Source: Acidobacteriota bacterium
Lineage (GTDB): Bacteria > Acidobacteriota > Terriglobia > Terriglobales > Acidobacteriaceae
Reading direction: 5' to 3'
DNA: 64,000 bases
NCBI GenBank assembly: GCA_021803035.1
Contig: JAJZME010000068.1
Span: forward strand, 1 to 64,000
In this document: positions 1-64,000 of the stretch, in pieces
Position numbering within the stretch: the stretch's first letter is position 1
Layout of the letters: each line of letters starts with the position of its first letter
Made by a program: the position numbers and the translations under genes
Notes under the pieces: model-generated
Databases searched by the model: none
Told to the model about the DNA's origin: nothing
What the model saw: the letters and a program-made list of their open reading frames with translations, nothing else

Positions 1-1299
1 ATGAAACAACGCACGCTGCAACTGCTGATTCTCGCCGCCCTTTCGAGCACAGGCGCCATGGCGCAGATTAACTGCATCAGCGGACCCGCGTCGCACAAAC
101 TCGTCTGCGAATTCCCTTATGCGGCGGGCCTGTTGACAAACGAGACCGCGCTGGGCGGCTCCGCGGGCATTGCGACGGCCAACAAGGCCGCCGGCCAAGT
201 GGCGACAGCCTTCAACAGCGCCATTGCAACGCAGGTGAGTCAACTGCCGCTGGCCAGCGCTTCAGCCGGCACGATCGTGGTCTACAAGAACGGGGTTCCC
301 GAGACATTTAATAATCTTGGCCCGATTCTTACCGATCGGGCGCAGACCATCGGGAAGCATCGGCTCTTCATCGGCTTTACCGCCAGCCAGTTCGTGTTTA
401 CCAATATTGATGGAATTTCCCTCAGCAAGTTGCCGTTTTCTTTTGTCTCCACCGCATATGTGCCCGGAACAAACACGGTTTCGACAAATACCTACACCAG
501 CGAAGAAACGGATCTTAGCTTCAAGCTCGACCAGTTTACCGGTGTGGCGACTTACGGCGTGACCAACAGATTCGATATGTCGGTGATTGTCCCGGTGGAG
601 TATGTGTCGATGGGCGCCACGACTTATAACTCAACGTCTTACATTCTTAGCCCAAACGGCAGTCTAATTTTTGGTCCCTACACGAATCCTCAGTCCCACA
701 CGCCGGGAACCGCCAGTGGAATCGGCGACATCACTTTCAACGGCAAAGGGGAGTTGTGGCGCGGCGAGCGGGCCACCGTCTCCGCCGGAATGTACGTGCG
801 CACGCCAACCGGCGACGATCAGAATTATCTGGGCTCCGGCGCCTGGGGATTCAGTCCTTATCTTGTCTATGGTTTTTTGTGGAAAGTCGCGCCGCACGCA
901 AAGATCGGATACGAGTGGAATACTTCCACGGAACTGAATAATCCCAGCGGCAAGCCGGGAGGCAACCTTGCACTGCCCGGCGGCCTGAATTACGACGTGG
1001 GAGCGGATTGGGCGATGCTGCGGCACGTCACGGTCGCAGGCGATCTTCTGGGCAATCAATATATCAACTCGCCGCGGTATGTCACCTCGTCGGTGCCGTT
1101 GCCGGACAATCCCTCTACCGCATCATTGGCCACGATCACGCCCGAGACCTTGACCTACTCCATCAATAACCTCAGCGTGGGCCTGAAGTGGAATCCCTAT
1201 GCGGATCTGGTTCTGTCCGGCAACGTTCTCATTCAGCTCAACAATAACGGCCTTCGCAGCAGACCTACGCCCCTGATTGGAATCTCCTACAAGTTCTGA
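1..1299 (+). CDS. Outer-membrane beta-barrel protein, MetA-pathway/transporter-like
   Basis: The 432-residue product starts with a Sec signal peptide (basic MKQR, hydrophobic core, cut after GAMAQ near residue 21) and ends in YKF, the terminal aromatic residue typical of BAM-inserted barrels. The body has alternating short beta-strand-like stretches rich in Tyr, Gly and Asn, and resembles the phenol MetA-pathway/transporter barrel families. It probably sits in the outer membrane as a channel for small organic compounds; the substrate is unknown. The sugar-acid genes that follow after 149 bp suggest a link to their substrate (inference). The window begins on its ATG, so the promoter and RBS cannot be seen and a longer N-terminus is possible. 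Confidence 0.7.
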   Translation: MKQRTLQLLILAALSSTGAMAQINCISGPASHKLVCEFPYAAGLLTNETALGGSAGIATANKAAGQVATAFNSAIATQVSQLPLASASAGTIVVYKNGVPETFNNLGPILTDRAQTIGKHRLFIGFTASQFVFTNIDGISLSKLPFSFVSTAYVPGTNTVSTNTYTSEETDLSFKLDQFTGVATYGVTNRFDMSVIVPVEYVSMGATTYNSTSYILSPNGSLIFGPYTNPQSHTPGTASGIGDITFNGKGELWRGERATVSAGMYVRTPTGDDQNYLGSGAWGFSPYLVYGFLWKVAPHAKIGYEWNTSTELNNPSGKPGGNLALPGGLNYDVGADWAMLRHVTVAGDLLGNQYINSPRYVTSSVPLPDNPSTASLATITPETLTYSINNLSVGLKWNPYADLVLSGNVLIQLNNNGLRSRPTPLIGISYKF

Positions 1300-1447
1300 C
1301 GAGGGCTTTATCTGTCGCGCCGTCCGCAATGGCGCAACGCAGAATATCGATGCAGGCTTGTTGCGTTCCCGGGCGTTCAACCTGAAGGCTGCCCCAAACA
1401 GCGGCGGTTTTACAGGATGAATTTGCAGACGGTAGAATTTTGAAAGC

Positions 1448-2110
1448 ATGGGGCGAAAAGGCGATTTCGAGCTGTTTGACCGCATCCGGCAATATCTCTA
1501 CACACCCGTGGTGGGAGATATTCTAGATAATCTTGGGTATTTTCACCAGTTTCTTCCACCAGGCATCCGCGCCATCGCGCCGGGAATGCGCATCGTCGGC
1601 CGCGCCATGCCGGTGCAGTTGGCTGACGCGGCCGGCCCGCAAAAGCAGCCGTTCGGACGCCTGACTGAAGCACTCGATCAGATTGAGCCGGGAGAAGTCT
1701 ACCTGGTGACCGGTGGCTCGCAAAACTGCGCCGCCTGGGGGGAGATTCTGACGGCGACGGCCCGCACTCGCGGCGGAGCAGGAGCCGTGATCGATGGCTA
1801 TCATCGCGACACGCCGCGCGTCCTGGAGCAGAATTGGCCTGTATTCAGCAGAGGGAGCTATGCGCAGGACGCCGGAGTCAGGTCCAGCGTTGTCAACTTC
1901 CGGTGCGCGATTGAAATTCAGGGAGTGATGATCCAGCCGGATGAACTGGTCTTCGGAGATGTCGACGGGGTGGTCATCATTCCGCAGGCGGTCGAGCAGC
2001 AAGTGATCGAGCTTGCGATGGAGAAGGCTACTGGCGAGAAGCGGGTCAGGAAAGAAATCGAAGCCGGGGCCAGCAGTTCGGAGGTCTTCCGAAAATATGG
2101 CATCCTCTGA
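1448..2110 (+). CDS. RraA-family protein (4-hydroxy-4-methyl-2-oxoglutarate aldolase-like)
   Basis: The 220-residue product matches the RraA/HMG-aldolase fold: early GDILDNLG, the ligand loop [10 protein letters not shown], then DGYHRD with the Arg-Asp pair that binds metal and oxo-acid in this family, and [11 protein letters not shown] near the C-terminus. Family members cleave 4-hydroxy-4-methyl-2-oxoglutarate or decarboxylate oxaloacetate; others inhibit RNase E. The next genes encode both halves of a UxaA-type sugar-acid dehydratase and an SDR, so an aldolase or lyase role in sugar-acid breakdown is more likely here than RNase regulation (inference). Its end overlaps the next gene by 14 bp, which suggests translational coupling. 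Confidence 0.8.
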
Positions 2111-2453
2111 ACACCCCGGCCAGGCTTCGCCAAACGCATTTCAGATTCATGGCAACGACAACGTTGCGACGCTCCTCGATCGCGCCGAGCCGGGGCCGGT
2201 TTTTGTACACGGGGCTTGCGGCGAGGACGTGGTCATGGCTCGCGAGATGATTGAAGCCGGACACAAGATTGCTCTTGCTCACATCGGCGCGGGTCAGGAA
2301 GTTGTGAAATACGGGGTCGTTATCGGCGTAGCTTCCTTGACGATCTATCCCGGCGCATGGGTGCACCTGCACAACTGCAAGAGCCGGATGGATGAGCGTT
2401 CAGGCACATTCGATGTGCGGACCGGGCTGCCGGAGGATACCAAGTATGAGTGA
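2097..2453 (+). CDS. UxaA-type sugar-acid dehydratase, small (SAF-domain) subunit
   Basis: This 118-residue protein resembles the N-terminal SAF domain of altronate/galactarate dehydratases, with the pattern HGACGEDV..., [16 protein letters not shown] and a closing HNCKSRM. In this family the small domain works with the large UxaA domain, which binds iron and removes water from the sugar acid. I chose the ATG at 2097, inside the end of the RraA-like gene, because homology starts just after it; the reading frame is open further upstream but that part shows no similarity to the family. Its stop overlaps the next start (ATG at 2446), so both subunits are probably translated together. The exact substrate (altronate, galactarate or another aldonate) cannot be told. 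Confidence 0.8.
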
Positions 2454-3651
2454 TATTCTCTGCGAGGGGTATCGGCGCGCGGACGGCGCGATCGGGATTC
2501 GCAATCTCATCCTGGTTATTTATACGGTGGAATGCGCCAGTTTTGTCGCGCATGCAATCGGCCGGGATGAAGACGATGTTCATGTGATCGGGTTCCCGGG
2601 CTGCTATGACAATCAGTACGCGGTGCGCATCATGCTTGCATTGGGCCGGCATCCCAACGTGGGCGCCGTGCTTGCGGTCGGGCTGGGATGTGAATATACA
2701 CAACCCGGGCGGATCGCCGAGGTGGTGAGCAGTTCCGGCCGGCCCGCGGACTGGTTCTATATTCAGGAGCAGGGCGGCACTTCAAGCAGTATCGCCCACG
2801 GCAAAGCGCTGATCGCCCGATTGCGGCAGGAGATGGCAGCCCAGGTGGCGCGTGCGCCGATGCAATGGAGCGATCTGGTAGTCGGCGCGGAGTGCGGCGG
2901 TTCCGACGGCACTTCGGGGCTTGCGGGCAATCCGGCCGTTGGCGCATTTTTCGATCTGCTCGTCGATCGCGGAGGCACGGCGATCTTTGAGGAAGCCGTG
3001 GAGATGATCGGCCTTCAGGATATTCTGTGCGCACGCGCCGCCTCGCCCCGCGCCGCTGACGATCTGCGCAGAACCTACGACAAAGTTGAGCGTTATTGCA
3101 AGGAAGTTCGCCAGTACTCTGTTTCTCCCGGTAACTTCGCGGGCGGGCTGACCACAATCGAGGAGAAGAGCATGGGCGCTTTCGCCAAAAGCGGCACGCG
3201 TCCAATTGAAGGCGTGATTCGCGTTTCCGAGCGCCCGCCGCACAAGGGCCTTTGGCTGCTCGATTCGGTTCCCGATCCGTTCTTCATGCAATTTGGCTAT
3301 ACGAACCCGAATGACACGGAAGGCATCATGGACTTGATCTCCGCCGGAGCGCAGATGGTGCTTTTTGTCACTGGCCGCGGCAGCGTGATCGGCAGCCCGA
3401 TTGCACCGCTGGTGAAGATTACGGGAAACACGCACACCTATGAAAAGATGCGCGACGACATGGACTACAACGCTGGACGCCTGCTGAGCGGAGAACTGAG
3501 CCTCTCCGGAGCCGCGGCGGAGATTGCGGAGCTGGTGCGTAATGTTGCGGCCGGCCGCCCATCGAAGCCGGAGGCATTGCAACATCGAGAATATTTTCTG
3601 ATGTACAAGCATCAGGACACGCCGTCTTTGGAGGCCGGCTGCCATGCCTGA
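2446..3651 (+). CDS. UxaA-type sugar-acid dehydratase, large subunit
   Basis: The 401-residue protein has the altronate/galactarate dehydratase large-domain signature: DGAIGIRN near the N-terminus, [18 protein letters not shown] and [20 protein letters not shown], with conserved cysteines at positions expected to hold the iron centre. It should dehydrate an aldonate to a 2-keto-3-deoxy acid in the cytoplasm, together with the small subunit encoded just upstream. The start at 2446 overlaps the small-subunit stop, and the end overlaps the SDR start at 3644, so four genes form one tight operon. The family is clear; the substrate is not. Confidence 0.85.
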
Positions 3652-4423
3652 GACCATATCGACATTTCCGGCGGCGTTTTCTCTTAGCGGTGAGATTGCC
3701 ATGGTGACCGGCGGGGGCACAGGACTGGGATATGCAATGAGCAGTGCCTTTCTGGCCGCCGGAGCGAAGGTAGTTATTACGGGCAGGCGCGCCGAAGTGC
3801 TGGATCGCGCCGTTGCCACTTTGGGGCCGGGTGCATTCGCCTACAGCCAGGACCTGACGGCACACGCAGCGATCGATCCCCTGGTGGAGCGGATTGGCAA
3901 CGAGGTGGGACATCCTACGATTCTCGTCAACAACGCAGGAATCCATCTCAAGAAGTCTTTGATTGAAACCACAACAGAGGAATTTCAGCGCGTGCTTTGT
4001 ACGCATGTGGAGGGCGCCTTTGCGCTGACGCGCGCGGTCGTGCCGGGGATGCGCAGGCAAGGACGGGGAAGCATCCTTTTTATTGCCTCGATGACGTCCC
4101 TCATCGGCATGCCGAACGTTGTCGCCTACTCCGCCGCGAAATCCGCTGTCTCGGGCATGGTGCGTTCCCTGGCCGCGGAGTTGGGCCCTGAGGGCATCCG
4201 CGTAAATGCCATCGCGCCCGGCTGGATCGAAACGCCGATGCTGCACAAGGCTCTGGACGGCGATGAGACGCGCATTGCGAAGATTCTCTCGCGCACGCCC
4301 CAGGGCCGCTTTGGCCAGCCCGTTGACATCGGCTGGGCCGCGGTCTATCTGTCTTCCCCCGCGGCGTCTTTCGTGAATGGTGTGATGCTGCCGGTCGACG
4401 GTGGAGCAAGCATCGGATTCTGA
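3644..4423 (+). CDS. SDR-family NAD(P)-dependent oxidoreductase
   Basis: This 259-residue classical short-chain dehydrogenase has the Rossmann motif [10 protein letters not shown], the NNAG motif, a catalytic Ser in the IASMTS segment, and the YSAAKSAV active-site Tyr/Lys. The C-terminal [10 protein letters not shown] is typical of FabG/gluconate-5-dehydrogenase-like enzymes. Being last in an operon for sugar-acid dehydration, it probably oxidises or reduces a keto-sugar acid (inference). The start overlaps the upstream stop by 8 bp. Confidence 0.85.
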
Positions 4424-4536
4424 ATGGGCATTTGCGCACCATCGTAAATCGGGGATGGATTGCAAGCCAGGCAGTGACTTTTGTCGCAGCGTCTCCTCGC
4501 GGGCCGGGATAGCTTTGTCTACAGGAGATTAATTCT

Positions 4537-5256
4537 ATGGCCACCCCTCAAACGACGGTCCGCGAGATTGCCCTGGAGAGTCCTGCATCCATTCGCGTCT
4601 TTGAAAACTTCGGAATCGACTACTGCTGCGGCGGAAACAAGCCGCTGACTCAGGCATGCGAAGAGCATTCGATCGATCTGGAAGCCGTTTTGACGGCGAT
4701 CGAAAATGCCACACAAGCAGCGCCGCAGCAAGCTTACGAATGGAAGACCGCTTCGCTGGAATCGATCTGTGCGCATATCGTGAATACCCATCATGCATAT
4801 ATACGCGCTGAATTGCCGCGGCTTAACGCGCTGGCGGAAAGAGTTATGGCGCGGCACGGTGACACGCGTCCTGAGCTTGGGCAGATCCAGCGGTTGATCG
4901 AGTCGGTTGGAGATGATCTGTTACAGCACCTGAGCAAGGAAGAAATGATGCTGTTCCCCTATATCGTCAATCTGGAGCGGAGCACCGCCCGTGGTGGCCC
5001 GCAGGCTGCGGGATGCTTCGGGTCCGTGCGCAACCCAATTCGGGTGATGATGACCGAGCACGACGCGGCTGGCTCGGCGATGGCGGAAATTCGCCAACTG
5101 AGCAACGGATTTGACCCGCCCGCGGGAGCTTGCCCCACGTATCGCGGGTTCTACCAGTCGCTATCGGAGTTTGAGAGAGATCTGCACCAGCACGTGCATC
5201 TGGAAAACAATATGCTATTCCCGCGCGCAATCAAACTGGAAGAAAGCCGCGGATAG
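4537..5256 (+). CDS. ric: Iron-sulfur cluster repair di-iron protein Ric (ScdA/YtfE family)
   Basis: The 239-residue protein has the ScdA N-terminal domain, with the hallmark DYCCGG at about residues 28-33, followed by a hemerythrin-like four-helix domain. Candidate di-iron ligands are visible in the HIVNTHHAY, HLSKEEMMLFPYI, TEHDAAG and HQHVHLENNMLFPRAI segments. Members of this family repair Fe-S clusters damaged by nitric oxide or oxidative stress. The ATG follows an AGGAG about 8 nt upstream. It lies beside an ArsR regulator and a large Fe-S/quinone-type complex, which fits a role protecting Fe-S proteins (inference). Confidence 0.92.
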   Translation: MATPQTTVREIALESPASIRVFENFGIDYCCGGNKPLTQACEEHSIDLEAVLTAIENATQAAPQQAYEWKTASLESICAHIVNTHHAYIRAELPRLNALAERVMARHGDTRPELGQIQRLIESVGDDLLQHLSKEEMMLFPYIVNLERSTARGGPQAAGCFGSVRNPIRVMMTEHDAAGSAMAEIRQLSNGFDPPAGACPTYRGFYQSLSEFERDLHQHVHLENNMLFPRAIKLEESRG

Positions 5257-5263
5257 CGTTGTA

Positions 5264-5295
5264 TTTGCGCGCAAAAGACTGAGTTTGCGCGCGAA
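5264..5295. repeat. Paired GC palindromes 20 bp apart after ric
   Basis: A perfect 12-bp palindrome TTTGCGCGCAAA (5264-5275) is followed exactly 20 bp later by the near copy TTTGCGCGCGAA (5284-5295). Two helical turns of spacing suit a protein binding two sites on one DNA face. It could equally be part of the ric transcript end; there is no T-run. Confidence 0.4.
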
Positions 5296-5463
5296 GAGAA
5301 GCCTCGACTAATGCCTGATGTTGAGGCTGACTCAGTTGCGCACGAGCCGAGTGCGGACTGCATGCGACGGCCCGCCAAAGAGAATGCAGGCGTTACCGGC
5401 GGTCTTTTGGATTGAAAGCGCACCAGTGCTCAGCCAGGAACGCGGAGCATTTCAGGGCAGACC

Positions 5464-5506
5464 TTGACATTGGTGCGATTATATGCAAACATTTGCATGT
5501 ACATAT
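5464..5506 (+). promoter_or_regulatory. arsR promoter region with palindromic operator
   Basis: A consensus -35 box TTGACA is at 5464-5469. Downstream, 5483-5498 reads ATGCAAA-CA-TTTGCAT, a perfect 7-bp inverted repeat covering the expected -10 region and ending just before the arsR ATG at 5505. AT-rich palindromes of this kind are typical of ArsR/SmtB-family self-regulation. The -10 box itself is not clear. Confidence 0.55.
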
Positions 5507-5837
5507 GTCAGAACTATCGCACTTTAAGGCCGAGTTCTTCAAGGCGCTGGCTCATCCGTTGCGCATCAAGATTTTAGATGCCTTACGCAAGGGTGAAGTT
5601 AGTGTGAACGAACTGAGCACTCAGCTGAGAGTGGAGCAGACTACTTTATCGCAGCAACTGGCCGTTCTGCGCAAAAGTAATATAGTGACTGGCCGCAAAG
5701 AAGGACAGAACGTGTATTATTCCGCACGAGATCCGGAGATTTTTCGTCTGTTGGACGTTGCTAAACGAATCTTCAACAACCAGTTGATCGATGTCAGGGA
5801 TCTTCTGGCGCAATTGAGTCCTGTGACGAAGAAGTGA
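5505..5837 (+). CDS. ArsR/SmtB-family winged-helix regulator without cysteines
   Basis: The 110-residue protein has the ArsR fold: AEFFKALAHPLRIKILDALR, then the recognition-helix region VEQTTLSQQLAVLRKSNIV and wing RKEGQNVYYSA. I start it at 5505, where the family homology begins; a longer upstream frame adds 31 residues that do not match. It contains no cysteine, so the classical Cys-based metal sensing is absent; another signal or a non-Cys site must be used. It precedes the Ehr operon by 104 bp on the same strand and has a palindrome over its own promoter, so it probably represses itself and possibly that operon (inference). Confidence 0.88.
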   Translation: MSELSHFKAEFFKALAHPLRIKILDALRKGEVSVNELSTQLRVEQTTLSQQLAVLRKSNIVTGRKEGQNVYYSARDPEIFRLLDVAKRIFNNQLIDVRDLLAQLSPVTKK

Positions 5838-5941
5838 AGCCCTCTGTATTTCTCTCCATAAGTCAGGTGCGGAGATCCGCCCTTAACAGGACTGGATGCC
5901 TCCCTTGTATGCAGGCCCATGAATCTTAGAGCTAAATCATC

Positions 5942-7915
5942 ATGATTGCACTCCCATTTGATTTTCTTGCAGGGGGATTGCTTGCCGCTCCCGTGTTCGC
6001 GCTGATGTCGGCGCGATGGAAGCGAGCGCGCCATCTGCCGGCATGGCTGCTTCTCTTTGCGCTGCTCTCAGGGCTTGTTGCGGCGCTTCAGGTGCTGGTG
6101 CATGGCAGCAATATTGCTCTGGATCTAACTTGCTTTGCTCCGCTTCAGTTCGAGCTTGCTCCGGATCGCCTCAGCGCATACTTTCTTTTTCTGATTTGCG
6201 CGGTTGCGTCGCCGGTTGTGCTCTTCTCGGCTTCATATGTGGAGCGGCACTATGGTGAGCGGCGACGGCTTTGGCTCTGGGTGCTTCTGCCCTTGTTCCT
6301 GCTTTCCATGGTCGTAGTTGTTGCCGCCTCTACCATCTTTGCCTTTCTCTTCGGATGGGAACTGATGACGCTGTTTTCCGCGGCTCTCGTCATGATTGAT
6401 GGGTGCGAGGGCGAGCGGCGCAAGAATACATTCATCTATCTGCTTATGATGCACGTGGGCGCGGGCGCCGTTGTGGGTGCGTTCCTTCTTTTTCTGCCGC
6501 ACTCGGCGGGTCTCGACTTCAGCTCATTGCGCACCGGTGCGCCATTGCTGACGCCGGTGGTGCGGACAGCGCTCTTTCTTCTGGCCTTTGTCGGGTTTGG
6601 CACCAAGGCCGGCCTCGTCCCGCTGCATTTGTGGCTTCCGAAGACTCACCCCATTGCGCCAAGCCCGATTTCAGCTTTGATGTCGGGAGTCATGCTGAAG
6701 ACCGCGGTGTACGGCTTCATTCGCTTGACCTTCGACTTTCTGAGATCGGGGCCGGCGTGGTGGGGATATGTGGTGCTGGTGGCCGGCGCGCTCTCCGCCC
6801 TGCTTGGCGTGCTCTATGCCATCTCGGAGCGCGATCTGAAGCGTCTGCTCGCCTATTCCAGCGTTGAAAACATAGGCATCATTTATATGGCCCTTGGCGC
6901 GGCCATGGTCTTCAACTTCAAGCATGCGCCGGAGTGGGCGGCGCTGGCGCTGACGGCCGCGCTTCTGCACTCGCTCAATCATGCGCTCTTCAAGAGCCTG
7001 CTGTTCCTGGGCGCCGGGTCGGTCACCGATGCCACCCACACGCAGAACATGGAGAAGCTTGGCGGCCTGCTCCGGAAGATGCGCGTGACCGGAACAGCCT
7101 TTCTGATTGCCTGTTGCTCCATTGTGGGGCTGCCTCTGTTTAACGGGTTCATCAGCGAATGGCTTACCTTTCGCAGCTTCATTGCCGGCGGGGAGCTGGC
7201 GGGTATGACCGCGGCAATCGTGCTGCCATTGGTGGCCGGCGTGCTTGCGCTGGTGGGAGGGCTGGCCGCCGCCTGCTTTGCTCAGGTTTATGGCGTAACA
7301 TTTCTGGGCCGCCCGCGCAGCTCGGAAGCGCTTCACGCACGCGAGGTTTCCTGGCCGATGCAGAGCGGCATGGCCGTGTTGGCCGCAGCGTGCATCATCA
7401 TCGGCGTTGCGCCTGGAACTGTGCTGGGCCTCATTGCCAATGTCGTGCAGCAAGTTATCCCGGGGGCCGTCACTCCGGCTCCCGTTGGCGCTCTGGTTCA
7501 GACACTTCCCTGGCTGGCCGCTTTTCTCCTGGGCGCGATTGCTGTGTTTCTGCTTTTTCGGCGCCGCTTTCGTACAACTCCCACCTGGGCATGCGGATTA
7601 CCTGGTCTGGATAGCCGGATGCAATACACAGCCACGTCGTTCTCAAAGCCGCTGCGCAAGGTCTTTGCGCGGGTGTACAAGCCCGATCGCGCGGTGGAAA
7701 TTCTGCCGCTCGATCAGCCATTCTTTCCGTCCTCGATCTCCTATCGCTCGGTGCGCACCACCTCATTTGAGCGCACGCTGTATCGGCCCATGCTGAACGG
7801 CGTCGTAACCGCCGGCAAGAGATTGCGGCGAATGCAGACGGGCAATGTTCAGGTGTATCTGTTGTACATGTTTCTTGCGCTGATGGCTGCGCTGATTTAC
7901 ATGAGGTTTGCATGA
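5942..7915 (+). CDS. Ehr/hydrogenase-4-like antiporter subunit (HyfB/NuoL-like)
   Basis: A 657-residue, highly hydrophobic protein of the NuoL/MrpA antiporter family. The ion-channel residues known from complex I are visible: Glu in LFGWELMTLF (TM5-like), Lys in GFGTKAGLVPLHLWLP (TM7-like) and Lys in SGVMLKTAVYGFIR. It should be an inner-membrane subunit that moves protons or sodium ions. It opens a six-gene operon in the order of Ehr and Hyf complexes; its TGA overlaps the next ATG by 4 bp. There is no strong Shine-Dalgarno ahead of the 5942 ATG. Some databases would call it hydrogenase-4 subunit B, but the complex lacks a NiFe site. Confidence 0.88.
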   Translation: MIALPFDFLAGGLLAAPVFALMSARWKRARHLPAWLLLFALLSGLVAALQVLVHGSNIALDLTCFAPLQFELAPDRLSAYFLFLICAVASPVVLFSASYVERHYGERRRLWLWVLLPLFLLSMVVVVAASTIFAFLFGWELMTLFSAALVMIDGCEGERRKNTFIYLLMMHVGAGAVVGAFLLFLPHSAGLDFSSLRTGAPLLTPVVRTALFLLAFVGFGTKAGLVPLHLWLPKTHPIAPSPISALMSGVMLKTAVYGFIRLTFDFLRSGPAWWGYVVLVAGALSALLGVLYAISERDLKRLLAYSSVENIGIIYMALGAAMVFNFKHAPEWAALALTAALLHSLNHALFKSLLFLGAGSVTDATHTQNMEKLGGLLRKMRVTGTAFLIACCSIVGLPLFNGFISEWLTFRSFIAGGELAGMTAAIVLPLVAGVLALVGGLAAACFAQVYGVTFLGRPRSSEALHAREVSWPMQSGMAVLAAACIIIGVAPGTVLGLIANVVQQVIPGAVTPAPVGALVQTLPWLAAFLLGAIAVFLLFRRRFRTTPTWACGLPGLDSRMQYTATSFSKPLRKVFARVYKPDRAVEILPLDQPFFPSSISYRSVRTTSFERTLYRPMLNGVVTAGKRLRRMQTGNVQVYLLYMFLALMAALIYMRFA

Positions 7916-8850
7916 AATTGGCCATCAGCTTGATCCAGGTATTGTTGATCGTAGGCACGGCTCCGTTGCTGCGCGGTGTGGTTGCTCGCATCAAGGCCCG
8001 TATCCAAAATCGTCGTGGCGCGAGTGTGTTCCGGCCCTATGCCGACCTATGGAAGCTGTTTAGAAAAGAAGACCTGGTCCCATCGACGGCCTCGTTGCTT
8101 TTCCGCCTGTGTCCGGTCATTCTATTCGCCGCGACGCTGATGGCCGCGGCGTTCGTGCCGGTACTGCACGTATCCGCTCTGCTTGGCGATCGCGGCGACT
8201 TTATCCTGCTGGTCTACCTGCTGGCATTGGCCCGGTTCTTTCTAGTCCTGGGAGCAATGGACGGAGGCAGTTCGTTCGGCGGAATGGGCGCGAGCCGCGA
8301 AGCGCTGGTCTCCGCGCTTGCTGAGGCGCCGCTGCTGCTTGGCCTCATCGCCATCGCTGTCGTCTCGCACAGCGCCAGCATCGCTTCCATCGTGCGCTGG
8401 GCAATCAGCCGCGCGCCGTTTGTGCTGTCGCCAGCTCACGCCTTTGCCTGCGTTGCGTTGGTGCTGGTCACGATTGCGGAAACGGGGCGCGTCCCCGTCG
8501 ACAATCCGAGCACGCATCTGGAACTCACCATGATCCATGAAGCAATGGTGCTCGAATACTCCGGTCCGAGCCTGGCGCTGATTGAATGGGCGAATGCGAT
8601 CAAGCTGAACCTTATGCTGGCGCTGCTCGTTGCGCTGTTCGTGCCCTGGGGAGTGGCCGCGACCATTTCTCCTGTTGCGTTGGCAATCGCGCTACTGTGC
8701 TATCTGCTGAAGATTGCATTGCTGGCCGTTGCGCTGGCCGCGCTGGAAAGCAGCGTGGCGAAACTTCGCATGTACCTGGTGCCGGAATATCTCGGTACCG
8801 CTTGTGCGCTTTCAGTTCTGGCGGTGGTATTCACCGCATTTACGAGGTGA
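7912..8850 (+). CDS. Ehr/hydrogenase-4-like membrane anchor subunit (HyfC/NuoH-like)
   Basis: The 312-residue membrane protein belongs to the NuoH/HyfC/HycD family, which links the soluble arm of complex I-like enzymes to the membrane pump. Recognisable parts are the N-terminal ARIKARIQNRRGASVFRPY, the acidic loop GSSFGGMGASREALVSALAE and NPSTHLELTMIHEAMVLEYSG, which forms part of the quinone/energy-transfer region in complex I. It begins in an ATGA overlap with the HyfB-like gene and is followed 2 bp later by the HyfE-like gene. Confidence 0.88.
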   Translation: MKLAISLIQVLLIVGTAPLLRGVVARIKARIQNRRGASVFRPYADLWKLFRKEDLVPSTASLLFRLCPVILFAATLMAAAFVPVLHVSALLGDRGDFILLVYLLALARFFLVLGAMDGGSSFGGMGASREALVSALAEAPLLLGLIAIAVVSHSASIASIVRWAISRAPFVLSPAHAFACVALVLVTIAETGRVPVDNPSTHLELTMIHEAMVLEYSGPSLALIEWANAIKLNLMLALLVALFVPWGVAATISPVALAIALLCYLLKIALLAVALAALESSVAKLRMYLVPEYLGTACALSVLAVVFTAFTR

Positions 8851-8852
8851 AG

Positions 8853-9515
8853 ATGGGCCTGGTTGAATTTGCCGCGGCCAAGACTCTGGCGTCATCCGCC
8901 GTATTCCTGTTCATTACCGTGCTGTTGATTGCAGCCGCCCGGCGGACCGCGACCTGCATTGCGCTCTTTACGGCACAATGCCTGGTGATTATGGCGCAGA
9001 TCATCGCTTCGGCCTTTCTGTATCACTCCAGCGGCGTGCTTCTGGTTGCAGCCCTGGTGTTGCTGGTAAAGGTGCTGGCCATCCCTTACGTTCTGCTGCG
9101 CATCTCGCGACGCCTTAAGGTTAGTCAGAACGTCAGCGCCTCCACCACGCCGGCGCAATCGGTCTTTATCGTTGCCGCCCTGATCCTGCTTGCCTTCGCG
9201 GTGGTTCAACCTTATGCCCGCGCTTTTGCTCTTGACTCTGAAATGCTGGCTGCCGCCACGGCCATCATTCTTACCGGCGGCTTTCTCATGGTGAGCCGGA
9301 AGAAGGCTCTAATGCAGGTGATCGGCTTGCTGGTTTTGGAGAACGGCATCTTTCTGGCGGCATTCACCACCACCTTCGGAATGCCACTGGTCGTGGAGAT
9401 GGGCATCTTCTTTGATCTTTTGATCTGGGTGTTGCTAATGGGCGTCTTTATCTTTCGAATTCGCGAAACCTTCGAGCATGTGGATGTTTCAAGGCTGCGC
9501 CAGTTAAGGGGCTGA
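8853..9515 (+). CDS. Ehr/hydrogenase-4-like subunit (HyfE-like)
   Basis: This 220-residue protein has about six predicted transmembrane helices and resembles HyfE, whose C-terminal half is like NuoK/MrpC (GLLVLENGIFLAAF and an acidic residue in the following helix). The family is a small membrane subunit between the antiporter-like subunits. I start it at 8853, just after the HyfC-like stop; the frame is open upstream but inside the previous gene. It ends 4 bp before the HyfF-like gene. Confidence 0.82.
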   Translation: MGLVEFAAAKTLASSAVFLFITVLLIAAARRTATCIALFTAQCLVIMAQIIASAFLYHSSGVLLVAALVLLVKVLAIPYVLLRISRRLKVSQNVSASTTPAQSVFIVAALILLAFAVVQPYARAFALDSEMLAAATAIILTGGFLMVSRKKALMQVIGLLVLENGIFLAAFTTTFGMPLVVEMGIFFDLLIWVLLMGVFIFRIRETFEHVDVSRLRQLRG

Positions 9516-9519
9516 TGGA

Positions 9520-10974
9520 ATGACACTCTGGTTTCCGCTGCTCTTTCCATTGGTTTCCGCTTGCCTGCTGCTGGGATTCAAGAATCCTCGCACGGCTGTT
9601 CGAGCCGCACTGGGCATGGGCATTATCGAGGTGCTGCTGCTCGGCTTCTGCGGGTGGAACGTGTGGGTGCACGGCGTTCTGCAACAAGGAAAGTACCTTC
9701 GCGCCGACGGGCTGAGCTTGCTTTTCCTGATTAACCTGGGGCTCATCTTTGTTGTTGTTCTGGGGTACTCGGCCGGATATTTGAAGCACATTCCCAAGGG
9801 GCGCTTTTCGTCGTCGCGCTGGTATTATGCGCTGCTGTTTTTGTTTCTCTTCACCATGATCGCCGCCTACCTGTCAGCGAATCTCGGCATCCTGTGGATC
9901 GCGATCGAGGCAACAACACTGGCGTCGGCACTGCTCGTCGGTTTCTACAACACCAAGGGCGCGATTGAAGCTGGCTGGAAGTATCTGATCATGTGCACCG
10001 TTGGAATCGCCTTTGCGCTCTTGTGCACGATTGCGCTCTATTTGGCCGCTGTGCGCAGCGGCATTCCGGCGGGAAGAGCTCTGGATTGGACAGTGCTGAT
10101 GACGGCTGCGCCCGGGATGGCGGCCGCGCACGATCTTTTGAAGCTGGCGTTTGTGTTCATTGTTGTGGGTTATGGAACCAAGATTGGTTTTGTGCCCATG
10201 CATAGCTGGCTGCCGGACGCGCACGCCGAGGCGCCGGCTCCCATCAGCGCCATGCTTTCTGCCGCGCTCCTGAATTGTGCGATGTATGCCTTGCTGCGAC
10301 TGGATGCAATTACTTCGCGCGCCATCGGGGCCAGCTTCACGCATGGGCTGCTGATCACTTTCGGCTGCCTGTCGTTGCTTGTTTCCGTGCTCCTCATGAT
10401 TGTGCAGCGCAACCTGAAGCGGCTGCTGGCTTACAGCAGCATCGAACACATGGGGGTTGTCGCTCTGGGCGTCGGAATCGGTGGGCCGCTCGGCCTCTTT
10501 GGCGCGTTGTTGCACGCTTTCAATCACTCCCTTGCCAAAACGATGCTATTCTTCACTACCGGCAAGGTGCGTGATACGTTTGATACGCTGCGCATGGATC
10601 GAATTCGCGGCATGGCGCGTGCGCTTCCGTTCACAAGCGGGGTTTTGATCGTAGGCGGAATTGCGATTGTCGGTCTTCCCCCCTTCGGCTTGTTTGTAAG
10701 CGAATTGTTCATTCTTATGGCCGCCTTTAGCCGGCATCAGTACCTGGTGGCGGTGCTTATGCTGACCGCTTTTTCCATTGGCTTTGGCGCGCTGGCCTTC
10801 CATTTCCTGCGCATGTTGAGCGGCGAGCCGCAAGCTGCGCCCGGCAAAGCGAAGTTGCTGGCCTCTGAGGTTGCGGCCATTTGTGCTTGCGGCGTCTGCC
10901 TGCTGATTCTGGGGCTCCATGTTCCACTCGTTTTCAGCGCTGTGCTTCATCATGCAATGGCGGTGCTGCAATGA
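9520..10974 (+). CDS. Ehr/hydrogenase-4-like antiporter subunit (HyfF/NuoN-like)
   Basis: The second antiporter-like subunit, 484 residues, mainly membrane helices. It keeps the TM5-type Glu (LWIAIEATTLASALLVGFY) and TM7-type Lys (GYGTKIGFVPMHSWLPDAH). In the position where the HyfB-like subunit has SGVMLKTAVYG it has SAALLNCAMYA, so that lysine is an Asn here. It should form a second ion path. Its stop overlaps the large-subunit start by 4 bp (ATGA). Confidence 0.87.
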   Translation: MTLWFPLLFPLVSACLLLGFKNPRTAVRAALGMGIIEVLLLGFCGWNVWVHGVLQQGKYLRADGLSLLFLINLGLIFVVVLGYSAGYLKHIPKGRFSSSRWYYALLFLFLFTMIAAYLSANLGILWIAIEATTLASALLVGFYNTKGAIEAGWKYLIMCTVGIAFALLCTIALYLAAVRSGIPAGRALDWTVLMTAAPGMAAAHDLLKLAFVFIVVGYGTKIGFVPMHSWLPDAHAEAPAPISAMLSAALLNCAMYALLRLDAITSRAIGASFTHGLLITFGCLSLLVSVLLMIVQRNLKRLLAYSSIEHMGVVALGVGIGGPLGLFGALLHAFNHSLAKTMLFFTTGKVRDTFDTLRMDRIRGMARALPFTSGVLIVGGIAIVGLPPFGLFVSELFILMAAFSRHQYLVAVLMLTAFSIGFGALAFHFLRMLSGEPQAAPGKAKLLASEVAAICACGVCLLILGLHVPLVFSAVLHHAMAVLQ

Positions 10975-12431
10975 GCGCGGTTGGCACGCACTCCAAAGGT
11001 GCGGGTGGCAGGCGTGAGGCGTCTGTTCTGCTTGCGGCCGGCAACACCCGGCTGGTCTCAATTTTCGGCAGCATCGATGATGATGGCGAGCGATGGGTGC
11101 ACTATATCGTCGATGTGGACAGCCACGAGTATCGACTCTTCAGCGAGCAGGTGAAGGGCTCGATTGCCTCGGTTACCGCCGCAGCGCCGGGAGCAGCCTG
11201 GTACGAGCGTGAATTGCACGACCTGTTCGGCATCGAGGTGGAAGGCCACCCGAGTCTGCAACCGCTCGTGTTTCATGAGTCCTGGCCCGCGGATATTCAT
11301 CCGCGTCGCAAAGGCCAGGTTGGAGGCGATTACCGATTCTTGAAGGTACAGGGCGAAGGCGTTTGCGAGGTGCCTGTTGGACCTGTGCACGCGGGTATCA
11401 TTGAGCCTGGACATTTCCGCTTCAGCGTTGTTGGCGACACAGTGCTGCATCTTGAGTTAAGGCACTTCTACACGCATAAGGGCATTGAGGCTCACTTCGA
11501 AGGTGTCCCCGTGATGAGCGGCATGATGCTGGCTGAATCGGTGTCAGGGGACAACTGTTTTGCCCACGCGGTTGCATATTGCCAGGCGCTGGAAAACGCC
11601 TTTGGAGTCTCAGTGCCGCCTCGTGGACGCGCACTGCGGCTCATCGGGCTGGAGTTGGAGCGGATGCTGGCGCACATTGCGGATGTGGGCGCTTTGTGCG
11701 GAGATGTCGCCTTCACGGTTCCCGCGACTTATACGGCGCGGCTGAAGGAGGCTCTATTACAGGCTTCCGCACGCGTGACCGGCACGCGGTGGTGGCGCGG
11801 AGTGGCGCGCCCCGGCGGAGTGACGCGCGAGCTGGCGAAGGAAGATGCGCGCGCGTTGGGATCTGCCGTTGCCGCGGTGGCGCATGACTTTGCCGAGTTA
11901 GCGCAGATGATTCTGGAAACACCGTCGGTTCTGAACCGTTTTGAGTCAACTGGAGTTCTGAGCAGCAATGTGGCTCGCGCGCTCGGCGTAGTGGGCCCTG
12001 TTGCGCGTGCCAGCGGTCTGAAGGCCGATGTACGCCGCGATCACCCCTATGGCCGCTATCGCACGCTTACACTTGATGTTCCGCACTACAGTTCCGGTGA
12101 CGTGCTGGCCCGCGCGCGGATTCGCATGGATGAAACTGCCATGTCAGCGCGTTTGATTGCAGACGCTGTGGAAACCCTGCCCGCTGGCGCAATTGCTGCC
12201 GCGGGGCCATGGGACGGCAGTGCGGAAGGCTTTTCCGCTGTGGAGTCGCCACGCGGCGAGTTGCTCTATTTTGCGCGCGTGCGCGACGGACGTATACGGC
12301 GGTGCCACATCAAGTCGCCGTCATTTCAGAACTGGCCCGCTCTACCCCTGGCAATGCCGGGTAATATCATTGCCGATTTTCCTTTGATCAACAAGAGCTT
12401 CAATCTCTCCTACTCCGGATGTGACCGATGA
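10971..12431 (+). CDS. Ehr complex large subunit, NuoCD/HyfG-like, lacking all NiFe cysteines
   Basis: A 486-residue protein with a NuoC-like N-terminal part (WYERELHDLFGIEVEGHPSL) joined to a NuoD/HyfG-like large-subunit domain. In true group 4 hydrogenases the L1 motif is RVCGIC..AH and L2 is DPC..CTDR. Here the L1 region reads ESVSGDNCFAH (residues 189-199), with Ser192 and Asn195 at the cysteine places. The C-terminus reads SFNLSYSGCDR, with Ser480 and Gly483 there. The protein ends on this Arg, the residue after which HycE-type precursors are cut during maturation. So it cannot bind a normal NiFe centre and needs no maturation protease. It probably docks quinone or another electron carrier. 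Start at 10971 is fixed by the ATGA overlap. Confidence 0.9.
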   Translation: MSAVGTHSKGAGGRREASVLLAAGNTRLVSIFGSIDDDGERWVHYIVDVDSHEYRLFSEQVKGSIASVTAAAPGAAWYERELHDLFGIEVEGHPSLQPLVFHESWPADIHPRRKGQVGGDYRFLKVQGEGVCEVPVGPVHAGIIEPGHFRFSVVGDTVLHLELRHFYTHKGIEAHFEGVPVMSGMMLAESVSGDNCFAHAVAYCQALENAFGVSVPPRGRALRLIGLELERMLAHIADVGALCGDVAFTVPATYTARLKEALLQASARVTGTRWWRGVARPGGVTRELAKEDARALGSAVAAVAHDFAELAQMILETPSVLNRFESTGVLSSNVARALGVVGPVARASGLKADVRRDHPYGRYRTLTLDVPHYSSGDVLARARIRMDETAMSARLIADAVETLPAGAIAAAGPWDGSAEGFSAVESPRGELLYFARVRDGRIRRCHIKSPSFQNWPALPLAMPGNIIADFPLINKSFNLSYSGCDR

Positions 12432-13231
12432 TCTTTGACGTTGCCGCGCGCAGCCTTACCAGCAAATCCGTACTCATTCCGGTTGAGAGCTTGCTTGGCG
12501 ATTGCTCGGGGAGCCGCATGCCTGCAGTAGATCCCGGGCACCTGAGTTTTGACTCAGCCAGGCAGGCAATAGAGTCCTGTCCAACTTCGGCACTGCGCAT
12601 GGTCGCGGAGGGCGAGCGGCGGCAGTTCATCATGGATTACGGCGAATGCATCGGATGCGGATATTGTCTTGGGGTGGGAGATGGATTGATGCGCCCTGCC
12701 GGGAAAGTGCTTCACTGCGGCGTTGCGCGCGCGGCCCTCATTCGCCGCTGGGATGTTGCTACCGGCGAGGAGTTACTTGCCGATGATCTGGTTAAAGAGG
12801 GCGCAGCCGAAGAGATCCGCAGGCTGTTCGGTCGCGCGCTCAACATCCGGCAGGTTGATGCGGGCTCATGCAACGGATGCGAAGCGGAGATTGGAGCGCT
12901 AACAAGCCCTTATTACGATCTTGAGCGTTTTGGCATTCATTTCGTGGCATCGCCAAAGCATGCTGATATGCTCCTGGTTACCGGCCCGGTAACGCACAAC
13001 ATGGCGGAGGCGCTGAGGAACACCTATGAGGCGACGCCTTCGCCCAGACTCGTGGTTGCGGTGGGCGCTTGCGGATGTTCAGGTGGAATCTTCTCGGGAA
13101 GTTATGCAGTGAGAGGCGGAATTGACGCGGTGATTCCGGTAGACGCTTATATACCAGGATGTCCTCCGACACCCGCCATGCTGCTAACCGGAATCCTGCG
13201 CGTGTTAGGCGCGGAGATGCGGGAGCGATAG
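12428..13231 (+). CDS. Ehr complex small subunit: ferredoxin-like domain fused to NuoB/HyfI-like domain
   Basis: The 267-residue protein joins two units that are separate in E. coli Hyf/Hyc (HyfH and HyfI). The N-terminal part has cysteines for one [4Fe-4S] cluster: Cys51 (ESCPTSAL) and CIGCGYC at 74-80; the second cluster of HyfH-type ferredoxins is missing. The C-terminal NuoB-like part keeps the proximal-cluster ligands: CNGC (148, 151), GACGCSGG (215/217) and PGCPP (245). Electrons therefore probably pass through two clusters to the partner large subunit. It starts in an ATGA overlap and ends the operon. Confidence 0.88.
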   Translation: MIFDVAARSLTSKSVLIPVESLLGDCSGSRMPAVDPGHLSFDSARQAIESCPTSALRMVAEGERRQFIMDYGECIGCGYCLGVGDGLMRPAGKVLHCGVARAALIRRWDVATGEELLADDLVKEGAAEEIRRLFGRALNIRQVDAGSCNGCEAEIGALTSPYYDLERFGIHFVASPKHADMLLVTGPVTHNMAEALRNTYEATPSPRLVVAVGACGCSGGIFSGSYAVRGGIDAVIPVDAYIPGCPPTPAMLLTGILRVLGAEMRER

Positions 13232-13298
13232 AAAATCGAAAAGTAGCGGCTGTGCTGATTCCTGCCGTGCGGTCCGAGATATTCGATGTTAGAGCTGC

Positions 13299-13330
13299 AT
13301 ATATTGTTCATGCAAAACATGTTAGTGTAT
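13299..13330 (+). promoter_or_regulatory. ATGCAAA-type element upstream of the DUF362 operon
   Basis: The AT-rich stretch contains ATGCAAAACAT at 13310-13320, close to ATGCAAACAT in the palindrome before arsR (5483-5492). It lies in the 236-bp gap between the Ehr operon and the DUF362 gene. It may be a second site for the same ArsR-type regulator, or only a similar AT-rich promoter. Confidence 0.3.
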
Positions 13331-13467
13331 CTTCCGCCGGTCGTATCCGGCATTGCATATCTTCTGATCTCGCAAAGGAGTGTGGTCTTCATCACTGAGC
13401 GGCGCGGTAATCAGAGGTATTAGAGAGTTAAGTGGAGGGTTTTCCGGCCCGCGAGAAGGTGGAAGCG

Positions 13468-14517
13468 ATGTGCAAGGAGCGCACCACCAGCCGAAGAGAG
13501 TTCCTCCGGAACTGCGTCGCGGGAGCTGTGGCTATCAACACCGCAGGCCAGTCCACTCCAAGCTTTCCAGGCAGAGCCGTTGCCCCGCCGGCGCGATCGA
13601 GAGTGTCGATTGCTCGGGATCCATTGCTGCGTGGTGCTCCGCGGCGGGAAACAGGATCGTCTCAGGGAGGGAACCGCGTAGATCCAACACGAATCCTGGT
13701 TCTCCTCGATCAGGCAGTGCATGGGATTATCAACGCCGGGGATCCGAGCGGCGCATGGACGAAGGCGGTGCGTCCGGGGCAGCGGGTCGGTTTGAAGGTA
13801 AATACGCTGGGCGGGCGCGGGCTTTCAACGAACGTGCTGCTTGTGGAGGCGATCTGCGAACGGCTGCGCGAAGCGGGAATCAAGGCATCGGACATCGTGA
13901 TCTGGGACCGGGACAGCGAGGAATTGGAGCGTGCCGGCTTTCGCATCCGCAGCGGCGGCAACCAGGTGCAGTGCTACGGCACTGACCGCGTGGGTTACAG
14001 CGACTATCTGGCGTCATTCGGCAGCGTCGGCAGCCGGCTGTCGAAGATTCTAATTGAGCGCTGCGATGTGCTGATTAATGTTCCGGTGCTGAAGGATCAC
14101 GATGGCGCGGGCGTAACGATCGCTCTCAAGAACATGTACGGTGTGATCCACAATCCGAACAAGTATCATCCCGATGGCTGCAATCCCTACATAGCGGATG
14201 TGAATGCGCTGCCCGAGTTGCGGTGCAGATTGCGCCTGCACATCTGCGATGCCACTACAGCCTGCTTTGAAGGTGGACCGGGTTTCAAGCCGCAATTTGC
14301 CTGGCGCGCAAATACATTGATTGTCTCTACAGATCCGGTGGCGCTCGACTATTCCGGCTGGCAGATGATCGAACGCAAGCGCGCTGCCGAGGGATTGAAG
14401 ACGCTAACGGCCGAAGGCAGAGCACCGAACTACATTGCTACTGCGGCGGACGCGAGGCATCGGTTGGGTAATAACGATCCACGGCGCATCACGGTGGTGG
14501 AAACACAGGTGGCGTGA
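13468..14517 (+). CDS. Tat-exported DUF362 protein
   Basis: A 349-residue protein with a twin-arginine signal (TSRREFLRN then a hydrophobic stretch), so it is probably moved folded to the periplasm. The rest is a DUF362 domain with VGLKVNTLGGRGLST, VPVLKDHDGAGVTIALKNMYG and GGPGFKPQ. It carries no ferredoxin motif, unlike some DUF362 relatives. It is a clear paralogue of the protein at 20831-21829. I use the ATG at 13468, which has AAGGTGG upstream and places the Tat motif at the N-terminus; a GTG at 13432 would add 12 residues. It heads the forward arm of the convergent cluster. Its function is unknown. Confidence 0.85.
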   Translation: MCKERTTSRREFLRNCVAGAVAINTAGQSTPSFPGRAVAPPARSRVSIARDPLLRGAPRRETGSSQGGNRVDPTRILVLLDQAVHGIINAGDPSGAWTKAVRPGQRVGLKVNTLGGRGLSTNVLLVEAICERLREAGIKASDIVIWDRDSEELERAGFRIRSGGNQVQCYGTDRVGYSDYLASFGSVGSRLSKILIERCDVLINVPVLKDHDGAGVTIALKNMYGVIHNPNKYHPDGCNPYIADVNALPELRCRLRLHICDATTACFEGGPGFKPQFAWRANTLIVSTDPVALDYSGWQMIERKRAAEGLKTLTAEGRAPNYIATAADARHRLGNNDPRRITVVETQVA

Positions 14518-14529
14518 AAGGGGTGCGCG

Positions 14530-15777
14530 ATGATTCCGGAACGCTCCTCATGCGGGATTAGCGAGACGCAGGATTGCGCGGGAAAGAACGAGGCCAGCTG
14601 CGCTTTGCGCGGCGAACAGCTACCGGCGCGCTGGCCGCTGGATCGCCGGTCCTTTCTGTTGAAGGCCGCGTCGCTTGGCATGGCGGGAGGCGCATGTCAG
14701 ATCTTGCAGCCATTGCGGGCCATGCCGGGGTGGGCGGAGCCTGCGCGGGAGAATGACGCGCGGTTTATCGTCGAGGCGCGATTCTACCGAAAGCTCGCGA
14801 ACAAGAAAATCAAGTGCAAGCTGTGCCCGCGGGAATGCGTGGTGGGCGATCGCGAGCGCGGATACTGCGGTGTTCGTGAAAATCGCGGTGGTGTTTATTA
14901 TTCGCTGGTGCATTCACGGGTCTGCGCTGCGCATGTCGATCCGGTGGAGAAGAAGCCGCTGTTTCATTATCTGCCCGGCTCGCTGGCGTTTTCGCTGGCA
15001 ACGGCGGGATGCAATGTGAACTGCAAATTCTGCCAGAACTGGGATATCTCGCAGGCACGCCCGGAACAGATTCCCGCCGAGTATATTCCGCCGAAGCGAG
15101 TAGCCGAACTGGCGGCGCAATGGAAATGTCCGACGATTGCGTATACCTACAGCGAACCGGTGGTGTTCAGCGAGTTTCTGATGGATGCCGCGGATGCAGG
15201 ACACGAGGCGGGCATTCGCAGCGTTGTGATATCGAATGGCTACATTCAGGAGGAGGCGCTGCGAGCCGCGTATGGAAAGATGGATGCGGTCAAGATTGAT
15301 CTGAAGGCATTTTCGGAGAGCTATTACCAGAAGGTTGTGGTGGGAGAGTTGAAGCCGGTGCTCGATACGCTTGTCACGCTGCGCAAAATGGGCAAGTGGA
15401 CCGAGATTGTCTACCTCGTAGTGCCCACACTCAACGACAGCGACGCGGAGTTCAACGGCCTGGCGCGCTGGGTGAAAGGGAATCTCGGCATAGACGTGCC
15501 GCTGCATTTTATCCAGTTTCATCCCGATTATCTGCTGAAGAACCTGCCCATCACGCCTGTCAGCACGCTGGAGCGCGCGCGGCGGATCGCGATGGCGGAA
15601 GGACTTCACTTTGTGTATATCGGCAATGTTCCGGGGCATCCGGCTGAGAACACATATTGTCCGCAGTGCAAGCACCTGCTGGTGGAGCGGGCGGGATTCG
15701 AGATCCGTCAGATGCTCATTCGCAAGGATGCATGTCCCTTCTGCAAACGGAAGATTCCAGGCGTCTGGCACGCTTGA
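14530..15777 (+). CDS. AmmeMemoRadiSam-type radical SAM protein with twin-arginine N-terminus
   Basis: The 415-residue protein has the radical SAM motif CNVNCKFC (Cys161, 165, 168) that binds a [4Fe-4S] cluster and SAM. Before it is the Cys motif KLCPRECVVGDRERGYCG, and at the end two CxxC pairs (CPQC, CPFC) that could bind zinc or another cluster. This pattern is that of the AmmeMemoRadiSam radical SAM family, related to pyruvate formate-lyase activases. The gene for its usual partners, Memo and AMMECR1, follows directly. Unusually, residues 38-52 look like a Tat signal (DRRSFLLKAASLGMAGG). Radical SAM chemistry needs cytoplasmic SAM, so this may be an anchor rather than a true export signal. 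Confidence 0.88.
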   Translation: MIPERSSCGISETQDCAGKNEASCALRGEQLPARWPLDRRSFLLKAASLGMAGGACQILQPLRAMPGWAEPARENDARFIVEARFYRKLANKKIKCKLCPRECVVGDRERGYCGVRENRGGVYYSLVHSRVCAAHVDPVEKKPLFHYLPGSLAFSLATAGCNVNCKFCQNWDISQARPEQIPAEYIPPKRVAELAAQWKCPTIAYTYSEPVVFSEFLMDAADAGHEAGIRSVVISNGYIQEEALRAAYGKMDAVKIDLKAFSESYYQKVVVGELKPVLDTLVTLRKMGKWTEIVYLVVPTLNDSDAEFNGLARWVKGNLGIDVPLHFIQFHPDYLLKNLPITPVSTLERARRIAMAEGLHFVYIGNVPGHPAENTYCPQCKHLLVERAGFEIRQMLIRKDACPFCKRKIPGVWHA

Positions 15778-15800
15778 GCGCGGAAGAACAGGACTGGTAC

Positions 15801-17372
15801 ATGAACATGAGATGGGAAAGTTGCATGATGGTAGCACTATTTCTCAGTTTCCTAACAACAACGCTTTGGTCACAGACGGGTCTTGAACAGAAGAAATTGC
15901 GCCCCGCGGGAGTGGCAGGAAGCTTTTATCCGGCAGATCCAACTGTGTTGAGGGCCATGATGGACGGCATGCTGGCGAAGGCAACGACGCCGCCGATCGA
16001 AGGACAAATCCTGGCTCTGGTGGCGCCGCATGCGGGCTATCAATACTCGGGACCGGTGGCAGCTTACTCGTATGCGGCGCTTAAGGGGCACAAATACGCG
16101 CGCGTTGTGATCATTGCCCCATCGCACTACGAGGCTTTCAATTTTTCCTCGGTGTATGATGGCGACGGCTACGTGACTCCGCTGGGTGTTGTGCCCGTCG
16201 ATAAGGCATTCGTTGAAAAGCTCACCAGGACCAATGCTTCAGTCCGGCTTTCGGAGCGCGGGCACAAGCGAACCGCGCAAGGTGCGGAACATGCGCTTGA
16301 AGTGCAGTTGCCGTGGCTGCAGCGTGTACTGGGAGACTTCACGCTGGTTCCCATCATCATGGGAGACCAGAGTTATGCTGCCAGCCGCGCGCTCGGAGTG
16401 TCGCTGGCCAAACTCATTGAAAAGGAGAGCAGCGCGTCCGGCACTTCAGGCCCGGAGGGTGCGGCGGGAGACACGCTGATTGTCGCCAGTTCCGATCTTT
16501 CGCACTATCACACCTATAACGAAGCGGAGCGGATCGATCATAAGACGCTGGCCGCGCTGCAAATCTGGGACTACCTCAACATGTCGCGCAACTTCCAGAA
16601 TCGCGTGTGGGAAGCATGCGGCGGCGGACCTATTATTGCCGCAATGATTGCCGCCGAGCGCATGGGCGCGAATGAGGCCCGGGTGTTGAAGTATGCAAAC
16701 AGCGGCGATGTCACAGGAGATCGTTCGCAAGTGGTGGGCTACAGCGCGGATGTTTTTGTGAAGACGGCAAGCGGAAAGACAGTTGGCGCCGCGTTCTCTC
16801 TGAGCGAAGAAGAGCAGAAGAAACTGCTTGACGTGGCGCGCAAATCGGTGGAATCTGCGGTCCAGCGGCATAAACTCTACGCGCCTGAGAGCACGAGCGA
16901 CGATCGGCTGAACCAGGACCGTGGCGCATTTGTGACCTTGCGCGAAGGAGGCAGACTGCGCGGGTGCATTGGTTTTACCGCGGCGAATGAGCCTCTCTAC
17001 ATGACAGTGAGAGACACGGCCACACTTGCCGCCCTGCGCGATCCGCGATTCCGGCCGGTTGCCGCACCGGAGCTACCCAAGTTGGAGTACGAGATCTCGG
17101 TGTTGTCGCCGATGCGGCGCGCGCGCGATGTTCGGGAAATCCGCGTGGGCGAGCACGGGCTGTTGATGAAGAATGGCGATCGCGAAGGGCTACTGCTCCC
17201 GCAGGTTCCTGTAGAGCAGCACTGGGATCGGACGACGTTTTTACGCGAAACATGCGTCAAGGCCGGCATGGTTCCCGAGTGCTGGCAGGACGACGATACA
17301 GACATCTTCAAATTCACAGCATTCGTGTTCGGCGAACAACAGCCGCCTACGCACGATGCCTCGCGGAATTGA
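15801..17372 (+). CDS. Fused Memo-AMMECR1 protein with signal-like N-terminus
   Basis: A 523-residue fusion. The Memo half (about 34-300) keeps the family's His and Cys positions in APHAGYQYSG, APSHYEAF, SSDLSHYH and EACGGGPI. The AMMECR1 half (about 345-515) has the hallmark LRGCIGF at about 386. The three parts of the AmmeMemoRadiSam system are thus encoded in two adjacent genes. A hydrophobic segment MMVALFLSFLTTTLWSQ suggests export or anchoring; ATGs at 15801, 15807 and 15825 are all possible (GGGAAAG precedes 15825). Human and bacterial Memo proteins bind metals in redox chemistry; the bacterial system's job is not known. The 3' end overlaps the convergent gene by 26 bp. Confidence 0.87.
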   Translation: MNMRWESCMMVALFLSFLTTTLWSQTGLEQKKLRPAGVAGSFYPADPTVLRAMMDGMLAKATTPPIEGQILALVAPHAGYQYSGPVAAYSYAALKGHKYARVVIIAPSHYEAFNFSSVYDGDGYVTPLGVVPVDKAFVEKLTRTNASVRLSERGHKRTAQGAEHALEVQLPWLQRVLGDFTLVPIIMGDQSYAASRALGVSLAKLIEKESSASGTSGPEGAAGDTLIVASSDLSHYHTYNEAERIDHKTLAALQIWDYLNMSRNFQNRVWEACGGGPIIAAMIAAERMGANEARVLKYANSGDVTGDRSQVVGYSADVFVKTASGKTVGAAFSLSEEEQKKLLDVARKSVESAVQRHKLYAPESTSDDRLNQDRGAFVTLREGGRLRGCIGFTAANEPLYMTVRDTATLAALRDPRFRPVAAPELPKLEYEISVLSPMRRARDVREIRVGEHGLLMKNGDREGLLLPQVPVEQHWDRTTFLRETCVKAGMVPECWQDDDTDIFKFTAFVFGEQQPPTHDASRN

Positions 17373-19683
17373 AGCCGAGGAAGGAAACGGAGGCCGCCGG
17401 CGCCAGGGCGATTATTGCAGACATCCACGCAGTGTTCCAGAAGCCAAGCAGCGGGACAAGAAATGCTGCGAGCAGCAATGCGCCCGCACAGCCTCCCAGC
17501 AGATCGAGAGCGTAGAGCGTGCCTGTGCCTGGTTGTGTTGGGCGGCCATCCTGATGGATCGCCGACGCAATCGGGAACTGATAGCCTCCCGGCATTCCAC
17601 AGAAGATGGCGAGCGCGGAGAAGATGAACTGGGTGAGCGGCATAAAGCCGCTTGCTGCGGAACTGCGGGCTAGCTGAGTGACCAGGAACAGGAGCAGTGG
17701 GGAAGCGGCCGCCAGCAAGAGGAGATTGATAGCTGCCGATCTCAAGAAGAGCCTGGTGTTGTTCCGGCCAAGCTGCGTGAGGCCGAGCAAGCTTCCCAGG
17801 GCGATGCCGGCCATAAACATGCCGATCAGCAGTGCCAGGCTGTAGTAGACATAACCGCAAATTGACTGGAAGGCAAGCAGGAGAAGAAGTTGCAGCGCCA
17901 TGAGCGTGTAGCCTGTGGCGACGACAGACCATGCCGCGACGTAGCGCGCGCGTTTTTCCGCGGCAAAATGCCAAAGGAGGATCAACAAGAGCGACGACGC
18001 GGCAACAACGGCGAGCAGTACCGGGAAGCGGATGCCAGCGAAGTTTTCGAGCAGGCGCGCATAACCAGACTTGAATTGAGCGCCCCACAGCACGGTCCCG
18101 AAGTAATAGGCGACGGGCTCAAAGTCGCGATTGGTGGGAGTCGACGGAAGCGAGCGCAGCAGTTCATTCATCTGCGCCATGCGATCGGGCATCATGCGAA
18201 AGGGAATGAAGTACTCGCGCACGTAACGAGTGTGAAGGCCGCGGCCTTTAAGTCTCGCCATCAATGCGTGCGGATTGCTGGTGAGAACTCCAGGCTGCGT
18301 GGCGCCAAACATGTGGATGGTTGCGCCCGGAATCACAGTCACGTAAGGAAACACACCGTGAAGCGTGTGGTGAATGCAGCGGAGAAAGGCGGCGAGCGCG
18401 GGGCCGATGGAATCTTCCGAGGCGCGCAGATTGAGCGCGACCAGTCCCCCGGGCGCAAGGTGATCGCGAACCGAGCGGAAAAATTCTGTGGTGTAGAAAC
18501 GGTTCAACTGGGCATTTTCCGGTTCGGGTACGCTTACGATGACCGCGTCGAATTTGCGCCTGCTTGACTTCAGATAGCGCCGCCCGTCGGCGTAATGGAC
18601 ATGAACCCGCGGGTTGGCGAAAGCGCGCGCATACTCGGCTGGAAAGAACTGCTTGTAGATCCCGATCAACGCCGGGTCAAGCTCAACGTAGTCGAGCCGC
18701 TTGATGGTTGGATGTTGAAGAGCTTCGGCAATGCTCCCATTGATGCCGCCGCCCATAAGCAAGACCCGCGTGGGGGCAGGGTGTTCCAGCAGCGCGTAAT
18801 GCACTGTTTCCTCGGCTGCTGCCGCGTCAGGCACATTGGCGAGCACGGCGCCGTTTTCATAGATGCTTCGCAGCCCGCCGGATTCCAGAACGGTGAGCTT
18901 GCCATAAATTGATTCTCTGGAGCCGATCACGCGGAAGCCCTTCCAGATGCGCTGCTGCGTAGCTTGCTCCATGCGCGGCGCTACCCGGACTAAAAGTACA
19001 AGAACCAGCGCTGTTGCGGCTATCGCTGTCCCAACGCGCCAGCGCCGGATTCTGAAATACAGGCTGCATGCCACGATCAGATTCAGCAGGGTGACAATCA
19101 ACGCTAACTGAAAGGAGTTGAGGAAGCCGAGCAAGAGAACGCTGGTGAGGATTCCGCCCAGCGCGAAGCCGGCAGTTTCAAAGAGATAGGCAAGGCTGAC
19201 GGCCGTATGTCCCGCAACCGCGCTCTCTTGCTGCACCATGCGGGCCGCGAGTGCAAAGAGGCAGCCTGAGACGATGCAAAATGCGCTGAGGCTTAGCGCG
19301 GAAGCCAGTGCCAATGGCACAGGCCCAAGCAACTCGCCCGGCACTGCCTGCAAATGTGCCCTTGCGCCGCGCACGATCCAGACTGCAAGTGGAATGCTCA
19401 GGGCGCTCAGGCATTCCGCTGCGGCAATGGCCGTGCGTACGTCAGCGCGTCTGCGCGCCAGGCTACCGCCCAGAGTACTGCCTGCGGCAGTCCACGCGAG
19501 CCAGATGGCGAGAAAGACTCCCAGGGACAGCTCATTGCCGTTGAAGAGAACAATGACTTCACGCATGAGCGTGATTTGCCCAACCGCGGCGGCGCATCCT
19601 ACAACCGCGGCAACTGCTTTGGCCACGCGGATGGATTGCTTTCTCGACGCATTGGAACCGTCATGCACTGGACCTGCAATCAT
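17347..19683 (-). CDS. Membrane-fused spermidine-synthase-like protein with altered active site
   Basis: The 778-residue protein has a methyltransferase-fold spermidine-synthase domain in the middle, with several membrane helices before and after it. The SAM-site motifs GGGINGSIAEAL and YVELDPALI are present, as is FYTTEFFRSV. Where real aminopropyltransferases have the catalytic Asp (VDSTDP-like), this protein reads VIVSVPEPENAQ, so the acid is replaced by Ser/Val. It may therefore bind a SAM-like ligand without making spermidine. It is the last gene of the five-gene minus-strand operon and ends tail-to-tail with the Memo-AMMECR1 gene. No polyamine genes are nearby. Confidence 0.8.
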   Translation of the reverse strand: MIAGPVHDGSNASRKQSIRVAKAVAAVVGCAAAVGQITLMREVIVLFNGNELSLGVFLAIWLAWTAAGSTLGGSLARRRADVRTAIAAAECLSALSIPLAVWIVRGARAHLQAVPGELLGPVPLALASALSLSAFCIVSGCLFALAARMVQQESAVAGHTAVSLAYLFETAGFALGGILTSVLLLGFLNSFQLALIVTLLNLIVACSLYFRIRRWRVGTAIAATALVLVLLVRVAPRMEQATQQRIWKGFRVIGSRESIYGKLTVLESGGLRSIYENGAVLANVPDAAAAEETVHYALLEHPAPTRVLLMGGGINGSIAEALQHPTIKRLDYVELDPALIGIYKQFFPAEYARAFANPRVHVHYADGRRYLKSSRRKFDAVIVSVPEPENAQLNRFYTTEFFRSVRDHLAPGGLVALNLRASEDSIGPALAAFLRCIHHTLHGVFPYVTVIPGATIHMFGATQPGVLTSNPHALMARLKGRGLHTRYVREYFIPFRMMPDRMAQMNELLRSLPSTPTNRDFEPVAYYFGTVLWGAQFKSGYARLLENFAGIRFPVLLAVVAASSLLLILLWHFAAEKRARYVAAWSVVATGYTLMALQLLLLLAFQSICGYVYYSLALLIGMFMAGIALGSLLGLTQLGRNNTRLFLRSAAINLLLLAAASPLLLFLVTQLARSSAASGFMPLTQFIFSALAIFCGMPGGYQFPIASAIHQDGRPTQPGTGTLYALDLLGGCAGALLLAAFLVPLLGFWNTAWMSAIIALAPAASVSFLGFNSARHRA

Positions 19684-19747
19684 GGTGGGCTGCGGCGCGG
19701 CGCGCTCACCTTGCGAAGAGGCTGCAAGTCTGCGGTCCGGAAGCAGC

Positions 19748-20818
19748 CTACGAGGCCTTGAGACTGAGCCGGCTGATTTTTACGGCCAGCTTTTCAAAGT
19801 CCACGGTGCCAAGACCGCGCGCCGCGGCCATCTGCAAATAGGGCAGATCTTCAGGGTTCAGATTCCAGTAGGCCTTGGCAACGTACGTGTCAATGGCCAC
19901 CGGATCAGTACTGGCAACGACGGTCTTCTTCAGCGCCACGTCTTCCAGATCGCCGCCGGTCGGCCCGTTACGCAGTAGAACCCGGTAGCAGTCCATGATG
20001 GTAAGCGTGGGCAGCATGAAGTTGGCCAGGTCCACAAGGCTCTGGTGAATCTGCTGATGAAGGCGGTTGCGCGCGCCGCCAAGAATGCCGTACCAGTTCT
20101 TCATGCCCAGGGTGACGCCGACCAGCCCATGCTGCTTGGCAATGGGCAGGTTGATCACTTTGTCCGCATCGAGAAACGGGCCGAAGACAGGCCAGTCCTT
20201 GAGCACGATGCCGTTCATATTTACTTCGCGGAAGAGCCGCTGTTCGGGCAAGATCACGTCAGCGCCCTCGGCGCGGGCAGCGGCTTGAATGCCGGAGCGC
20301 AGGAAGCAGCGCTGTGGCTCGTTGCAACTTACATCGGTAACTACAACGCGCCTGGCTCCGGCCTGCCAGCACTGGCGAACCACTTCGGCGACCAGCTCCG
20401 GGTTGGTGTTGGCGGCTTGTTCGGGAGTGCGGTCCCAGGCGATGTTGGGCTTGAGGACGACCGTGTCCTGGCGGCTGATGAAGCGGCGTATCCCGCCCAG
20501 GTTTTCCAGTGCTTGTTGCACCAGCGCGCGCGGTTCGCCCTCGCGCGCAGCGGTGGCTGTGCCGTTCTCCATGGGGTAGTAGACGACCGTCATCTGGGGC
20601 AGTTGCGCATCGGCTGCAACGCGATGGTCGCGGCGCGCTTGCTCGGGCCGCGCCGGAACCGGTTTCGTATTGCGCTCGCTGAGCCAGAACGCGGCGCCGC
20701 CTACGCCGGCTGCGACTCCGCCAAGGCGAAGGATCTCGAGCAGCGCTTCGCGGCGCGACATGCCGGCGGGGAGCCTGGCTTCCTCTGCATTCAATTTGCG
20801 GTCGCTGTCCCCGGACAT
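19748..20818 (-). CDS. Tat-exported DUF362 protein, divergent member
   Basis: A 356-residue protein with an N-terminal twin-arginine sequence (MSRREALLEILRLGG) and a hydrophobic stretch, followed by a DUF362 domain with VVLKPNIAWDR, VVTDVSC, LPIAKQHGLVGVTLGMKNW and DPVAIDTYVAKAYW. It is more distant from the two paralogues at 13468 and 20831. GGAGAAG precedes its ATG. It lies 12 bp after the other DUF362 gene in one transcript. The job of DUF362 proteins is unknown, but they often sit next to Fe-S or quinone-linked genes. Confidence 0.84.
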   Translation of the reverse strand: MSGDSDRKLNAEEARLPAGMSRREALLEILRLGGVAAGVGGAAFWLSERNTKPVPARPEQARRDHRVAADAQLPQMTVVYYPMENGTATAAREGEPRALVQQALENLGGIRRFISRQDTVVLKPNIAWDRTPEQAANTNPELVAEVVRQCWQAGARRVVVTDVSCNEPQRCFLRSGIQAAARAEGADVILPEQRLFREVNMNGIVLKDWPVFGPFLDADKVINLPIAKQHGLVGVTLGMKNWYGILGGARNRLHQQIHQSLVDLANFMLPTLTIMDCYRVLLRNGPTGGDLEDVALKKTVVASTDPVAIDTYVAKAYWNLNPEDLPYLQMAAARGLGTVDFEKLAVKISRLSLKAS

Positions 20819-20830
20819 AGCTTCTCCTTG

Positions 20831-21829
20831 TCACACCTCCATCAGGTGAATGTGCCGCGGATCGTTGGTGCCCAGCCGGTGCGCGGCATTGGCGGCGGTG
20901 GCAATGTATGCCGGCTCCCGGCCGTCTGCCCGGAGCGTGGGCAGGCCCTCCTGGACGCGCTTGCGGTCGAGCATTTGCAGGGCGATGGAATCGACGGCGA
21001 CGCGGTCCTGACCAATGATCAGTGCATTGGGGTACCACATGTACTCGGGGTTGAAACCGGGGCCCCGGTCGTAAACGGACGAGAGGGCGTCGCCAATAGT
21101 GAAGCAGACCTTATCGCGCACCGTGGGCAGGGCATTGAGATCAGCGACTCCCGGGTTGCAGTGATTGCCGTGAAGCAGATTGGGGTGGTCGACTACGCCG
21201 TACATGTTTTTCATGGTGAAGGTGAGGCCGGCTGAACCGTGATCTTTGAGAATGGGGACGCTGATGACCATGCCGCAGTCGCGGGTGAGGATCTGCGACA
21301 GCCGGAGCAGCGCGGAGCCGCAGGCGACGGCCTGATCTTCAAAGCCGGCGATATCCGATCCGTAGCAGCGGACGCGATTGCGGTCTGTGTTGATCGTCAT
21401 GCCGCAGGCTATCAGGTCGCGGGCATTGCGGTCCCAGACAACAATATTGCCCGCGGGCACGCCCGCCTGTTGGAGCCGCTCGCTGATGGCGTTGATCAGC
21501 ACGGCGTGCGTAGAAATGCCGCGCCCGCCGAGCCCGTTCACTTTGATGCCGATGATTTTGCCACGCGGAATGATCTGCTGCCAGGCTTCGAGGGGCTTTT
21601 CCCGGCCGGTGTAAGCGGCCATGGCTTTGTCGAGCAGGGCGAGCACACGCTTTTCATCCGGCTGCGTGCCGCTGGCTTCATGCAGGCCGGCATCGCGAGC
21701 CACCACCACGCGCGATTGGGCGCTGGCAGCATGCTTCTGGAGTGCATCGGCCAGGCCGAGCTTGCTGCCTGCCCCCACCAGAACAGCTCCCGTGGCGGCG
21801 CTCTTGAGAAATTCCCGGCGATTCTTCAT
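20831..21829 (-). CDS. Tat-exported DUF362 protein, paralogue of the 13468 gene
   Basis: A 332-residue protein with the Tat signal NRREFLKSAATGAVLVGAG and a DUF362 domain. It shares long conserved blocks with the protein at 13468-14517: IKVNGLGGRGIST, KDH.SAGLT...KNMYGVV, CNP..ADLNALP, GPGFNPE and the C-terminal IATAANAAHRLGTNDPR. Two copies, one at the head of each convergent arm, suggest two related steps or a hetero-oligomer. A GGAG before the ATG supports the start. Location is probably periplasmic. Confidence 0.86.
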   Translation of the reverse strand: MKNRREFLKSAATGAVLVGAGSKLGLADALQKHAASAQSRVVVARDAGLHEASGTQPDEKRVLALLDKAMAAYTGREKPLEAWQQIIPRGKIIGIKVNGLGGRGISTHAVLINAISERLQQAGVPAGNIVVWDRNARDLIACGMTINTDRNRVRCYGSDIAGFEDQAVACGSALLRLSQILTRDCGMVISVPILKDHGSAGLTFTMKNMYGVVDHPNLLHGNHCNPGVADLNALPTVRDKVCFTIGDALSSVYDRGPGFNPEYMWYPNALIIGQDRVAVDSIALQMLDRKRVQEGLPTLRADGREPAYIATAANAAHRLGTNDPRHIHLMEV

Positions 21830-21892
21830 GGCTTTCTCCTGACTTGTTTGCGAGCCGGCATGATGGCCGGGTTAAGCTCCTGCGGTGCATCG

Positions 21893-22387
21893 TTACAGTT
21901 TTGCCTCGACGCCACGAGCCAGGGCCATCAGCGCCTGGGGTGTGTCAGGTGTGGACTCATAGGCGACGATGTGGACCAGATAAACGCCCTTGCGGAAGCT
22001 GACACTTTGCTCGTATGCGACGCCGGCATCGCCCAACTGAACGCTCCTGGCGCCTTTGGACAGGCTCGAATCGAAGATCTTGGTTGCGCCTTCGGCGTCG
22101 CCCATTTTGTACACATCCACAACCGCATCCAGCTTGTCCTGGTATTTGTAGTCAGAGGTCAAGGTGGAAACGACGCCGGCGCTGATATACCGGTCCGCTT
22201 CGCCGTCGATGTATTGCCAGAGATCCTTTGCGGCATAGATGCGCGTCTCGCTGGTCTTTTGCCAGCCAGCGACTGCGCCCGAAGCTGGGAACGGGTGGAC
22301 TTTCGCTGTCTTGCATGCAGTGATGGCACACATCGCCGCCAATGCAACGGCAACACATGCCAATTTCATTTTGCCTGTGATCAACAT
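21893..22387 (-). CDS. DUF6599-like lipoprotein
   Basis: A 164-residue protein with a signal peptide ending in a lipobox (ITAC), so it is probably attached to a membrane by lipid on Cys. The segment AGWQKTSETRIYAAKDLWQYIDGEADRY fits the DUF6599 pattern, in which a W..YI.G motif is typical. GGAGAAAG precedes the ATG. It is second in the operon, 16 bp after the polyferredoxin gene, and presumably works at the periplasmic face with the DUF362 proteins. Function unknown. Confidence 0.72.
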   Translation of the reverse strand: MLITGKMKLACVAVALAAMCAITACKTAKVHPFPASGAVAGWQKTSETRIYAAKDLWQYIDGEADRYISAGVVSTLTSDYKYQDKLDAVVDVYKMGDAEGATKIFDSSLSKGARSVQLGDAGVAYEQSVSFRKGVYLVHIVAYESTPDTPQALMALARGVEAKL

Positions 22388-22403
22388 TGCAGATCTTTCT
22401 CCT

Positions 22404-24044
22404 TTATTTGGGGTTCAGAAGAATCTGGCTGCTGGGTGAACGGCTTTCGCCGATGCTGGTTACGTAAACCGCGGGATGATCCTGGATGGGGCAGGCGTAT
22501 TCGCAGGCGCCGCAGCCAACACAGCGGCCGGGATCGATGTAAGGCTGCTTGAGCGTTTTGGCTTTGCCGGATGCGTCGGCCACCTGAGCTTCCAGAATAT
22601 AAATGGCCTTCGGCGAGACCGGACACCACTCCTCGCACACAATGCACTCGGTGGCCATGGCCCACGGCAGGCAGTGGCCACGGTCGTAAAATGCGGTGCC
22701 CAAGCGTACGGGGCGGCTGTTTGATTGGCTGACGCCAACGACCCAACCTTTCTCCCGTGGCGTGATCTGCCAGATGGCGCCGGTGGGGCAGACCTCGGAA
22801 CAAAGAACGCAGCTCGGCTCGCAATAGCCGATGCGGGGCACCAGTGTGGGCGTCCACAAGCCTGCCAAGCCGGCCTGATCGAGTGTGGGCTGCAGCGCGT
22901 TGTTGGGGCAGACCTTCATGCACTCACCGCAGCGGATGCAGCGCGCCAGAAAGTCCGGCTCGTCCAGTGCGCCGGGCGGGCGCAGAAGCCTGGCGTTGCG
23001 GTCCTTGCCCAGCCCCGTGTTGGCGCGCATCAGCGGCACCACCACCGCGCCCGCGGCCAGCCCCGTGACGGCGCGCCGGCGGCCCAGATCAGGCGACAGG
23101 ATCTCTTTCTCTTTGCGGAAGAAGCGGAACTCAATGCCGGAGTGGGGGCAACTGCCAACGCAGTTCATGCACATCACGCATTCAGACTTGCGCCAGGGAA
23201 CGCCGCCGATCGGATCATCGCCGCCCTGGCAGTGGAGCAGGCACAGGTTGCAGCGGTCGCAGGCGACGGGGTCCTTGTGCAGCCCCAGCACGGACCAGCG
23301 CGAGACTGCTCCGAGCAGCGCGCCCAGCGGACAAATGGAACGGCACCACAGGCGCGTAACGCGCAGGCTGGCGACAAGAATCAGCACGAAGAGAACGCCG
23401 AGAAAGACGCCCTGCTGGAAGTGCGTTTGCCGGAAGTCGAGCACGGTGGCTTGCAGCGCGGAGTGCAGGTCTTCGCCAGCGGACCGGACGAAGGCGATGT
23501 GGCTATGCTCAAAGGGCCACAGCGAGGCGCGCACCGCGTAGTTGAATGCGGGAAGAATCGACAGGCCCAGCGAGCGGACCAGCAGGCTGAACGGATCGAG
23601 CCAGCCGATGGCCATCGAGCCGAAGAATGCAGCCACCAGCCCGGCGATGAGAACCACATACTTGATGGTCTGCCAGCGCTTGTAGCGGTTGGACTCAATG
23701 CGGCGCTTGCCGCGTTTGCTCTCCGAATGCCAACTGCCGACGAATTGCTGCAGCGTCCCGAGCGGGCAGATCCAGCCGCAAAAGAAGCGGCCGAGGAAGA
23801 GCGTGGGCAGCAGAATCACCAGGCTCAGCAGCAGGCCGCGGTAAAGAGAGTGCGAGGCCAGCGCGTTGCCGAGCGCGACCAGCGGGTCCCACTCGAAGAA
23901 CAGGCGCACCGGGGCGCGCATCTCAATGTCGCCGGCAGCGCCGGGCGTGGGGCGCAGCGCTGTGAAGATCAGCAGTCCGATGAACAGGAGCAGAAAGAAG
24001 ATCTGCGAGATCCTGCGGAATAGCGGCAATCTTGACCGGGCCAC
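22404..24044 (-). CDS. Membrane-bound polyferredoxin (NapH/NapG-like fusion)
   Basis: The 546-residue protein begins with membrane helices and two NapH-type motifs (GRFFCGWICPLG and CRSICPLGALLG). Cluster motifs follow: CDRCNLCLLHC and CVMCMNCVGSCP, then a Tat-like hydrophobic stretch after RRAVTG, and a NapG-like half with CIRCGECMKVCP, CEPSCVLCSEVCP, CIVCEEWCP and CVGCGACEYACP. It thus joins a quinol-facing membrane part to a chain of about six [4Fe-4S] clusters. It should carry electrons between the quinone pool and periplasmic or membrane partners, here probably the DUF362 proteins (inference). Start is a GTG with GGGAGGAG 4 nt upstream. It is first in the operon. Confidence 0.87.
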   Translation of the reverse strand: MARSRLPLFRRISQIFFLLLFIGLLIFTALRPTPGAAGDIEMRAPVRLFFEWDPLVALGNALASHSLYRGLLLSLVILLPTLFLGRFFCGWICPLGTLQQFVGSWHSESKRGKRRIESNRYKRWQTIKYVVLIAGLVAAFFGSMAIGWLDPFSLLVRSLGLSILPAFNYAVRASLWPFEHSHIAFVRSAGEDLHSALQATVLDFRQTHFQQGVFLGVLFVLILVASLRVTRLWCRSICPLGALLGAVSRWSVLGLHKDPVACDRCNLCLLHCQGGDDPIGGVPWRKSECVMCMNCVGSCPHSGIEFRFFRKEKEILSPDLGRRRAVTGLAAGAVVVPLMRANTGLGKDRNARLLRPPGALDEPDFLARCIRCGECMKVCPNNALQPTLDQAGLAGLWTPTLVPRIGYCEPSCVLCSEVCPTGAIWQITPREKGWVVGVSQSNSRPVRLGTAFYDRGHCLPWAMATECIVCEEWCPVSPKAIYILEAQVADASGKAKTLKQPYIDPGRCVGCGACEYACPIQDHPAVYVTSIGESRSPSSQILLNPK

Positions 24045-24836
24045 TGACTCCTCCCGCGCTGCGGTTCATACCAATCCCGGCGGCTTGCGCCGCCGAACGC
24101 AGTCCTCCAGCGAGGCGCAATATCCTCTCTGGAAATCGGGTCAGCCTGGAGCGCCTCGACGGTGCGTAGGCTGTGGGAGATCCGCTTTCATCTCCTACCT
24201 ATCCTGGCGTTGATTGCGCCGGGACAAATTTCCCGATAGTGGTGAGTCGTCACTTACCCTGGAGGACTTGCGCGTCCCGCACCCCTTGCCGCGAAGGTCC
24301 GCTGCTGCTGACCTTCCGCTCTCGCGCGAGAACGCTCCCCATGTATGAAACATGATTGGCGAAGTAGGAACAATACTACAGTGATCCACATCACGGAATT
24401 TATGTTTTACATCATACTTGGAGCGCAAAAAGTTGGAATTTCCCCTTTAAATTCGCGGGTTGTTGCAACTGCAGATAAGAAAGACCAGCGTAAATTATTT
24501 CCGCCATGAACAATGTCGCGGCGCTGCGGCCGGCGCCGGCGGTTACTCCAGATTCACTCCTGCTTTTTCTTTACAATTGGGAGTAGGAAACACATGCAGG
24601 CGGGCGCGGAATACCGGCATGATCAAGATAGGCCGGGTAGCCCGGGATAGTTTGCCGCAGGCTTCGCAAAGGCGACAGAGTACGAAATCGTACTTCCGCG
24701 CGATTGCACATAACCGCCGGCCCGCTTTTCTCTGATTTTCAACACGCAGCGTGGTTCTGGCAGTTGCGTATTCAGGGCGCAGGCACGCTACGCGCCGCGA
24801 TTCGAATGAACAACAAGATTGGATAGGAGTGAATCG
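24045..24836. other. Long intergenic region between divergent polyferredoxin operon and pfkA
   Basis: About 790 bp without a convincing gene. It contains a GC hairpin GGCGGC-TTGC-GCCGCC at 24079-24094 just before the minus-strand start, and a CRP/FNR-like palindrome at 24381-24394. The region from 24400 to 24500 is AT-rich compared with its surroundings. It probably carries the promoters of both divergent operons. I could not match it to a known riboswitch. Confidence 0.5.
24381..24394. promoter_or_regulatory. CRP/FNR-family binding-site-like palindrome
   Basis: The sequence GTGATCCACATCAC is an exact GTGA-N6-TCAC, the core of CRP-type sites, and also contains TGAT-N4-ATCA, the core of FNR-type sites. 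It lies 337 bp upstream of the polyferredoxin start (minus strand) and 443 bp before pfkA. Oxygen- or NO-responsive control of the Fe-S operon is an attractive reading but not proven. Confidence 0.5.
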
Positions 24837-25808
24837 ATGAGAAATATTGCCGTTCTGACCAGCGGCGGGGATGCTCCGGGAATGAATGCTGCCATTCGGG
24901 CAGCGGTGCGTGCCGGGCTCTCCCACGGGCTGACGGTTTGGGGAGTCTATCAGGGTTATGCCGGCCTGATCGAAGGGAATTTCAAGCGGCTCGGCGCCCG
25001 CGACGTAGGAGGCATTATCCAGCACGGGGGCACGATCCTGGGCTCCGCGCGCTGCACCGAGTTTCAGACTGAGGAGGGCCGCGAGCTTGCCATTCATCGC
25101 ATGCGCGGCGCGGGCATCGAGGGCCTGATCGTGATCGGAGGCAACGGATCGCAGACTGGAACGTATGCTCTGCACAAGATGGGATTCCCCGTGGTTGGAG
25201 TGGCTTCGACGATTGACAACGACCTCTACGGCTCGGACGTGACGATCGGTGTGGATACGGCGCTGAATGTGGCGCTCAACGCAATCGACAATCTGAAGGT
25301 GACGGCATCTTCGCTGCAACGCACGCTGCTGGTTGAAGTGATGGGCAGGAAGTGCGGATATCTGGCGCTGATGTCGGGCATCGCCGGCGGCGCGGAAGCC
25401 GTGGTGCTGCCAGAGGTGGAAGTGGTTCCGGAGCAACTCGCGGTGCGGATTCAGGATGCCTACGAGCGCGGGAAGCCTCACGTGATTGTCGTCGTGGCGG
25501 AAGGCGCCAAGTACAACGCGGAAGGCTTGTGCCGGTACTTCAGGGAACAGGGCTTGCTGCCCGGCTATGAGTTTCGCTCCACCGTTCTCGGATACGTACA
25601 GCGCGGAGCCGTGCCTACGTGCGCGGATCGCCTGCTTGCGACGCGGCTTGGCGTGGCGGCTGTCGAGCAGATGATGGCTGGAAACACGGGTGTGCTGGTG
25701 GGCATGCACAACGGCGAGGTGGCCACGACCCCGCTGGAAGAAGTCGTGCAAGGCGTCAAGCCGCTCGATCCCTGGTTTTTGGAGTACGCCGATATATTGG
25801 CGCGTTGA
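24837..25808 (+). CDS. pfkA: 6-phosphofructokinase
   Basis: A 323-residue phosphofructokinase with the N-terminal TSGGDAPGMNAAIR, GGNGSQTG in the nucleotide loop, TIDNDLYGSD with the catalytic Asp, MGRKCGYLAL and LGYVQRGA. The GGxGS form, without the extra Asp of PPi enzymes, suggests ATP as phosphate donor. It phosphorylates fructose-6-phosphate in glycolysis. I chose the ATG at 24837 because AGGAG lies 7 nt upstream; a TTG at 24819 is less likely. Confidence 0.93.
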   Translation: MRNIAVLTSGGDAPGMNAAIRAAVRAGLSHGLTVWGVYQGYAGLIEGNFKRLGARDVGGIIQHGGTILGSARCTEFQTEEGRELAIHRMRGAGIEGLIVIGGNGSQTGTYALHKMGFPVVGVASTIDNDLYGSDVTIGVDTALNVALNAIDNLKVTASSLQRTLLVEVMGRKCGYLALMSGIAGGAEAVVLPEVEVVPEQLAVRIQDAYERGKPHVIVVVAEGAKYNAEGLCRYFREQGLLPGYEFRSTVLGYVQRGAVPTCADRLLATRLGVAAVEQMMAGNTGVLVGMHNGEVATTPLEEVVQGVKPLDPWFLEYADILAR

Positions 25809-26290
25809 CCGGACTTTTGCGGCGATCGTGAGGCAGGTGAAATTGCCTGCAAGAGAATCTGTGGAAAAGAAAATATTTTTAGGGGGGTGGGTCAGTGGCG
25901 CTTCGGGTCCGGACCGGGGACGTGGGCGAGATTTTGAGCCGGGGCGATGGCCGATACGGCCCGGGAGCGATAGCTTTCAAGCATGGCTTGATTATGCGCC
26001 GGAAGAGCGAAATTCCATGCAAAATGTGAGGGCTGCGGACCGGTGGTGATGAGGCTTTTACGGAGCGAGGCACTTCTTTCATGCTCCGCCGCGGGCAGAG
26101 CGAGTTTCTGGCGCGCGCGTCTGCGATTCCCACCTTCAGTGGTGCTGGGACCAACTGCGAACAAACGGGACCAGCGCAAGTCGCCCAGGTTGTGGCTCCT
26201 CATGATGCCGATATCCCGGGTCCCAAAGCGGGACCCGGAGCGCCCTGGTTTGGTTGTTGGGAGCGGGGGCATCCGCCAGCGCCCAGGCCG
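25809..26290. other. Intergenic region with dispersed repeat copy and hairpin
   Basis: About 480 bp between the convergent pfkA and NTF2-like genes. It holds one copy of the dispersed repeat (25837-25892, minus) and a perfect stem CGGGTCCC-AAAGC-GGGACCCG at 26217-26237 without a T-run. Open frames here have no family resemblance. Confidence 0.5.
25837..25892 (-). repeat. Dispersed intergenic repeat, copy A
   Basis: Read on the minus strand, this 56-nt segment begins ACCCACCCCCCT, continues with AAAATATTT and TTTTCCACAG, and ends with TTGCAG..AATTTC. By my hand alignment it matches copy B at 54223-54278 at about 46 of 56 positions without gaps. Both lie between genes, so it looks like a genome-wide repeat family. 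Confidence 0.7.
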
Positions 26291-26812
26291 TCAGAATTGG
26301 CGTGGCGGCAGCCTGGGATCGAGCACCTTGCGGGCGCTTTCGGCTCCGCACACCGGCAGGCCGTCAGGATTGATCAGCCCCGCCTGCGCCAGGATACCGG
26401 CCTGATCCCAGTAGATGTGCTCATGCGATATTTGGCCGTTCTTGAATCCTACGATGACCGCTACCGCCATCTCAATGCGCTTGCCCGTAGGAGCAACGCC
26501 CGGCAGGAGCCAATCGATGGGCGTGGTGTGCGTGAAGCTGATGAAGAGCTCTTCCACAATCTGGTGTTCGCCGACGGTGGTTGAAACCGTCGTCATCGTC
26601 ATATCCGGCGGAAAAAACTTGCCGACCAGGTGGTCGCGGTAAAAGGCGCGCACGCCCTCGCGCCCCACACCGCCTGCCATGGTTGGAACGTGGTTGAGAT
26701 GGGGATTCTCGCACATCGTGTTCATCGTCGTGTCGAGGTCTCCCGCGAGCTCCGCCCCAACATGTTGCTGGAACAATGCGAGCATCGCCTCCTGCTCTGC
26801 CGACAAAGCCAT
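26291..26812 (-). CDS. NTF2/SnoaL-like (ester cyclase-like) protein
   Basis: A 173-residue protein with the NTF2-like alpha+beta pattern: a helical N-terminus (EQEAMLALFQQHVGAELAGD), the MCENPHLNHVPTMAGG turn, FYRDHLVGKFFPPD, and a C-terminal strand pair ending GQISHEHIYWDQAGIL. Such folds are used by SnoaL-type cyclases, hydrolases and ligand-binding proteins; no specific activity can be given. GAGGAGG 8 nt ahead of the ATG supports the start. Confidence 0.75.
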   Translation of the reverse strand: MALSAEQEAMLALFQQHVGAELAGDLDTTMNTMCENPHLNHVPTMAGGVGREGVRAFYRDHLVGKFFPPDMTMTTVSTTVGEHQIVEELFISFTHTTPIDWLLPGVAPTGKRIEMAVAVIVGFKNGQISHEHIYWDQAGILAQAGLINPDGLPVCGAESARKVLDPRLPPRQF

Positions 26813-26999
26813 CGTCTAAGCCTCCTCTATTGATTGATTTACTTTCCCGTGTTTCCTTAGAGGCCCCAGAATACTATGACTGAGGCACAAAAAACTCCGA
26901 AGACATCGAGGGGGATGCCATCGTTGGCGGCCCATCCGCGAAAGAACACGGGGGCGCCAGCCCCATGACAGACGGGGGTGTGCTGCTGTGTTGTTGCGC

Positions 27000-27923
27000 T
27001 CAATGAATGAGAATATTTCCCGACCCGGTGGAGATCTTCACTGCCGGTCCGCCGCCTCCGACGTTGCCGGTGACATGATGCTTGCTTGTCGTTCCGTGCG
27101 TCAGCGCGCGGCCGGCGTCGATGCTGCCCGAGCCGGTGGAGGCATCGAGCGTAAACGCCGCGTTGCCGGGCCAAAGCTCCACGTTGCCGGAGCCGGTATG
27201 AACGTGCCACAGCGAAGCGGGCGTTCCGGCCACCTTGATGTTGCCCGACCCTGTTCCGGCATCCAACCCGCCGTGCAGGTCGCGCAGGTCGATGTTGCCC
27301 GAGCCGGTTGAGACCTTCACGTCGCCTCCGCCCGCCTGCTCGGCGTGGATGTTGCCCGAGCCGCTGGTTGCGGTGAAGGCTCCCCGAAGGCCGGTAGCGC
27401 GCACGTTGCCCGAGCCGGTGGAGAGCTTCGCATTCTCGCCCACGCCGTCGTCGGCGATATCGCCGGAGCCGGTGGAAACGTTGACAAAGGCATTGGCCGG
27501 CGCCTCGATCTCATAGCTGATGCGGATGTGGCGCAGATCCTGGCGTTTGCCACCGATGCGGACGATGTTGCCGGTCTGCTCGATGGGCGGATTGGCCGCC
27601 ACCTGGCGAACCTGGCTTTGGCTGGCGCCCCAGCCGGCCTTGACGTGGCCGACGATGTGGATCTGGGTGTCTGCGCCGCGGGTGAGCTGGATGTTGCCCG
27701 AGCCGGTCATGACGGTGAGCTGCAGCGCGGAGCCGTTGACGGAGAGCGTGCGCTCGAAGGTGGCCTCGGAAGCCGCTGCCGCGGCCAGCGGCGTGCAACC
27801 GGCAATGAGGACGAGCGCCGCGGAGGACAGTATCAGCGCCGTGAGAGCACCGCGGAAGAACAACCGGTTGGAACGCTGCGGGAAGGAAGGCTGGCGGCGG
27901 AGGCGAAGGTCAGGGTGAGCCAT
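27000..27923 (-). CDS. DUF4097 lipoprotein with TGSGN repeats
   Basis: The 307-residue product has a signal peptide and lipobox (LIAGC), then a repeat domain in which TGSGN-type turns recur nine times about every 20-25 residues (for example STGSGNVRA, STGSGNIDL, HTGSGNVEL, STGSGNILI). This is the DUF4097 pattern, expected to form a right-handed beta-helix or stacked sheet outside the cytoplasm. The DNA shows the repeat as recurring GTTGCCCGAGCC units. Start at 27923 is chosen for AAAGGAG 5 nt upstream; a GTG at 27938 lies before this RBS. Biological role unknown. Confidence 0.82.
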   Translation of the reverse strand: MAHPDLRLRRQPSFPQRSNRLFFRGALTALILSSAALVLIAGCTPLAAAAASEATFERTLSVNGSALQLTVMTGSGNIQLTRGADTQIHIVGHVKAGWGASQSQVRQVAANPPIEQTGNIVRIGGKRQDLRHIRISYEIEAPANAFVNVSTGSGDIADDGVGENAKLSTGSGNVRATGLRGAFTATSGSGNIHAEQAGGGDVKVSTGSGNIDLRDLHGGLDAGTGSGNIKVAGTPASLWHVHTGSGNVELWPGNAAFTLDASTGSGSIDAGRALTHGTTSKHHVTGNVGGGGPAVKISTGSGNILIH

Positions 27924-28065
27924 GGCGACTCCTTTCACGGATGCGCGCCGTGGGGCCGCTCAATCCGGCGGGGTCGGATACAAGGCAATCGGCTGCTCCG
28001 GGCGCGTTCGGATCATGATACGACGAATGGCGGCGCGGAGTTCCATGGACGGCATGTACCTCGAT

Positions 28066-30522
28066 TCAGTTTCGCAGGGGTTTGCCGGTCTTCAGGGTGT
28101 AGGCGATCCGCTCCTGCGTCTTGCGTTCGCCGCAGAGGGAGAGAAATGCCTCGCGCTCCAGATCGAGCAGGTACTGCTCGCTGACCGGCGTGCCCGGTGT
28201 GACGCGCCCGCCGGCCAGAATGTATGCCACCCAGCGGGCCACCTTCTGGTCGTGCTCGGAGGCGAATCCGGCCTCGCCCATGAGGAAGATGCCGGTTTCG
28301 AGCGTACCCAGGACCGCGGTCCCGGCGGCGGGAATATTCGTCTGCGGCTGCGGAGGCACATAGCCGGAAGCCGCCAGCGCAGCGGCTGCCGCCCTGGCGT
28401 CGAGCAGCAGGCGCTCGCGGTTCATGGAGATGCGGTCGGCTGCGGCCAGCAGGCCCAGCGAGCGCGCCTCGGCCGCCGATGTGGAGACCCTGGCGGTGGC
28501 GATGGTCTCCAGCGTGCGCTTGAGCGCCGTTGCCAGCTCGGCCGACTGCGCAAGGCGCGACGGCGGATCGCGCGGATCGGGCGGGGCCAGCGCCAGCGCG
28601 GCATCCAGGGCGCGCAGCAGCATCTCCTTGGTCCCGCCGCCGGCGGGGATCAGCCCCACGCCGGCTTCCACCAGGCCCATGTAGGTTTCGGCAAAAGGCT
28701 GGCGGCGCGCGGCGTGCAGGCAGATCTCCGCGCCGCCGCCCAGCGCCAGGCCGAAGGGCGCGGCCACCACCGGGCGCGGACAGAATTTGATGGCCGCAGT
28801 CATCTGCTGAAAGCCGCGGATGATGGCGGCAAGCTCTTCCCACTCGGCCTCCTGCGCCAGCAGCAGAAGGTCCATGAGGTTGGCGCCGACGCTGAAGTTG
28901 TCGCGGTCGCCGGTGATGACGAAGCCGGCAAAGTCGCGCACAGAATCGGAGGAGGGATGGAGCACGGACGAGATCATGCCCAACACATCGCCGCCGATGG
29001 CGTTCTTGAGCGAGTGCAGCTCGATGCAGGCGATGCCGTCGCCCAAATCCACCAGCGAAGCGCCGGGATTGGAGCGCACCACACTGTGCGAGCCGCGAAA
29101 GTTGGCGACGCGGGCGTGTCCGGGCTCGGGGTGAAGCGGCTCCCAGTGCGCCGTCACGGGGCTGTAGCATTGCGGACCGAAAGACGAGTACCAGGAGGCT
29201 GATGCCGGCTCGTCGTGAAGAAGCTTTTGCACCACCTCGCCGATGGGCAACTGGAGGGCCTGCATGCGGGCGACCGTATCGGCAACGCCGGCAGCGTCCC
29301 ACATCTCAAAGGGGCCCATCTCCCAGTTGAAGCCGGCGCGCATGGCGCGGTCGATGGAGGGCGCGTCAGGCGCGGCTTCGCCAATGCGCTCGGCGGCAAA
29401 GTTCCACAGGTGGGCCAGGAGCGGCCACAAAAACGCGGCTGCCTTGTCCTTGGCGGGGTTGCCGGCCAGCAAAAGGCGCAGCCGGTCCCGCAGGCCGGGT
29501 GTGTTCTTTGCCGCTTCAATCGCGGGCAGAACGGGCTTTCTCGCGGGGCGGTACTCGAATGTACTGAGATCGAGGGCCAGGCGCTCATCCTTGCCGCCGG
29601 CGCCGCGGATTTTCTTGTAGAAGCCCTGGCCAGTTTTATCGCCGAGCCAGCCGCGCTTGACCATCTCCGCCAGAATTGCGGTGAACGGACCCTGCGGCGC
29701 GCCCTGGGGGAAATTGGCGGCCACGTGGGCAAGCACATCGATGCCGACGAGATCGGCCAGGCGGAAGGTGCCGGTGCGGGGCCAGCCGATGGCCGGACCG
29801 GTCAGCGCGTCCACTTCTTCCAGCGTCAGGCCCTGCTCCAGCATCAGGTTGGCGGCGTGGAAGAGCACCGCGACGCCGATGCGGTTGGCGATGAAGTTGG
29901 GCGTGTCGTTGGCGAAGACCACTTGCTTGCCCAGGATGCGGTCGGCAAATGCGGCAAAAGCGGCTACGGCGGCCGGATCGCTTTCCGCCGAGGGGATCAC
30001 TTCGACGAGGCGCATGTAGCGCGGGGGATTGAAGAAGTGGGTTCCGAAAAACCGCTCCCGGTGGCCGGGCAGGCCGGAGGCGATGCGGTTAATGGGCAGG
30101 CCGGAGGTGTTGGTGGTGAGCAGCGCATGCGGGGCGAGATGCGGTACGACGCGCGCCAGCAGGCTGGTCTTGATGGGCAGATTTTCGGCGACGGCCTCGA
30201 TCACCCAGTCGCACGCGGCCAGCCGGGGCAGGTCGTCGTCGAAGTTGCCGGGCGCGATCAATGAGGCTAGGGATGATTCAAAGAAAGCGGCGGGTTTGGA
30301 CTTGACCAGGGTGTCGATGGCCGTGCGCGCCAGGCGGCTGCGGTCCGCATTGTCATCCTGGGGGACAACGTCGAGCAAAAGTGCGGGAATGCCGGCGTTG
30401 GCCAGGTGAGCGGCGATGCGGGAGCCCATGGCGCCGGCGCCCAGAACGGCGGCGCGCCGGACCAGAAATGGCTGCGCTGCGGCGGGTTGCGTGCCGGCGG
30501 CGGGTTGCGCGGTTGTGCTCAT
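28066..30522 (-). CDS. fadN: Bifunctional 3-hydroxyacyl-CoA dehydrogenase/enoyl-CoA hydratase (FadN-like)
   Basis: The 818-residue protein has an NAD-binding 3-hydroxyacyl-CoA dehydrogenase part first (VLGAGAMGSRIAAHLANAG, THFFNPPRYMRLVEVIP, NDTPNFIANRIG) and an enoyl-CoA hydratase/isomerase part at the C-terminus (NFSVGANL, APFGLALGGGAEICLHA, EAGVGLIPAGGG). This order matches Bacillus FadN rather than E. coli FadB. It catalyses the middle two steps of beta-oxidation. No thiolase gene lies next to it in this window; the FadE-like dehydrogenase is at 54571. I start it at the ATG at 30522 (GGAGA 7 nt upstream); about 113 open upstream residues have no homology. Confidence 0.88.
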   Translation of the reverse strand: MSTTAQPAAGTQPAAAQPFLVRRAAVLGAGAMGSRIAAHLANAGIPALLLDVVPQDDNADRSRLARTAIDTLVKSKPAAFFESSLASLIAPGNFDDDLPRLAACDWVIEAVAENLPIKTSLLARVVPHLAPHALLTTNTSGLPINRIASGLPGHRERFFGTHFFNPPRYMRLVEVIPSAESDPAAVAAFAAFADRILGKQVVFANDTPNFIANRIGVAVLFHAANLMLEQGLTLEEVDALTGPAIGWPRTGTFRLADLVGIDVLAHVAANFPQGAPQGPFTAILAEMVKRGWLGDKTGQGFYKKIRGAGGKDERLALDLSTFEYRPARKPVLPAIEAAKNTPGLRDRLRLLLAGNPAKDKAAAFLWPLLAHLWNFAAERIGEAAPDAPSIDRAMRAGFNWEMGPFEMWDAAGVADTVARMQALQLPIGEVVQKLLHDEPASASWYSSFGPQCYSPVTAHWEPLHPEPGHARVANFRGSHSVVRSNPGASLVDLGDGIACIELHSLKNAIGGDVLGMISSVLHPSSDSVRDFAGFVITGDRDNFSVGANLMDLLLLAQEAEWEELAAIIRGFQQMTAAIKFCPRPVVAAPFGLALGGGAEICLHAARRQPFAETYMGLVEAGVGLIPAGGGTKEMLLRALDAALALAPPDPRDPPSRLAQSAELATALKRTLETIATARVSTSAAEARSLGLLAAADRISMNRERLLLDARAAAAALAASGYVPPQPQTNIPAAGTAVLGTLETGIFLMGEAGFASEHDQKVARWVAYILAGGRVTPGTPVSEQYLLDLEREAFLSLCGERKTQERIAYTLKTGKPLRN

Positions 30523-30859
30523 GCGGATTCTCCAGGCGCGGCGCTCAGGGCGTGCGATGAGCGTGGCGCGAAACGTTCGCAGCATACGGAAGTTGGCTGG
30601 CCGGGTCAAGGAAGCGGGCGGCGAAAGACCCCGCCAGGCGCAACTACCTCTTAGGAACGGATGCGGATTTTGCGTGAAGCGCCGCCAGGCATCCGCGGCG
30701 GGCGCGGCACAGGGCGGGAAGCGCGGCACGTTGAAAATCAACCCATGACATAGCCTTTGCCAGCGGCTATTCTTATCCAGAAATGCAGCGCACCCCGGGC
30801 AACATCGTTCGGTGGTTGTTCGACTCGCGCCGCGGAACGGCGGACCGCCTGCCAAGAAC
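30523..30859. other. Divergent promoter region, fadN / FAD oxidoreductase
   Basis: About 340 bp between two divergent genes. On the minus strand it holds a good sigma-70-type promoter for fadN (listed separately). On the plus strand I see no clear promoter or strong RBS for the oxidoreductase. No repeat or RNA gene was found. Confidence 0.5.
30581..30609 (-). promoter_or_regulatory. Sigma-70-type promoter for fadN
   Basis: Read on the minus strand: TTGACC (30609-30604), a 17-nt spacer, and TATGCT (30586-30581). Transcription would start near 30574, giving a leader of about 52 nt before the chosen fadN ATG, which supports that start. Confidence 0.6.
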
Positions 30860-32293
30860 ATGATGCAACGCGCCTACGTGATTGGGTCGGGACCAAACGG
30901 GCTGGCTGCGGCGATTGTGCTTGCACAGGCAGGCCTGCGCGTAGAGGTCTTCGAGGCCGAAGCCGAACCGGGCGGAGCCGCCCGCTCTTTGCCGCTGACG
31001 CTGCCCGGCTTTCTGCACGATTTCGGATCAGCAGTCTATCCTCTGGCCGCCGGCTCGCCGTTCTTTTCCGCGCTGCCTTTGGCGGAGTACGGCCTGGAGT
31101 GGATTCATGGCGAGGCGCCGGTGGCGCATCCGCTCGACGACGGCACGGCCGTGGTGCTGGAGCGCGATCTGGAGGACGCGGTGAGGGAACTGGGCGCCGA
31201 CGGCAATGCCTGGCGCCGGTTGATTGAGCCGGCCGCCGGCGATTGGGAGCAGTTCGCCGGGGACGCTCTGGGGCCGGTCTTGCGCATTCCGCGCCACCCG
31301 CTGCGCATGGCGCAGTTTGGGCTGGCTGCGTTGCAGCCGGCGCGCAGGCTGGCGCCGGCGCGCTTTGCCGGTGAGCGCGCGCGGGCGCTGTTTGCGGGCC
31401 TGGCGGGGCACTCGTTTTTGAGCTTCGGCCAGCCGCTAAGCTCCGCCATCGCGCTGGTGCTTGGCGCATCCGCACACGGGGCAGGCTGGCCCATTCCGCG
31501 CGGAGGCGCACGTGCCATTCCGCATGCGCTCGTCGGTTATCTCAACATGCTGGGCGGCACGGTGGTAACGTCGCGCCGCATCGATGCCGGCGATTTCAGT
31601 GCGCTGGCGGCCGGCGGGTCGCTGGTGCTGTGCGATACCACGCCGCAGGCGCTTGCATCGCTGGGGGGCGGCCGTCTCGGTTCCGGTTTCCGGCGCGCGG
31701 CGGCGCATTTCCGCCACGGACCCGGCGCCTTCAAGATCGACTATGCGCTTTCCGAGCCCGTACCCTGGCGCGCGCCCGCATGCCGCCGCGCCATCACGGT
31801 GCATGTTGGCGGCGCCTTCGAAGAGATCGCCGCGGCCGAAGATGCGATTGCTCAGGGACGCTGCGCGGAGCGGCCGTTCGTGCTTGCCGCGCAGCCCACG
31901 CTCTTTGATCCGGCGCGCGCGCCGCACGGCAAGCACATTCTCTGGGCCTACTGCCACGTTCCCAACGGCTCGGACTTCGATATGACCGAGCGCGTGGAGG
32001 CGCAGATCGAGCGGTTTGCTCCGGGATTCCGCGACTGCATTCTGGCGCGCCGCGTTTCGCCGCCCGCCGCACTGGAGCGGATGGACGCGAACCTGGTGGG
32101 CGGCGACATCACCGGCGGCGCGCTTACGCTGCGCCAGTTCTTCTTCCGTCCCGGCCTGCGGGCTTATCCCGCGGGCGCGCCCAACGTGTATCTGTGTTCG
32201 GCTTCAACTCCGCCAGGCGGCGGCGTGCACGGCATGTGCGGCTACCACGCGGCCAGGATGGCGCTGCGGCGCATGCGGGCAGAATCGGCGTAA
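30860..32293 (+). CDS. FAD-dependent phytoene-dehydrogenase-like oxidoreductase
   Basis: A 477-residue protein with an N-terminal dinucleotide-binding fold (VIGSGPNGLAAAIVLAQAG, then EVFEAEAEPGGAARS) and the C-terminal FAD motif seen in carotenoid desaturase-like enzymes (SASTPPGGGVHGMCGYHAARMAL). Members desaturate or isomerise isoprenoids, or oxidise other lipids; no carotenoid genes are near, so the substrate is open. I use ATG 30860 (ATG 30863 is equally possible); an upstream GTG at 30812 adds residues before the Rossmann fold. It is transcribed away from fadN. Confidence 0.82.
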   Translation: MMQRAYVIGSGPNGLAAAIVLAQAGLRVEVFEAEAEPGGAARSLPLTLPGFLHDFGSAVYPLAAGSPFFSALPLAEYGLEWIHGEAPVAHPLDDGTAVVLERDLEDAVRELGADGNAWRRLIEPAAGDWEQFAGDALGPVLRIPRHPLRMAQFGLAALQPARRLAPARFAGERARALFAGLAGHSFLSFGQPLSSAIALVLGASAHGAGWPIPRGGARAIPHALVGYLNMLGGTVVTSRRIDAGDFSALAAGGSLVLCDTTPQALASLGGGRLGSGFRRAAAHFRHGPGAFKIDYALSEPVPWRAPACRRAITVHVGGAFEEIAAAEDAIAQGRCAERPFVLAAQPTLFDPARAPHGKHILWAYCHVPNGSDFDMTERVEAQIERFAPGFRDCILARRVSPPAALERMDANLVGGDITGGALTLRQFFFRPGLRAYPAGAPNVYLCSASTPPGGGVHGMCGYHAARMALRRMRAESA

Positions 32294-32321
32294 AGCCGCC
32301 CCGCAGTGCCTCCTGAGCTGC

Positions 32322-33470
32322 TCAGACCGTTTGCAGCGCCTGCTCCAGATCGGCGATCAGATCTTCCTTGTCCTCGATGCCGATGGAGAGGCGGATGATT
32401 CCTTCGGTGATGCCCGCCGCGGCGCGCTCCGCGTCGGTCAGCGCGGCGTGGGTGGTCGTTGCCGAGTGCGAGGCCAGCGACTCGACTCCGCCCAGCGACT
32501 CGGCGTTGATGAAGATCTTCAGCGCGCCCAGAAATCGCCCGGCCTTTTCACGCGAGCCCAGATCAAAGCTCATCATCGAGCCGAAGCCCTTTTGCTGCCG
32601 CACCGCCAACTCGTGCTGCGGATGGCTCTTGAGCCCCGGATAGGCCAGCCGGCTCACCTTGGCGTGCGTGGAGAGATACTCGGCCACGGCGCGGCCGTTC
32701 TCCTCATGCTGCCGGACGCGCAGCGGCATGGTCTTGATGCCGCGCAGGACCAGGAAGCACTCGAATGGCGACAGGATGGCGCCGGCGGCCTTCTGCACCA
32801 GCAGAAATCGCTCCTTGTGCTCCGGCGTCGAGCCGATCAGCGCGCCGCCGATGCCATCCGAATGGCCATTCAGGTACTTGGTGGTCGAGTGCATCACGAT
32901 GTCCGCGCCCAGCGCCAGCGGACTTTGCAGCACCGGCGACATGAAGGTGTTGTCCACGCTGACCTCGACGCCTTTGGCGTGCGCGATCTCGCTGATGGCG
33001 TGGATGTCGCTCAGCACCATGGTGGGATTGCTCGGCGTCTCAATGTGAATCAGCTTTGTTGCGGGCCGGATGGCCGCCGCAACCGCCTCCAGGTTGCTGG
33101 TATCCACATACTCGATGTCGATGCCCTGATGGCGCACGAATTGGTTGAACAACCGCACCGTGCCTGCATAGACGTTGTGCGAGCAGAGCAGGTGGTCGCC
33201 GGCGTGGAGCGGGGCGACCAGCGCCGCGATGGCCGCCATGCCGCTGGCGAAGGCATGGCCGCTGACGCCGCCTTCAAGCGCGGCCAGCGCCTCTTCCAGC
33301 CGGTCGCGGGTCGGGTTGCCGGCGCGCGAGTAATCCCAGCCGCGGTCGGTGCCGATCCCGGTCAGCTCAAAGGTGGAGGAAAGGTACACGGGCACATTCA
33401 CAGCGCCCGTCTGTGGGTCAGGATACTGGCCCGCATGAACGGCAAGGGTAGAGTACTTGTACGGGGACAT
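32322..33470 (-). CDS. Cystathionine gamma-synthase/lyase-family PLP enzyme
   Basis: A 382-residue PLP enzyme of the Cys/Met metabolism family. Visible are the N-terminal VHAGQYPDPQTGAVNVPVYLSSTF, YSRAGNPTRD, FASGMAAIAAL, and the PLP-lysine segment MHSTTKYLNGHSD with Lys198. It joins or splits cystathionine in trans-sulfuration; synthase and lyase cannot be told apart by eye. Its only near minus-strand neighbour downstream is none; the VWA pair lies upstream. The RBS is weak. Confidence 0.87.
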   Translation of the reverse strand: MSPYKYSTLAVHAGQYPDPQTGAVNVPVYLSSTFELTGIGTDRGWDYSRAGNPTRDRLEEALAALEGGVSGHAFASGMAAIAALVAPLHAGDHLLCSHNVYAGTVRLFNQFVRHQGIDIEYVDTSNLEAVAAAIRPATKLIHIETPSNPTMVLSDIHAISEIAHAKGVEVSVDNTFMSPVLQSPLALGADIVMHSTTKYLNGHSDGIGGALIGSTPEHKERFLLVQKAAGAILSPFECFLVLRGIKTMPLRVRQHEENGRAVAEYLSTHAKVSRLAYPGLKSHPQHELAVRQQKGFGSMMSFDLGSREKAGRFLGALKIFINAESLGGVESLASHSATTTHAALTDAERAAAGITEGIIRLSIGIEDKEDLIADLEQALQTV

Positions 33471-33550
33471 GATGTTGTTTTGTCACAAGCTCCTGATTCC
33501 TAGCTTATCGTGACTGGGGTGGAGTGCCTGTCGGCTTCGGGAAACCGATT

Positions 33551-34654
33551 TTACTCATCATTATGCCCGCTGCGGCCGGCCGCCATCTGGCGTCTGCCCA
33601 GGGGCGATGACGGGTAATATCCCGGCCGCGTGCGCACGGTGAGCTTGCCCATCCCCTTGGCCTTTGCGATCACCACCACGCGCCGGTAGCCGGGTATGGA
33701 CATGGGCTTGGACGAGCGATAGCCGATGGTGTACTGGTCGCGGATGTCGTGCGCGACCTCCTCGGCGATCCCGTTTACCTGGCTGAGCGATTTTGGGAAA
33801 AAGGCGATGCCGCCGGTCTCGTCTGCAAGCAGCTCCAGCGCCCGCCTGGCGTGCCGCTTTTCTTCGCGTGTAAGGTCATGGCCATAGAGCAAGCCGATGG
33901 TGTAGATCTCCGGTCCGGAAAGCTGCTGGACCCGCCGGATGGCCTGCACGAGGGTCAGCGTGGAAGCGTTGTCGTCGCCGTCGGTAATGACCACCAGCAC
34001 CTGTTTGGGCCGGGTGCCATCCTCCACCAGATGGTCGGCCGAAGCCACAACGGCGTCATAGAGCGCCGTGCCGCCCCGGGCGGTGATGTGCGACAGGCCC
34101 TGGCGCAGCTTGGCGATGCTGCTGGTGAAATCCTGGTCCAGATAGGCCTCGTCGGAAAAGTTCACCACAAAGGCCTGGTCCTGCGGGTTCGACGCTTCCA
34201 CCAGATCCAGCGCGGCCTGGTTCACCGCCGGCCGCTTCTCATACATCGAGCCGGAGTTATCAATCACCAGCCCCATCGAAACCGGCAGGTCGGTGTGCTG
34301 GAAGCTGATGATTGTCTGCTTGACGCCGTCCTCGAAGACCGTGAAGTCGTTCTCTGTGAGGCTCGGGACCTCCTGCCTGCCGTTCAGCACCGTTGCATTC
34401 AGAACCACCTCGTTGACGTTGGTCTTGAGGATATAGCCCTTGCCCTGCTTTTGCAGGGGCTTGCCCACCTCCGATGGCGGCAGTGTGGCGGGCGCGCGGA
34501 CCGGGTCCTGGTCCACGGCGGGCAGGGACGCCTGGCTCTGCACATTTTGCGCGGCGGGCTGCGTGGCAGCACCCCGAATGCGCACCTGTTGCGCACTCAG
34601 GGGAAGCGCAACTGCCAGAAGAATCGTGAATAGCGCTCTACCGTAAAGGCGCAT
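33551..34654 (-). CDS. Secreted VWA-domain protein (VWFA-related)
   Basis: A 367-residue protein with a signal peptide (MRLYGRALFTILLAVALPLSAQQ) and a von Willebrand A domain. The metal-ion MIDAS residues are present: DNSGS, the Thr of ARGGTALYDAV and VITDGDDN. The N-terminal part before it carries LKTNVNEVVLNATVLN, typical of acidobacterial VWFA-related proteins. It probably binds protein partners in the periplasm. I start it at 34654; 34672 is an alternative. It overlaps the preceding VWA gene's stop (34638), so they are coupled. Confidence 0.82.
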   Translation of the reverse strand: MRLYGRALFTILLAVALPLSAQQVRIRGAATQPAAQNVQSQASLPAVDQDPVRAPATLPPSEVGKPLQKQGKGYILKTNVNEVVLNATVLNGRQEVPSLTENDFTVFEDGVKQTIISFQHTDLPVSMGLVIDNSGSMYEKRPAVNQAALDLVEASNPQDQAFVVNFSDEAYLDQDFTSSIAKLRQGLSHITARGGTALYDAVVASADHLVEDGTRPKQVLVVITDGDDNASTLTLVQAIRRVQQLSGPEIYTIGLLYGHDLTREEKRHARRALELLADETGGIAFFPKSLSQVNGIAEEVAHDIRDQYTIGYRSSKPMSIPGYRRVVVIAKAKGMGKLTVRTRPGYYPSSPLGRRQMAAGRSGHNDE

Positions 34655-35717
34655 AGTATCCGCTACGAGCATATACCGTCAGTGGGGGCAGTCCGGGAGG
34701 AGGAAGAATCTTCACTCTCACCTTACGCCATTTGCCGTTGCGAACCAGATCCGAAGGCCGGTAGCCGATCACGTATTGATTGCGAAGGTCCATGGAGATT
34801 TTTTGCGCGATGTCGGGCAGTTCATCCACATCGCTGACGCTGAAGAGGCGCCCGCCCGACGCCGCGCTGATTTCCTGCAGCAGTTGCGGTCCCATGCGCT
34901 CCTCGGGGGTGGGGGCGTAGGGATCAAAGATACCCATGGAGAAGATCTCCACGTCTGATTCGCGCACCAGCGACTTCACCTCGTCCGGCGTGTAGCGGGA
35001 ATCGTTGTCGCCGCCGTCGGAGATGATCAGCAGCGCCTTGCGCTCGTGGCTGGCTTGCTGCATCTTCACAATTCCATAGTAAATTGCGTCCAGCAGCGCG
35101 GTGCGATGGGATGCGTGCACGGTCGCCAGGCGCGCTTCGATGTCGCTCACCGAGCGGGTGAAGTTCTCGATCAGCACCGGCCGGTCATTGAAGCCGATCA
35201 CAAAATACTCGTCCTGCGGATTGGATGTTTTGATGAAGGCGAGGACCGAGTCGATGGCGCGGATCAGTTTCGAGGACATCGAGCCGGACAGGTCGAGGAT
35301 GATTCCGACCGTGATCGGCGCATCATCGCAGGAGAAGCTGGTGATCTTTTGGCGGACATTGTTATCGAAGACCTCGAAGTCGCTCTTCTCCAGCCCTGTC
35401 ACCAGGCGGTTCATGGGATCGGTCACGGTGACCGGTACCAGCACCAGATCGGTGTTTAAGCGAATGAGCGATCCGGGATGAATATTGAGTGCCGCGGCGC
35501 CGGTTTCGGGAGGCGCCTCGGTTCCCGCCGGCTCGCCCTTGGGCGTGGTGGTGGTGGAGGAGGGCGGCTTGACATGGACCTGATTGAGCTGGTCCTGCGC
35601 CCGGGCGGTTCCCGCACACATGGCCAGCGCAAGCCCGAAAATACACAACCATCCGGCAAACGATTTTGGACTACCCGGCCCCATTCGAAATGTGCCCTGC
35701 CAAGAAGGTCTTGTCAT
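34638..35717 (-). CDS. Secreted VWA-domain protein (VWFA-related), upstream paralogue
   Basis: A 359-residue protein of the same type as its neighbour, with a hydrophobic signal (FAGWLCIFGLALAMCAGTARA) and a VWA domain with DLSGS, ASHRTALLDAI and ISDGGDN. IRLNTDLVLVPVTVTDPMNR marks the same N-terminal strand region as in its partner. Start 35717 has GAAGG 8 nt upstream; ATGs at 35753 and 35684 are alternatives. Paired VWA genes are common in this phylum; their role is unknown. Confidence 0.82.
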   Translation of the reverse strand: MTRPSWQGTFRMGPGSPKSFAGWLCIFGLALAMCAGTARAQDQLNQVHVKPPSSTTTTPKGEPAGTEAPPETGAAALNIHPGSLIRLNTDLVLVPVTVTDPMNRLVTGLEKSDFEVFDNNVRQKITSFSCDDAPITVGIILDLSGSMSSKLIRAIDSVLAFIKTSNPQDEYFVIGFNDRPVLIENFTRSVSDIEARLATVHASHRTALLDAIYYGIVKMQQASHERKALLIISDGGDNDSRYTPDEVKSLVRESDVEIFSMGIFDPYAPTPEERMGPQLLQEISAASGGRLFSVSDVDELPDIAQKISMDLRNQYVIGYRPSDLVRNGKWRKVRVKILPPPGLPPLTVYARSGYYAPLR

Positions 35718-35943
35718 CGAACGTACCTTCAGGGTTGAACGCGATAGTAGCATGGATTGTACATCGCCGGGCTACCCGTTCCTGCGTCCCTGAGCTCTCA
35801 AATCCTGTTCAATTGGTAAACGAGGCCCGCCCCGGGTGCTGAGATACAATCAACTCTGTGGCGCAAAACCGTTCTGCATCTTACTGAAAGGAACGGCGCG
35901 AAGCACCAACTCCACCATCTCAAACGGGGGCATTTCCCGGTCT

Positions 35944-37269
35944 ATGGCCCGCATTTATCCCTTTCGTGCCTGGCGTTATAACCCCTCCGCCGTCCGCCTG
36001 GACGACGTGGTGACCCAACCCTACGACAAGATCTCGCCAGCGATGCAGCAGGCCTACTATCAGCGTAGCCCCTATAATCTCGTCCGTATCATTCTCGGAC
36101 TGCCTGAGCTATTTGACGTTGAAAAGGGCGAAAGCGTCTATACGCGGGCTGCCCGGGACTTCCAGGCATGGCGGGAGCAGGGGGTGTTGATTCAGGAGAA
36201 GAATCCCTGCGTCTTCGCCTACGCGCAGCGCTTTCAGGTCCCCGGAACCGGGATTACCAAGGAGCGCCGCGGCTTTATTGCCCTGGGCAAGCTCCACGAT
36301 TACGCCGACCAGGTCGTCTTCCGCCACGAGCAGACGCTCTCCAAGCCCAAGAGCGACCGGCTTAACCTGCTGAAGGCCACCCGCGCCCACTTCGGCCAGA
36401 TTTTCATGCTCTACTCGGATCCGGCCGGCAGCATCGAAAAGATCCTCTACGAGGGCAACGGCCCGGCCGAAGCCGAGGTAACCGACGAATACGGAGTGCT
36501 GCACAGAATCTGGCGCATCGCCGATCCGGCCACCATTCGCCTGCTGGTTACCGCCATGGCCGACAAAAAGCTGATCATCGCCGACGGCCATCACCGCTAC
36601 GAGACCGCGCTGAACTATTCCAAGGAGCACGCGCCCGCCACGGCCCCGCAAACCGAAAGCAGCGCCACGCAGGTTCCGCAGCCGCCCTATCCCGAGGCGG
36701 CGGCCATGATGACGTTCGTCAACATGGATTCCGACGGGCTGGTGATCCTGCCCACCCATCGCGTGGTGCACAGCCTGGCCGGTTTCGATCCGGCGGCATT
36801 CGCCCGCGCCGCGGAAGCGTTTTTCACCGTCACCCCGCTGCCTGAAGCGGAAGCGGCGACCTACATCGGCACGCTTGCCAGGGAGCAGGGACCGGCCTTC
36901 GTTGCCGTCACGCGCAGCGGCGCCCTCCTGCTCCGTTCGAAACCGGAGGCCGCAGCCGCCGCGCTGGCCGCTTTGCCCGACCGCCAGCGCCAGCTCGACC
37001 TGACCCACCTGCATGTCATTGTGCTCGACCGGCTGCTCGGCCTGGATGCGGATAAAGTCCGTGAACAGACCAACATCCGCTACCTGCGCGACGCTGCCGA
37101 TGCCGTGGAACAGGCACGCCGCGGCCAGGCCGATATCACTTTCCTGACCAACCCCGTTTCGATGGAGCAGCTTCGGGAGGTGGCCTTCGCCGGCGACGTC
37201 ATGCCGCAAAAGTCCACTGATTTCTTCCCCAAGCTGCTGAGCGGCTTGGCGATCTATGCCCTGGAGTAG
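35944..37269 (+). CDS. DUF1015 family protein
   Basis: A 441-residue cytoplasmic protein of the DUF1015 family (Pfam PF06245). The opening MARIYPFRAWRYNP, then VVTQPYDKISP, RSPYNLVRIILG, IADGHHRYETAL and the late FLTNPVSMEQL are family hallmarks. I start it at 35944, where the family sequence begins; 36 upstream in-frame residues do not match. A TACAAT at 35844-35849 may be part of its promoter. Molecular function is not known. Confidence 0.88.
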   Translation: MARIYPFRAWRYNPSAVRLDDVVTQPYDKISPAMQQAYYQRSPYNLVRIILGLPELFDVEKGESVYTRAARDFQAWREQGVLIQEKNPCVFAYAQRFQVPGTGITKERRGFIALGKLHDYADQVVFRHEQTLSKPKSDRLNLLKATRAHFGQIFMLYSDPAGSIEKILYEGNGPAEAEVTDEYGVLHRIWRIADPATIRLLVTAMADKKLIIADGHHRYETALNYSKEHAPATAPQTESSATQVPQPPYPEAAAMMTFVNMDSDGLVILPTHRVVHSLAGFDPAAFARAAEAFFTVTPLPEAEAATYIGTLAREQGPAFVAVTRSGALLLRSKPEAAAAALAALPDRQRQLDLTHLHVIVLDRLLGLDADKVREQTNIRYLRDAADAVEQARRGQADITFLTNPVSMEQLREVAFAGDVMPQKSTDFFPKLLSGLAIYALE

Positions 37270-37285
37270 CTGGACTTCCGGCTTT

Positions 37286-38035
37286 ATGGTGAGCGGGCGG
37301 GGCAATGCCGCCGCGGGCACGACGTTATCTTTGGCTCTTTTTACCGCAAGGGCCAGGCGGTGTCTGGCCGTCCTGCCCCTGAGCTTTGCCTTTTTGGCGC
37401 CGCCTGCAGCCCGCGCCCAGGCTCCGCCGGCGCCGGCATACCACTTTGTCGTCGTGCTTAATCCCGCGCACGGCGGGACGGATTTTGGCGCCAACCTTGA
37501 CGGCCAGCCCGAGAAGGACTACACCCTGGCTTTCAGCACCCGTTTGCGCTCACTGCTCGAGGCGCGCGGCATCTCCGTCGTCACCACCCGCCAGTCCGAC
37601 GTCAGACTGACCGCGACACAGCGCGCGGAAATTGCCAACCATGCCGAGGCCCAGGCCTGCCTGACCCTGCATGCCTCGGAGACGGGCGTGGGCGTGCATC
37701 TGTTCACCTCGTCACTCGCCCCGGCTTCGCCCACGCTCTTTGAGCCCTGGAAGACAGCGCAGGCCGCCTGGATCACGCACAGTGTTGCACTGGAAGGAGT
37801 GCTGTACTCGGCTCTGCAACATGCGGAGATCCCCGTCGCTCTGGGCCGCACCGGCCTGCCCGCCATCGACAGCATGACCTGCCCCGCAGTGGCCGTTGAA
37901 ATTGCCCCGGACGGCGCGGCTGCCGGCTCCGGATCGGCCTCCGGCAGCCTGGCCGATCCGGCCTACCAGGCGAAGGTGGCCGCCGTGCTTGCCGATGCTC
38001 TGCTGGAGTGGCGCTCGGAGGGCCCGCAACTGTGA
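37286..38035 (+). CDS. N-acetylmuramoyl-L-alanine amidase (Amidase_3 type)
   Basis: A 249-residue exported protein with an N-terminal hydrophobic signal (CLAVLPLSFAFLAPPAARAQ) and an Amidase_3 domain. The zinc ligands and catalytic acid fit the family: NPAHGGTDFGA, EKDYTLAFS, LHASE and VAVEIAP. It should cut the bond between muramic acid and the peptide of peptidoglycan in the periplasm. The start at 37286 is my choice; 37256 would overlap the DUF1015 gene. Its stop overlaps the GerMN gene start. Confidence 0.83.
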   Translation: MVSGRGNAAAGTTLSLALFTARARRCLAVLPLSFAFLAPPAARAQAPPAPAYHFVVVLNPAHGGTDFGANLDGQPEKDYTLAFSTRLRSLLEARGISVVTTRQSDVRLTATQRAEIANHAEAQACLTLHASETGVGVHLFTSSLAPASPTLFEPWKTAQAAWITHSVALEGVLYSALQHAEIPVALGRTGLPAIDSMTCPAVAVEIAPDGAAAGSGSASGSLADPAYQAKVAAVLADALLEWRSEGPQL

Positions 38036-38733
38036 TTCCCCGGTACCAGACCGTCCTGTTTGTGGTATTGCTCGCCGCCACCGCGGTCATGGGTACGGTG
38101 TTGTGGCACCTGCGCCAGCACGAGCATCAGCGTCTGCTTCAGGGCGAGGTCTCAACGCCCACGCGGGCTCCGGAGGTGGCGCCTGCCGTGGATGCCACGC
38201 TAATGGTGGCCGACGACGCCGATGGCTCCGTTGTGCCGCAGGTTCTTTCGCTACCGCTTCCGCCCAGCCCCAACGAGCGGGCGCGTGCGCTGCTGGGCAA
38301 ATTGCTCGATATCTACGCGGCTCCCGGCGCCACCCATCCCGTGCCGGGCGGTGCCAGCTCCATTCTGCAGGTCTTTCTTGTGCCCGTGCCCGCCGGCACT
38401 CCCGGCGCTGCCGGATTGAGCGGTGCGGCGGCAGGCTCCCGGGGTGGTCCCGAGCTTGCGGTCGTCAATCTCGCCGCCTCCTTCGCTGATCACCACCCCT
38501 CGGGGCTGGAAACCGAAACGCTCACCATCCTTTCCATGTGCGAAACCCTTCATGCCAACATGCCGCGCATCACGGAGGTGCGCTTTCTGGTGAACGGCCG
38601 TCCGCGCGCAACGCTGGCCGGCCACGCCAGCCTGATGCGCACCTACCTGGCCACCGCCCGGACCATCACCGGCGGCGCCGTTGCCTCGGCCGGCATCTCC
38701 GCCCAGCCAGCCGTTGCGGGAGCAGGCCAATGA
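38032..38733 (+). CDS. GerMN-domain membrane-anchored protein
   Basis: A 233-residue protein with one N-terminal membrane helix (YQTVLFVVLLAATAVMGTVLWHL) and a GerMN-type domain (AVVNLAASFADHHPSG, then LTILSMCETL...ITEVRFLVNGRP). Such domains are found in spore germination lipoproteins and in envelope proteins near murI and amidases. The start is a GTG at 38032 sharing a 4-bp overlap with the amidase stop; the end overlaps murI by 4 bp. So it is part of a cell-wall operon. Confidence 0.8.
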   Translation: MIPRYQTVLFVVLLAATAVMGTVLWHLRQHEHQRLLQGEVSTPTRAPEVAPAVDATLMVADDADGSVVPQVLSLPLPPSPNERARALLGKLLDIYAAPGATHPVPGGASSILQVFLVPVPAGTPGAAGLSGAAAGSRGGPELAVVNLAASFADHHPSGLETETLTILSMCETLHANMPRITEVRFLVNGRPRATLAGHASLMRTYLATARTITGGAVASAGISAQPAVAGAGQ

Positions 38734-39554
38734 CCCCCACGATCGGCGTCTTCGATTCCGGCTTTGGCGGCCTCACCGTGCTGCGCGCGCTCCTTTGCCG
38801 CCTGCCGCACACCCGCTTTGCCTTTCTTGGTGACACGGCCCGCCTGCCTTACGGCTCCAAATCACGGCGCACGATTGCCCGCTATGCCGTGCAGAGCGCG
38901 CAATTTTTGGTCCGTGAACAGGGCGCCCAGTTTCTGGTCATCGCCTGCAACACCGCCAGCGCCCTGGCCCTCGACGCCATCCAGCAGGCGGTTCCGGTTC
39001 CGGTTCTGGGCGTCATTGAGCCGGGCGCCCAGGCCGCCCGCGCCGCCTCCGCGACCGGCGACGTGCTGGTTATCGCCACCGATGCCACCGTGCAAAGCGG
39101 CGCTTACTCGGCCGCCTGCCATTCGCAGGGCCTTCGCGCACTGGAAAAGGCCTGTCCGCTGCTTGTGCCGCTGGTCGAAGAGGGCTGGACGGCTCATCCC
39201 ATCACTGAACAAGTGGTTCGCGTCTATCTCGACGAGCTCGCCGCCGAAGCCGATGCCCGGAGTCTTCATCCTGACACGCTGGTCCTCGGCTGCACCCATT
39301 ACCCGCTGCTGCGCCCGCTCATCGAGCGCATCGCGCCCGCCGGCATGGCGGTGATCGACTCCGCCGAATCCACGGCCGAGGCGGCAGCGCGCCTCTTCAA
39401 TGGCCGCGCCGCGCAGCCGGATGCGAAGGATGTGCCGGAAGACGCGGAGGTCCGCTGCTTCGCCACCGACTCCGTGGAAAAATTCGAGCGCCTCGGCTCG
39501 CGCTTTCTTGGCCGTGCTGTGGGGCGGGTGGAATTAATCGACCTTGGCGGCTGA
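38730..39554 (+). CDS. murI: Glutamate racemase
   Basis: A 274-residue racemase making D-glutamate for peptidoglycan. It has GVFDSGFGGLTVLRAL (Asp9) and both catalytic cysteines: Cys73 in IACNTAS and Cys188 in GCTHYP. The ATGA overlap with the GerMN gene fixes the start. Its place after an amidase fits cell-wall building and turnover. Confidence 0.93.
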   Translation: MTPTIGVFDSGFGGLTVLRALLCRLPHTRFAFLGDTARLPYGSKSRRTIARYAVQSAQFLVREQGAQFLVIACNTASALALDAIQQAVPVPVLGVIEPGAQAARAASATGDVLVIATDATVQSGAYSAACHSQGLRALEKACPLLVPLVEEGWTAHPITEQVVRVYLDELAAEADARSLHPDTLVLGCTHYPLLRPLIERIAPAGMAVIDSAESTAEAAARLFNGRAAQPDAKDVPEDAEVRCFATDSVEKFERLGSRFLGRAVGRVELIDLGG

Positions 39555-39645
39555 TATTCTAGGAGTCGGTCCCCAAGCGTCCACATGCGATGGGCAATCG
39601 CCTTGAGAGGCGTGGACAGCTCGGAACCGCAACGCTTCGTAACAG

Positions 39646-39666
39646 GGCGCGACTTCCAATCGCGCC
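39646..39666 (+). other. Hairpin between murI and fabI
   Basis: A stem GGCGCGA-(cttccaa)-TCGCGCC is found in the 212-bp murI-fabI gap, about 100 nt before fabI. There is no T-run, so it is more likely a leader structure than a terminator. Confidence 0.35.
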
Positions 39667-39766
39667 GCAAACGGCAGAACACAAACAGCGGGCCCATGCC
39701 CCTGCGTGAATCGCGATCGAGGCGGCACGCCGCCCTCAACCGCACATAGGGAGGAGTTCAGGAAGC

Positions 39767-40534
39767 ATGATTGATTTGGCGGGTAAGACGGCCGTGGTCT
39801 TCGGGCTGGCCAACAAGCGCTCCATCGCCTGGGGCATTGCCCAGAAACTCCACGAGGCTGGCGCCAGCCTGGCCATCTGCTACCAGAACGAGCGCATGAA
39901 GGCCGAGGCCCAGGGGCTCATCGACGAGCTCGGCGGCGCTACCGGCTTCCAGTGCGACGTCTCCAACGATCAGGAGATCGAGTCGGTCTTTGCCGCGCTC
40001 AAGGAGCGGTACGGCAAGCTCGACATTCTTGTCCACGCCGTGGCCTACGCGCCCGCCGAGGACCTGCGAGGCGCGTTCATCAACACCAGCCGCGAAGGCT
40101 TCCGCATCGCCCACGAGGTCAGCGTCTACTCGCTGATCGCCGTCAGCCGCGCCGCCGCGCCGCTGATGAGCGAAGGCGGCAGCATCATGACCCTCACCTA
40201 CTACGCCGCCGAAAAGGTCGTGCCGAACTACAACGTGATGGCGCTGGCCAAGGCCTCGCTGGAATCCGCGGTCCGCTATCTGGCCTCGGATCTCGGCCCC
40301 CAGAATATCCGCGTCAATGCCATCTCCGCCGGCCCCATCAAGACGCTGGCCGCCCGCGGCATCGGCTCCATGGGCGACATGCTCAAGGCGGCAGCCGATC
40401 GCGCCCCGCTTCATCGCAATGTCGGTCAGCTTGAAGTCGGCGGCGCCGCGCTGTTTCTAGCCAGCCCGCTTTCGAGCGCCGTCACCGGCGAAGTCCTCTA
40501 TGTCGATTGCGGCTACAACATCATGGGGTTCTGA
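39767..40534 (+). CDS. fabI: Enoyl-[acyl-carrier-protein] reductase (NADH), FabI type
   Basis: A 255-residue FabI of the divergent SDR type with GLANKRSIAWGIAQ as nucleotide loop, and active-site Tyr145, Tyr155 and Lys162 (YYAAEK..., then YNVMALAK), agreeing with E. coli FabI's Tyr146/Tyr156/Lys163. It performs the last reduction of each fatty-acid elongation round and is the target of triclosan in other bacteria. GGGAGGAG is near the ATG. Confidence 0.93.
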   Translation: MIDLAGKTAVVFGLANKRSIAWGIAQKLHEAGASLAICYQNERMKAEAQGLIDELGGATGFQCDVSNDQEIESVFAALKERYGKLDILVHAVAYAPAEDLRGAFINTSREGFRIAHEVSVYSLIAVSRAAAPLMSEGGSIMTLTYYAAEKVVPNYNVMALAKASLESAVRYLASDLGPQNIRVNAISAGPIKTLAARGIGSMGDMLKAAADRAPLHRNVGQLEVGGAALFLASPLSSAVTGEVLYVDCGYNIMGF

Positions 40535-40555
40535 AAAAGCCAGCGCCGAGGCGCT
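40534..40555 (-). terminator. Probable rho-independent terminator for the minus-strand operon
   Basis: On the minus strand a short stem AGCGCC-TC-GGCGCT is followed by GGCTTTTT. It lies 16 bp after the stop of the Ldh-family gene and at the fabI stop on the other strand. The stem is short, so termination may be weak. Confidence 0.5.
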
Positions 40556-40570
40556 CCGATTGAGACGTTC

Positions 40571-41575
40571 TTAGAGCGCCAGGATCTGCGCCCAGAGCGC
40601 TTCGTCCACCGGCAGGCCCAGCTTGCGATTCTCGGCGCGAATACGCAGCGTCTGCTCGCCCGGATAGCGCACCGGCTGGCCCGCCTCGGCCGCCTTCGAG
40701 CGGTGCAGGGAAGCAACGATGTCGTCGGCAATCTGCGCAGCCCGGGGTGAAGGCCCGAATGCTTCAGGATTGAGCGCCAGAAACATCTGCGAAATCCCGG
40801 TCTCGTAGAGCATGTCGCTGCTGAGCTGGTGGGTGGCTTTGCCCAGCGACATCATGGCCGCAACCATGTCCAGCACCATCGACAGCCCCGAGCCCTTCCA
40901 GTAGCCGGCCGGCAGCGGCCGTAATGAGCGCTCGATCGCGCCCGGGTCGCGCGTCAGCCTGCCCGCTTCGTCAAAGCCGCCATCCACGGGCAGCATCTCG
41001 CCGCGCTGCCGGTACTTTTCCAGCGCGCCATAGGAAAACTGCGACATGGCCATATCCAGCACCACCGGCCCGGCGGCGCGCGGCACGCCGACCACCAGCG
41101 GATTGTTGCCGATCGCCGGTTCCACGCCGCCCCACGGCGGCAGGTTGGGCAAGGTGTTCGTCCAGCAGATGCCGATCAGGCCCGCCTCGGCCGCCTGCCA
41201 GCAATACGAGCCGCCGCGCATCCAGTGGTTGGTGTTGCCCAGCGCCACGCAGCCCACGCCGTGCGCGCGGCTCAGCTCCATGGCCCGCGCCATGGCCGCC
41301 TGCGCGTTCAGGTTGCCCGGCCCGCGCTGGCCGTCCCATCGTTCCAGCGCGCCGCACTGCGCCACGCGCTCCGGCTGGGCACTTACGTCGATGCTCCCGT
41401 TGCGCACCATGGCCACAAACCGCGGAAACCGCGCCACGCCGTGCGTGTAAACGCCGTCGCATGTCGCTTCGGCAAAGAGCTGCGCGCACTGCCCGGCGCG
41501 TTCGGCGGAGAAGCCAAGCCCCTGCAGAATGACGGTCAGTCTTTCCTGTACTTCTTCAAAGGGAATTCTGTGCAT
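40571..41575 (-). CDS. Ldh-family (malate/lactate dehydrogenase type 2) oxidoreductase
   Basis: A 334-residue NAD(P)-dependent enzyme of the YlbC/YiaK type, unrelated to classic LDH. It has the catalytic His in CDGVYTHGVARFPRF, then GNTNHWMRGGSYCW, NPLVVGVPR and LPAGYWKGSGLSMVLDM. Known members reduce 2,3-diketo-L-gulonate, malate or sulfolactate; the substrate is not certain here. It follows tsaE by 49 bp and may share its transcript. Confidence 0.85.
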   Translation of the reverse strand: MHRIPFEEVQERLTVILQGLGFSAERAGQCAQLFAEATCDGVYTHGVARFPRFVAMVRNGSIDVSAQPERVAQCGALERWDGQRGPGNLNAQAAMARAMELSRAHGVGCVALGNTNHWMRGGSYCWQAAEAGLIGICWTNTLPNLPPWGGVEPAIGNNPLVVGVPRAAGPVVLDMAMSQFSYGALEKYRQRGEMLPVDGGFDEAGRLTRDPGAIERSLRPLPAGYWKGSGLSMVLDMVAAMMSLGKATHQLSSDMLYETGISQMFLALNPEAFGPSPRAAQIADDIVASLHRSKAAEAGQPVRYPGEQTLRIRAENRKLGLPVDEALWAQILAL

Positions 41576-41624
41576 AGATGTTCAGTATGTGGCGGATTGC
41601 GCTGCCGCCGCAGCCGCTGGCCCG

Positions 41625-42098
41625 CTAACCCTTCAGCGTCACCGTAATCTTTCGCAGGTCGCCGCCCTCTGACGCGATCAGAATCTCTCCGGTGGCTTTC
41701 TTGCGGATGCTCTTGAACTTTCCGCCCCACTCCACCAGCACCAGCGCATCCGGCGTCAGCAGTTCGTCCAGGCCGAGTGTCTCCAGTTGCCGCTCGCTCT
41801 CCAGGCGGTAGACGTCCATGTGATAGAGCTTCACCGGCTGGCCTTCGCGCGAACCGCCGTACTCGTGCAGCAGTGTGAAGGTGGGGCTGGTCACTTCGTC
41901 TGCCTGTGCCGCGTGCAGGGCCTCGGCGATGCCTTTGACCAGCGTGGTTTTGCCTGTACCCAGGTCGCCTTCCAGCAGCAGCAGTTGTGGCGGCTGGAGC
42001 AGGCGCGCCAGCTTGCGGCCCACCTCGACGGTGCCCGCGCCGTCTTTGGTCGTGAACTCGTGAATCCGGCCTGGAGCAACAAGTGTGGCTTCGGTCAT
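41625..42098 (-). CDS. tsaE: tRNA threonylcarbamoyladenosine biosynthesis ATPase TsaE
   Basis: A 157-residue ATPase with the P-loop GDLGTGKTTLVKG, SPTFTLLHEYGG, YHMDVYRLE and LVEWGGKF, all typical of TsaE. It helps TsaB/TsaD attach the t6A modification at position 37 of ANN-reading tRNAs. The ATG at 42098 overlaps the stop of nnrD (42095-42097), so it is co-translated with it; upstream residues in this frame lie inside nnrD. Confidence 0.92.
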   Translation of the reverse strand: MTEATLVAPGRIHEFTTKDGAGTVEVGRKLARLLQPPQLLLLEGDLGTGKTTLVKGIAEALHAAQADEVTSPTFTLLHEYGGSREGQPVKLYHMDVYRLESERQLETLGLDELLTPDALVLVEWGGKFKSIRKKATGEILIASEGGDLRKITVTLKG

Positions 42099-43771
42099 TC
42101 CTGGGCCTCTTTGCCGGCTGCGGCGTGGAAGGGCTCCGCCGGCAGCCCCTGCATCCAAACATACGCGTTTCCGGCGCCCGGATGAAAGCCCCCGCCTTGA
42201 AAACGAAATGCGCGCGCCAGATAGCGCAGGCTGTCGGTGGCCAGCAGCGTGTGCTCGTCGGCCTCGCGCACGGCCATATCGGCGGCCAGCCCGTGCAGAT
42301 AAACCGCGGCTTCCACGGCCCGCGCGGCCTCGCCGGGATGCTGCGCCAGCAGTCCGGCAATCAGGCCGGTGAGCAGATCGCCGCTGCCGCCCTTCGCCAT
42401 GCCGGGATTCCCGGTCGTATTCACCGCAACGCTGCCGTCAGGATGCGCAATGAGCGTGCGCGCGCCTTTCAGCACCAGCGTCACGCCGTTGCGCGCGGCA
42501 AAATCCCGCGCCGCGGCAAGCCGGTCAGCCTGGATTGCAGCCACGGAAGCGCCTGCGAGCCGCGCCATTTCGCCAGGGTGCGGCGTAAGCACCACCGTCC
42601 GCCCGCCGCGCGCCTCGGCGGCCAGTTCAGCCAGCATGTGCGCCTCGGCGGCCAGGATGTTGAGCGCGTCCGCGTCGATAACCACCGGCATCGTTGTGGC
42701 CCGCAGCAGCGCCGCGGCAAACGCAATTGTTTTGCCGCGCAACCCCAGGCCGGGGCCGATGGCCAGCACGGTCTTGCGCTCGGTCAGCGCACTGAGCGCA
42801 TCCGCGGCCGCATTCTCCGCCGCGATGCCGCCGGTTAAGCTGGCCTCAAGCGGCCAGGTCATCAGCTCCGGCGCAACCGCGGCCACCAGGGGCACAACCG
42901 GCGCGGGAACCGCGGCTGTAACCAAACCCGCGCCAGCCCGCAGCGCGGCCAGCGATGCCATTGCCGGCGCGCCGGTTCGTCCCACCGATCCGCCCACCAC
43001 CAGCACATGGCCATAGTTGCCCTTGTTGGCCGCCGCCGCGCGTGGCGCCTGCACCAACGCCAGCGCCGAGCCGGCCCAGCGCAGCCCCAGCGCGGACACA
43101 ATCGCCTCGTCGGGCGAACCGATAGGCGCCACCACCACGGGCTGATCCCACTGGCGCGTGAGTTGCGCGAAGACATGCGCCGGCTTGGGCGCGGTAAACG
43201 TCACCACGGCATCGGCGGGAAAAACCGCGCCTGTGACGGTTGCCGCGGTCTCGTCCGCCGGCCAGCCGGAAGGCAGATCCACCGCTAGCACCGGCGCCGC
43301 GGAGCCGCGCAGCCACTCCAGCGCATCCAGCGCCAGCCCCTTCATCGGCGGCTTGAATCCCGTGCCCAGCACTGCATCCACAATCAGATCGGCAGTGAGC
43401 GCATTCTTCAGCAGCGCCAGATCCCCGGCAGACGTGGCCACATGAATCGCTCCATGTGCCGGATTGTTCAGCTCGCGCCATGCCTCGGCGGCATCGCCCT
43501 TGATCCCCTCCGGCGCGCCCAGCAGGATCGTGGTTACATCCAGCCCGGCACGGGCCAGCAGCCGCGCCGTCATCATGCCGTCGCCGCCATTGTTGCCCCG
43601 GCCGCACAGCACGGTCACGCGTCGCGCCCGCGGGAACCGCTGCCGCGCAAACGCCGCCACGGCCGCCGACGCGGCACGCATCAATGCGAGCGACGGCACT
43701 CCGAACCGCTCCGTCGTGGCGCGGTCGCAGTCCTGCATCTCGGCTGCCGAGAGAACGTGCATCAGGTTCAT
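42095..43771 (-). CDS. nnrD: Bifunctional NAD(P)H-hydrate epimerase/dehydratase
   Basis: A 558-residue fusion of a YjeF_N epimerase (CGRGNNGGDGMMTARLL) and an ADP-dependent dehydratase of the ribokinase-like fold (VVGGSVGRTGAPAMAS, and GNPGMAKGGSGDLLTGLIAGLL). It repairs NADH and NADPH hydrates to usable cofactor. I start at 43771 (MNLMHVLSAAEM); 43762 is also possible. About 80 upstream in-frame residues do not match the family. It is followed directly by tsaE, a pairing common in bacteria. Confidence 0.9.
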   Translation of the reverse strand: MNLMHVLSAAEMQDCDRATTERFGVPSLALMRAASAAVAAFARQRFPRARRVTVLCGRGNNGGDGMMTARLLARAGLDVTTILLGAPEGIKGDAAEAWRELNNPAHGAIHVATSAGDLALLKNALTADLIVDAVLGTGFKPPMKGLALDALEWLRGSAAPVLAVDLPSGWPADETAATVTGAVFPADAVVTFTAPKPAHVFAQLTRQWDQPVVVAPIGSPDEAIVSALGLRWAGSALALVQAPRAAAANKGNYGHVLVVGGSVGRTGAPAMASLAALRAGAGLVTAAVPAPVVPLVAAVAPELMTWPLEASLTGGIAAENAAADALSALTERKTVLAIGPGLGLRGKTIAFAAALLRATTMPVVIDADALNILAAEAHMLAELAAEARGGRTVVLTPHPGEMARLAGASVAAIQADRLAAARDFAARNGVTLVLKGARTLIAHPDGSVAVNTTGNPGMAKGGSGDLLTGLIAGLLAQHPGEAARAVEAAVYLHGLAADMAVREADEHTLLATDSLRYLARAFRFQGGGFHPGAGNAYVWMQGLPAEPFHAAAGKEAQE

Positions 43772-43898
43772 CCTAGCCGATGGGGCGAGGTTTCTGAGCG
43801 CTGGATTGTGCACAAAAATAATGCCCCGGAATCGGGGCCGTGGCAAGCAGAACGTGCGTGTGCTTAAGCCGCAATCTTCCAGCCGAAGCAGTTGCCCA

Positions 43899-44570
43899 TT
43901 ATCGCGCGTGTTCTGGCCGCAGCCATACCGCTTCCGCCGCTGGCCTTCCCAGAATCGAGTTTCCCGCGTCCATCTCAATGGAAACGGTCTGGTCGTAGTT
44001 CTGGCTGGTGACACGAAGGCTCATGCCGGGTCCGATGCCGGCGTGGTGCAAAAAGTGCAGCAGCTTGGAATCGCGTTCCTGCAGGCTCACAACCGTGTAG
44101 CGCTGTCCTTCGGCCGCCTCGGCCAGCGGCATCTCGCCGCGTTGCTTGCGCTGGGCCGGATTCTCCGGCAACACCGCGTTGCCATGCGGGCAGGCTCCGC
44201 CCTCGCCCAGCTTTTCTCTGAGCTTGGCCTCGAAGGCCGGTGACACGGCGTGCTCCAGCCGCTCCGCCTCATCGTGAATCTCATGCCACGCCATGCCGAA
44301 GATTTCGCTCAGCATCCGCTCCACCAGGTGGTGGCGCAGCGCCGTATGATAGGCGGTTTCGCGTCCGGCCTCCGTCAGGTGCACAATGCCTTCCGCATCC
44401 ACTTTCACAAAGCCATCGCGCTTGAGCCGCTTGAGCGCCATGGTCACCGCCGGAGCCGACACTTCCAGCCAGTGCGCCAGCTTGGCCGGAATCACCTGAT
44501 AGCCCTCGGCGTCAGCCTCCAGTATGGCCTTCAGGTAGTTCTCCTTCGATACATGGATGGAGTCCTTCAT
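43899..44570 (-). CDS. mntR: DtxR/MntR-family metal-dependent regulator
   Basis: A 223-residue protein with an N-terminal winged helix (ENYLKAILEADAEGYQVIPAKLA), the iron-dependent-repressor dimer domain (HHLVERMLSEIFGMAWHEIHDEAERLEHAVSPAF) and a C-terminal SH3-like FeoA domain (TVVSLQERDSKLLHFL...GMSLRVTSQ). It probably senses Mn(II) or Fe(II) through the HEIHDEAERLEH residues. The symbol mntR fits the family; the metal is not proven. GAGG precedes the ATG by 7 nt and two tandem TATAGACTG repeats lie at the promoter. Confidence 0.85.
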   Translation of the reverse strand: MKDSIHVSKENYLKAILEADAEGYQVIPAKLAHWLEVSAPAVTMALKRLKRDGFVKVDAEGIVHLTEAGRETAYHTALRHHLVERMLSEIFGMAWHEIHDEAERLEHAVSPAFEAKLREKLGEGGACPHGNAVLPENPAQRKQRGEMPLAEAAEGQRYTVVSLQERDSKLLHFLHHAGIGPGMSLRVTSQNYDQTVSIEMDAGNSILGRPAAEAVWLRPEHAR

Positions 44571-45138
44571 GGATGCGCCTCAAACAGTCTATACAGTCTA
44601 TATGGTGGGGGAGATTTTGGCTGTCAGCTCCCAGCCTGCAGCAGGCTGCTTGCCCGGAAGGGAAGCGCCGTTGGGGCTGGACAGAACGGTGCCCACGCAC
44701 ATCCTCGTGTGATGCGGGTCATAGGTGACGCTCCCGCGATAAGCGTTAATTAGTGTTTTCCAGTCGACGATTCGGGTCGACTCGTTCCGGCTCTGGGTTG
44801 CGTTATGAGCGAACGAACCAAGCGCGTGCTCATTGCGGCGCCGATGGCGCTGGCCGTTGCGGCGGTTTGCAGCCGTCTCGACACCGAACCCGCTCGCCGT
44901 GGAATTCCTTCCCATGTCACGGCCCTGGACAATCAGAGCGCGGCATTCGCAGCCGGATTATGCGCATACGCTTGTGCTTCGTTGTGGGCGGCGCGGCATT
45001 GGCGCGAATCCTCAACGGAGCGGCTCGCTCGGCACGGAGCGCCAAACGTGCGCACGCGAATCGTCCGGCTGAGGCATCCGGCGCGCCGGCTGATTTCGGT
45101 GCAGCAGTAACGTTGTCTTGATACGAAAGGAGATTCCA
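44571..45138. other. Intergenic region mntR-DsrE, no supported gene
   Basis: About 570 bp between divergent genes. The tandem 9-mer next to mntR is listed separately. A 101-codon open frame at 44805-45110 has no RBS and no family resemblance. I see no tRNA or repeat, and no clear promoter for the DsrE gene. Confidence 0.45.
44585..44602 (-). promoter_or_regulatory. Tandem TATAGACTG repeat at the mntR promoter
   Basis: Two perfect head-to-tail 9-mers TATAGACTG (minus strand) lie 15-32 nt before the mntR ATG. An 11-nt match, TGTATAGACTG, lies just upstream of the tolC start (48575-48585). This could be a metal-regulator operator, overlapping a -10-like TATAGA. Confidence 0.45.
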
Positions 45139-45501
45139 ATGCCGCAAAAAATGGCCGTTGTTTGCAACGGAGAAACCAGCGCGAACATCATGCCCACCCT
45201 GATCTTTGCTTCGTCAGGGCTTGCTCTCGACTACGAAGTCCACATCTTCTTCTGCCCGGCGGGGGCCAAATGGACATTGAAAGGCGAACTGGAAAAATTC
45301 GGCGAGCTCAAGGGCATGCCCAACCCCATTAAGCTGTTCAACGACATCCTGGAACTGGGCGGCGAGATGATCCTCTGCGAACTGGCTCTCGAGAACAGGG
45401 GAATCGATCCCAGGGAACTGCGCGATCCGCGCATCAAGATCACAAAGGCCCCGCCATTCCTGATGAACGTCGAGGGCGCCACCCAGACCTACGTCTTCTG
45501 A
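45139..45501 (+). CDS. DsrE-family small protein
   Basis: A 120-residue protein of the DsrE/DsrF/peroxiredoxin-like group: MAVVCNGET followed by NIMPTLIFASSGLALDYEVHIFF, and a later ILELGGEMILCELAL. Two cysteines (about 8 and 79) could take part in sulfur relay or thiol chemistry; the role is not known. AAAGGAGA 6 nt before the ATG at 45139 fixes the start. It stands alone, facing the efflux pair. Confidence 0.8.
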   Translation: MPQKMAVVCNGETSANIMPTLIFASSGLALDYEVHIFFCPAGAKWTLKGELEKFGELKGMPNPIKLFNDILELGGEMILCELALENRGIDPRELRDPRIKITKAPPFLMNVEGATQTYVF

Positions 45502-45753
45502 GGATTGCGGTGAAAGCTCCCGGCCGTTTGAGTTCCGGGGCCGGCGCTGCGCAGATTGCCCCGGGTGTTGCGCGGCGAATGGCGGGAAAGTCTCCGGTTC
45601 AACAGTTGCGCAAAACAACACGCGCAAGCGTCCTGCATCAGGCCGTGCGCCACCAGCCGAGCGGGACCTGGCGCCTCTGACCGGATTGCCGCCCGTTCAC
45701 CCGCCGCCGGAAGCTGAAAAGCTGACAGCGAAGAGTCAAAAGCTGGCTTCTTT

Positions 45754-46980
45754 TCACTTCACCCACACTCTCGGTTCCACTGAGAAACCCGGCCGCAGCA
45801 CATGATGCGGATCTTCCTTGGCCAGATTAGTGAAGTCGATGCGCACCGGAACGCGCTGCACCACCTTGACGTAATTCCCCGTAGCATTCTCCGGCGGGAA
45901 CAGCGACAGCATCGATCCGGTTGCGCCGCCAATCTGTATGACCTTGCCTTTGTAAATCTTCCCCGTCGCGTCCACATGGATAGCGACCCGCTCGCCGGCA
46001 TGAATTCGGCGAAGCTGCGTCTCCTTGAAGTTTGCCGTGACCCACAGGCGCTTAAGCGACACCAGCGTCATCAGGTTCTGACCCGCCGACACGTTCTCGT
46101 CGATCTCCACGCTTTTGCGCGTAATGATGCCCGTGACCGGGGCCACGATCTTCGTATAGCTCAAATTTAGCTCGGCCTGATCGAGCCGGGCCTTGGCCAC
46201 TTCCACCTGCGCGATCGCCTGCTTGGCGCGCGCCGACTCCGCCTGTACCTGCTGCGGCGCCGTCTGTGCGTACTTCAGCATGGCCATCGCCTGCGCCTGC
46301 CGCTCCTTGGCCACGCGCACGGCGTAGGCCGCAGCCGCCTGGCTGGCCTGCGCATCAGCCACCGCGGCCTTGGCGGCATTGGCCGCGGCCAGCGCGGTGT
46401 CGTACTGCTGTTTGCTGATGACGTCTTTCTTCACCAGCGGCGTGTAACGCTTCAAATCCGATTGCGCCTTGAAGTTGTTGGCCTCAGCCTGGGCCACCCG
46501 TGCGCGCGCCGCGTCCAGTTGCTGATCGGCCTGGGCCAGGCTGGCCTGCGCCCCGCTCACGTTGGCACTTGCCGAGCGCAGGTTGCTGCCGGTGTTGACG
46601 AATGTGATCGGCACATACACCTTGGCCGCGGCCGCGGCCGCTTCCGCGCTGTCCAGCGCCGCCTGCGCCCGTTCCACTGCAACCTGAAAGTCGCTCGGGT
46701 CAAGCTCGCAAATCGGGGCGCCTTTCTTCACCAGTTCGTTCTCCCGCACGTAAACATGCAGCACGTGGCCGGAGACGCGCGAGCTGATCTGGATCAGGTG
46801 GCCGCTGATCTGCGCGTCGTCCGTGTCTTCGCTGAAGGTCGAGCGCCACCAGATGCCGAGCGCCACCAGCACCAGCACGGCAATGACGGCCAGCAGTATG
46901 CCTTTGCGCCGCGACGGCCGCTCGATCTCGGTTTCCGGCGCCGCTGGGGCTGCGTGGGGTAATGGGTTCGGGTCCGCCAC
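45754..46980 (-). CDS. HlyD/EmrA-family periplasmic adaptor
   Basis: A 408-residue membrane-fusion protein with one N-terminal helix (GILLAVIAVLVLVALGIWW), a lipoyl-type hairpin (TDDAQISGHLIQISSRVSG), a long Ala/Gln-rich coiled coil (about 85-250), and the second half VTGIITRKSVEIDENVSAGQ. It links an inner-membrane pump to TolC. The start is GTG with GGAGGAAAG upstream, 2 bp after the tolC stop. No inner-membrane pump gene follows it before the next convergent gene. Confidence 0.87.
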   Translation of the reverse strand: MADPNPLPHAAPAAPETEIERPSRRKGILLAVIAVLVLVALGIWWRSTFSEDTDDAQISGHLIQISSRVSGHVLHVYVRENELVKKGAPICELDPSDFQVAVERAQAALDSAEAAAAAAKVYVPITFVNTGSNLRSASANVSGAQASLAQADQQLDAARARVAQAEANNFKAQSDLKRYTPLVKKDVISKQQYDTALAAANAAKAAVADAQASQAAAAYAVRVAKERQAQAMAMLKYAQTAPQQVQAESARAKQAIAQVEVAKARLDQAELNLSYTKIVAPVTGIITRKSVEIDENVSAGQNLMTLVSLKRLWVTANFKETQLRRIHAGERVAIHVDATGKIYKGKVIQIGGATGSMLSLFPPENATGNYVKVVQRVPVRIDFTNLAKEDPHHVLRPGFSVEPRVWVK

Positions 46981-46982
46981 GT

Positions 46983-48536
46983 TTACTTTCCTCCTAGATA
47001 GCTCTTGTAGTTCTGCGCATCGCCCAGCGCCCGCGCCAGGTTGAGCTTGGCCACGTTGTCGCGATAGAGGCTCGACACATAAAGGTCGTCCGCCTGCGCC
47101 ACCGACTGCTGCGCCTGGCTCACCGCCAGGTTGTCGCTGACGCCGTTGGCGTAGCGCTCCTGCGCGTCCTTCAGTGCTTCATTGGCCAGGGCCATGCTGG
47201 AACGCGCCACCGCTACCTGCTTCTGCGCCGCGGAGATATCCAGCAGCGCATCGCGCACTTCGGCATCGATCTGCGCCTTCTTGTCGCTCAACCGGGCCTG
47301 CTCCATATCCAGTTGCGCCTGTGCCTCCTGCGCCTGTCCGCGCAGCGCGAATTCCTTGAACAACGGCACGCTCAAGGTTCCCGATGCGTCGCCCGTTCCA
47401 TGCGAATGCGCCACGTTGACGCCGATGTCGCCGTAGTCGCCATTGACCTTCAGCGTCGGGAACCGGGCAGCCGTAGCCGCCTTGCGCATCTCCTTGGCCG
47501 CTTCGGTCTCTTCCACCAGCGCCGCCAGATCCTCGCGGTGGGTCTCGGCTTGGTGAATCAGCGCCTTCGCATTCAGATTGTTGAACGCGGCGTAGGGAAC
47601 CTTGTCGATGAGGATGAACTTCTGCGCCAGCGGCAACCCGATGGCCCGCGCCAGCGCCAGCTTGTCCTTGGCCCGCGCGTTCTGGGCCACAATCAACCGC
47701 TGCTGCAGCGTTTGATAATCCACCCGCGCCCGCAGCACGTCGAGTATCGGCGCCGTGCCCGCCTGGTGATTGGCCATGGCCTGATTCAATGACACCTTCG
47801 CCGTCGCCACCTGCGCTTCCACGCTCTTGATCTGTGTCTCGTCGGCCAGCACCAGCAGGTACGCATTGCCCACTGTCAGAATCACAAGATTGTGCGCATC
47901 TTCGGCCGAAAGCTGTGCGCCCTCAAAGTTGTGCTTCGCGGCCAGATAACTGCGCAGCGAGCTGACGTCAACTAGCGACCAGCTCAGGAAGGCCCGCAGA
48001 TCGGTATAGCCGAACGGCCCGATAATCGCCGGAAAGCCGGGGAAGCGGAAGCCTTCCGCGGGCAGATCCGTCTGCATCTCGGCTTCGGTGGCGTTGAAGT
48101 CCACCGACGGCAGCAGCGATTGCAGCTCGCTCAGCCGCTGTGCGCGCGCCTGCGCCGTTTCCGTGCCGCTCAAAATGATGCCCAGGTTCGCCTTCAGGCC
48201 CCGCTGGATGGCCTCTGCCAGTGAGAGCTTGATGGGATACGGCAACACTGTGCCCTTCGTCACGCTACCCTTGAAGTCCTCGGCCGAAGGCGCCGTGGAT
48301 GGAGCGGCCGACGCGCCGGGCAACACATGAGGAGGCTGCGCGGTCATCTGCGCGTAAGGCGCGGTCGGCGCCATGGACGAACTTTGCGCGGCCGCCCGGC
48401 CGGGCCCAAAAGCCGCAAGCCCAATCATTGCCGCAAGGGCACAGGGAAAGATTATGCGGACCCTAAAGTGTGTTGACGGAATCAAGACAGTCCAACTCGC
48501 TCGAAAAAAACGATTCACAAAAATGTGTACGCCCAT
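46983..48536 (-). CDS. TolC-family outer-membrane efflux protein
   Basis: A 517-residue outer-membrane factor with an N-terminal signal (IIFPCALAAMIGLAAFGPGRAAAQ) and two repeated helical-hairpin halves (LSLAEAIQRGLKANLGI..., AQARLSDKKAQIDAEVRDALLDISAAQ), the TolC fold that forms the tunnel through the outer membrane. It heads a two-gene operon with the HlyD-type gene. A TGTATAGACTG element lies 39 nt upstream. Confidence 0.87.
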   Translation of the reverse strand: MGVHIFVNRFFRASWTVLIPSTHFRVRIIFPCALAAMIGLAAFGPGRAAAQSSSMAPTAPYAQMTAQPPHVLPGASAAPSTAPSAEDFKGSVTKGTVLPYPIKLSLAEAIQRGLKANLGIILSGTETAQARAQRLSELQSLLPSVDFNATEAEMQTDLPAEGFRFPGFPAIIGPFGYTDLRAFLSWSLVDVSSLRSYLAAKHNFEGAQLSAEDAHNLVILTVGNAYLLVLADETQIKSVEAQVATAKVSLNQAMANHQAGTAPILDVLRARVDYQTLQQRLIVAQNARAKDKLALARAIGLPLAQKFILIDKVPYAAFNNLNAKALIHQAETHREDLAALVEETEAAKEMRKAATAARFPTLKVNGDYGDIGVNVAHSHGTGDASGTLSVPLFKEFALRGQAQEAQAQLDMEQARLSDKKAQIDAEVRDALLDISAAQKQVAVARSSMALANEALKDAQERYANGVSDNLAVSQAQQSVAQADDLYVSSLYRDNVAKLNLARALGDAQNYKSYLGGK

Positions 48537-48574
48537 AATGGATGCTTGAGATGGGCTGAAGGTTCTAAATCTAG

Positions 48575-48585
48575 TGTATAGACTG
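48575..48585 (+). promoter_or_regulatory. TGTATAGACTG element upstream of tolC
   Basis: An exact 11-mer shared with the tandem repeat before mntR. It lies 39-49 nt before the tolC start, where a -10 region (TATACA on the minus strand) would be, in the opposite orientation to its partner relative to the gene. Confidence 0.4.
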
Positions 48586-48649
48586 CCCCCTCCAGACGCA
48601 CAGTGGGGCTGCTGCGCGCCGGCCGCAGTCAGCCCCGCGTCGAAGCAAC

Positions 48650-49648
48650 TTAGCTAAAGCCCAGAACAGGATGCGGCGTGTACGGCTCCTCCAGCGAAGC
48701 GATCTCTTCCGGCGTCGGCTTGATGGCCAGCGCCGCAACGGCGTCCTGCAGATGATGCGGCTTGCTGGCGCCCACAATCGGCGCGGTGACGCCGGGCTTG
48801 GCCAGCAGCCACGCCAGCGCCATCTGCGCGCGCGGCACGTCGCGCTGCTCGGCAATCTTGCCCAGCCGGTCGACAACTCTGTGATCGGCTTCCTCGGTGC
48901 GCGAGTAGAGCGACTTGCCGAAGGTGTCCGTCTCCGTCCGCCGCGTCGACTCGCCGTGCCAAGGCCGCGCCAGCAGTCCGCGCGCCAGCGGGCTCCACGG
49001 AATCACGGCTATATTTTCTTCGCGGCACAGCGGCAGCATCTCGCGCTCTTCCTCGCGATAGAGCAGGTTCAGATGGTTCTGCATGGAGACAAAGCGCGTC
49101 CAGCCGTGCAGCTCGGCAATGTAAAGCGCCTTGGCAAACTGCCAGGCGTACATCGACGAGGCCCCGATGTAGCGCACCTTGCCGGCCTTCACCACGTCAT
49201 GCAGCGTCTCCAGCGTCTCCTCGATGGGCGTCTCGTAATCCCAGCGATGGATCTGGTAGAGGTCCACGTAATCGGTTTGCAGCCGGCGCAGGCTCTCGTC
49301 CAGCTCGTGCAGAATGGCTTTGCGCGAAAGACCATGGCCGTTGGGCTCTTCGCGCATCAGGCCGTGAACCTTGGTTGCGATCACCACGGACTCGCGCCGC
49401 GTGTTGGCTTTCAGAAAGCGCCCCAGGACGATTTCACTGTCGCCGTTCGAATAAACATTGGCGGTATCGAAGAAATTGATGCCCAGTTCCAGCGCCTGGC
49501 GCAGAAACGGCTGGCTCTCCGCCTCGTTCAGCGCCCAAACCTGCCGGCCGGGCATCGCCTTGCCGGTCGCCGGCGATCCATACGTCATGCACCCCAGGCA
49601 GATGCGCGAGACCTTCATTCCGGTTTTTCCCAAATTCACGTAGTCCAT
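48650..49648 (-). CDS. Aldo/keto reductase
   Basis: A 332-residue AKR-family enzyme: MDYVNLGKTGMKVSRICLGCMTYG, FFDTANVYSNGDSE (Asp/Tyr of the catalytic tetrad), VVIATKVHG (Lys), YVDLYQIHRWD (His) and IPWSPLARGLLARP. It reduces aldehydes or ketones with NADPH. The ATG at 49648 has GAGGAG 5 nt upstream; about 77 residues of open frame before it have no match. Confidence 0.9.
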   Translation of the reverse strand: MDYVNLGKTGMKVSRICLGCMTYGSPATGKAMPGRQVWALNEAESQPFLRQALELGINFFDTANVYSNGDSEIVLGRFLKANTRRESVVIATKVHGLMREEPNGHGLSRKAILHELDESLRRLQTDYVDLYQIHRWDYETPIEETLETLHDVVKAGKVRYIGASSMYAWQFAKALYIAELHGWTRFVSMQNHLNLLYREEEREMLPLCREENIAVIPWSPLARGLLARPWHGESTRRTETDTFGKSLYSRTEEADHRVVDRLGKIAEQRDVPRAQMALAWLLAKPGVTAPIVGASKPHHLQDAVAALAIKPTPEEIASLEEPYTPHPVLGFS

Positions 49649-50097
49649 CGATGCTCCTCGACAACGGGATTTCAGATAAAAGTTTAACCCCGCTTTGATA
49701 AGCGGCGGCCAACGCCCGCGTTCCTTCCGTGCCGCAGACAAACCCGCGCGCCATTTCTCCGGGCATTGGCGCAAATTACGGAAATGAATGATGATGCCGT
49801 ATTGCGCCTGCCGCGCGGCTTGCCCGATTGCTTGACGTCTCTGCCGCTCCGTCAGGAGGAGACTTTTTAAGCCGGTCATGGTCTAATTTCAGAAGGTGGG
49901 GTATTTTTGCCCCTTTTTCCGCGTGGGTTGGCCGCGGTTTTTGCGGCAGCGCACGCAACCAACGCTGTTCATCCACGCTTCGGAGCGGTGAGCGCCGTTT
50001 CTTCCCTCGCCGCGGGACGTCAGGATTCCATTTGCTGCAAGCTGTGCGACAAACCAGAAAGCGATCGATTCTCCACCCGGAACCCGAGGGCTCGTTC
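49649..50097. other. Intergenic region, aldo/keto reductase to protease
   Basis: About 450 bp between divergent genes. I see no gene, RNA or repeat in it. There is a TTGACG at 49833-49838 without a matching -10 box. Open frames running into the protease gene from here lack homology. Confidence 0.45.
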
Positions 50098-52368
50098 ATG
50101 CGGCTACGCTGGCTTCTGCTGGTCCCTGTTTTGCTGGCTGTTGCCGGTTGCGGCGGCACCGGGAGCACTGGCTCGTCGAGCGGCCCCATTACCATCGCGC
50201 CCGGCACGGCCACCATCGACACCAACTGCACCGGCTGCGTGGATTCTTCCGGTCAGCCTTCCTCCTACGAGCAGTTCACGGCAATCTCGTCGGGCGGTGG
50301 TGCGGCCAGCGTCAACTGGACCCTCTCCGGCGGAGACGCCAAATCGGGCCCCGGGGCGATCACCTCGTCCGGCCAGTACACTCCACCGGGGTATCTCACC
50401 GCCGACAGCGTGAAGGTCACCGTCACCGCCGCCCTGGTCTCCAATCCCAGCGAAACCGCATCCGCAACCATCACCGTCACCCCAGGCTTCCTGCAGCCGC
50501 TTTCACCGGAAAATGTCGCCCTCGGCGCCGACGGAACCGTCAAGGTTACCGGCTACATTGCCGAAGCCGGCGGCACGGCCAGCATCAACTACACCACATC
50601 GAGCTCGCCCACAGGCTCCGGCGGCGGCCAGGGAACGCTGGTCTCCATACCCTGCACGCACAGCTCCACTGCCTTCACCTCCTGCCCGGTCACCTACACC
50701 GCCCCGTCCGTCATTTCCTCCACGGGCGCCATGTACATCGTGGGCACCATCGGAACTTCGTCCTCCAAGGCATCCACTGAAGTGCTGCTCAACACCGCCG
50801 GCGTCGACAGCAGCCCGCTCTCCCACGAAAACGTGCAGATCGGAGCCATCGACCTCGGCACCTCGGGGGGAAATAACAAGGATTACGACACCGCGGTCAG
50901 GAACGGCCAGACCGTCATCACCGACTGCTGCGGCGGCACGCTCGGCGCGCTGCTCAAGGACAACGGCGGCAACTATTACATCCTCAGCAACAACCACGTG
51001 CTGGCGCGCAGCGACCAGGCACTACCGGGCGAAGCCATCATCCAGCCGGGACTGATCGACGACAACTGCAGCCCCTATCCGAACGGCGCGTCAACACAGG
51101 TGGCCACGCTCACCAACTTCTTGCCGCTCAATTCCTCTTCCACCAACGCCGACGCGGCGATTGCTAAGATTATGCCCGGCGCGGTCAACACCAACGGTGA
51201 CATTCTGGAACTGGGCCCGAAGAATCTTTCAACTGATGAGTTGAGTCCCGCCCCGCCCGGCATCACATGCAGCATCGCTAGCACAAGCGCGGGCGTGCCC
51301 ACGGGAGCATCGTGTACTCCCGGCGGAGGCGAAACTGCAGTGGTCGGCATGGTTGTGGCCAAGAGCGGCCGCACCACCGGCCTGACCTGCGCAGCGATCT
51401 CAACCGTCAGCCTGAACGTGAAGGTGTCCTACTTCAAGAATTGCGGCGAGACTGTGCCGTACCTGACCAAGGAATACACCAACCAGATCGGCATCACCGG
51501 CAACCAGTTCAGCAACGCCGGTGACTCCGGCTCGCTCGTCGTCGACACCTCCAATGCTGAGCCTGTGGGTCTTTTCTTTGCCGGCGGAGTCGATAGCTCC
51601 GGCCAGAGCGAGGGCGTAGCCAACCCCGCCGGCACCGTGCTCCAGGAGTTGGATGCGCATGATGGCGCCACCTACACCTTTGTGGGCGGCGCGGACCACC
51701 AGGTGAGCTGCCTCAACTACGGCGCCGGCACGGTGGCCATTGCGCAGTCGGCCAAGCTCACCACCCCGCAGATTCAGCTCGCGCAGGCCGCTCTGGCTCC
51801 GGCGCGTAACCTTGTGAACCCCTCCACCGGCATCCTGGGCGTAGCCACCGGCAAGAGCAGCGATGATCCCGGCACGCCCGCGGTCCTTGTCTATTTGAGC
51901 CCCACCTCGACGGCAACGGTGCCCGCGACCATTAACGGCGTCCGCACCGTGGTCATTCGCACCACGGCCTCCGCCGTGGCCACCGGCACGGCGCCCACCA
52001 ATCCTTTCCATGGCGTCTCGGTGCCGCCGCTTTCGGCTGCGGTGGTGAAGCAGGCCATCGCCATCAAGCAGCGCATCGCCCAGAGCCTGATGCAAAAGAA
52101 TCCGGCCTTCTTCGGCGTGGGCATCGGCCAAAGCTACGACGATCCCAGTCAGGCGGCGCTGGTCATTTACGTGGACCGCAACGACGTTCCCGCCACGCTG
52201 CCGCCCACCATGGACGGCCTGCGCACCCGTTACATCATCATGAGCCGCCTGCACGTGACCCGCGCCTATCTGTCGCCGATTCCCACACGCAGCCGTTGCT
52301 CGATCCGCGCCACGCAGCCCGGCGGCTCCAAACTGATCGATCTGAAGCAGCCCCTGAAACTGCCATAA
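50098..52368 (+). CDS. Trypsin-like serine protease lipoprotein with Ig-like N-terminal region
   Basis: A 756-residue lipoprotein: signal and lipobox MRLRWLLLVPVLLAVAGC, then Ser/Thr/Gly-rich bacterial Ig-like segments to about residue 240, then a chymotrypsin-fold part with a possible triad His300 (SNNHV), Asp352 (NADAAIAK) and Ser477 (GDSGS). The C-terminal 250 residues contain two similar segments (GILGVATGKSSDDPGTPAVLVYLS and FFGVGIGQSYDDPSQAALVIYVD), an internal duplication of a small domain. It is probably anchored outside the cytoplasm. The target is unknown. GAGGG precedes the ATG. Confidence 0.75.
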   Translation: MRLRWLLLVPVLLAVAGCGGTGSTGSSSGPITIAPGTATIDTNCTGCVDSSGQPSSYEQFTAISSGGGAASVNWTLSGGDAKSGPGAITSSGQYTPPGYLTADSVKVTVTAALVSNPSETASATITVTPGFLQPLSPENVALGADGTVKVTGYIAEAGGTASINYTTSSSPTGSGGGQGTLVSIPCTHSSTAFTSCPVTYTAPSVISSTGAMYIVGTIGTSSSKASTEVLLNTAGVDSSPLSHENVQIGAIDLGTSGGNNKDYDTAVRNGQTVITDCCGGTLGALLKDNGGNYYILSNNHVLARSDQALPGEAIIQPGLIDDNCSPYPNGASTQVATLTNFLPLNSSSTNADAAIAKIMPGAVNTNGDILELGPKNLSTDELSPAPPGITCSIASTSAGVPTGASCTPGGGETAVVGMVVAKSGRTTGLTCAAISTVSLNVKVSYFKNCGETVPYLTKEYTNQIGITGNQFSNAGDSGSLVVDTSNAEPVGLFFAGGVDSSGQSEGVANPAGTVLQELDAHDGATYTFVGGADHQVSCLNYGAGTVAIAQSAKLTTPQIQLAQAALAPARNLVNPSTGILGVATGKSSDDPGTPAVLVYLSPTSTATVPATINGVRTVVIRTTASAVATGTAPTNPFHGVSVPPLSAAVVKQAIAIKQRIAQSLMQKNPAFFGVGIGQSYDDPSQAALVIYVDRNDVPATLPPTMDGLRTRYIIMSRLHVTRAYLSPIPTRSRCSIRATQPGGSKLIDLKQPLKLP

Positions 52369-52440
52369 ACCGGGCGCTTCAAACGGGCGCAGACATTGTT
52401 CAAACGGGCGCGGACTTTATTGATGGCGGCAAAAACAAAC

Positions 52441-52480
52441 GTCCTGTCATCCCGAGGCGAAGCCGAGGGAACTGCGGTTG
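52441..52480 (+). repeat. GTCATCCCGAGG-type intergenic sequence
   Basis: The stretch around CTGTCATCCCGAGGCGAAGC resembles a short intergenic repeat I have seen in many bacterial genomes. I find only one copy in this window, so its repeat nature here is an inference. Confidence 0.3.
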
Positions 52481-52577
52481 TTTCTCGACGCTGCCGAGAC
52501 TTCCACAGAATGGTGGATTTCTCAAAGCTCCCACTTGGCGGTCGTACGCCAGTTTCGATTCAAAAGCCATTCAATGC

Positions 52578-52618
52578 GTACATACATAATTGATATTTGT
52601 ATGTACTGGAGCTATAAT
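52578..52618 (+). promoter_or_regulatory. vapBC promoter embedded in a perfect palindrome
   Basis: GTACATACA (52578-52586) and TGTATGTAC (52598-52606) are perfect 9-bp inverted arms around 11 bp. TTGATA (52590-52595) lies in the spacer and TATAAT (52613-52618) is 17 nt downstream, a near-consensus sigma-70 promoter. The arms, two helical turns apart, are where an antitoxin-toxin complex would bind to shut off its own operon. Confidence 0.8.
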
Positions 52619-52639
52619 GGCGCGTGGGAGAACTTCACA

Positions 52640-52870
52640 ATGGCTGAAACGAGGCAACGAACTGTTCACAAGAATTTCCGTCTCGATCCGGTGCAGATCG
52701 CTCGCGCACAAAAGGTGCTCGGCGCTTCCACTGAAACGGAGACCATCGTTCGCGCTCTTGATCATGTCATTTCCGAGGCTGAACGCAATCGTCTGACGAT
52801 TCAAGCCAATCAGCGATTCTTAAAGAGCGGGGTTGTCATCCAGGATGCGTTTGGGAGTTTAACGGAATAG
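52640..52870 (+). CDS. vapB: VapB-type antitoxin
   Basis: A 76-residue protein with a short N-terminal DNA-binding-like part (TRQRTVHKNFRLDPVQIARAQKVLG) and a C-terminal helix (FLKSGVVIQDAFGSLTE) that could wrap the toxin. It lies 2 bp before a PIN-domain toxin gene, the normal antitoxin position. The ATG at 52640 is about 15 nt after the expected transcription start, so the leader is short. The fold class (ribbon-helix-helix or other) is not certain. Confidence 0.82.
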   Translation: MAETRQRTVHKNFRLDPVQIARAQKVLGASTETETIVRALDHVISEAERNRLTIQANQRFLKSGVVIQDAFGSLTE

Positions 52871-52872
52871 AG

Positions 52873-53298
52873 ATGCCGGTTTTGTTCGATTCTTCCGTTT
52901 ATATTGCTGCATTGCGCCCGGGCGGTGACCCTGATCTTCTTGCTCAGCGGTGGACCATGGAATCTCCGCTGTGGTTGAGTTCGGTTGTACTCGAGGAACT
53001 CTACGCCGGGTCCAAACCCGGTGACCTTCGCGTCCTCGAAAAGCTGGAACGCGACTTCGAAAAAGCCGGGCGACTGCTGGTCCCGAACCTCGGCGACTGG
53101 ACATCGGCCGGCAAAACTCTCGCCGCCATCGCCCGGAAATATGGATACGAAAAGATCGGTAGAGCGCGGCTTACGAATGACACTTTGATTGCAACCAGCG
53201 CCGCCCGCAGGGGGATCAGGGTGCTGACAATCAACGTGCGCGATTACGCGCTACTGGCGCACTTCTGTCCTCTCCAATGGGAAGCGCGCTCTTTTTGA
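52873..53298 (+). CDS. vapC: VapC-type PIN-domain toxin
   Basis: A 141-residue PIN-domain ribonuclease with acidic residues in the expected places: Asp6 (LFDSSVYI), Glu41/42 (VLEELYAG), Asp103 (TNDTLIA) and Asp124 (NVRDYALL). These bind Mg or Mn for cutting RNA, often tRNA. It is encoded directly after its antitoxin, under the shared palindrome-controlled promoter. Confidence 0.9.
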   Translation: MPVLFDSSVYIAALRPGGDPDLLAQRWTMESPLWLSSVVLEELYAGSKPGDLRVLEKLERDFEKAGRLLVPNLGDWTSAGKTLAAIARKYGYEKIGRARLTNDTLIATSAARRGIRVLTINVRDYALLAHFCPLQWEARSF

Positions 53299-53423
53299 GA
53301 CTGGCGTGCTGGTCTGCCAGCCTGCAAGATATGGCGTGAGCTGGACCACCTTGGTTCCTACTTGGCGGTGACACATCTTCGATCCGCTGTTTGATGCGGA
53401 TTACGATGGAGGCGAGGCCCCAA

Positions 53424-53828
53424 ATGAACTCCGCAATTGAATTGCACGATTCTGAGTGTTTGGCAATTGAACAGAATTCAATAGGCGCTGGCGCGCTCGT
53501 TCTTGATGCCTACGTCCACCGATCAAATGGGGAACCCAGTGAAACTCCCGGCGAGGGTGGAATACAACGAGTGCGCTTCTCCGTGGAAGCCATGAGCGTG
53601 TCAGGAAGGATCGGCACGTTGCCTGCGACGATTTACAACGGATCGCTCAATATCGGGGGGGCGAGTCTCGATCTGATTCCCTTGCCGTTTGAGTCTGCCC
53701 AAAGTTGCAACTTGAGGCTTTCGCTTTTAGACGGTGAAGATTTTTGCATCACCGGCAAAGCCGTGCGTGTCACGCCCGAAGGCGAATTCCGCTTCGTAGA
53801 GCACGTCGAGTTCTCGACGAAAAAGTGA
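53424..53828 (+). CDS. Conserved hypothetical protein
   Basis: A 134-residue protein I cannot assign. The sequence alternates short strands (GALVLDAYVHRS, IQRVRFSVEAMSVSG, CNLRLSLLDGEDFCITGKAVRV) with acidic loops, suggesting a small beta-rich domain; no signal or membrane segment is visible. Start is uncertain: 53424 has GGCGAGG upstream, 53406 is another ATG. It follows vapC by 125 bp and may be separate from it. Confidence 0.5.
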   Translation: MNSAIELHDSECLAIEQNSIGAGALVLDAYVHRSNGEPSETPGEGGIQRVRFSVEAMSVSGRIGTLPATIYNGSLNIGGASLDLIPLPFESAQSCNLRLSLLDGEDFCITGKAVRVTPEGEFRFVEHVEFSTKK

Positions 53829-54570
53829 CTGATTCGGAGGTTCTCAGTCTATCGTCGGCAAGTATCCATAATTTCGCGCAAGTAATTAGACAATAGAGAC
53901 TTATATGCCAATTAGCGGCGGCGCGGGTGTATCGTCGGCAATCCTGACCCATGCCCCATTCCCCCCACCCAGCACAACCGCATGGCGCACCTCCGGAAAA
54001 GCAGGAAACTGTCTCGCCCGAGCGGTTCACCCCAGTTTTTGCCGTCAAGCCCCGTGCGCTCCAACCCCTGCAAATCCATCAACTTCCCGTTGCAGATAAT
54101 TTCCGCCTCCTGTGCACAATAGAAACATGGCTGCCTCCACACAACACCGGTCCGCGGAGAAGACCATCACGACCATCGCGAACCCGCCAACTCCGCCGGC
54201 CTCGCGGAACCTCGTCGCGAACACCCACCCCCCTCAAAATATTTGTTTTTCCACAGGATCTTTTGCAGATAATTTCGTTTCCAGCGAAAAACGCGCATGT
54301 CTCAATCGCCCGCTGGGGTGGAATTCCAATATTCGGAGCCGTCCTTGGCCATATCCGGTTTCAAAGCCACGCGCGCTGCAATCTACGGTGATCAAGCCCA
54401 AAGCCCGTTTCCTCACCAGGCAAGCTGACGGCCAAGAGCCCAAAGTTGCCTTGCCGCGGATGATTCTTGTTGCCAGCCCAAATGCGGACGCGAACGCCGC
54501 TCCGGCCCGCGGGTTTGCCTGCATCTAATTCATTGACGTACTGTGATTTCGAAGCAGGAGGGCCCTTCTA
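53829..54570. other. Intergenic region with repeats before fadE
   Basis: About 740 bp. It holds a 12-bp direct repeat TATCGTCGGCAA (53850-53861 and 53940-53951) and copy B of the dispersed repeat (54223-54278). Long open frames here (for example 54112-54528) run through the repeat and look non-coding. The stretch is less GC-rich than the genes around it. Confidence 0.5.
54223..54278 (+). repeat. Dispersed intergenic repeat, copy B
   Basis: A 56-nt segment starting ACCCACCCCCCT, with CAAAATATTT, TTTTCCACAG and TTGCAG..AATTTC, matching copy A (25837-25892, minus strand) at about 46 of 56 positions. It extends downstream with TTTCCAGCGAAAAACGCGC, not found at copy A. Confidence 0.7.
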
Positions 54571-56418
54571 ATGTCTATCGCCTCTACGGTTTCTCCCATT
54601 GCAGCCGCCGCGGGCGGCAGCTTTCTGCTCGAATCGCGTGCCCCGGCTGAGGTCTTCACGCCGGAAGATCTGACCGGCGAGCAGCGCCAGATCGCCGCCA
54701 CCGCCGCGCGCTTCGCCCGCGAGGAGATTCTCCCCGCGCTTGACGAGGTCGAGCACAAAAAGCCCGGCGTTTTGGAGAACCTCATGCGCAAGGCCGGCGA
54801 GCTCGGCTTTACCGCCATCGATATTCCCGAAGAGTACGGCGGCATGGGGATGGACAAAACCACCTCCGCGCTGGTCACCGATCACCTTTCCGTGCTGGCC
54901 AGCTTCTCCACCACCTACGGCGCCCACGTCGGCATCGCCACGCTGCCGCTGGTCTGGTACGGCACCGAGGACCAGAAGCGCCGCTACCTGCCCAAACTCG
55001 CCAGCAGCGAGTGGATCGGCGCCTACGCGCTCTCCGAGGCCAGCTCCGGCTCCGACGCCATGAATATCCGCACCCGCGCCACGCTCTCGCCCGACGGCGC
55101 CCACTACATCCTCAACGGCGAAAAGCAGTGGATCAGCAATGGCGGCATTGCCGGCCTCTACACCGTCTTTGCCCGGATCACCGGCCCCGAGCCGGGCCCC
55201 GGCAAGTTCTCCGCCTTCCTCATCGAGCGCGGCACACCCGGTATGACCATCGGCGCTGAAGAACACAAGCTGGGCATCCGCGGCTCCTCGACCTGTCCCC
55301 TGGCGTTCCAGGACTGCAAGGTACCCGCCGCCAACCTGCTGGGCGAAGCCGGCAAAGGCCACCACATCGCCTTCAACGTGCTCAACTGGGGCCGCTTCAA
55401 GCTGGGCGTCGCCTGCGTGGGCAGCGCGCGGCAGGCCCTGGGCTACATGATCCGCTATGCCAACGAGAGACACGCCTTCGGCAGGTCCATCGCTGAATTC
55501 GGCCTCATCCAGCGCAAAATCTCCACCTGCGCAGCGCTTCTTTATGCGGCCGAAAGCATGATCTATCGCACCTCGGGCATGATCGACGCCTGTGGCGGAC
55601 AAGCTCCGGATGAAATGGCCAGCAAGGGGGCAGGGAAGCCGGAGACGGACGGACAGCGCGGCGCTATTCCGGGCTGGCTCGACGAGTATGCCGTGGAGTG
55701 CTCCATCCTCAAGATCTACGGCTCCGAGATGATGAACGTGGTGGCCGACGAGTTGGTGGCCGTCATGGCCGGTTACGGCTACGTGGAGGAGTACCCGGCC
55801 GAGCGTTGTTATCGCGACGCGCGCATCAACCGCATCTTCGAGGGCACCAACGAAATCAATCGCCTCATCGTGACCGGCTGGCTCATGAAGCGCGCGCAGC
55901 GCGGCCAACTGCCTTTGCAGGCGGCCATCAGGAAGGTGATGGACGCGGTGATGGAGCCGCCGTCGTACGACGCTGCTGGCGGTGCGGATGGGCCGCTGGC
56001 GCGCGAGGCCGGCGCGCTGGCCGCGATGAAACAGATCAGCCTGTTCGCCGCCGGCGTGGCCGCGCAGCGCTTTGCCGCCGGCCTTGAGGATCAGCAGGAG
56101 GTAATGGCCGATCTGGCCGATATCGTTGCGGAGGTTTATGCGCTGGAGTCGGCGTTGTTGCGGGCGCAGAAAATGGCGGCTGCCCGTCGCGCTGTCGCGC
56201 CGGCGGCCGCCGCCATGACCGGGCTGCTGGCGGACTCCGGCATGGCGCTGGCCGAGCAGGCCGCCCGCCGCGTCCTGGCCGCCTGCGCGGAAGGCGACAT
56301 GCTGCGCACGCAACTGGCCATCCTGCGCCGGCTGGCCCGCTTTACACCGGCCAATACCGTCGCCCTCAGCCGCAAGGTTGCTCAGCAGTGCGCCCACGCG
56401 GAGCGCTATCCGCTGTAG
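54571..56418 (+). CDS. fadE: Acyl-CoA dehydrogenase (FadE-like)
   Basis: A 615-residue FAD enzyme of the acyl-CoA dehydrogenase family, longer than the usual 380 because of a helical C-terminal part like Bacillus FadE. It has GFTAIDIPEEYGGMGMD, YALSEASSGSDAMN, NGEKQWISNGG and YRDARINRIFEGTNEINR, whose Glu is the expected catalytic base. It opens each beta-oxidation round by making the trans-2-enoyl-CoA; FadN at 28066 would take over. The start follows AGGAGG. Confidence 0.9.
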   Translation: MSIASTVSPIAAAAGGSFLLESRAPAEVFTPEDLTGEQRQIAATAARFAREEILPALDEVEHKKPGVLENLMRKAGELGFTAIDIPEEYGGMGMDKTTSALVTDHLSVLASFSTTYGAHVGIATLPLVWYGTEDQKRRYLPKLASSEWIGAYALSEASSGSDAMNIRTRATLSPDGAHYILNGEKQWISNGGIAGLYTVFARITGPEPGPGKFSAFLIERGTPGMTIGAEEHKLGIRGSSTCPLAFQDCKVPAANLLGEAGKGHHIAFNVLNWGRFKLGVACVGSARQALGYMIRYANERHAFGRSIAEFGLIQRKISTCAALLYAAESMIYRTSGMIDACGGQAPDEMASKGAGKPETDGQRGAIPGWLDEYAVECSILKIYGSEMMNVVADELVAVMAGYGYVEEYPAERCYRDARINRIFEGTNEINRLIVTGWLMKRAQRGQLPLQAAIRKVMDAVMEPPSYDAAGGADGPLAREAGALAAMKQISLFAAGVAAQRFAAGLEDQQEVMADLADIVAEVYALESALLRAQKMAAARRAVAPAAAAMTGLLADSGMALAEQAARRVLAACAEGDMLRTQLAILRRLARFTPANTVALSRKVAQQCAHAERYPL

Positions 56419-56452
56419 CGGCAATTGGGGCGAGAGCTTTACATGCGGGCGG

Positions 56453-57265
56453 TCAATGCGCCGCCGCGTGGATCGCCTGCAGCTTTTCCAGCAGCGGCTT
56501 GAGCAGCTTCAAATCGAGGGCATTCGCGCCGTCCGATTTGGCGCGCGGCGGATCGTCGTGAACTTCCAGGAAGAGGCCATCGATGCCCGCGGCCACCGCC
56601 GCGCGCGCCAGCAGGGGAATGAACTCCGGCTGCCCGCCGCTGACGCCGCCCGCCGCAGAAGGCTGCTGCACCGAGTGGGTGGCGTCAAAGACCACCGGGG
56701 CCATCCGGCGCATCACCGCCAGCGAGCGGTAGTCCACCACCAGCGTGTTGTAGCCGAAGCTGCTGCCGCGCTCGGTCAGAAACACGCGCTCGTTGCCGGT
56801 GGACCGCACTTTTTCGAGCGAGTGCTCCATGTCCCAGGGCGCCATGAACTGGCCCTTTTTGATGTTGACGGCGCGGCCGGTCTTGCCGGCGGCGATGAGC
56901 AGGTCGGTCTGACGGCAAAGAAAGGCGGGAATCTGCAGAATATCCACGGCTTCGGCGGCAATTTCGCAGTGCGCGGCCTCGTGCACGTCGGTCAGGACCG
57001 GCAAACCTGTCTCGCGTGCCAATTTGCCCAGAATGCGCACGCCTTCCACCAGCCCCGGGCCGCGAAAACTCGTCACGCTGGTGCGGTTGGCCTTGTCATA
57101 GCTGGCCTTGAAGATGTAGGGAATGCCCAGATCGGCGGCGATGCGCTGAATGGCGCCGGCCATGGTGCGCGCGTGCGCCTCGCTCTCGATGACGCACGGT
57201 CCCGCGATCAGGAAAAGCTGGCCCGCGCCTGCGTGTACCGGCCCGATTTCGAAGGAGTGGCTCAC
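56453..57265 (-). CDS. kdsA: 3-deoxy-8-phosphooctulonate (KDO-8-P) synthase
   Basis: A 270-residue KDO-8-P synthase: LIAGPCVIESE, FKASYDKANRTS, DVHEAAHC, CRQTDLLIAAGKTGRAVNIKKGQFMAP, and FDATHSVQQP. It condenses PEP with arabinose-5-phosphate for lipopolysaccharide, which shows a Gram-negative outer membrane. It is convergent with the fadE gene with 34 bp between. Confidence 0.95.
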   Translation of the reverse strand: MSHSFEIGPVHAGAGQLFLIAGPCVIESEAHARTMAGAIQRIAADLGIPYIFKASYDKANRTSVTSFRGPGLVEGVRILGKLARETGLPVLTDVHEAAHCEIAAEAVDILQIPAFLCRQTDLLIAAGKTGRAVNIKKGQFMAPWDMEHSLEKVRSTGNERVFLTERGSSFGYNTLVVDYRSLAVMRRMAPVVFDATHSVQQPSAAGGVSGGQPEFIPLLARAAVAAGIDGLFLEVHDDPPRAKSDGANALDLKLLKPLLEKLQAIHAAAH

Positions 57266-57404
57266 GAGGCGATTTTATCCTGCGTGCGCCGCGCGGAATT
57301 GAGGTCTGACCACATTTCAGGACTGGTATGACCTCTTCTCCGCTATACTTGGCACAAGGCCGCGCCAGGGAGGTGCGGTCCGCTGTTTGTTTCCTCCCTG
57401 CGCC

Positions 57405-58607
57405 ATGGAATACGCTGCTGCAAGCTTTTCAGCCAAATCGCAACCCGCCCATCGCGGCACGCGGCACATCCTCGGTTTTGTCTACTTCACATTCATCTGC
57501 TATCTCTCCATCGGCCTTCCGCTGGCCGTGCTGCCGCCTTATATCCATCTGCGCATGGGCTACGACGCGGTTCTGGCCGGCCTGGCGATCAGCATCCAGT
57601 ACGTTGCGACACTCGCCAGCCGCCCGTGGGCCGGCCGCATCAGCGACAGCGTTGGCGCCAAGGTCTCGGTGCTGTGGGGGATGGGCGCCTGTACCGGAAG
57701 CGGCGTCGCATTGCTGGTTGCCGCGGCGCTGCACGCGATGCCGCGGCTGAGCTTTGCCTGCCTGATCGTAAGCCGGCTGGTGCTGGGCGTAGGCGAAAGC
57801 CTGGGTTCGACCGGCGCAACCCTGTGGGGTATCACCAGCACCGGACCGGAGAGCACCGCCGAGGTGATTGGACTCAACGGCATCAGCACCTATGGCGGCA
57901 TGGCGATTGCCGCGCCGCTGGGCGTTGTCTTGTACAACCAGTGGGGCCTGTACGCCATCGGCGTGGTCACCATTCTGATCGCCGGCGTGAGCCTGCTGTT
58001 CGCCTTGCGTAAGGCCCCGGTGCCGGTGACCGAGGGCGCTGAGCATCTTCCTTTCACGCGGGTTCTGGGCCGCGTCACCCCGCACGGCATGGGCCTGGCG
58101 CTCGCCGGCGTGGGCTACAGCGTGCTGGCTACCTTCATTGCGCTGTATTACGCCAGCCTCCACTGGAAAGGCGCGGCGCTGTGTCTGACCGCCTTTGGGC
58201 TGGCGTATATCACCGTGCGGGTGCTGTTTATCCGTACCATCAGCCACTTCGGCGGCTTCCCGGTGGCCATCGCGTCTTTGCTGTTGCAAGCGGTGGGCAT
58301 GGTTCTGCTGTGGCAGGCGGCTGCGCCGTGGATGGCGCTGGCTGGCGCGGCACTGGACGGGTTCGGCCTGTCGCTGGTCTTTCCCGCGCTTGGCGTGGAA
58401 GCCGTCAAACGGGTGCCCGAGCACAGCCGCGGCAGCGCGCTTGCCGTCTTTACGGCCTTTTCCGATGTATCGTTCTCTCTCGCCGGCCCCATCGCGGGCG
58501 CCATCATCGGTCTCTACGGCTATCCCAGCGCCTTTCTCTTTGCGCTCGTCAGCGTGACGACCGCCCTGGGCATCGTCATCGTGTTGAGAAGAACTCAGAT
58601 GGCATAA
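57405..58607 (+). CDS. MFS transporter (YhhS-like)
   Basis: A 400-residue protein with 12 likely membrane helices, MFS features such as RPWAGRISDSVGAK between TM2 and TM3 and the SRLVLGVGESLGSTGATLWGI segment. It resembles the YhhS/YfcJ arabinose-efflux-like branch. The cargo is unknown. I start it at ATG 57405; a TATACT at 57344-57349 may be its -10 box. Confidence 0.82.
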   Translation: MEYAAASFSAKSQPAHRGTRHILGFVYFTFICYLSIGLPLAVLPPYIHLRMGYDAVLAGLAISIQYVATLASRPWAGRISDSVGAKVSVLWGMGACTGSGVALLVAAALHAMPRLSFACLIVSRLVLGVGESLGSTGATLWGITSTGPESTAEVIGLNGISTYGGMAIAAPLGVVLYNQWGLYAIGVVTILIAGVSLLFALRKAPVPVTEGAEHLPFTRVLGRVTPHGMGLALAGVGYSVLATFIALYYASLHWKGAALCLTAFGLAYITVRVLFIRTISHFGGFPVAIASLLLQAVGMVLLWQAAAPWMALAGAALDGFGLSLVFPALGVEAVKRVPEHSRGSALAVFTAFSDVSFSLAGPIAGAIIGLYGYPSAFLFALVSVTTALGIVIVLRRTQMA

Positions 58608-58628
58608 GCCTGACCGTGTGGCAGGGCC

Positions 58629-59030
58629 TCAGCGGGCGGCGTACTGGGCGTCGGTCACCTTTTCCATCCAGATCACCTGCACGCCTTCCGCATTGGCCTC
58701 CTGCAGCGCCAGGTGGGTCATGATGTTTTCGGGTCCGGCGCCATGCCAGTGGCGCTCGTTGGGCGCAATCAGAACCGTATCGCCAGGATGGATCTGGCGA
58801 ACCGGCTGGCCCTCGGCCTGCACCAGGCCGCTGCCGCTCAGCACGTGCAGCACCTGGCCCAGCGGATGCGTGTGCCACGCGGTCCGGGCGCCAGGCTCAA
58901 AGGTTACGCACACGCAGCGGACACGCGGCGAGTCGGGCTTTGTCGCGATCTCGTTCAGCCAGACCGTACCTGTAAACCAGTCGGCCGGGCCTTTGATACT
59001 CGCCCGCTCGCCGTTCTTCATGATCTTCAT
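58629..59030 (-). CDS. Cupin-domain protein
   Basis: A 133-residue single-domain cupin with the metal-binding motifs HTHPLGQVLHVLSG and HWHGAGP and VLIAPNERHWH. It probably binds a metal and small ligand; related proteins are carboxymuconolactone-neighbour cupins and quercetinase-like enzymes, but the reaction is unknown. AAAGGAT is 6 nt before the ATG at 59030; residues further upstream belong to the rpsA 3' region. Confidence 0.85.
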   Translation of the reverse strand: MKIMKNGERASIKGPADWFTGTVWLNEIATKPDSPRVRCVCVTFEPGARTAWHTHPLGQVLHVLSGSGLVQAEGQPVRQIHPGDTVLIAPNERHWHGAGPENIMTHLALQEANAEGVQVIWMEKVTDAQYAAR

Positions 59031-59047
59031 TGCGCCATCCTTTTCCC

Positions 59048-59080
59048 TAACAAACAACGGCCACCGTGATCCGGTGGCCG
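59048..59080 (-). terminator. Rho-independent terminator of rpsA
   Basis: Minus strand: a 9-bp stem CGGCCACCG/CGGTGGCCG (59080-59058) followed by TTGTTTGTT. It lies 25 bp after the rpsA stop and ahead of the cupin gene, so rpsA transcripts probably end here. Confidence 0.7.
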
Positions 59081-59104
59081 CCGCTGTCCTAGTTGTAAAG
59101 GCGC

Positions 59105-61138
59105 TTACCGCTCGTTCTTGCGCCAGTTGATCAGATCGCCCAGTGTCGTGGTCGAGCTTGAAACCGGGTGCTTGTGGCTTTCTGCTTTGTAGCTTTCCAC
59201 CGTCGCCCGGCTGGCCTCGTGGCCGCCCACCGCGCGCAGGCTCAAGCCCACCTTCTTCTCTTCCACGTTGATCTTGATGATCTTGAAGTCGTGCTCGAAG
59301 CCGGTTTCCAGCTTGGATTGCGCGTCGTGCTCTTCGCCGGCCTCGGAGATGTGGCACAGGCCCTCAATGCCCTCCGCGATCTCGACAAACGCGCCAAACT
59401 GAGCTGTGCGCAGCACCTTGCCGTGTACCACGTCACCCACCCGATGCGTCGCAAAGAAGGTCTCCCAGACGTCAGGCTGCATCTGCTTGATGCCCAGGCT
59501 CAGCCGGCGGTTCTGCGGCTCCACGCCCAGCACCACAGCCTTGACCTTTTCACCCTTCTTGACGACCTCGGAGGGATGCTTGACGCGCTTGGTCCAGCTC
59601 AGATTGGAGACGTGAACCAGCCCGTCGATGCCATCCTCGATTTCAATGAAGGCCCCGAAGTCGGTCAGATTGCGGACCCGGCCTTCGACAATCGTCCCCA
59701 CCGGATAACGCTCACTGAGGTTTTCCCAGGGATTTTCCATCAACTGCTTCATGCCCAGCGAGATGCGGCGATCGGCCGGATTCACGCTGAGGACCACGGT
59801 TTCCACTTCGTCGCCCGGCTTGACCAGCTTGGAGGGGTGCTTCAGCCGCTTCGACCAGGTCATCTCGGAGAGGTGAACCAGGCCTTCGATACCTTGCTCC
59901 AGCTCGACAAACGCGCCGTAGTCGGTGACCGAAAGGACGCGTCCATGGACGCGGGCGCCCACCGGGTAGCGCTCAGCGGCGTCCAGCCACGGATCGGGCG
60001 TCAACTGCTTGAAACCCAGCGAAACGCGCTGCTTGTCCTTGTCGAACTTGAGCACCTTCACCTGAATCTCGTCGCCCACGTTGACGAGGTCGCGGGGATG
60101 CGTAAGCCGGCCCCAGCTCATATCGGTGATGTGCAGCAGGCCGTCGATCCCGCCCAGGTCGACAAACGCGCCGTAATCGGTCAGGTTCTTCACCGTGCCG
60201 GTGAGCACCGTGCCCTCGCCCAGATGCTCCATGGTGGCCGAGCGCTTGGAGTTCTGCTCTTCTTCCAGAATCTCCTTGCGGCTGACGACCACATTGCCGC
60301 GCTTCTTGTTCAGCTTGATCACGCGGACTTCGATCTGCTGGCCCAGGTAGCCGTCAAGATTGCGCACGGGGCGAATCTCAAGCTGCGAGCCCGGCAGAAA
60401 TGCCTTGATCCCGATATCGACAGTCAGACCGCCCTTCACGCGGCTCACCACGGTGCCTGTGATCGGGGTCTTGTCGTTGGCGGCTTTCTCGATGGAGTCC
60501 CACACGCGCAGCCGCTGCGCCCGCTCGTAGCTGACCAGGTAGCCGCCCTCCGGCTCCTCATGCTCGATGACCACATCGATCACCTCGCCGGGCTGGAACT
60601 TCACAGCGCCGGTGTGGTCAGTGACCTGTTCGAGAGGCACCAGCCCCTCGGACTTCAGGCCCACATCCACCACGAGATACTTTTCCGTTTGCTTGAGGAC
60701 GGTGCTGGAAACAAGCTTATCGCCGTATGCCTCGACAGCGGCGGCCTCGGCGGCCTGTTCCCGCTCAAACGCCTCCAAAGCGGCGGAGAAATCCTCACTC
60801 GACTCGGCGGCGGGGAAGGACACTGCCACAGGCTCGGCTTGGGTAACCGCATCGGCAGACACAGAGGCCGGCTGTACGGCCGGCGCCGGCACAGTATCAG
60901 GCTCCGCCTCCACCGCGCTCGCAGCCGGCTCAGCCTCGGCTACAGGTTCTTGGGGGGTATCGGCGTCCACCGCGAGCGATTCGCCAGCTTCGGCAGCAAT
61001 TGGAGCTTCGGCATTGTCTGGGTTGGACGTGGACTCTCGCAACGGCTGTTCGTTCTCCGTCGCAGGTTCAAGGGTTGGGATTTCCAATTCGGTGTTCAGG
61101 GTTATGCTCTCGGTTTCGGAATTGACGACGTTTGCCAT
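59105..61138 (-). CDS. rpsA: 30S ribosomal protein S1
   Basis: A 677-residue S1 with an acidic Ala/Glu-rich N-terminal part of about 115 residues and six S1 RNA-binding repeats; repeats 3-6 are very alike ([83 protein letters not shown]). It helps the ribosome bind mRNA. I start it at ATG 61138; a GTG at 61210 would add 24 residues but looks less natural. A terminator follows it. Confidence 0.93.
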
Positions 61139-61524
61139 TACTGCCAGCTCCGGGAATTTCTTGCGCCTGCGGCCCGCTTTGCCTGCCACAGGATGTAGCT
61201 TTCGCGGCACAAGACTTGGCTTGGACCCGGCCTGTGCGCAGACCCTCCACGAGGCGAATTGTCAGGCCGCGCGCCCAGTGACAGCCTGTCACTGGCCTGT
61301 TGCGCTGAGATCGCAATGCGGTTGATTTCTTCTGGAAACCCCCGCACGCCCCGGCTTGCGCGTCGGCGGCCACAACTCGCTGCTTAAATCCGCGCAGGAA
61401 GCTACGCACACGAGTGTAACAATCTCCGCTTTCCAGCGTCAATCAAGACCTGCGCGCAATCTTCGGAACGCAAATCTCCTCCCCGAATTTCGTCCTCTAT
61501 ACTGGAGCGAACGGCGCGATTCTC
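61139..61524. other. Divergent region between rpsA and HIT gene
   Basis: About 390 bp. It contains a perfect 21-bp palindrome at 61275-61295 upstream of rpsA and a TATACT at 61498-61503 close to the HIT start. No further gene or RNA was found. Confidence 0.5.
61275..61295. promoter_or_regulatory. Perfect inverted repeat upstream of rpsA
   Basis: CCAGTGACA-gcc-TGTCACTGG is a perfect 9-3-9 inverted repeat, about 140 nt before the rpsA start. It could be an operator or a leader hairpin in the rpsA mRNA. Confidence 0.45.
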
Positions 61525-62103
61525 ATGGACCATCTCTGGACTCCCTGGCGCTACGCTTATGTCACCGCGGCGGAAGGATCGGCGCGCGCGGGCATTCCCG
61601 CCGCGCTTTCCGCCTGGCCGGGCGATCTGGGCTGCGTCTTCTGCAACCTCGTCGCGGCGGCCGACTACGCCATCGCCAACGGCATGGCGCCGGAGCGGGC
61701 CGAGGCCGCCGCTGGTCTCATTCTGCGTGGCCGGTACTGCTTCATCTGCCTGAATGCCTTCCCGTACACATCGGGTCACGTGATGGTGATGCCCTATGCG
61801 CACCTGGACAGGCTGGCGGCCCTGTCCACCGAGACCGCGCACGAGCTCATCGAACTGGCGCAGCGCACCGAGCAGGCCCTTGGCCGCATATATAACCCGC
61901 ATGGCTTCAACTTCGGCTTGAACGTGGGCCAGTCGGCCGGCGCCGGGGTAGCCGGGCATATTCATCTGCACGCCATGCCGCGCTGGAGGGGCGACACCAA
62001 TTTCATGACCACGGTGGCCGAGACGCGGATTCTTCCCGAGGATCTGCAAACGACATGGAAGCGGATAAGAGACGCATTCAGCGAAATGCGCGCCAGCGAG
62101 TAG
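61525..62103 (+). CDS. HIT-family hydrolase (AP4A phosphorylase-like)
   Basis: A 192-residue HIT protein: MDHLWTPWRYAYV start, CVFCNLV, GHVMVMPYAHLDRL and the histidine triad HIHLHAMPRW. These enzymes split dinucleoside polyphosphates or nucleotidyl compounds using the middle His. The N-terminal TPWRYAYV and two CxxC-like pairs (CVFC, CFIC) are typical for the AP4A-phosphorylase-like group in Acidobacteriota and Actinobacteria. Confidence 0.9.
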   Translation: MDHLWTPWRYAYVTAAEGSARAGIPAALSAWPGDLGCVFCNLVAAADYAIANGMAPERAEAAAGLILRGRYCFICLNAFPYTSGHVMVMPYAHLDRLAALSTETAHELIELAQRTEQALGRIYNPHGFNFGLNVGQSAGAGVAGHIHLHAMPRWRGDTNFMTTVAETRILPEDLQTTWKRIRDAFSEMRASE

Positions 62104-62150
62104 GGCGCTTGTGAGGCAAGGCATCGGAGGCGAAGCATCGCGCCGGGTGG

Positions 62151-63056
62151 CTACGATTCCGACTCGCGTCCATCCAGATTCCGCTTGAGCACCTTTTCGA
62201 CCACCTTCTCCACATCGGTCAGGAAGAAGCTGTTGGCGGGCTGCTGTACGGCCACCTGCGTTCCGGTGTGTCCCAGGGCGGAAGCGATCTCGTTCCAGCG
62301 GTAGATGCGCGAGGTTACCGGCATGACCACCGGTCTGGGCGCCGGCTCGGGCAGCGCAAAGTAGATGATCCAGATGGCGAGCGCGGCCAGAATCAGCGAC
62401 TCGTAGACAAACTGCAACGGCGCGGTCAGCGAGGTGTTGCGGGATACCAGAGATGTGACGATAAAGTCGTTGGCGGACATCAGGCCGAAGCCGAGTGCGA
62501 TGCCAAATCCCTTATTTCGTATCGACAGGCGCAGCGCATTCATGCCCAGGCAGAGGAAAGCCAGCAGGCACAACTCCAGCACGCTGACCGAGTGCATCAG
62601 GGCATAAGAAACCGCTGCGACAAGATTGACTCCGTTGGGCGCGTAGGCATCGCCGATGCCCCAGTGCTTCATGGACAGGGATGTCAGGCTGACGATCACC
62701 GAGATCAGCGCGGCCCAGCGAAACAGCACGATTCCGATCTTTGAAAGCCCGGGAAAACCGGCGAGCGCGGAACGGAAAACCTCTGTGCAGATGAAGAACA
62801 GCAGCACGGCGCTGGCTACGTACACCGTAATGTACGAATAGGTGTACGCCGCGTAGTAACCGCGATTATCGATGTGCCGCTGCAGCAGGTAAAGCGTCGC
62901 CAACAAAAGCGGCACCGCGGCAACGTGAAGCGCCACATAGCTGCCCATGGCAGGAAAACGGCGATGCAAACTCTTCTTCCAGAAGAAGATGCCGAGCGTA
63001 ACCCAGAGAGCAAACTCCGCCACGCTCATTACCGACATGGCAGTATTGACTGGCAT
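62151..63056 (-). CDS. Multi-pass membrane protein of unknown function
   Basis: A 301-residue protein with about seven hydrophobic helices (for example FALWVTLGIFFWKKSL, YVASAVLLFFICTEVF, FRWAALISVIVSL, AALAIWIIYFALP) and a soluble C-terminal tail of about 60 residues ending in acidic and basic residues. I do not recognise the family; a 7TM sensory-type protein is possible but not shown. It converges with the HIT gene. Confidence 0.7.
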   Translation of the reverse strand: MPVNTAMSVMSVAEFALWVTLGIFFWKKSLHRRFPAMGSYVALHVAAVPLLLATLYLLQRHIDNRGYYAAYTYSYITVYVASAVLLFFICTEVFRSALAGFPGLSKIGIVLFRWAALISVIVSLTSLSMKHWGIGDAYAPNGVNLVAAVSYALMHSVSVLELCLLAFLCLGMNALRLSIRNKGFGIALGFGLMSANDFIVTSLVSRNTSLTAPLQFVYESLILAALAIWIIYFALPEPAPRPVVMPVTSRIYRWNEIASALGHTGTQVAVQQPANSFFLTDVEKVVEKVLKRNLDGRESES

Positions 63057-63192
63057 AAGAGACTAGAGACACTCCTGCAAACTTGGTCAGGATAGCCTCA
63101 AAATGCTGCTGGACTCAATGACGAAGGCGTGGGCAGGCGTTGCCACTTTTGTGCTATGCCGAGGCCCTGCCTGCCATCAAAAGGCAATGTCC

Positions 63193-63372
63193 CTAGCGCA
63201 GTCCTGTGCCGCAGGATGGGCAGGGAGGAAGCGGAAGCGAAAGCGGGCCGGAGCCGGTCGCGGTGGCGGAAAAATACCGCTGGATTGCCGGTGCGGGCGC
63301 AGAAGTCACTGATGCAGCGGTGAGGCCAGCGAAAACGACGAACATCGCAAAGACGCGAATGGCAAGCTTCAT
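63193..63372 (-). CDS. Small secreted peptide (59 residues)
   Basis: A short gene starting MKLAIRVFAMFVVFAGLTAA, a good Sec signal, followed by a Ser/Thr/Pro-rich tail that ends PPCPSCGTGLR with two cysteines (51 and 54). GAGG lies 8 nt before the ATG. The mature part would be about 30-35 residues with a CPSC pair that could bind metal or form a disulfide. Short secreted peptides of this look are, from memory, frequent in Acidobacteriota. Function unknown. Confidence 0.6.
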   Translation of the reverse strand: MKLAIRVFAMFVVFAGLTAASVTSAPAPAIQRYFSATATGSGPLSLPLPPCPSCGTGLR

Positions 63373-63392
63373 TTGGTAACCTCAAGCGAATT

Positions 63393-63424
63393 CACAGTAA
63401 CCGGAGGTTGGTCTCCTTACTGTG
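63393..63424 (-). other. Hairpin in the leader of the small secreted peptide gene
   Basis: CACAGTAA and TTACTGTG (8-bp arms) enclose GGAG/CTCC (4-bp inner stem), with two extra bases bulged. It lies 21-52 nt before the small gene's ATG, and its distal arm overlaps the stop of the candidate leader peptide at 63417. Confidence 0.5.
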
Positions 63425-63458
63425 TGGCATGGTAGACCATGTTCTTTCTCAAGTCCAT
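63417..63458 (-). CDS. Candidate 13-residue leader peptide
   Basis: A mini-frame MDLRKNMVYHATQ with GAGGAAAA just before its ATG ends inside the hairpin ahead of the secreted peptide gene. The perfect palindrome CATGGT-AG-ACCATG (63428-63441) lies within it. Position and RBS suggest a regulatory leader, but such a short frame may be chance. Confidence 0.25.
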   Translation of the reverse strand: MDLRKNMVYHATQ

Positions 63459-64000
63459 CTTTTTCCTCTACATAAATAGTTGGTCATCCGTTAGATTACC
63501 GATGTAACTTCGGTCGGCTTGAAGGTTACCCGAAAGTCGCGCTTGCTTCATGCCCCGCTTAAGGCCGCCTTGGGCGCAGGGCAAACGAAAGGGCCGGAAT
63601 GCGGTGCTTCGTCCGCGGCAACAGTCTCCGGGTGGACCAACGTCATCAGCTCTGAACAGAGGGGTGAAAGGCAAGCAAAAGGGTGAACGCGGCCTGCTTG
63701 CTGGAACGCTCGGAAGAACGCAATCACCCGCAATGTGGCTGTTGTCAAAGTTGATTCCTGCCGCGAAAAGACGGGCGGAAGGTGTGCAGCAGGGGTGAAG
63801 GCGCGAGGCTGGAAACAGAGAACTTGACCACGCTTGCAGGCGTGCGGATGCAGAGGCGCAGCGGCCTGTTTTCGCAGGATTTCCACCCTGGGGCATGGTA
63901 GAATGAAGTGTAAGCAATTCCGCTTGGAATCCCTCGATTTTTCAAGCGTTTGATCCCTGAATTCCGGCACGGGAACGCGATCCGCGACCGCCCGGTTTGG
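63459..64000. other. Non-coding end of the window
   Basis: About 540 bp to the window end with no gene I can support. It has an imperfect hairpin GTAACTTC/GAAGGTTAC (63504-63529) and a TAGAAT at 63898-63903 that may belong to a promoter of a plus-strand gene beyond the window. Confidence 0.4.

Follow-up and report, generated by a model that had tools for sequence, protein, structure and literature searches.

A gene cluster from Acidobacteriota that may encode an extracytoplasmic AmmeMemoRadiSam-type modification pathway

In a 64,000-nucleotide stretch of Acidobacteriota DNA (the window), eight adjoining open reading frames (ORFs) form a cluster that we believe, with somewhat more confidence than doubt, to encode an extracytoplasmic AmmeMemoRadiSam-type modification pathway. 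Nearly all the partners of its radical SAM enzyme, like the enzyme itself, bear export signals. To our knowledge, radical SAM enzymes are regarded as enzymes of the cytoplasm, since that is where SAM and low-potential electrons occur. Our results suggest that this chemistry, usually assumed to be cytoplasmic, also takes place outside, in an arrangement common to many bacteria. If true, a widespread exported clade would break the cytoplasm-only rule for radical SAM enzymes and imply SAM or an analogue beyond the membrane. Memo and AMMECR1, two families which both have human members, would gain a genetic setting and new partners where their function is testable, and DUF362, a family of unknown function, would have a role proposed via its LarA fold.

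We infer the substrate, SAM supply, electron route and role of DUF362 to be as follows. The radical SAM enzyme would fold and be loaded with its Fe-S clusters in the cytoplasm before Tat export, and the Memo-AMMECR1 fusion would leave through Sec. Outside, the two would modify, or build a cofactor for, a LarA-fold DUF362 protein, although DUF362 as the acceptor of the modification is a tentative assignment. SpdSyn-MFS (a membrane protein with an inserted spermidine-synthase-like domain) would use its outward domain to handle a SAM-type nucleoside, either delivering SAM or recovering methionine/deoxyadenosine; that it is a SAM/nucleoside carrier is possible but doubtful. Where present, a NapH-NapG-like polyferredoxin would carry electrons across the membrane, and in one subclade a heme-c domain on the radical SAM enzyme may replace it as the electron route. 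We know of no periplasmic SAM pool, and electrons at the quinol level, as in NapGH, reduce a radical SAM cluster only weakly.

In the literature searched, which included few subscription journals, we found no description of an exported or periplasmic radical SAM system, no mention of DUF6599 and none of DUF362 with AmmeMemoRadiSam. PMC7159879 cites a 2019 paper by Burroughs and colleagues for Memo-Ammecr1 systems, and that paper may cover part of this system.

Layout of the cluster and sampling of loci

A sequence-only reading had described two convergent gene sets with short spacings, and the ORF coordinates bear this out for the place and order of all eight ORFs (Table 1) and for the spacings. 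The gap from DUF362 to the radical SAM gene is 12 bp, the arms overlap tail-to-tail by 26 bp (17347-17372), and the reverse-arm spacings are 64, 12, 63 and 16 bp, the second widening to 69 bp if DUF362b starts later. Complex-I/group-4-hydrogenase-like genes lie upstream (9.5-13.2 kb); as they did not group with ORFs of other loci into any cluster of at least three, we left them out of the module.

Table 1. Features of the cluster, in window coordinates
Feature	Position	Strand	Basis
DUF362, core subfamily, LarA N-domain fold, Tat motif SRREFL	13468..14517	+	PF04015; A3 alignment; model
Radical SAM enzyme of AmmeMemoRadiSam type; Tat signal, RR at residues 39-40	14530..15777	+	TIGR04337
Putative Tat signal peptide region of radical SAM enzyme, end approximate	14635..14754	+	LDRRSFLLKAASLGMAGG and hydrophobic stretch inside
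Memo-AMMECR1 fusion, Sec-type signal peptide	15801..17372 (start 15801-15828 uncertain)	+	TIGR04336 and TIGR04335; N-terminal hydrophobic segment
SpdSyn-MFS: MFS-type membrane protein, spermidine-synthase-like domain inserted	17347..19683	-	PF01564; NF037959; model
SpdSyn domain with its flanks, residues 238-551; extracytoplasmic by prediction	18031..18972	-	Helix count; loop charges
DUF362b (second subfamily), Tat-like motif SRREAL	19748..20761	-	PF04015; polyferredoxin neighbour elsewhere
DUF362 core-subfamily paralogue, Tat-like motif NRREFL	20831..21829	-	PF04015; A3 alignment
DUF6599 lipoprotein, short form, lipobox-like ITAC	21893..22387	-	PF20244; sequence
NapH-NapG-like polyferredoxin, internal RR and hydrophobic stretch at about residue 322	22404..24044	-	NapH/NapG-like matches; cysteine motifs

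The cluster resembles the AmmeMemoRadiSam system in its three families (TIGR04335, TIGR04336 and TIGR04337, all above their curated cut-offs) and in the CxxxCxxC motif and N- and C-terminal cysteines kept by the window's radical SAM enzyme. It differs in its export-type signals, fused Memo-AMMECR1 and separate clade, and in the addition of SpdSyn-MFS, DUF362 and sometimes a NapHG-like polyferredoxin and DUF6599.

We compared the window with two sets of loci. L006-L065 were hand-picked among the TIGR04337 matches listed, with many matches, often on short contigs, passed over; 50 loci came from matches of at most 408 bits and nine from higher scores as a contrast. From a scan with at least 573 relatives we took the best 80 as L066-L145. 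Loci outside Acidobacteriota are mostly contigs of binned genomes and may be misassigned.

Export signals on the radical SAM enzyme and Memo-AMMECR1

The radical SAM enzyme matches TIGR04337 (AmmeMemoSam_rS) with 379.8 bits (cut-off 220). It carries a twin-arginine motif followed by a hydrophobic region, and TatC is present in the genome. Across 38 aligned exported-type homologues (alignment A1), both the RR and the CxxxCxxC cluster motif (C161, C165 and C168) are invariant, as are a TYxEP motif and other core residues. The sequence-only reading had overlooked this Tat motif and the signal peptide of Memo-AMMECR1.

A signal of RR plus hydrophobic stretch occurs in 47 of the 50 phylum loci from TIGR04337 matches of at most 408 bits, against 0/9 from matches of at least 425 bits under our strict rule (a looser scan flags one contrast locus, L057). 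Over all loci, 98 of 140 have an exported-type enzyme, the signal class being set by the strict rule plus inspection by eye, with L142 reset by eye from hydrophobic to none and the rule's calls for L090 and L100 doubtful. A Tat-type motif is present in 84 of these 98, ten of them called by eye (L006, L019, L021, L022, L023, L029, L038, L040, L049 and L077); in L006, the 45 codons ahead of the RR contain no usual start codon. In the other 14, the N-terminus is simply hydrophobic and lacks RR. In a domain-only tree, all 97 exported rows fall within one 103-row clade (SH-aLRT 95). In nine exported-type enzymes the signal is followed by a CxxCH heme-c motif, whose background frequency is 0.047 per 1000 aa across all ORFs. 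Export of the radical SAM enzyme thus has strong sequence support, and we consider it highly probable.

Memo and AMMECR1 lie on one ORF, with 251.8 bits to TIGR04336 (AmmeMemoSam_B, cut-off 26) and 177.9 bits to TIGR04335 (AmmeMemoSam_A, cut-off 99), the latter being the only AMMECR1 match in the host genome. By rule, Memo has a signal in 41/47 exported-type loci and 0/6 others, and AMMECR1 shares the Memo ORF in 45/47 and 1/6, respectively. The metal ligands of MEMO1 are His, His and Cys (H49, H81 and C244; PMC11081632), and the segments APHAGY, APSHYE and ACGGG of Memo-AMMECR1 are candidates for the corresponding sites.

A radical-SAM/Memo modification step had already been proposed from the sequence. 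Since both proteins are themselves of the exported type, this step probably takes place outside the cytoplasm, and a cytoplasmic site is improbable. Alternatively, the RR/hydrophobic segment could be a membrane anchor only, with catalysis by a membrane-bound AmmeMemoRadiSam system still in the cytoplasm. The 14 enzymes without RR would suit an anchor, signal-less relatives act in the cytoplasm, and DUF362 has no signal in many loci. However, the prevalence of Tat-type motifs (even with ten called by eye), the heme motifs downstream of the signal, the Memo-AMMECR1 signals, the DUF6599 lipobox and the predicted outside position of the SpdSyn domain all make a mere anchor quite improbable.

It is also conceivable, though rather unlikely, that the exported protein is a radical SAM relic which performs no SAM chemistry and merely carries electrons through Fe-S or acts as an Fe-S scaffold outside, SpdSyn then having a different ligand. 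SAM beyond the membrane is hard to account for, and NapGH-like and heme-c partners suit electron transfer, but the enzyme still scores above the TIGR04337 cut-off, its core residues (including CxxxCxxC and TYxEP) are invariant in the 38 homologues, and SpdSyn retains residues of the nucleoside site.

SpdSyn-MFS and DUF362 as partners

SpdSyn-MFS matches PF01564 (Spermine_synth; 82.5 bits, cut-off 22.9) and NF037959 (fused MFS/spermidine synthase; 69.3 bits, cut-off 40) and falls far below the speE equivalog cut-off (84.9 bits vs 249.55). Its model (pLDDT 92.5) has a synthase fold (Z 30.8 to 1uir) and an MFS fold (Z 20-25), with seven helices preceding the SpdSyn domain. Among homologues, K+R is 16.6 in loops called inside and 1.0 in the others, and inside exceeds outside in 61/61 sequences, with loops set by alternation after the charge pattern was known and both termini excluded. 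The SpdSyn domain is therefore predicted to face outside. While it reaches the subfamily score and shares the synthase fold, it differs from spermidine synthase in this predicted location, in its linkage to exported radical SAM enzymes and in its active site: the catalytic aspartates of aminopropyltransferases are absent, with IIDLTDP of 1uir aligning to a PxP motif, also found in most homologues aligned. Other residues are retained, which we take to be the nucleoside site.

A SpdSyn-like gene is nearby in 61/98 exported-type loci vs 1/39 others, and DUF362 in 48/98 vs 0/39 (raw counts without kinship correction, excluding L099, L101 and L128, whose N-termini are unresolved). Fifteen of the 98 have no SpdSyn, DUF362 or Memo in the available DNA, some being on short contigs. 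SpdSyn, although on the reverse strand here, thus belongs with the radical SAM enzyme, DUF362 and Memo, and we are fairly sure that these four are one unit. The earlier proposal that both arms serve one process probably stands, with exported parts, but the two strands are not its functional units.

All three DUF362 proteins have Tat-like motifs and match PF04015 (cut-off 24): DUF362 with 83.6 bits, DUF362b with 169.2 and the core paralogue with 65.5 (387.3 with A3). In a phylum sample of 297 genomes, the 56 best listed DUF362 matches (at least 330 bits) include two from the window itself; for 49 of the 56 a TIGR04337 match is no more than 500 bp away, so this proximity is beyond chance. DUF362 has no signal in 26/56 cases in exported-type loci, mostly in a Memo-less layout, so there it must ride along or stay inside.

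A sequence search of DUF362 against the PDB found no significant match (best E 0.27). Its model (pLDDT 90.8), however, has the LarA N-domain fold (Z 17.0 to 7s91, with 203 aligned and an rmsd of 2.8; the next unrelated entry reaches 4.9). H211 and K221 are invariant and, in an hhalign comparison with seven LarA homologues (probability 71.0), fall opposite the His and Lys of FHYFAGYSGGAK, presumably the catalytic His and the NPN-tethering Lys. DUF362 and LarA also share a Pfam clan, CL0471 (PMC11770544).

This likeness raises the possibility that DUF362 proteins, like LarA, are nickel-pincer (NPN) enzymes, in a LarA-type pathway that draws on LarB/C/E from outside the cluster. Beyond the fold and the two residues, five genomes from two families have Lar_N matches 9-39 bp from a radical SAM match, the host genome has LarC, and LarC is found in 78/89 DUF362-bearing vs 133/208 other genomes (without kinship correction). 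But DUF362, with its Tat signals, lacks the C-terminal domain of LarA, and LarC has no match in 11 of the 89, including G013, G078, G144, G207, G228 and G294 (94-100% complete), in which DUF362 adjoins the radical SAM gene. In G265, LarC is present although neither Lar_N nor A3 gives a match. We therefore set NPN aside as the DUF362 cofactor, LarA-like nickel-pincer enzymes being an improbable reading. A more speculative idea, which we hold only loosely, is that MFS-SpdSyn exports SAM (or swaps it for spent nucleoside) to supply the Tat-exported radical SAM enzyme, and that this enzyme and Memo-AMMECR1 build a modification (covalent, pincer-like or otherwise) on the LarA-fold lysine of the exported DUF362. 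Such a system would occur not only in Acidobacteriota but, provided the bins are correct, also in more than 12 other phyla and an archaeon.

A second module with polyferredoxin

The polyferredoxin, usually with DUF6599, and DUF362b form a second module, separable from the first yet recurrently linked to it. Like NapH-NapG, the polyferredoxin combines a membrane NapH-like half (residues 4-162) and an Fe-S NapG-like half (326-529), with four C..C..C...C motifs and variant ones. Unlike them, it is a single chain, scores below the NapG/NapH equivalog cut-offs (94.2 and 86.9 bits; cut-offs 269 and 234) and is paired with DUF362b and mostly DUF6599 (in the window, 68.3 bits to PF20244, cut-off 27). 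The quinol-type electron supply proposed earlier is plausible for such a protein. Housekeeping neighbours (FAD synthetase, RNase III, Gly-tRNA synthetase and an AI-2E transporter) recur only in a DUF6599-divergent layout, and we rejected them as partners.

The DUF362b subfamily adjoins the polyferredoxin in other loci, and the polyferredoxin is near an exported-type radical SAM enzyme in only 6/98. Polyferredoxin and DUF362b occur without a neighbouring radical SAM gene in L149-L153, L157, L163 and L165. L149 (G171, from the window's genus) has polyferredoxin, DUF6599 and DUF362b in a genome without a TIGR04337 match, and the genomes of the others have TIGR04337 matches elsewhere. This separation would fit the two strands being unrelated neighbours placed together by chance, which is nevertheless very unlikely, as SpdSyn clearly goes with the radical SAM enzyme and the two modules adjoin in seven other loci (L045, L047, L051, L066, L070, L154 and L155). 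The arms can thus be independent, as they are in some genomes, but are not together only here.

In L045, L047, L051, L154 and L155, polyferredoxin and DUF362b are near a radical SAM gene. Conservation of the gene sets, as first read from the window, is supported by near-full sets elsewhere: L066 (Solibacteraceae) has all families, with two DUF362 genes vs three in the window, and L070 (an unplaced bacterium) has DUF362b, polyferredoxin, DUF6599, DUF362, radical SAM and SpdSyn genes on the same strand.

Export signals across the gene cluster

All eight genes in the sequence-only reading are there as it described them, and family profile matches bear out the identities it gave (see table). That reading made no mention, however, of export signals on the AmmeMemoRadiSam-type radical-SAM enzyme (rSAM) or on the Memo-AMMECR1 fusion: the rSAM N-terminus is a Tat signal (LDRRSFLLKAASLGMAGG...), and Memo-AMMECR1 starts with a hydrophobic signal. 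Tat-like motifs also occur on the three DUF362 proteins (SRREFL, NRREFL, SRREAL), DUF6599 has a lipobox, the polyferredoxin has an internal RR and hydrophobic stretch at the start of its NapG-like half, and the genome encodes TatC. We favour an extracytoplasmic radical-SAM modification pathway, whose outside location and unity are supported by sequence evidence and whose chemistry we infer.

Features of the cluster, and LarA homologues next to rSAM in other genomes
Feature	Location	Strand	Evidence
DUF362 (core)	13468-14517	+	family profile match
AmmeMemoRadiSam-type radical SAM	14530-15777	+	family profile match
Memo-AMMECR1 fusion	about 15801-17372	+	family profile matches
Spermidine-synthase-like membrane protein (SpdSyn-MFS)	17347-19683	-	family profile match
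DUF362b (second subfamily)	19748-20761	-	family profile match
Second core DUF362	20831-21829	-	family profile match
DUF6599 lipoprotein	21893-22387	-	family profile match
NapH-NapG-like polyferredoxin	22404-24044	-	family profile match
LarA homologue by rSAM	G030:C131, G068:C51, G056:C141, G043:C101 (L042), G016:C134 (L052)		Lar_N

The forward and reverse arms overlap by 26 bp. The only AMMECR1 match in the genome is the cluster's own fusion, and no signal was seen on its second TIGR04337 gene (G000:C43, L166). Directly upstream of the cluster (9520-13231, forward strand) lie Complex-I/group-4-hydrogenase-like genes for an antiporter subunit, a 30/49 kDa fusion and a 20 kDa subunit. Nickel-binding CxxC pairs seem, by eye, to be missing from the large subunit, so the set is perhaps a nickel-free energy-converting hydrogenase-related complex.

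An exported type of rSAM and its partners

The RR pair, CxxxCxxC and further cysteines are invariant in an alignment of 38 homologues. TIGR04337 matches in the phylum form separate score classes: the rSAM has a signal in 47/50 loci drawn from matches of 408 bits or less (exceptions L010, L054 and L056; L006, counted with signal, has no evident start codon) and, by a stricter rule, in 0/9 drawn from matches of at least 425 bits (a looser scan flags L057). Across 140 loci, including the best 80 of at least 573 relatives from all prokaryotes, 98 are exported-type: 74 count as Tat by the rule and 10 by eye, and the remaining 14 have a plain hydrophobic N-terminus. No signal is present in 39, and three have unresolved N-termini. 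The 14 without a Tat motif are L087, L089, L092, L095, L097, L098, L110, L113, L114, L118, L119, L127, L131 and L135, several being from Omnitrophota and WOR-3.

When the signal is excluded and a tree is built from the radical-SAM domain only (quick method, midpoint root), 97/97 exported-type rows fall in one 103-row clade (SH-aLRT 95), L049 having been removed by the length filter. The other six rows are L116, L122, L142 and the three unresolved loci; 36 signal-less rows fall outside. As labelled in the records, nearly all of them binned contigs, the clade covers Acidobacteriota and 19 further named phyla (including Omnitrophota, Planctomycetota, Myxococcota, Chloroflexota, Latescibacterota, Elusimicrobiota and Armatimonadota), unplaced records and one Altiarchaeota archaeon. 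The contig binned as the latter (L115) carries Tat-type radical SAM, Memo-AMMECR1 and SpdSyn together at 8989-15105.

In nine exported-type rSAM (L044, L046, L049, L050, L091, L096, L107, L111, L120), the signal is followed, ahead of the conserved cysteines, by a CxxCH heme-c motif; eight of them make up one nine-row tree group with the unresolved L099, and the ninth, L049, is absent from the tree. Because attachment of heme c takes place outside the cytoplasm, these motifs give independent support for export. The CxxCH background is 0.047 per 1000 residues over all ORFs, with 12 in 38,021 residues further down the cysteine-rich rSAM domains; in signal-less L141, a CxxCH seemingly lies upstream of the start.

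Neighbours were counted within 9.5 kb of 98 exported-type and 39 signal-less loci, ignoring kinship: SpdSyn is near 61/98 vs 1/39, DUF362 48/98 vs 0/39, DUF6599 18/98 vs 0/39, Memo 47/98 vs 6/39 and polyferredoxin 6/98 vs 0/39 (not significant alone, p 0.18). Memo has a signal by rule in 41/47 exported-type loci (the six misses comprise two cut sequences and four that look hydrophobic on inspection by eye) vs 0/6 others, among which L142 looks hydrophobic by eye, and AMMECR1 is fused to it in 45/47 vs 1/6. Among the 56 best DUF362 matches listed (at least 330 bits, 297-genome sample), the distance to a listed rSAM is at most 500 bp for 49 and at most 6.5 kb for 51; reading the locus revealed an adjacent rSAM for one more (G194, L158). 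Two arrangements recur often: in one, Memo-AMMECR1, a Tat-bearing DUF362 and rSAM accompany SpdSyn; in the other, which lacks Memo, a signal-less DUF362 stands with rSAM and SpdSyn, and a divergent DUF6599 is frequently there too.

Each part belongs to a known family, and the triad constitutes the AmmeMemoRadiSam system. The literature searched, with subscription journals mostly outside it, yielded no text using the phrases sought for an exported radical-SAM enzyme and no case of DUF362 named together with AmmeMemoRadiSam.

SpdSyn-MFS, DUF362 and a possible mechanism

In the confident SpdSyn-MFS model (pLDDT 92.5), the soluble domain has a spermidine-synthase fold (1uir, Z 30.8) and the membrane part resembles MFS proteins, with Z 20.7-25.1 for four SV2A entries (360-366 residues aligned) and 20.9 for URAT1. 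The protein scores above the curated NF037959 threshold for fused MFS/spermidine synthase, so the fusion is already known as an annotation. Seven helices precede the synthase domain, and with sides set by alternation, loop Lys/Arg averages 16.6 on the called-inside face and 1.0 on the opposite one, the inside value being the larger in 61/61 sequences, a bias which predicts that the synthase domain is outside. In MFS topology, a place in loop 7-8 would likewise be outside. Beyond the synthase domain, thirteen long helices are modelled, against 12 in MFS, which makes the layout of the chain end tentative. A PxP motif replaces the aminopropyltransferase motif IIDLTDP of 1uir, whereas E334, D336 and D366, which we take to be nucleoside-site residues, are kept in at least 85% of homologues, so SpdSyn-MFS is probably not a polyamine synthase. 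An outside SAM-like nucleoside site would fit a neighbouring rSAM enzyme, and SpdSyn-MFS may carry SAM.

The DUF362 model (pLDDT 90.8) adopts the fold of the LarA N-domain: twelve LarA-type rows score Z 14.7-17.0 and the next 4.9. According to PMC11770544, DUF362 shares a Pfam clan with LarA's DUF2088. In a profile alignment with seven LarA homologues taken from the sampled genomes (probability 71.0), H211 and K221, both invariant, pair with the His and Lys of FHYFAGYSGGAK. We assume that this His is catalytic and that this Lys carries the nickel-pincer cofactor. LarC is found in 78/89 DUF362-bearing genomes and matched in none of the other 11 (G013, G078, G144, G207, G228 and G294 among them have DUF362 beside rSAM), which argues against an ordinary pincer cofactor on DUF362; perhaps the exported system itself modifies the lysine. 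Lar_N matches lie 9-39 bp from a Tat-type rSAM match in G030, G068, G043 and G016 (one family) and in G056; LarA_C is present too in the G043 homologue, which by eye carries no signal.

In the favoured mechanism, the exported rSAM pathway would act on or for DUF362, SpdSyn-MFS would handle nucleoside traffic, and electrons would come via the NapHG-like polyferredoxin or heme c. It has weak points: we know of no SAM pool outside, quinol electrons are weak, 15/98 exported-type loci have no partner in the DNA examined, and the DUF362 signal is absent in 26/56 cases at exported-type loci. Signal-less DUF362 beside a Tat-type rSAM occurs at L013, L016, L017, L021-L024, L027-L029, L033, L034 and L040, where it may be either co-exported with its partner or cytoplasmic.

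Two modules

In the sequence-only reading, the two arms probably serve one process, which is partly supported. By the neighbour counts, SpdSyn partners rSAM, while a second module consists of polyferredoxin and DUF362b, in most cases together with DUF6599. This adjoins the first in seven other loci (L045, L047, L051, L066, L070, L154, L155) but has no adjoining rSAM in L149, L150-L153, L157, L163 and L165, so the arms are separable yet recurrently linked. L149 (G171:C9, the window's genus) is the reverse arm minus SpdSyn (DUF362b, DUF362, DUF6599, polyferredoxin), and genome G171 gave no TIGR04337 match; the genomes of the other seven have matches elsewhere. L164 combines DUF362b and polyferredoxin with Memo-AMMECR1.
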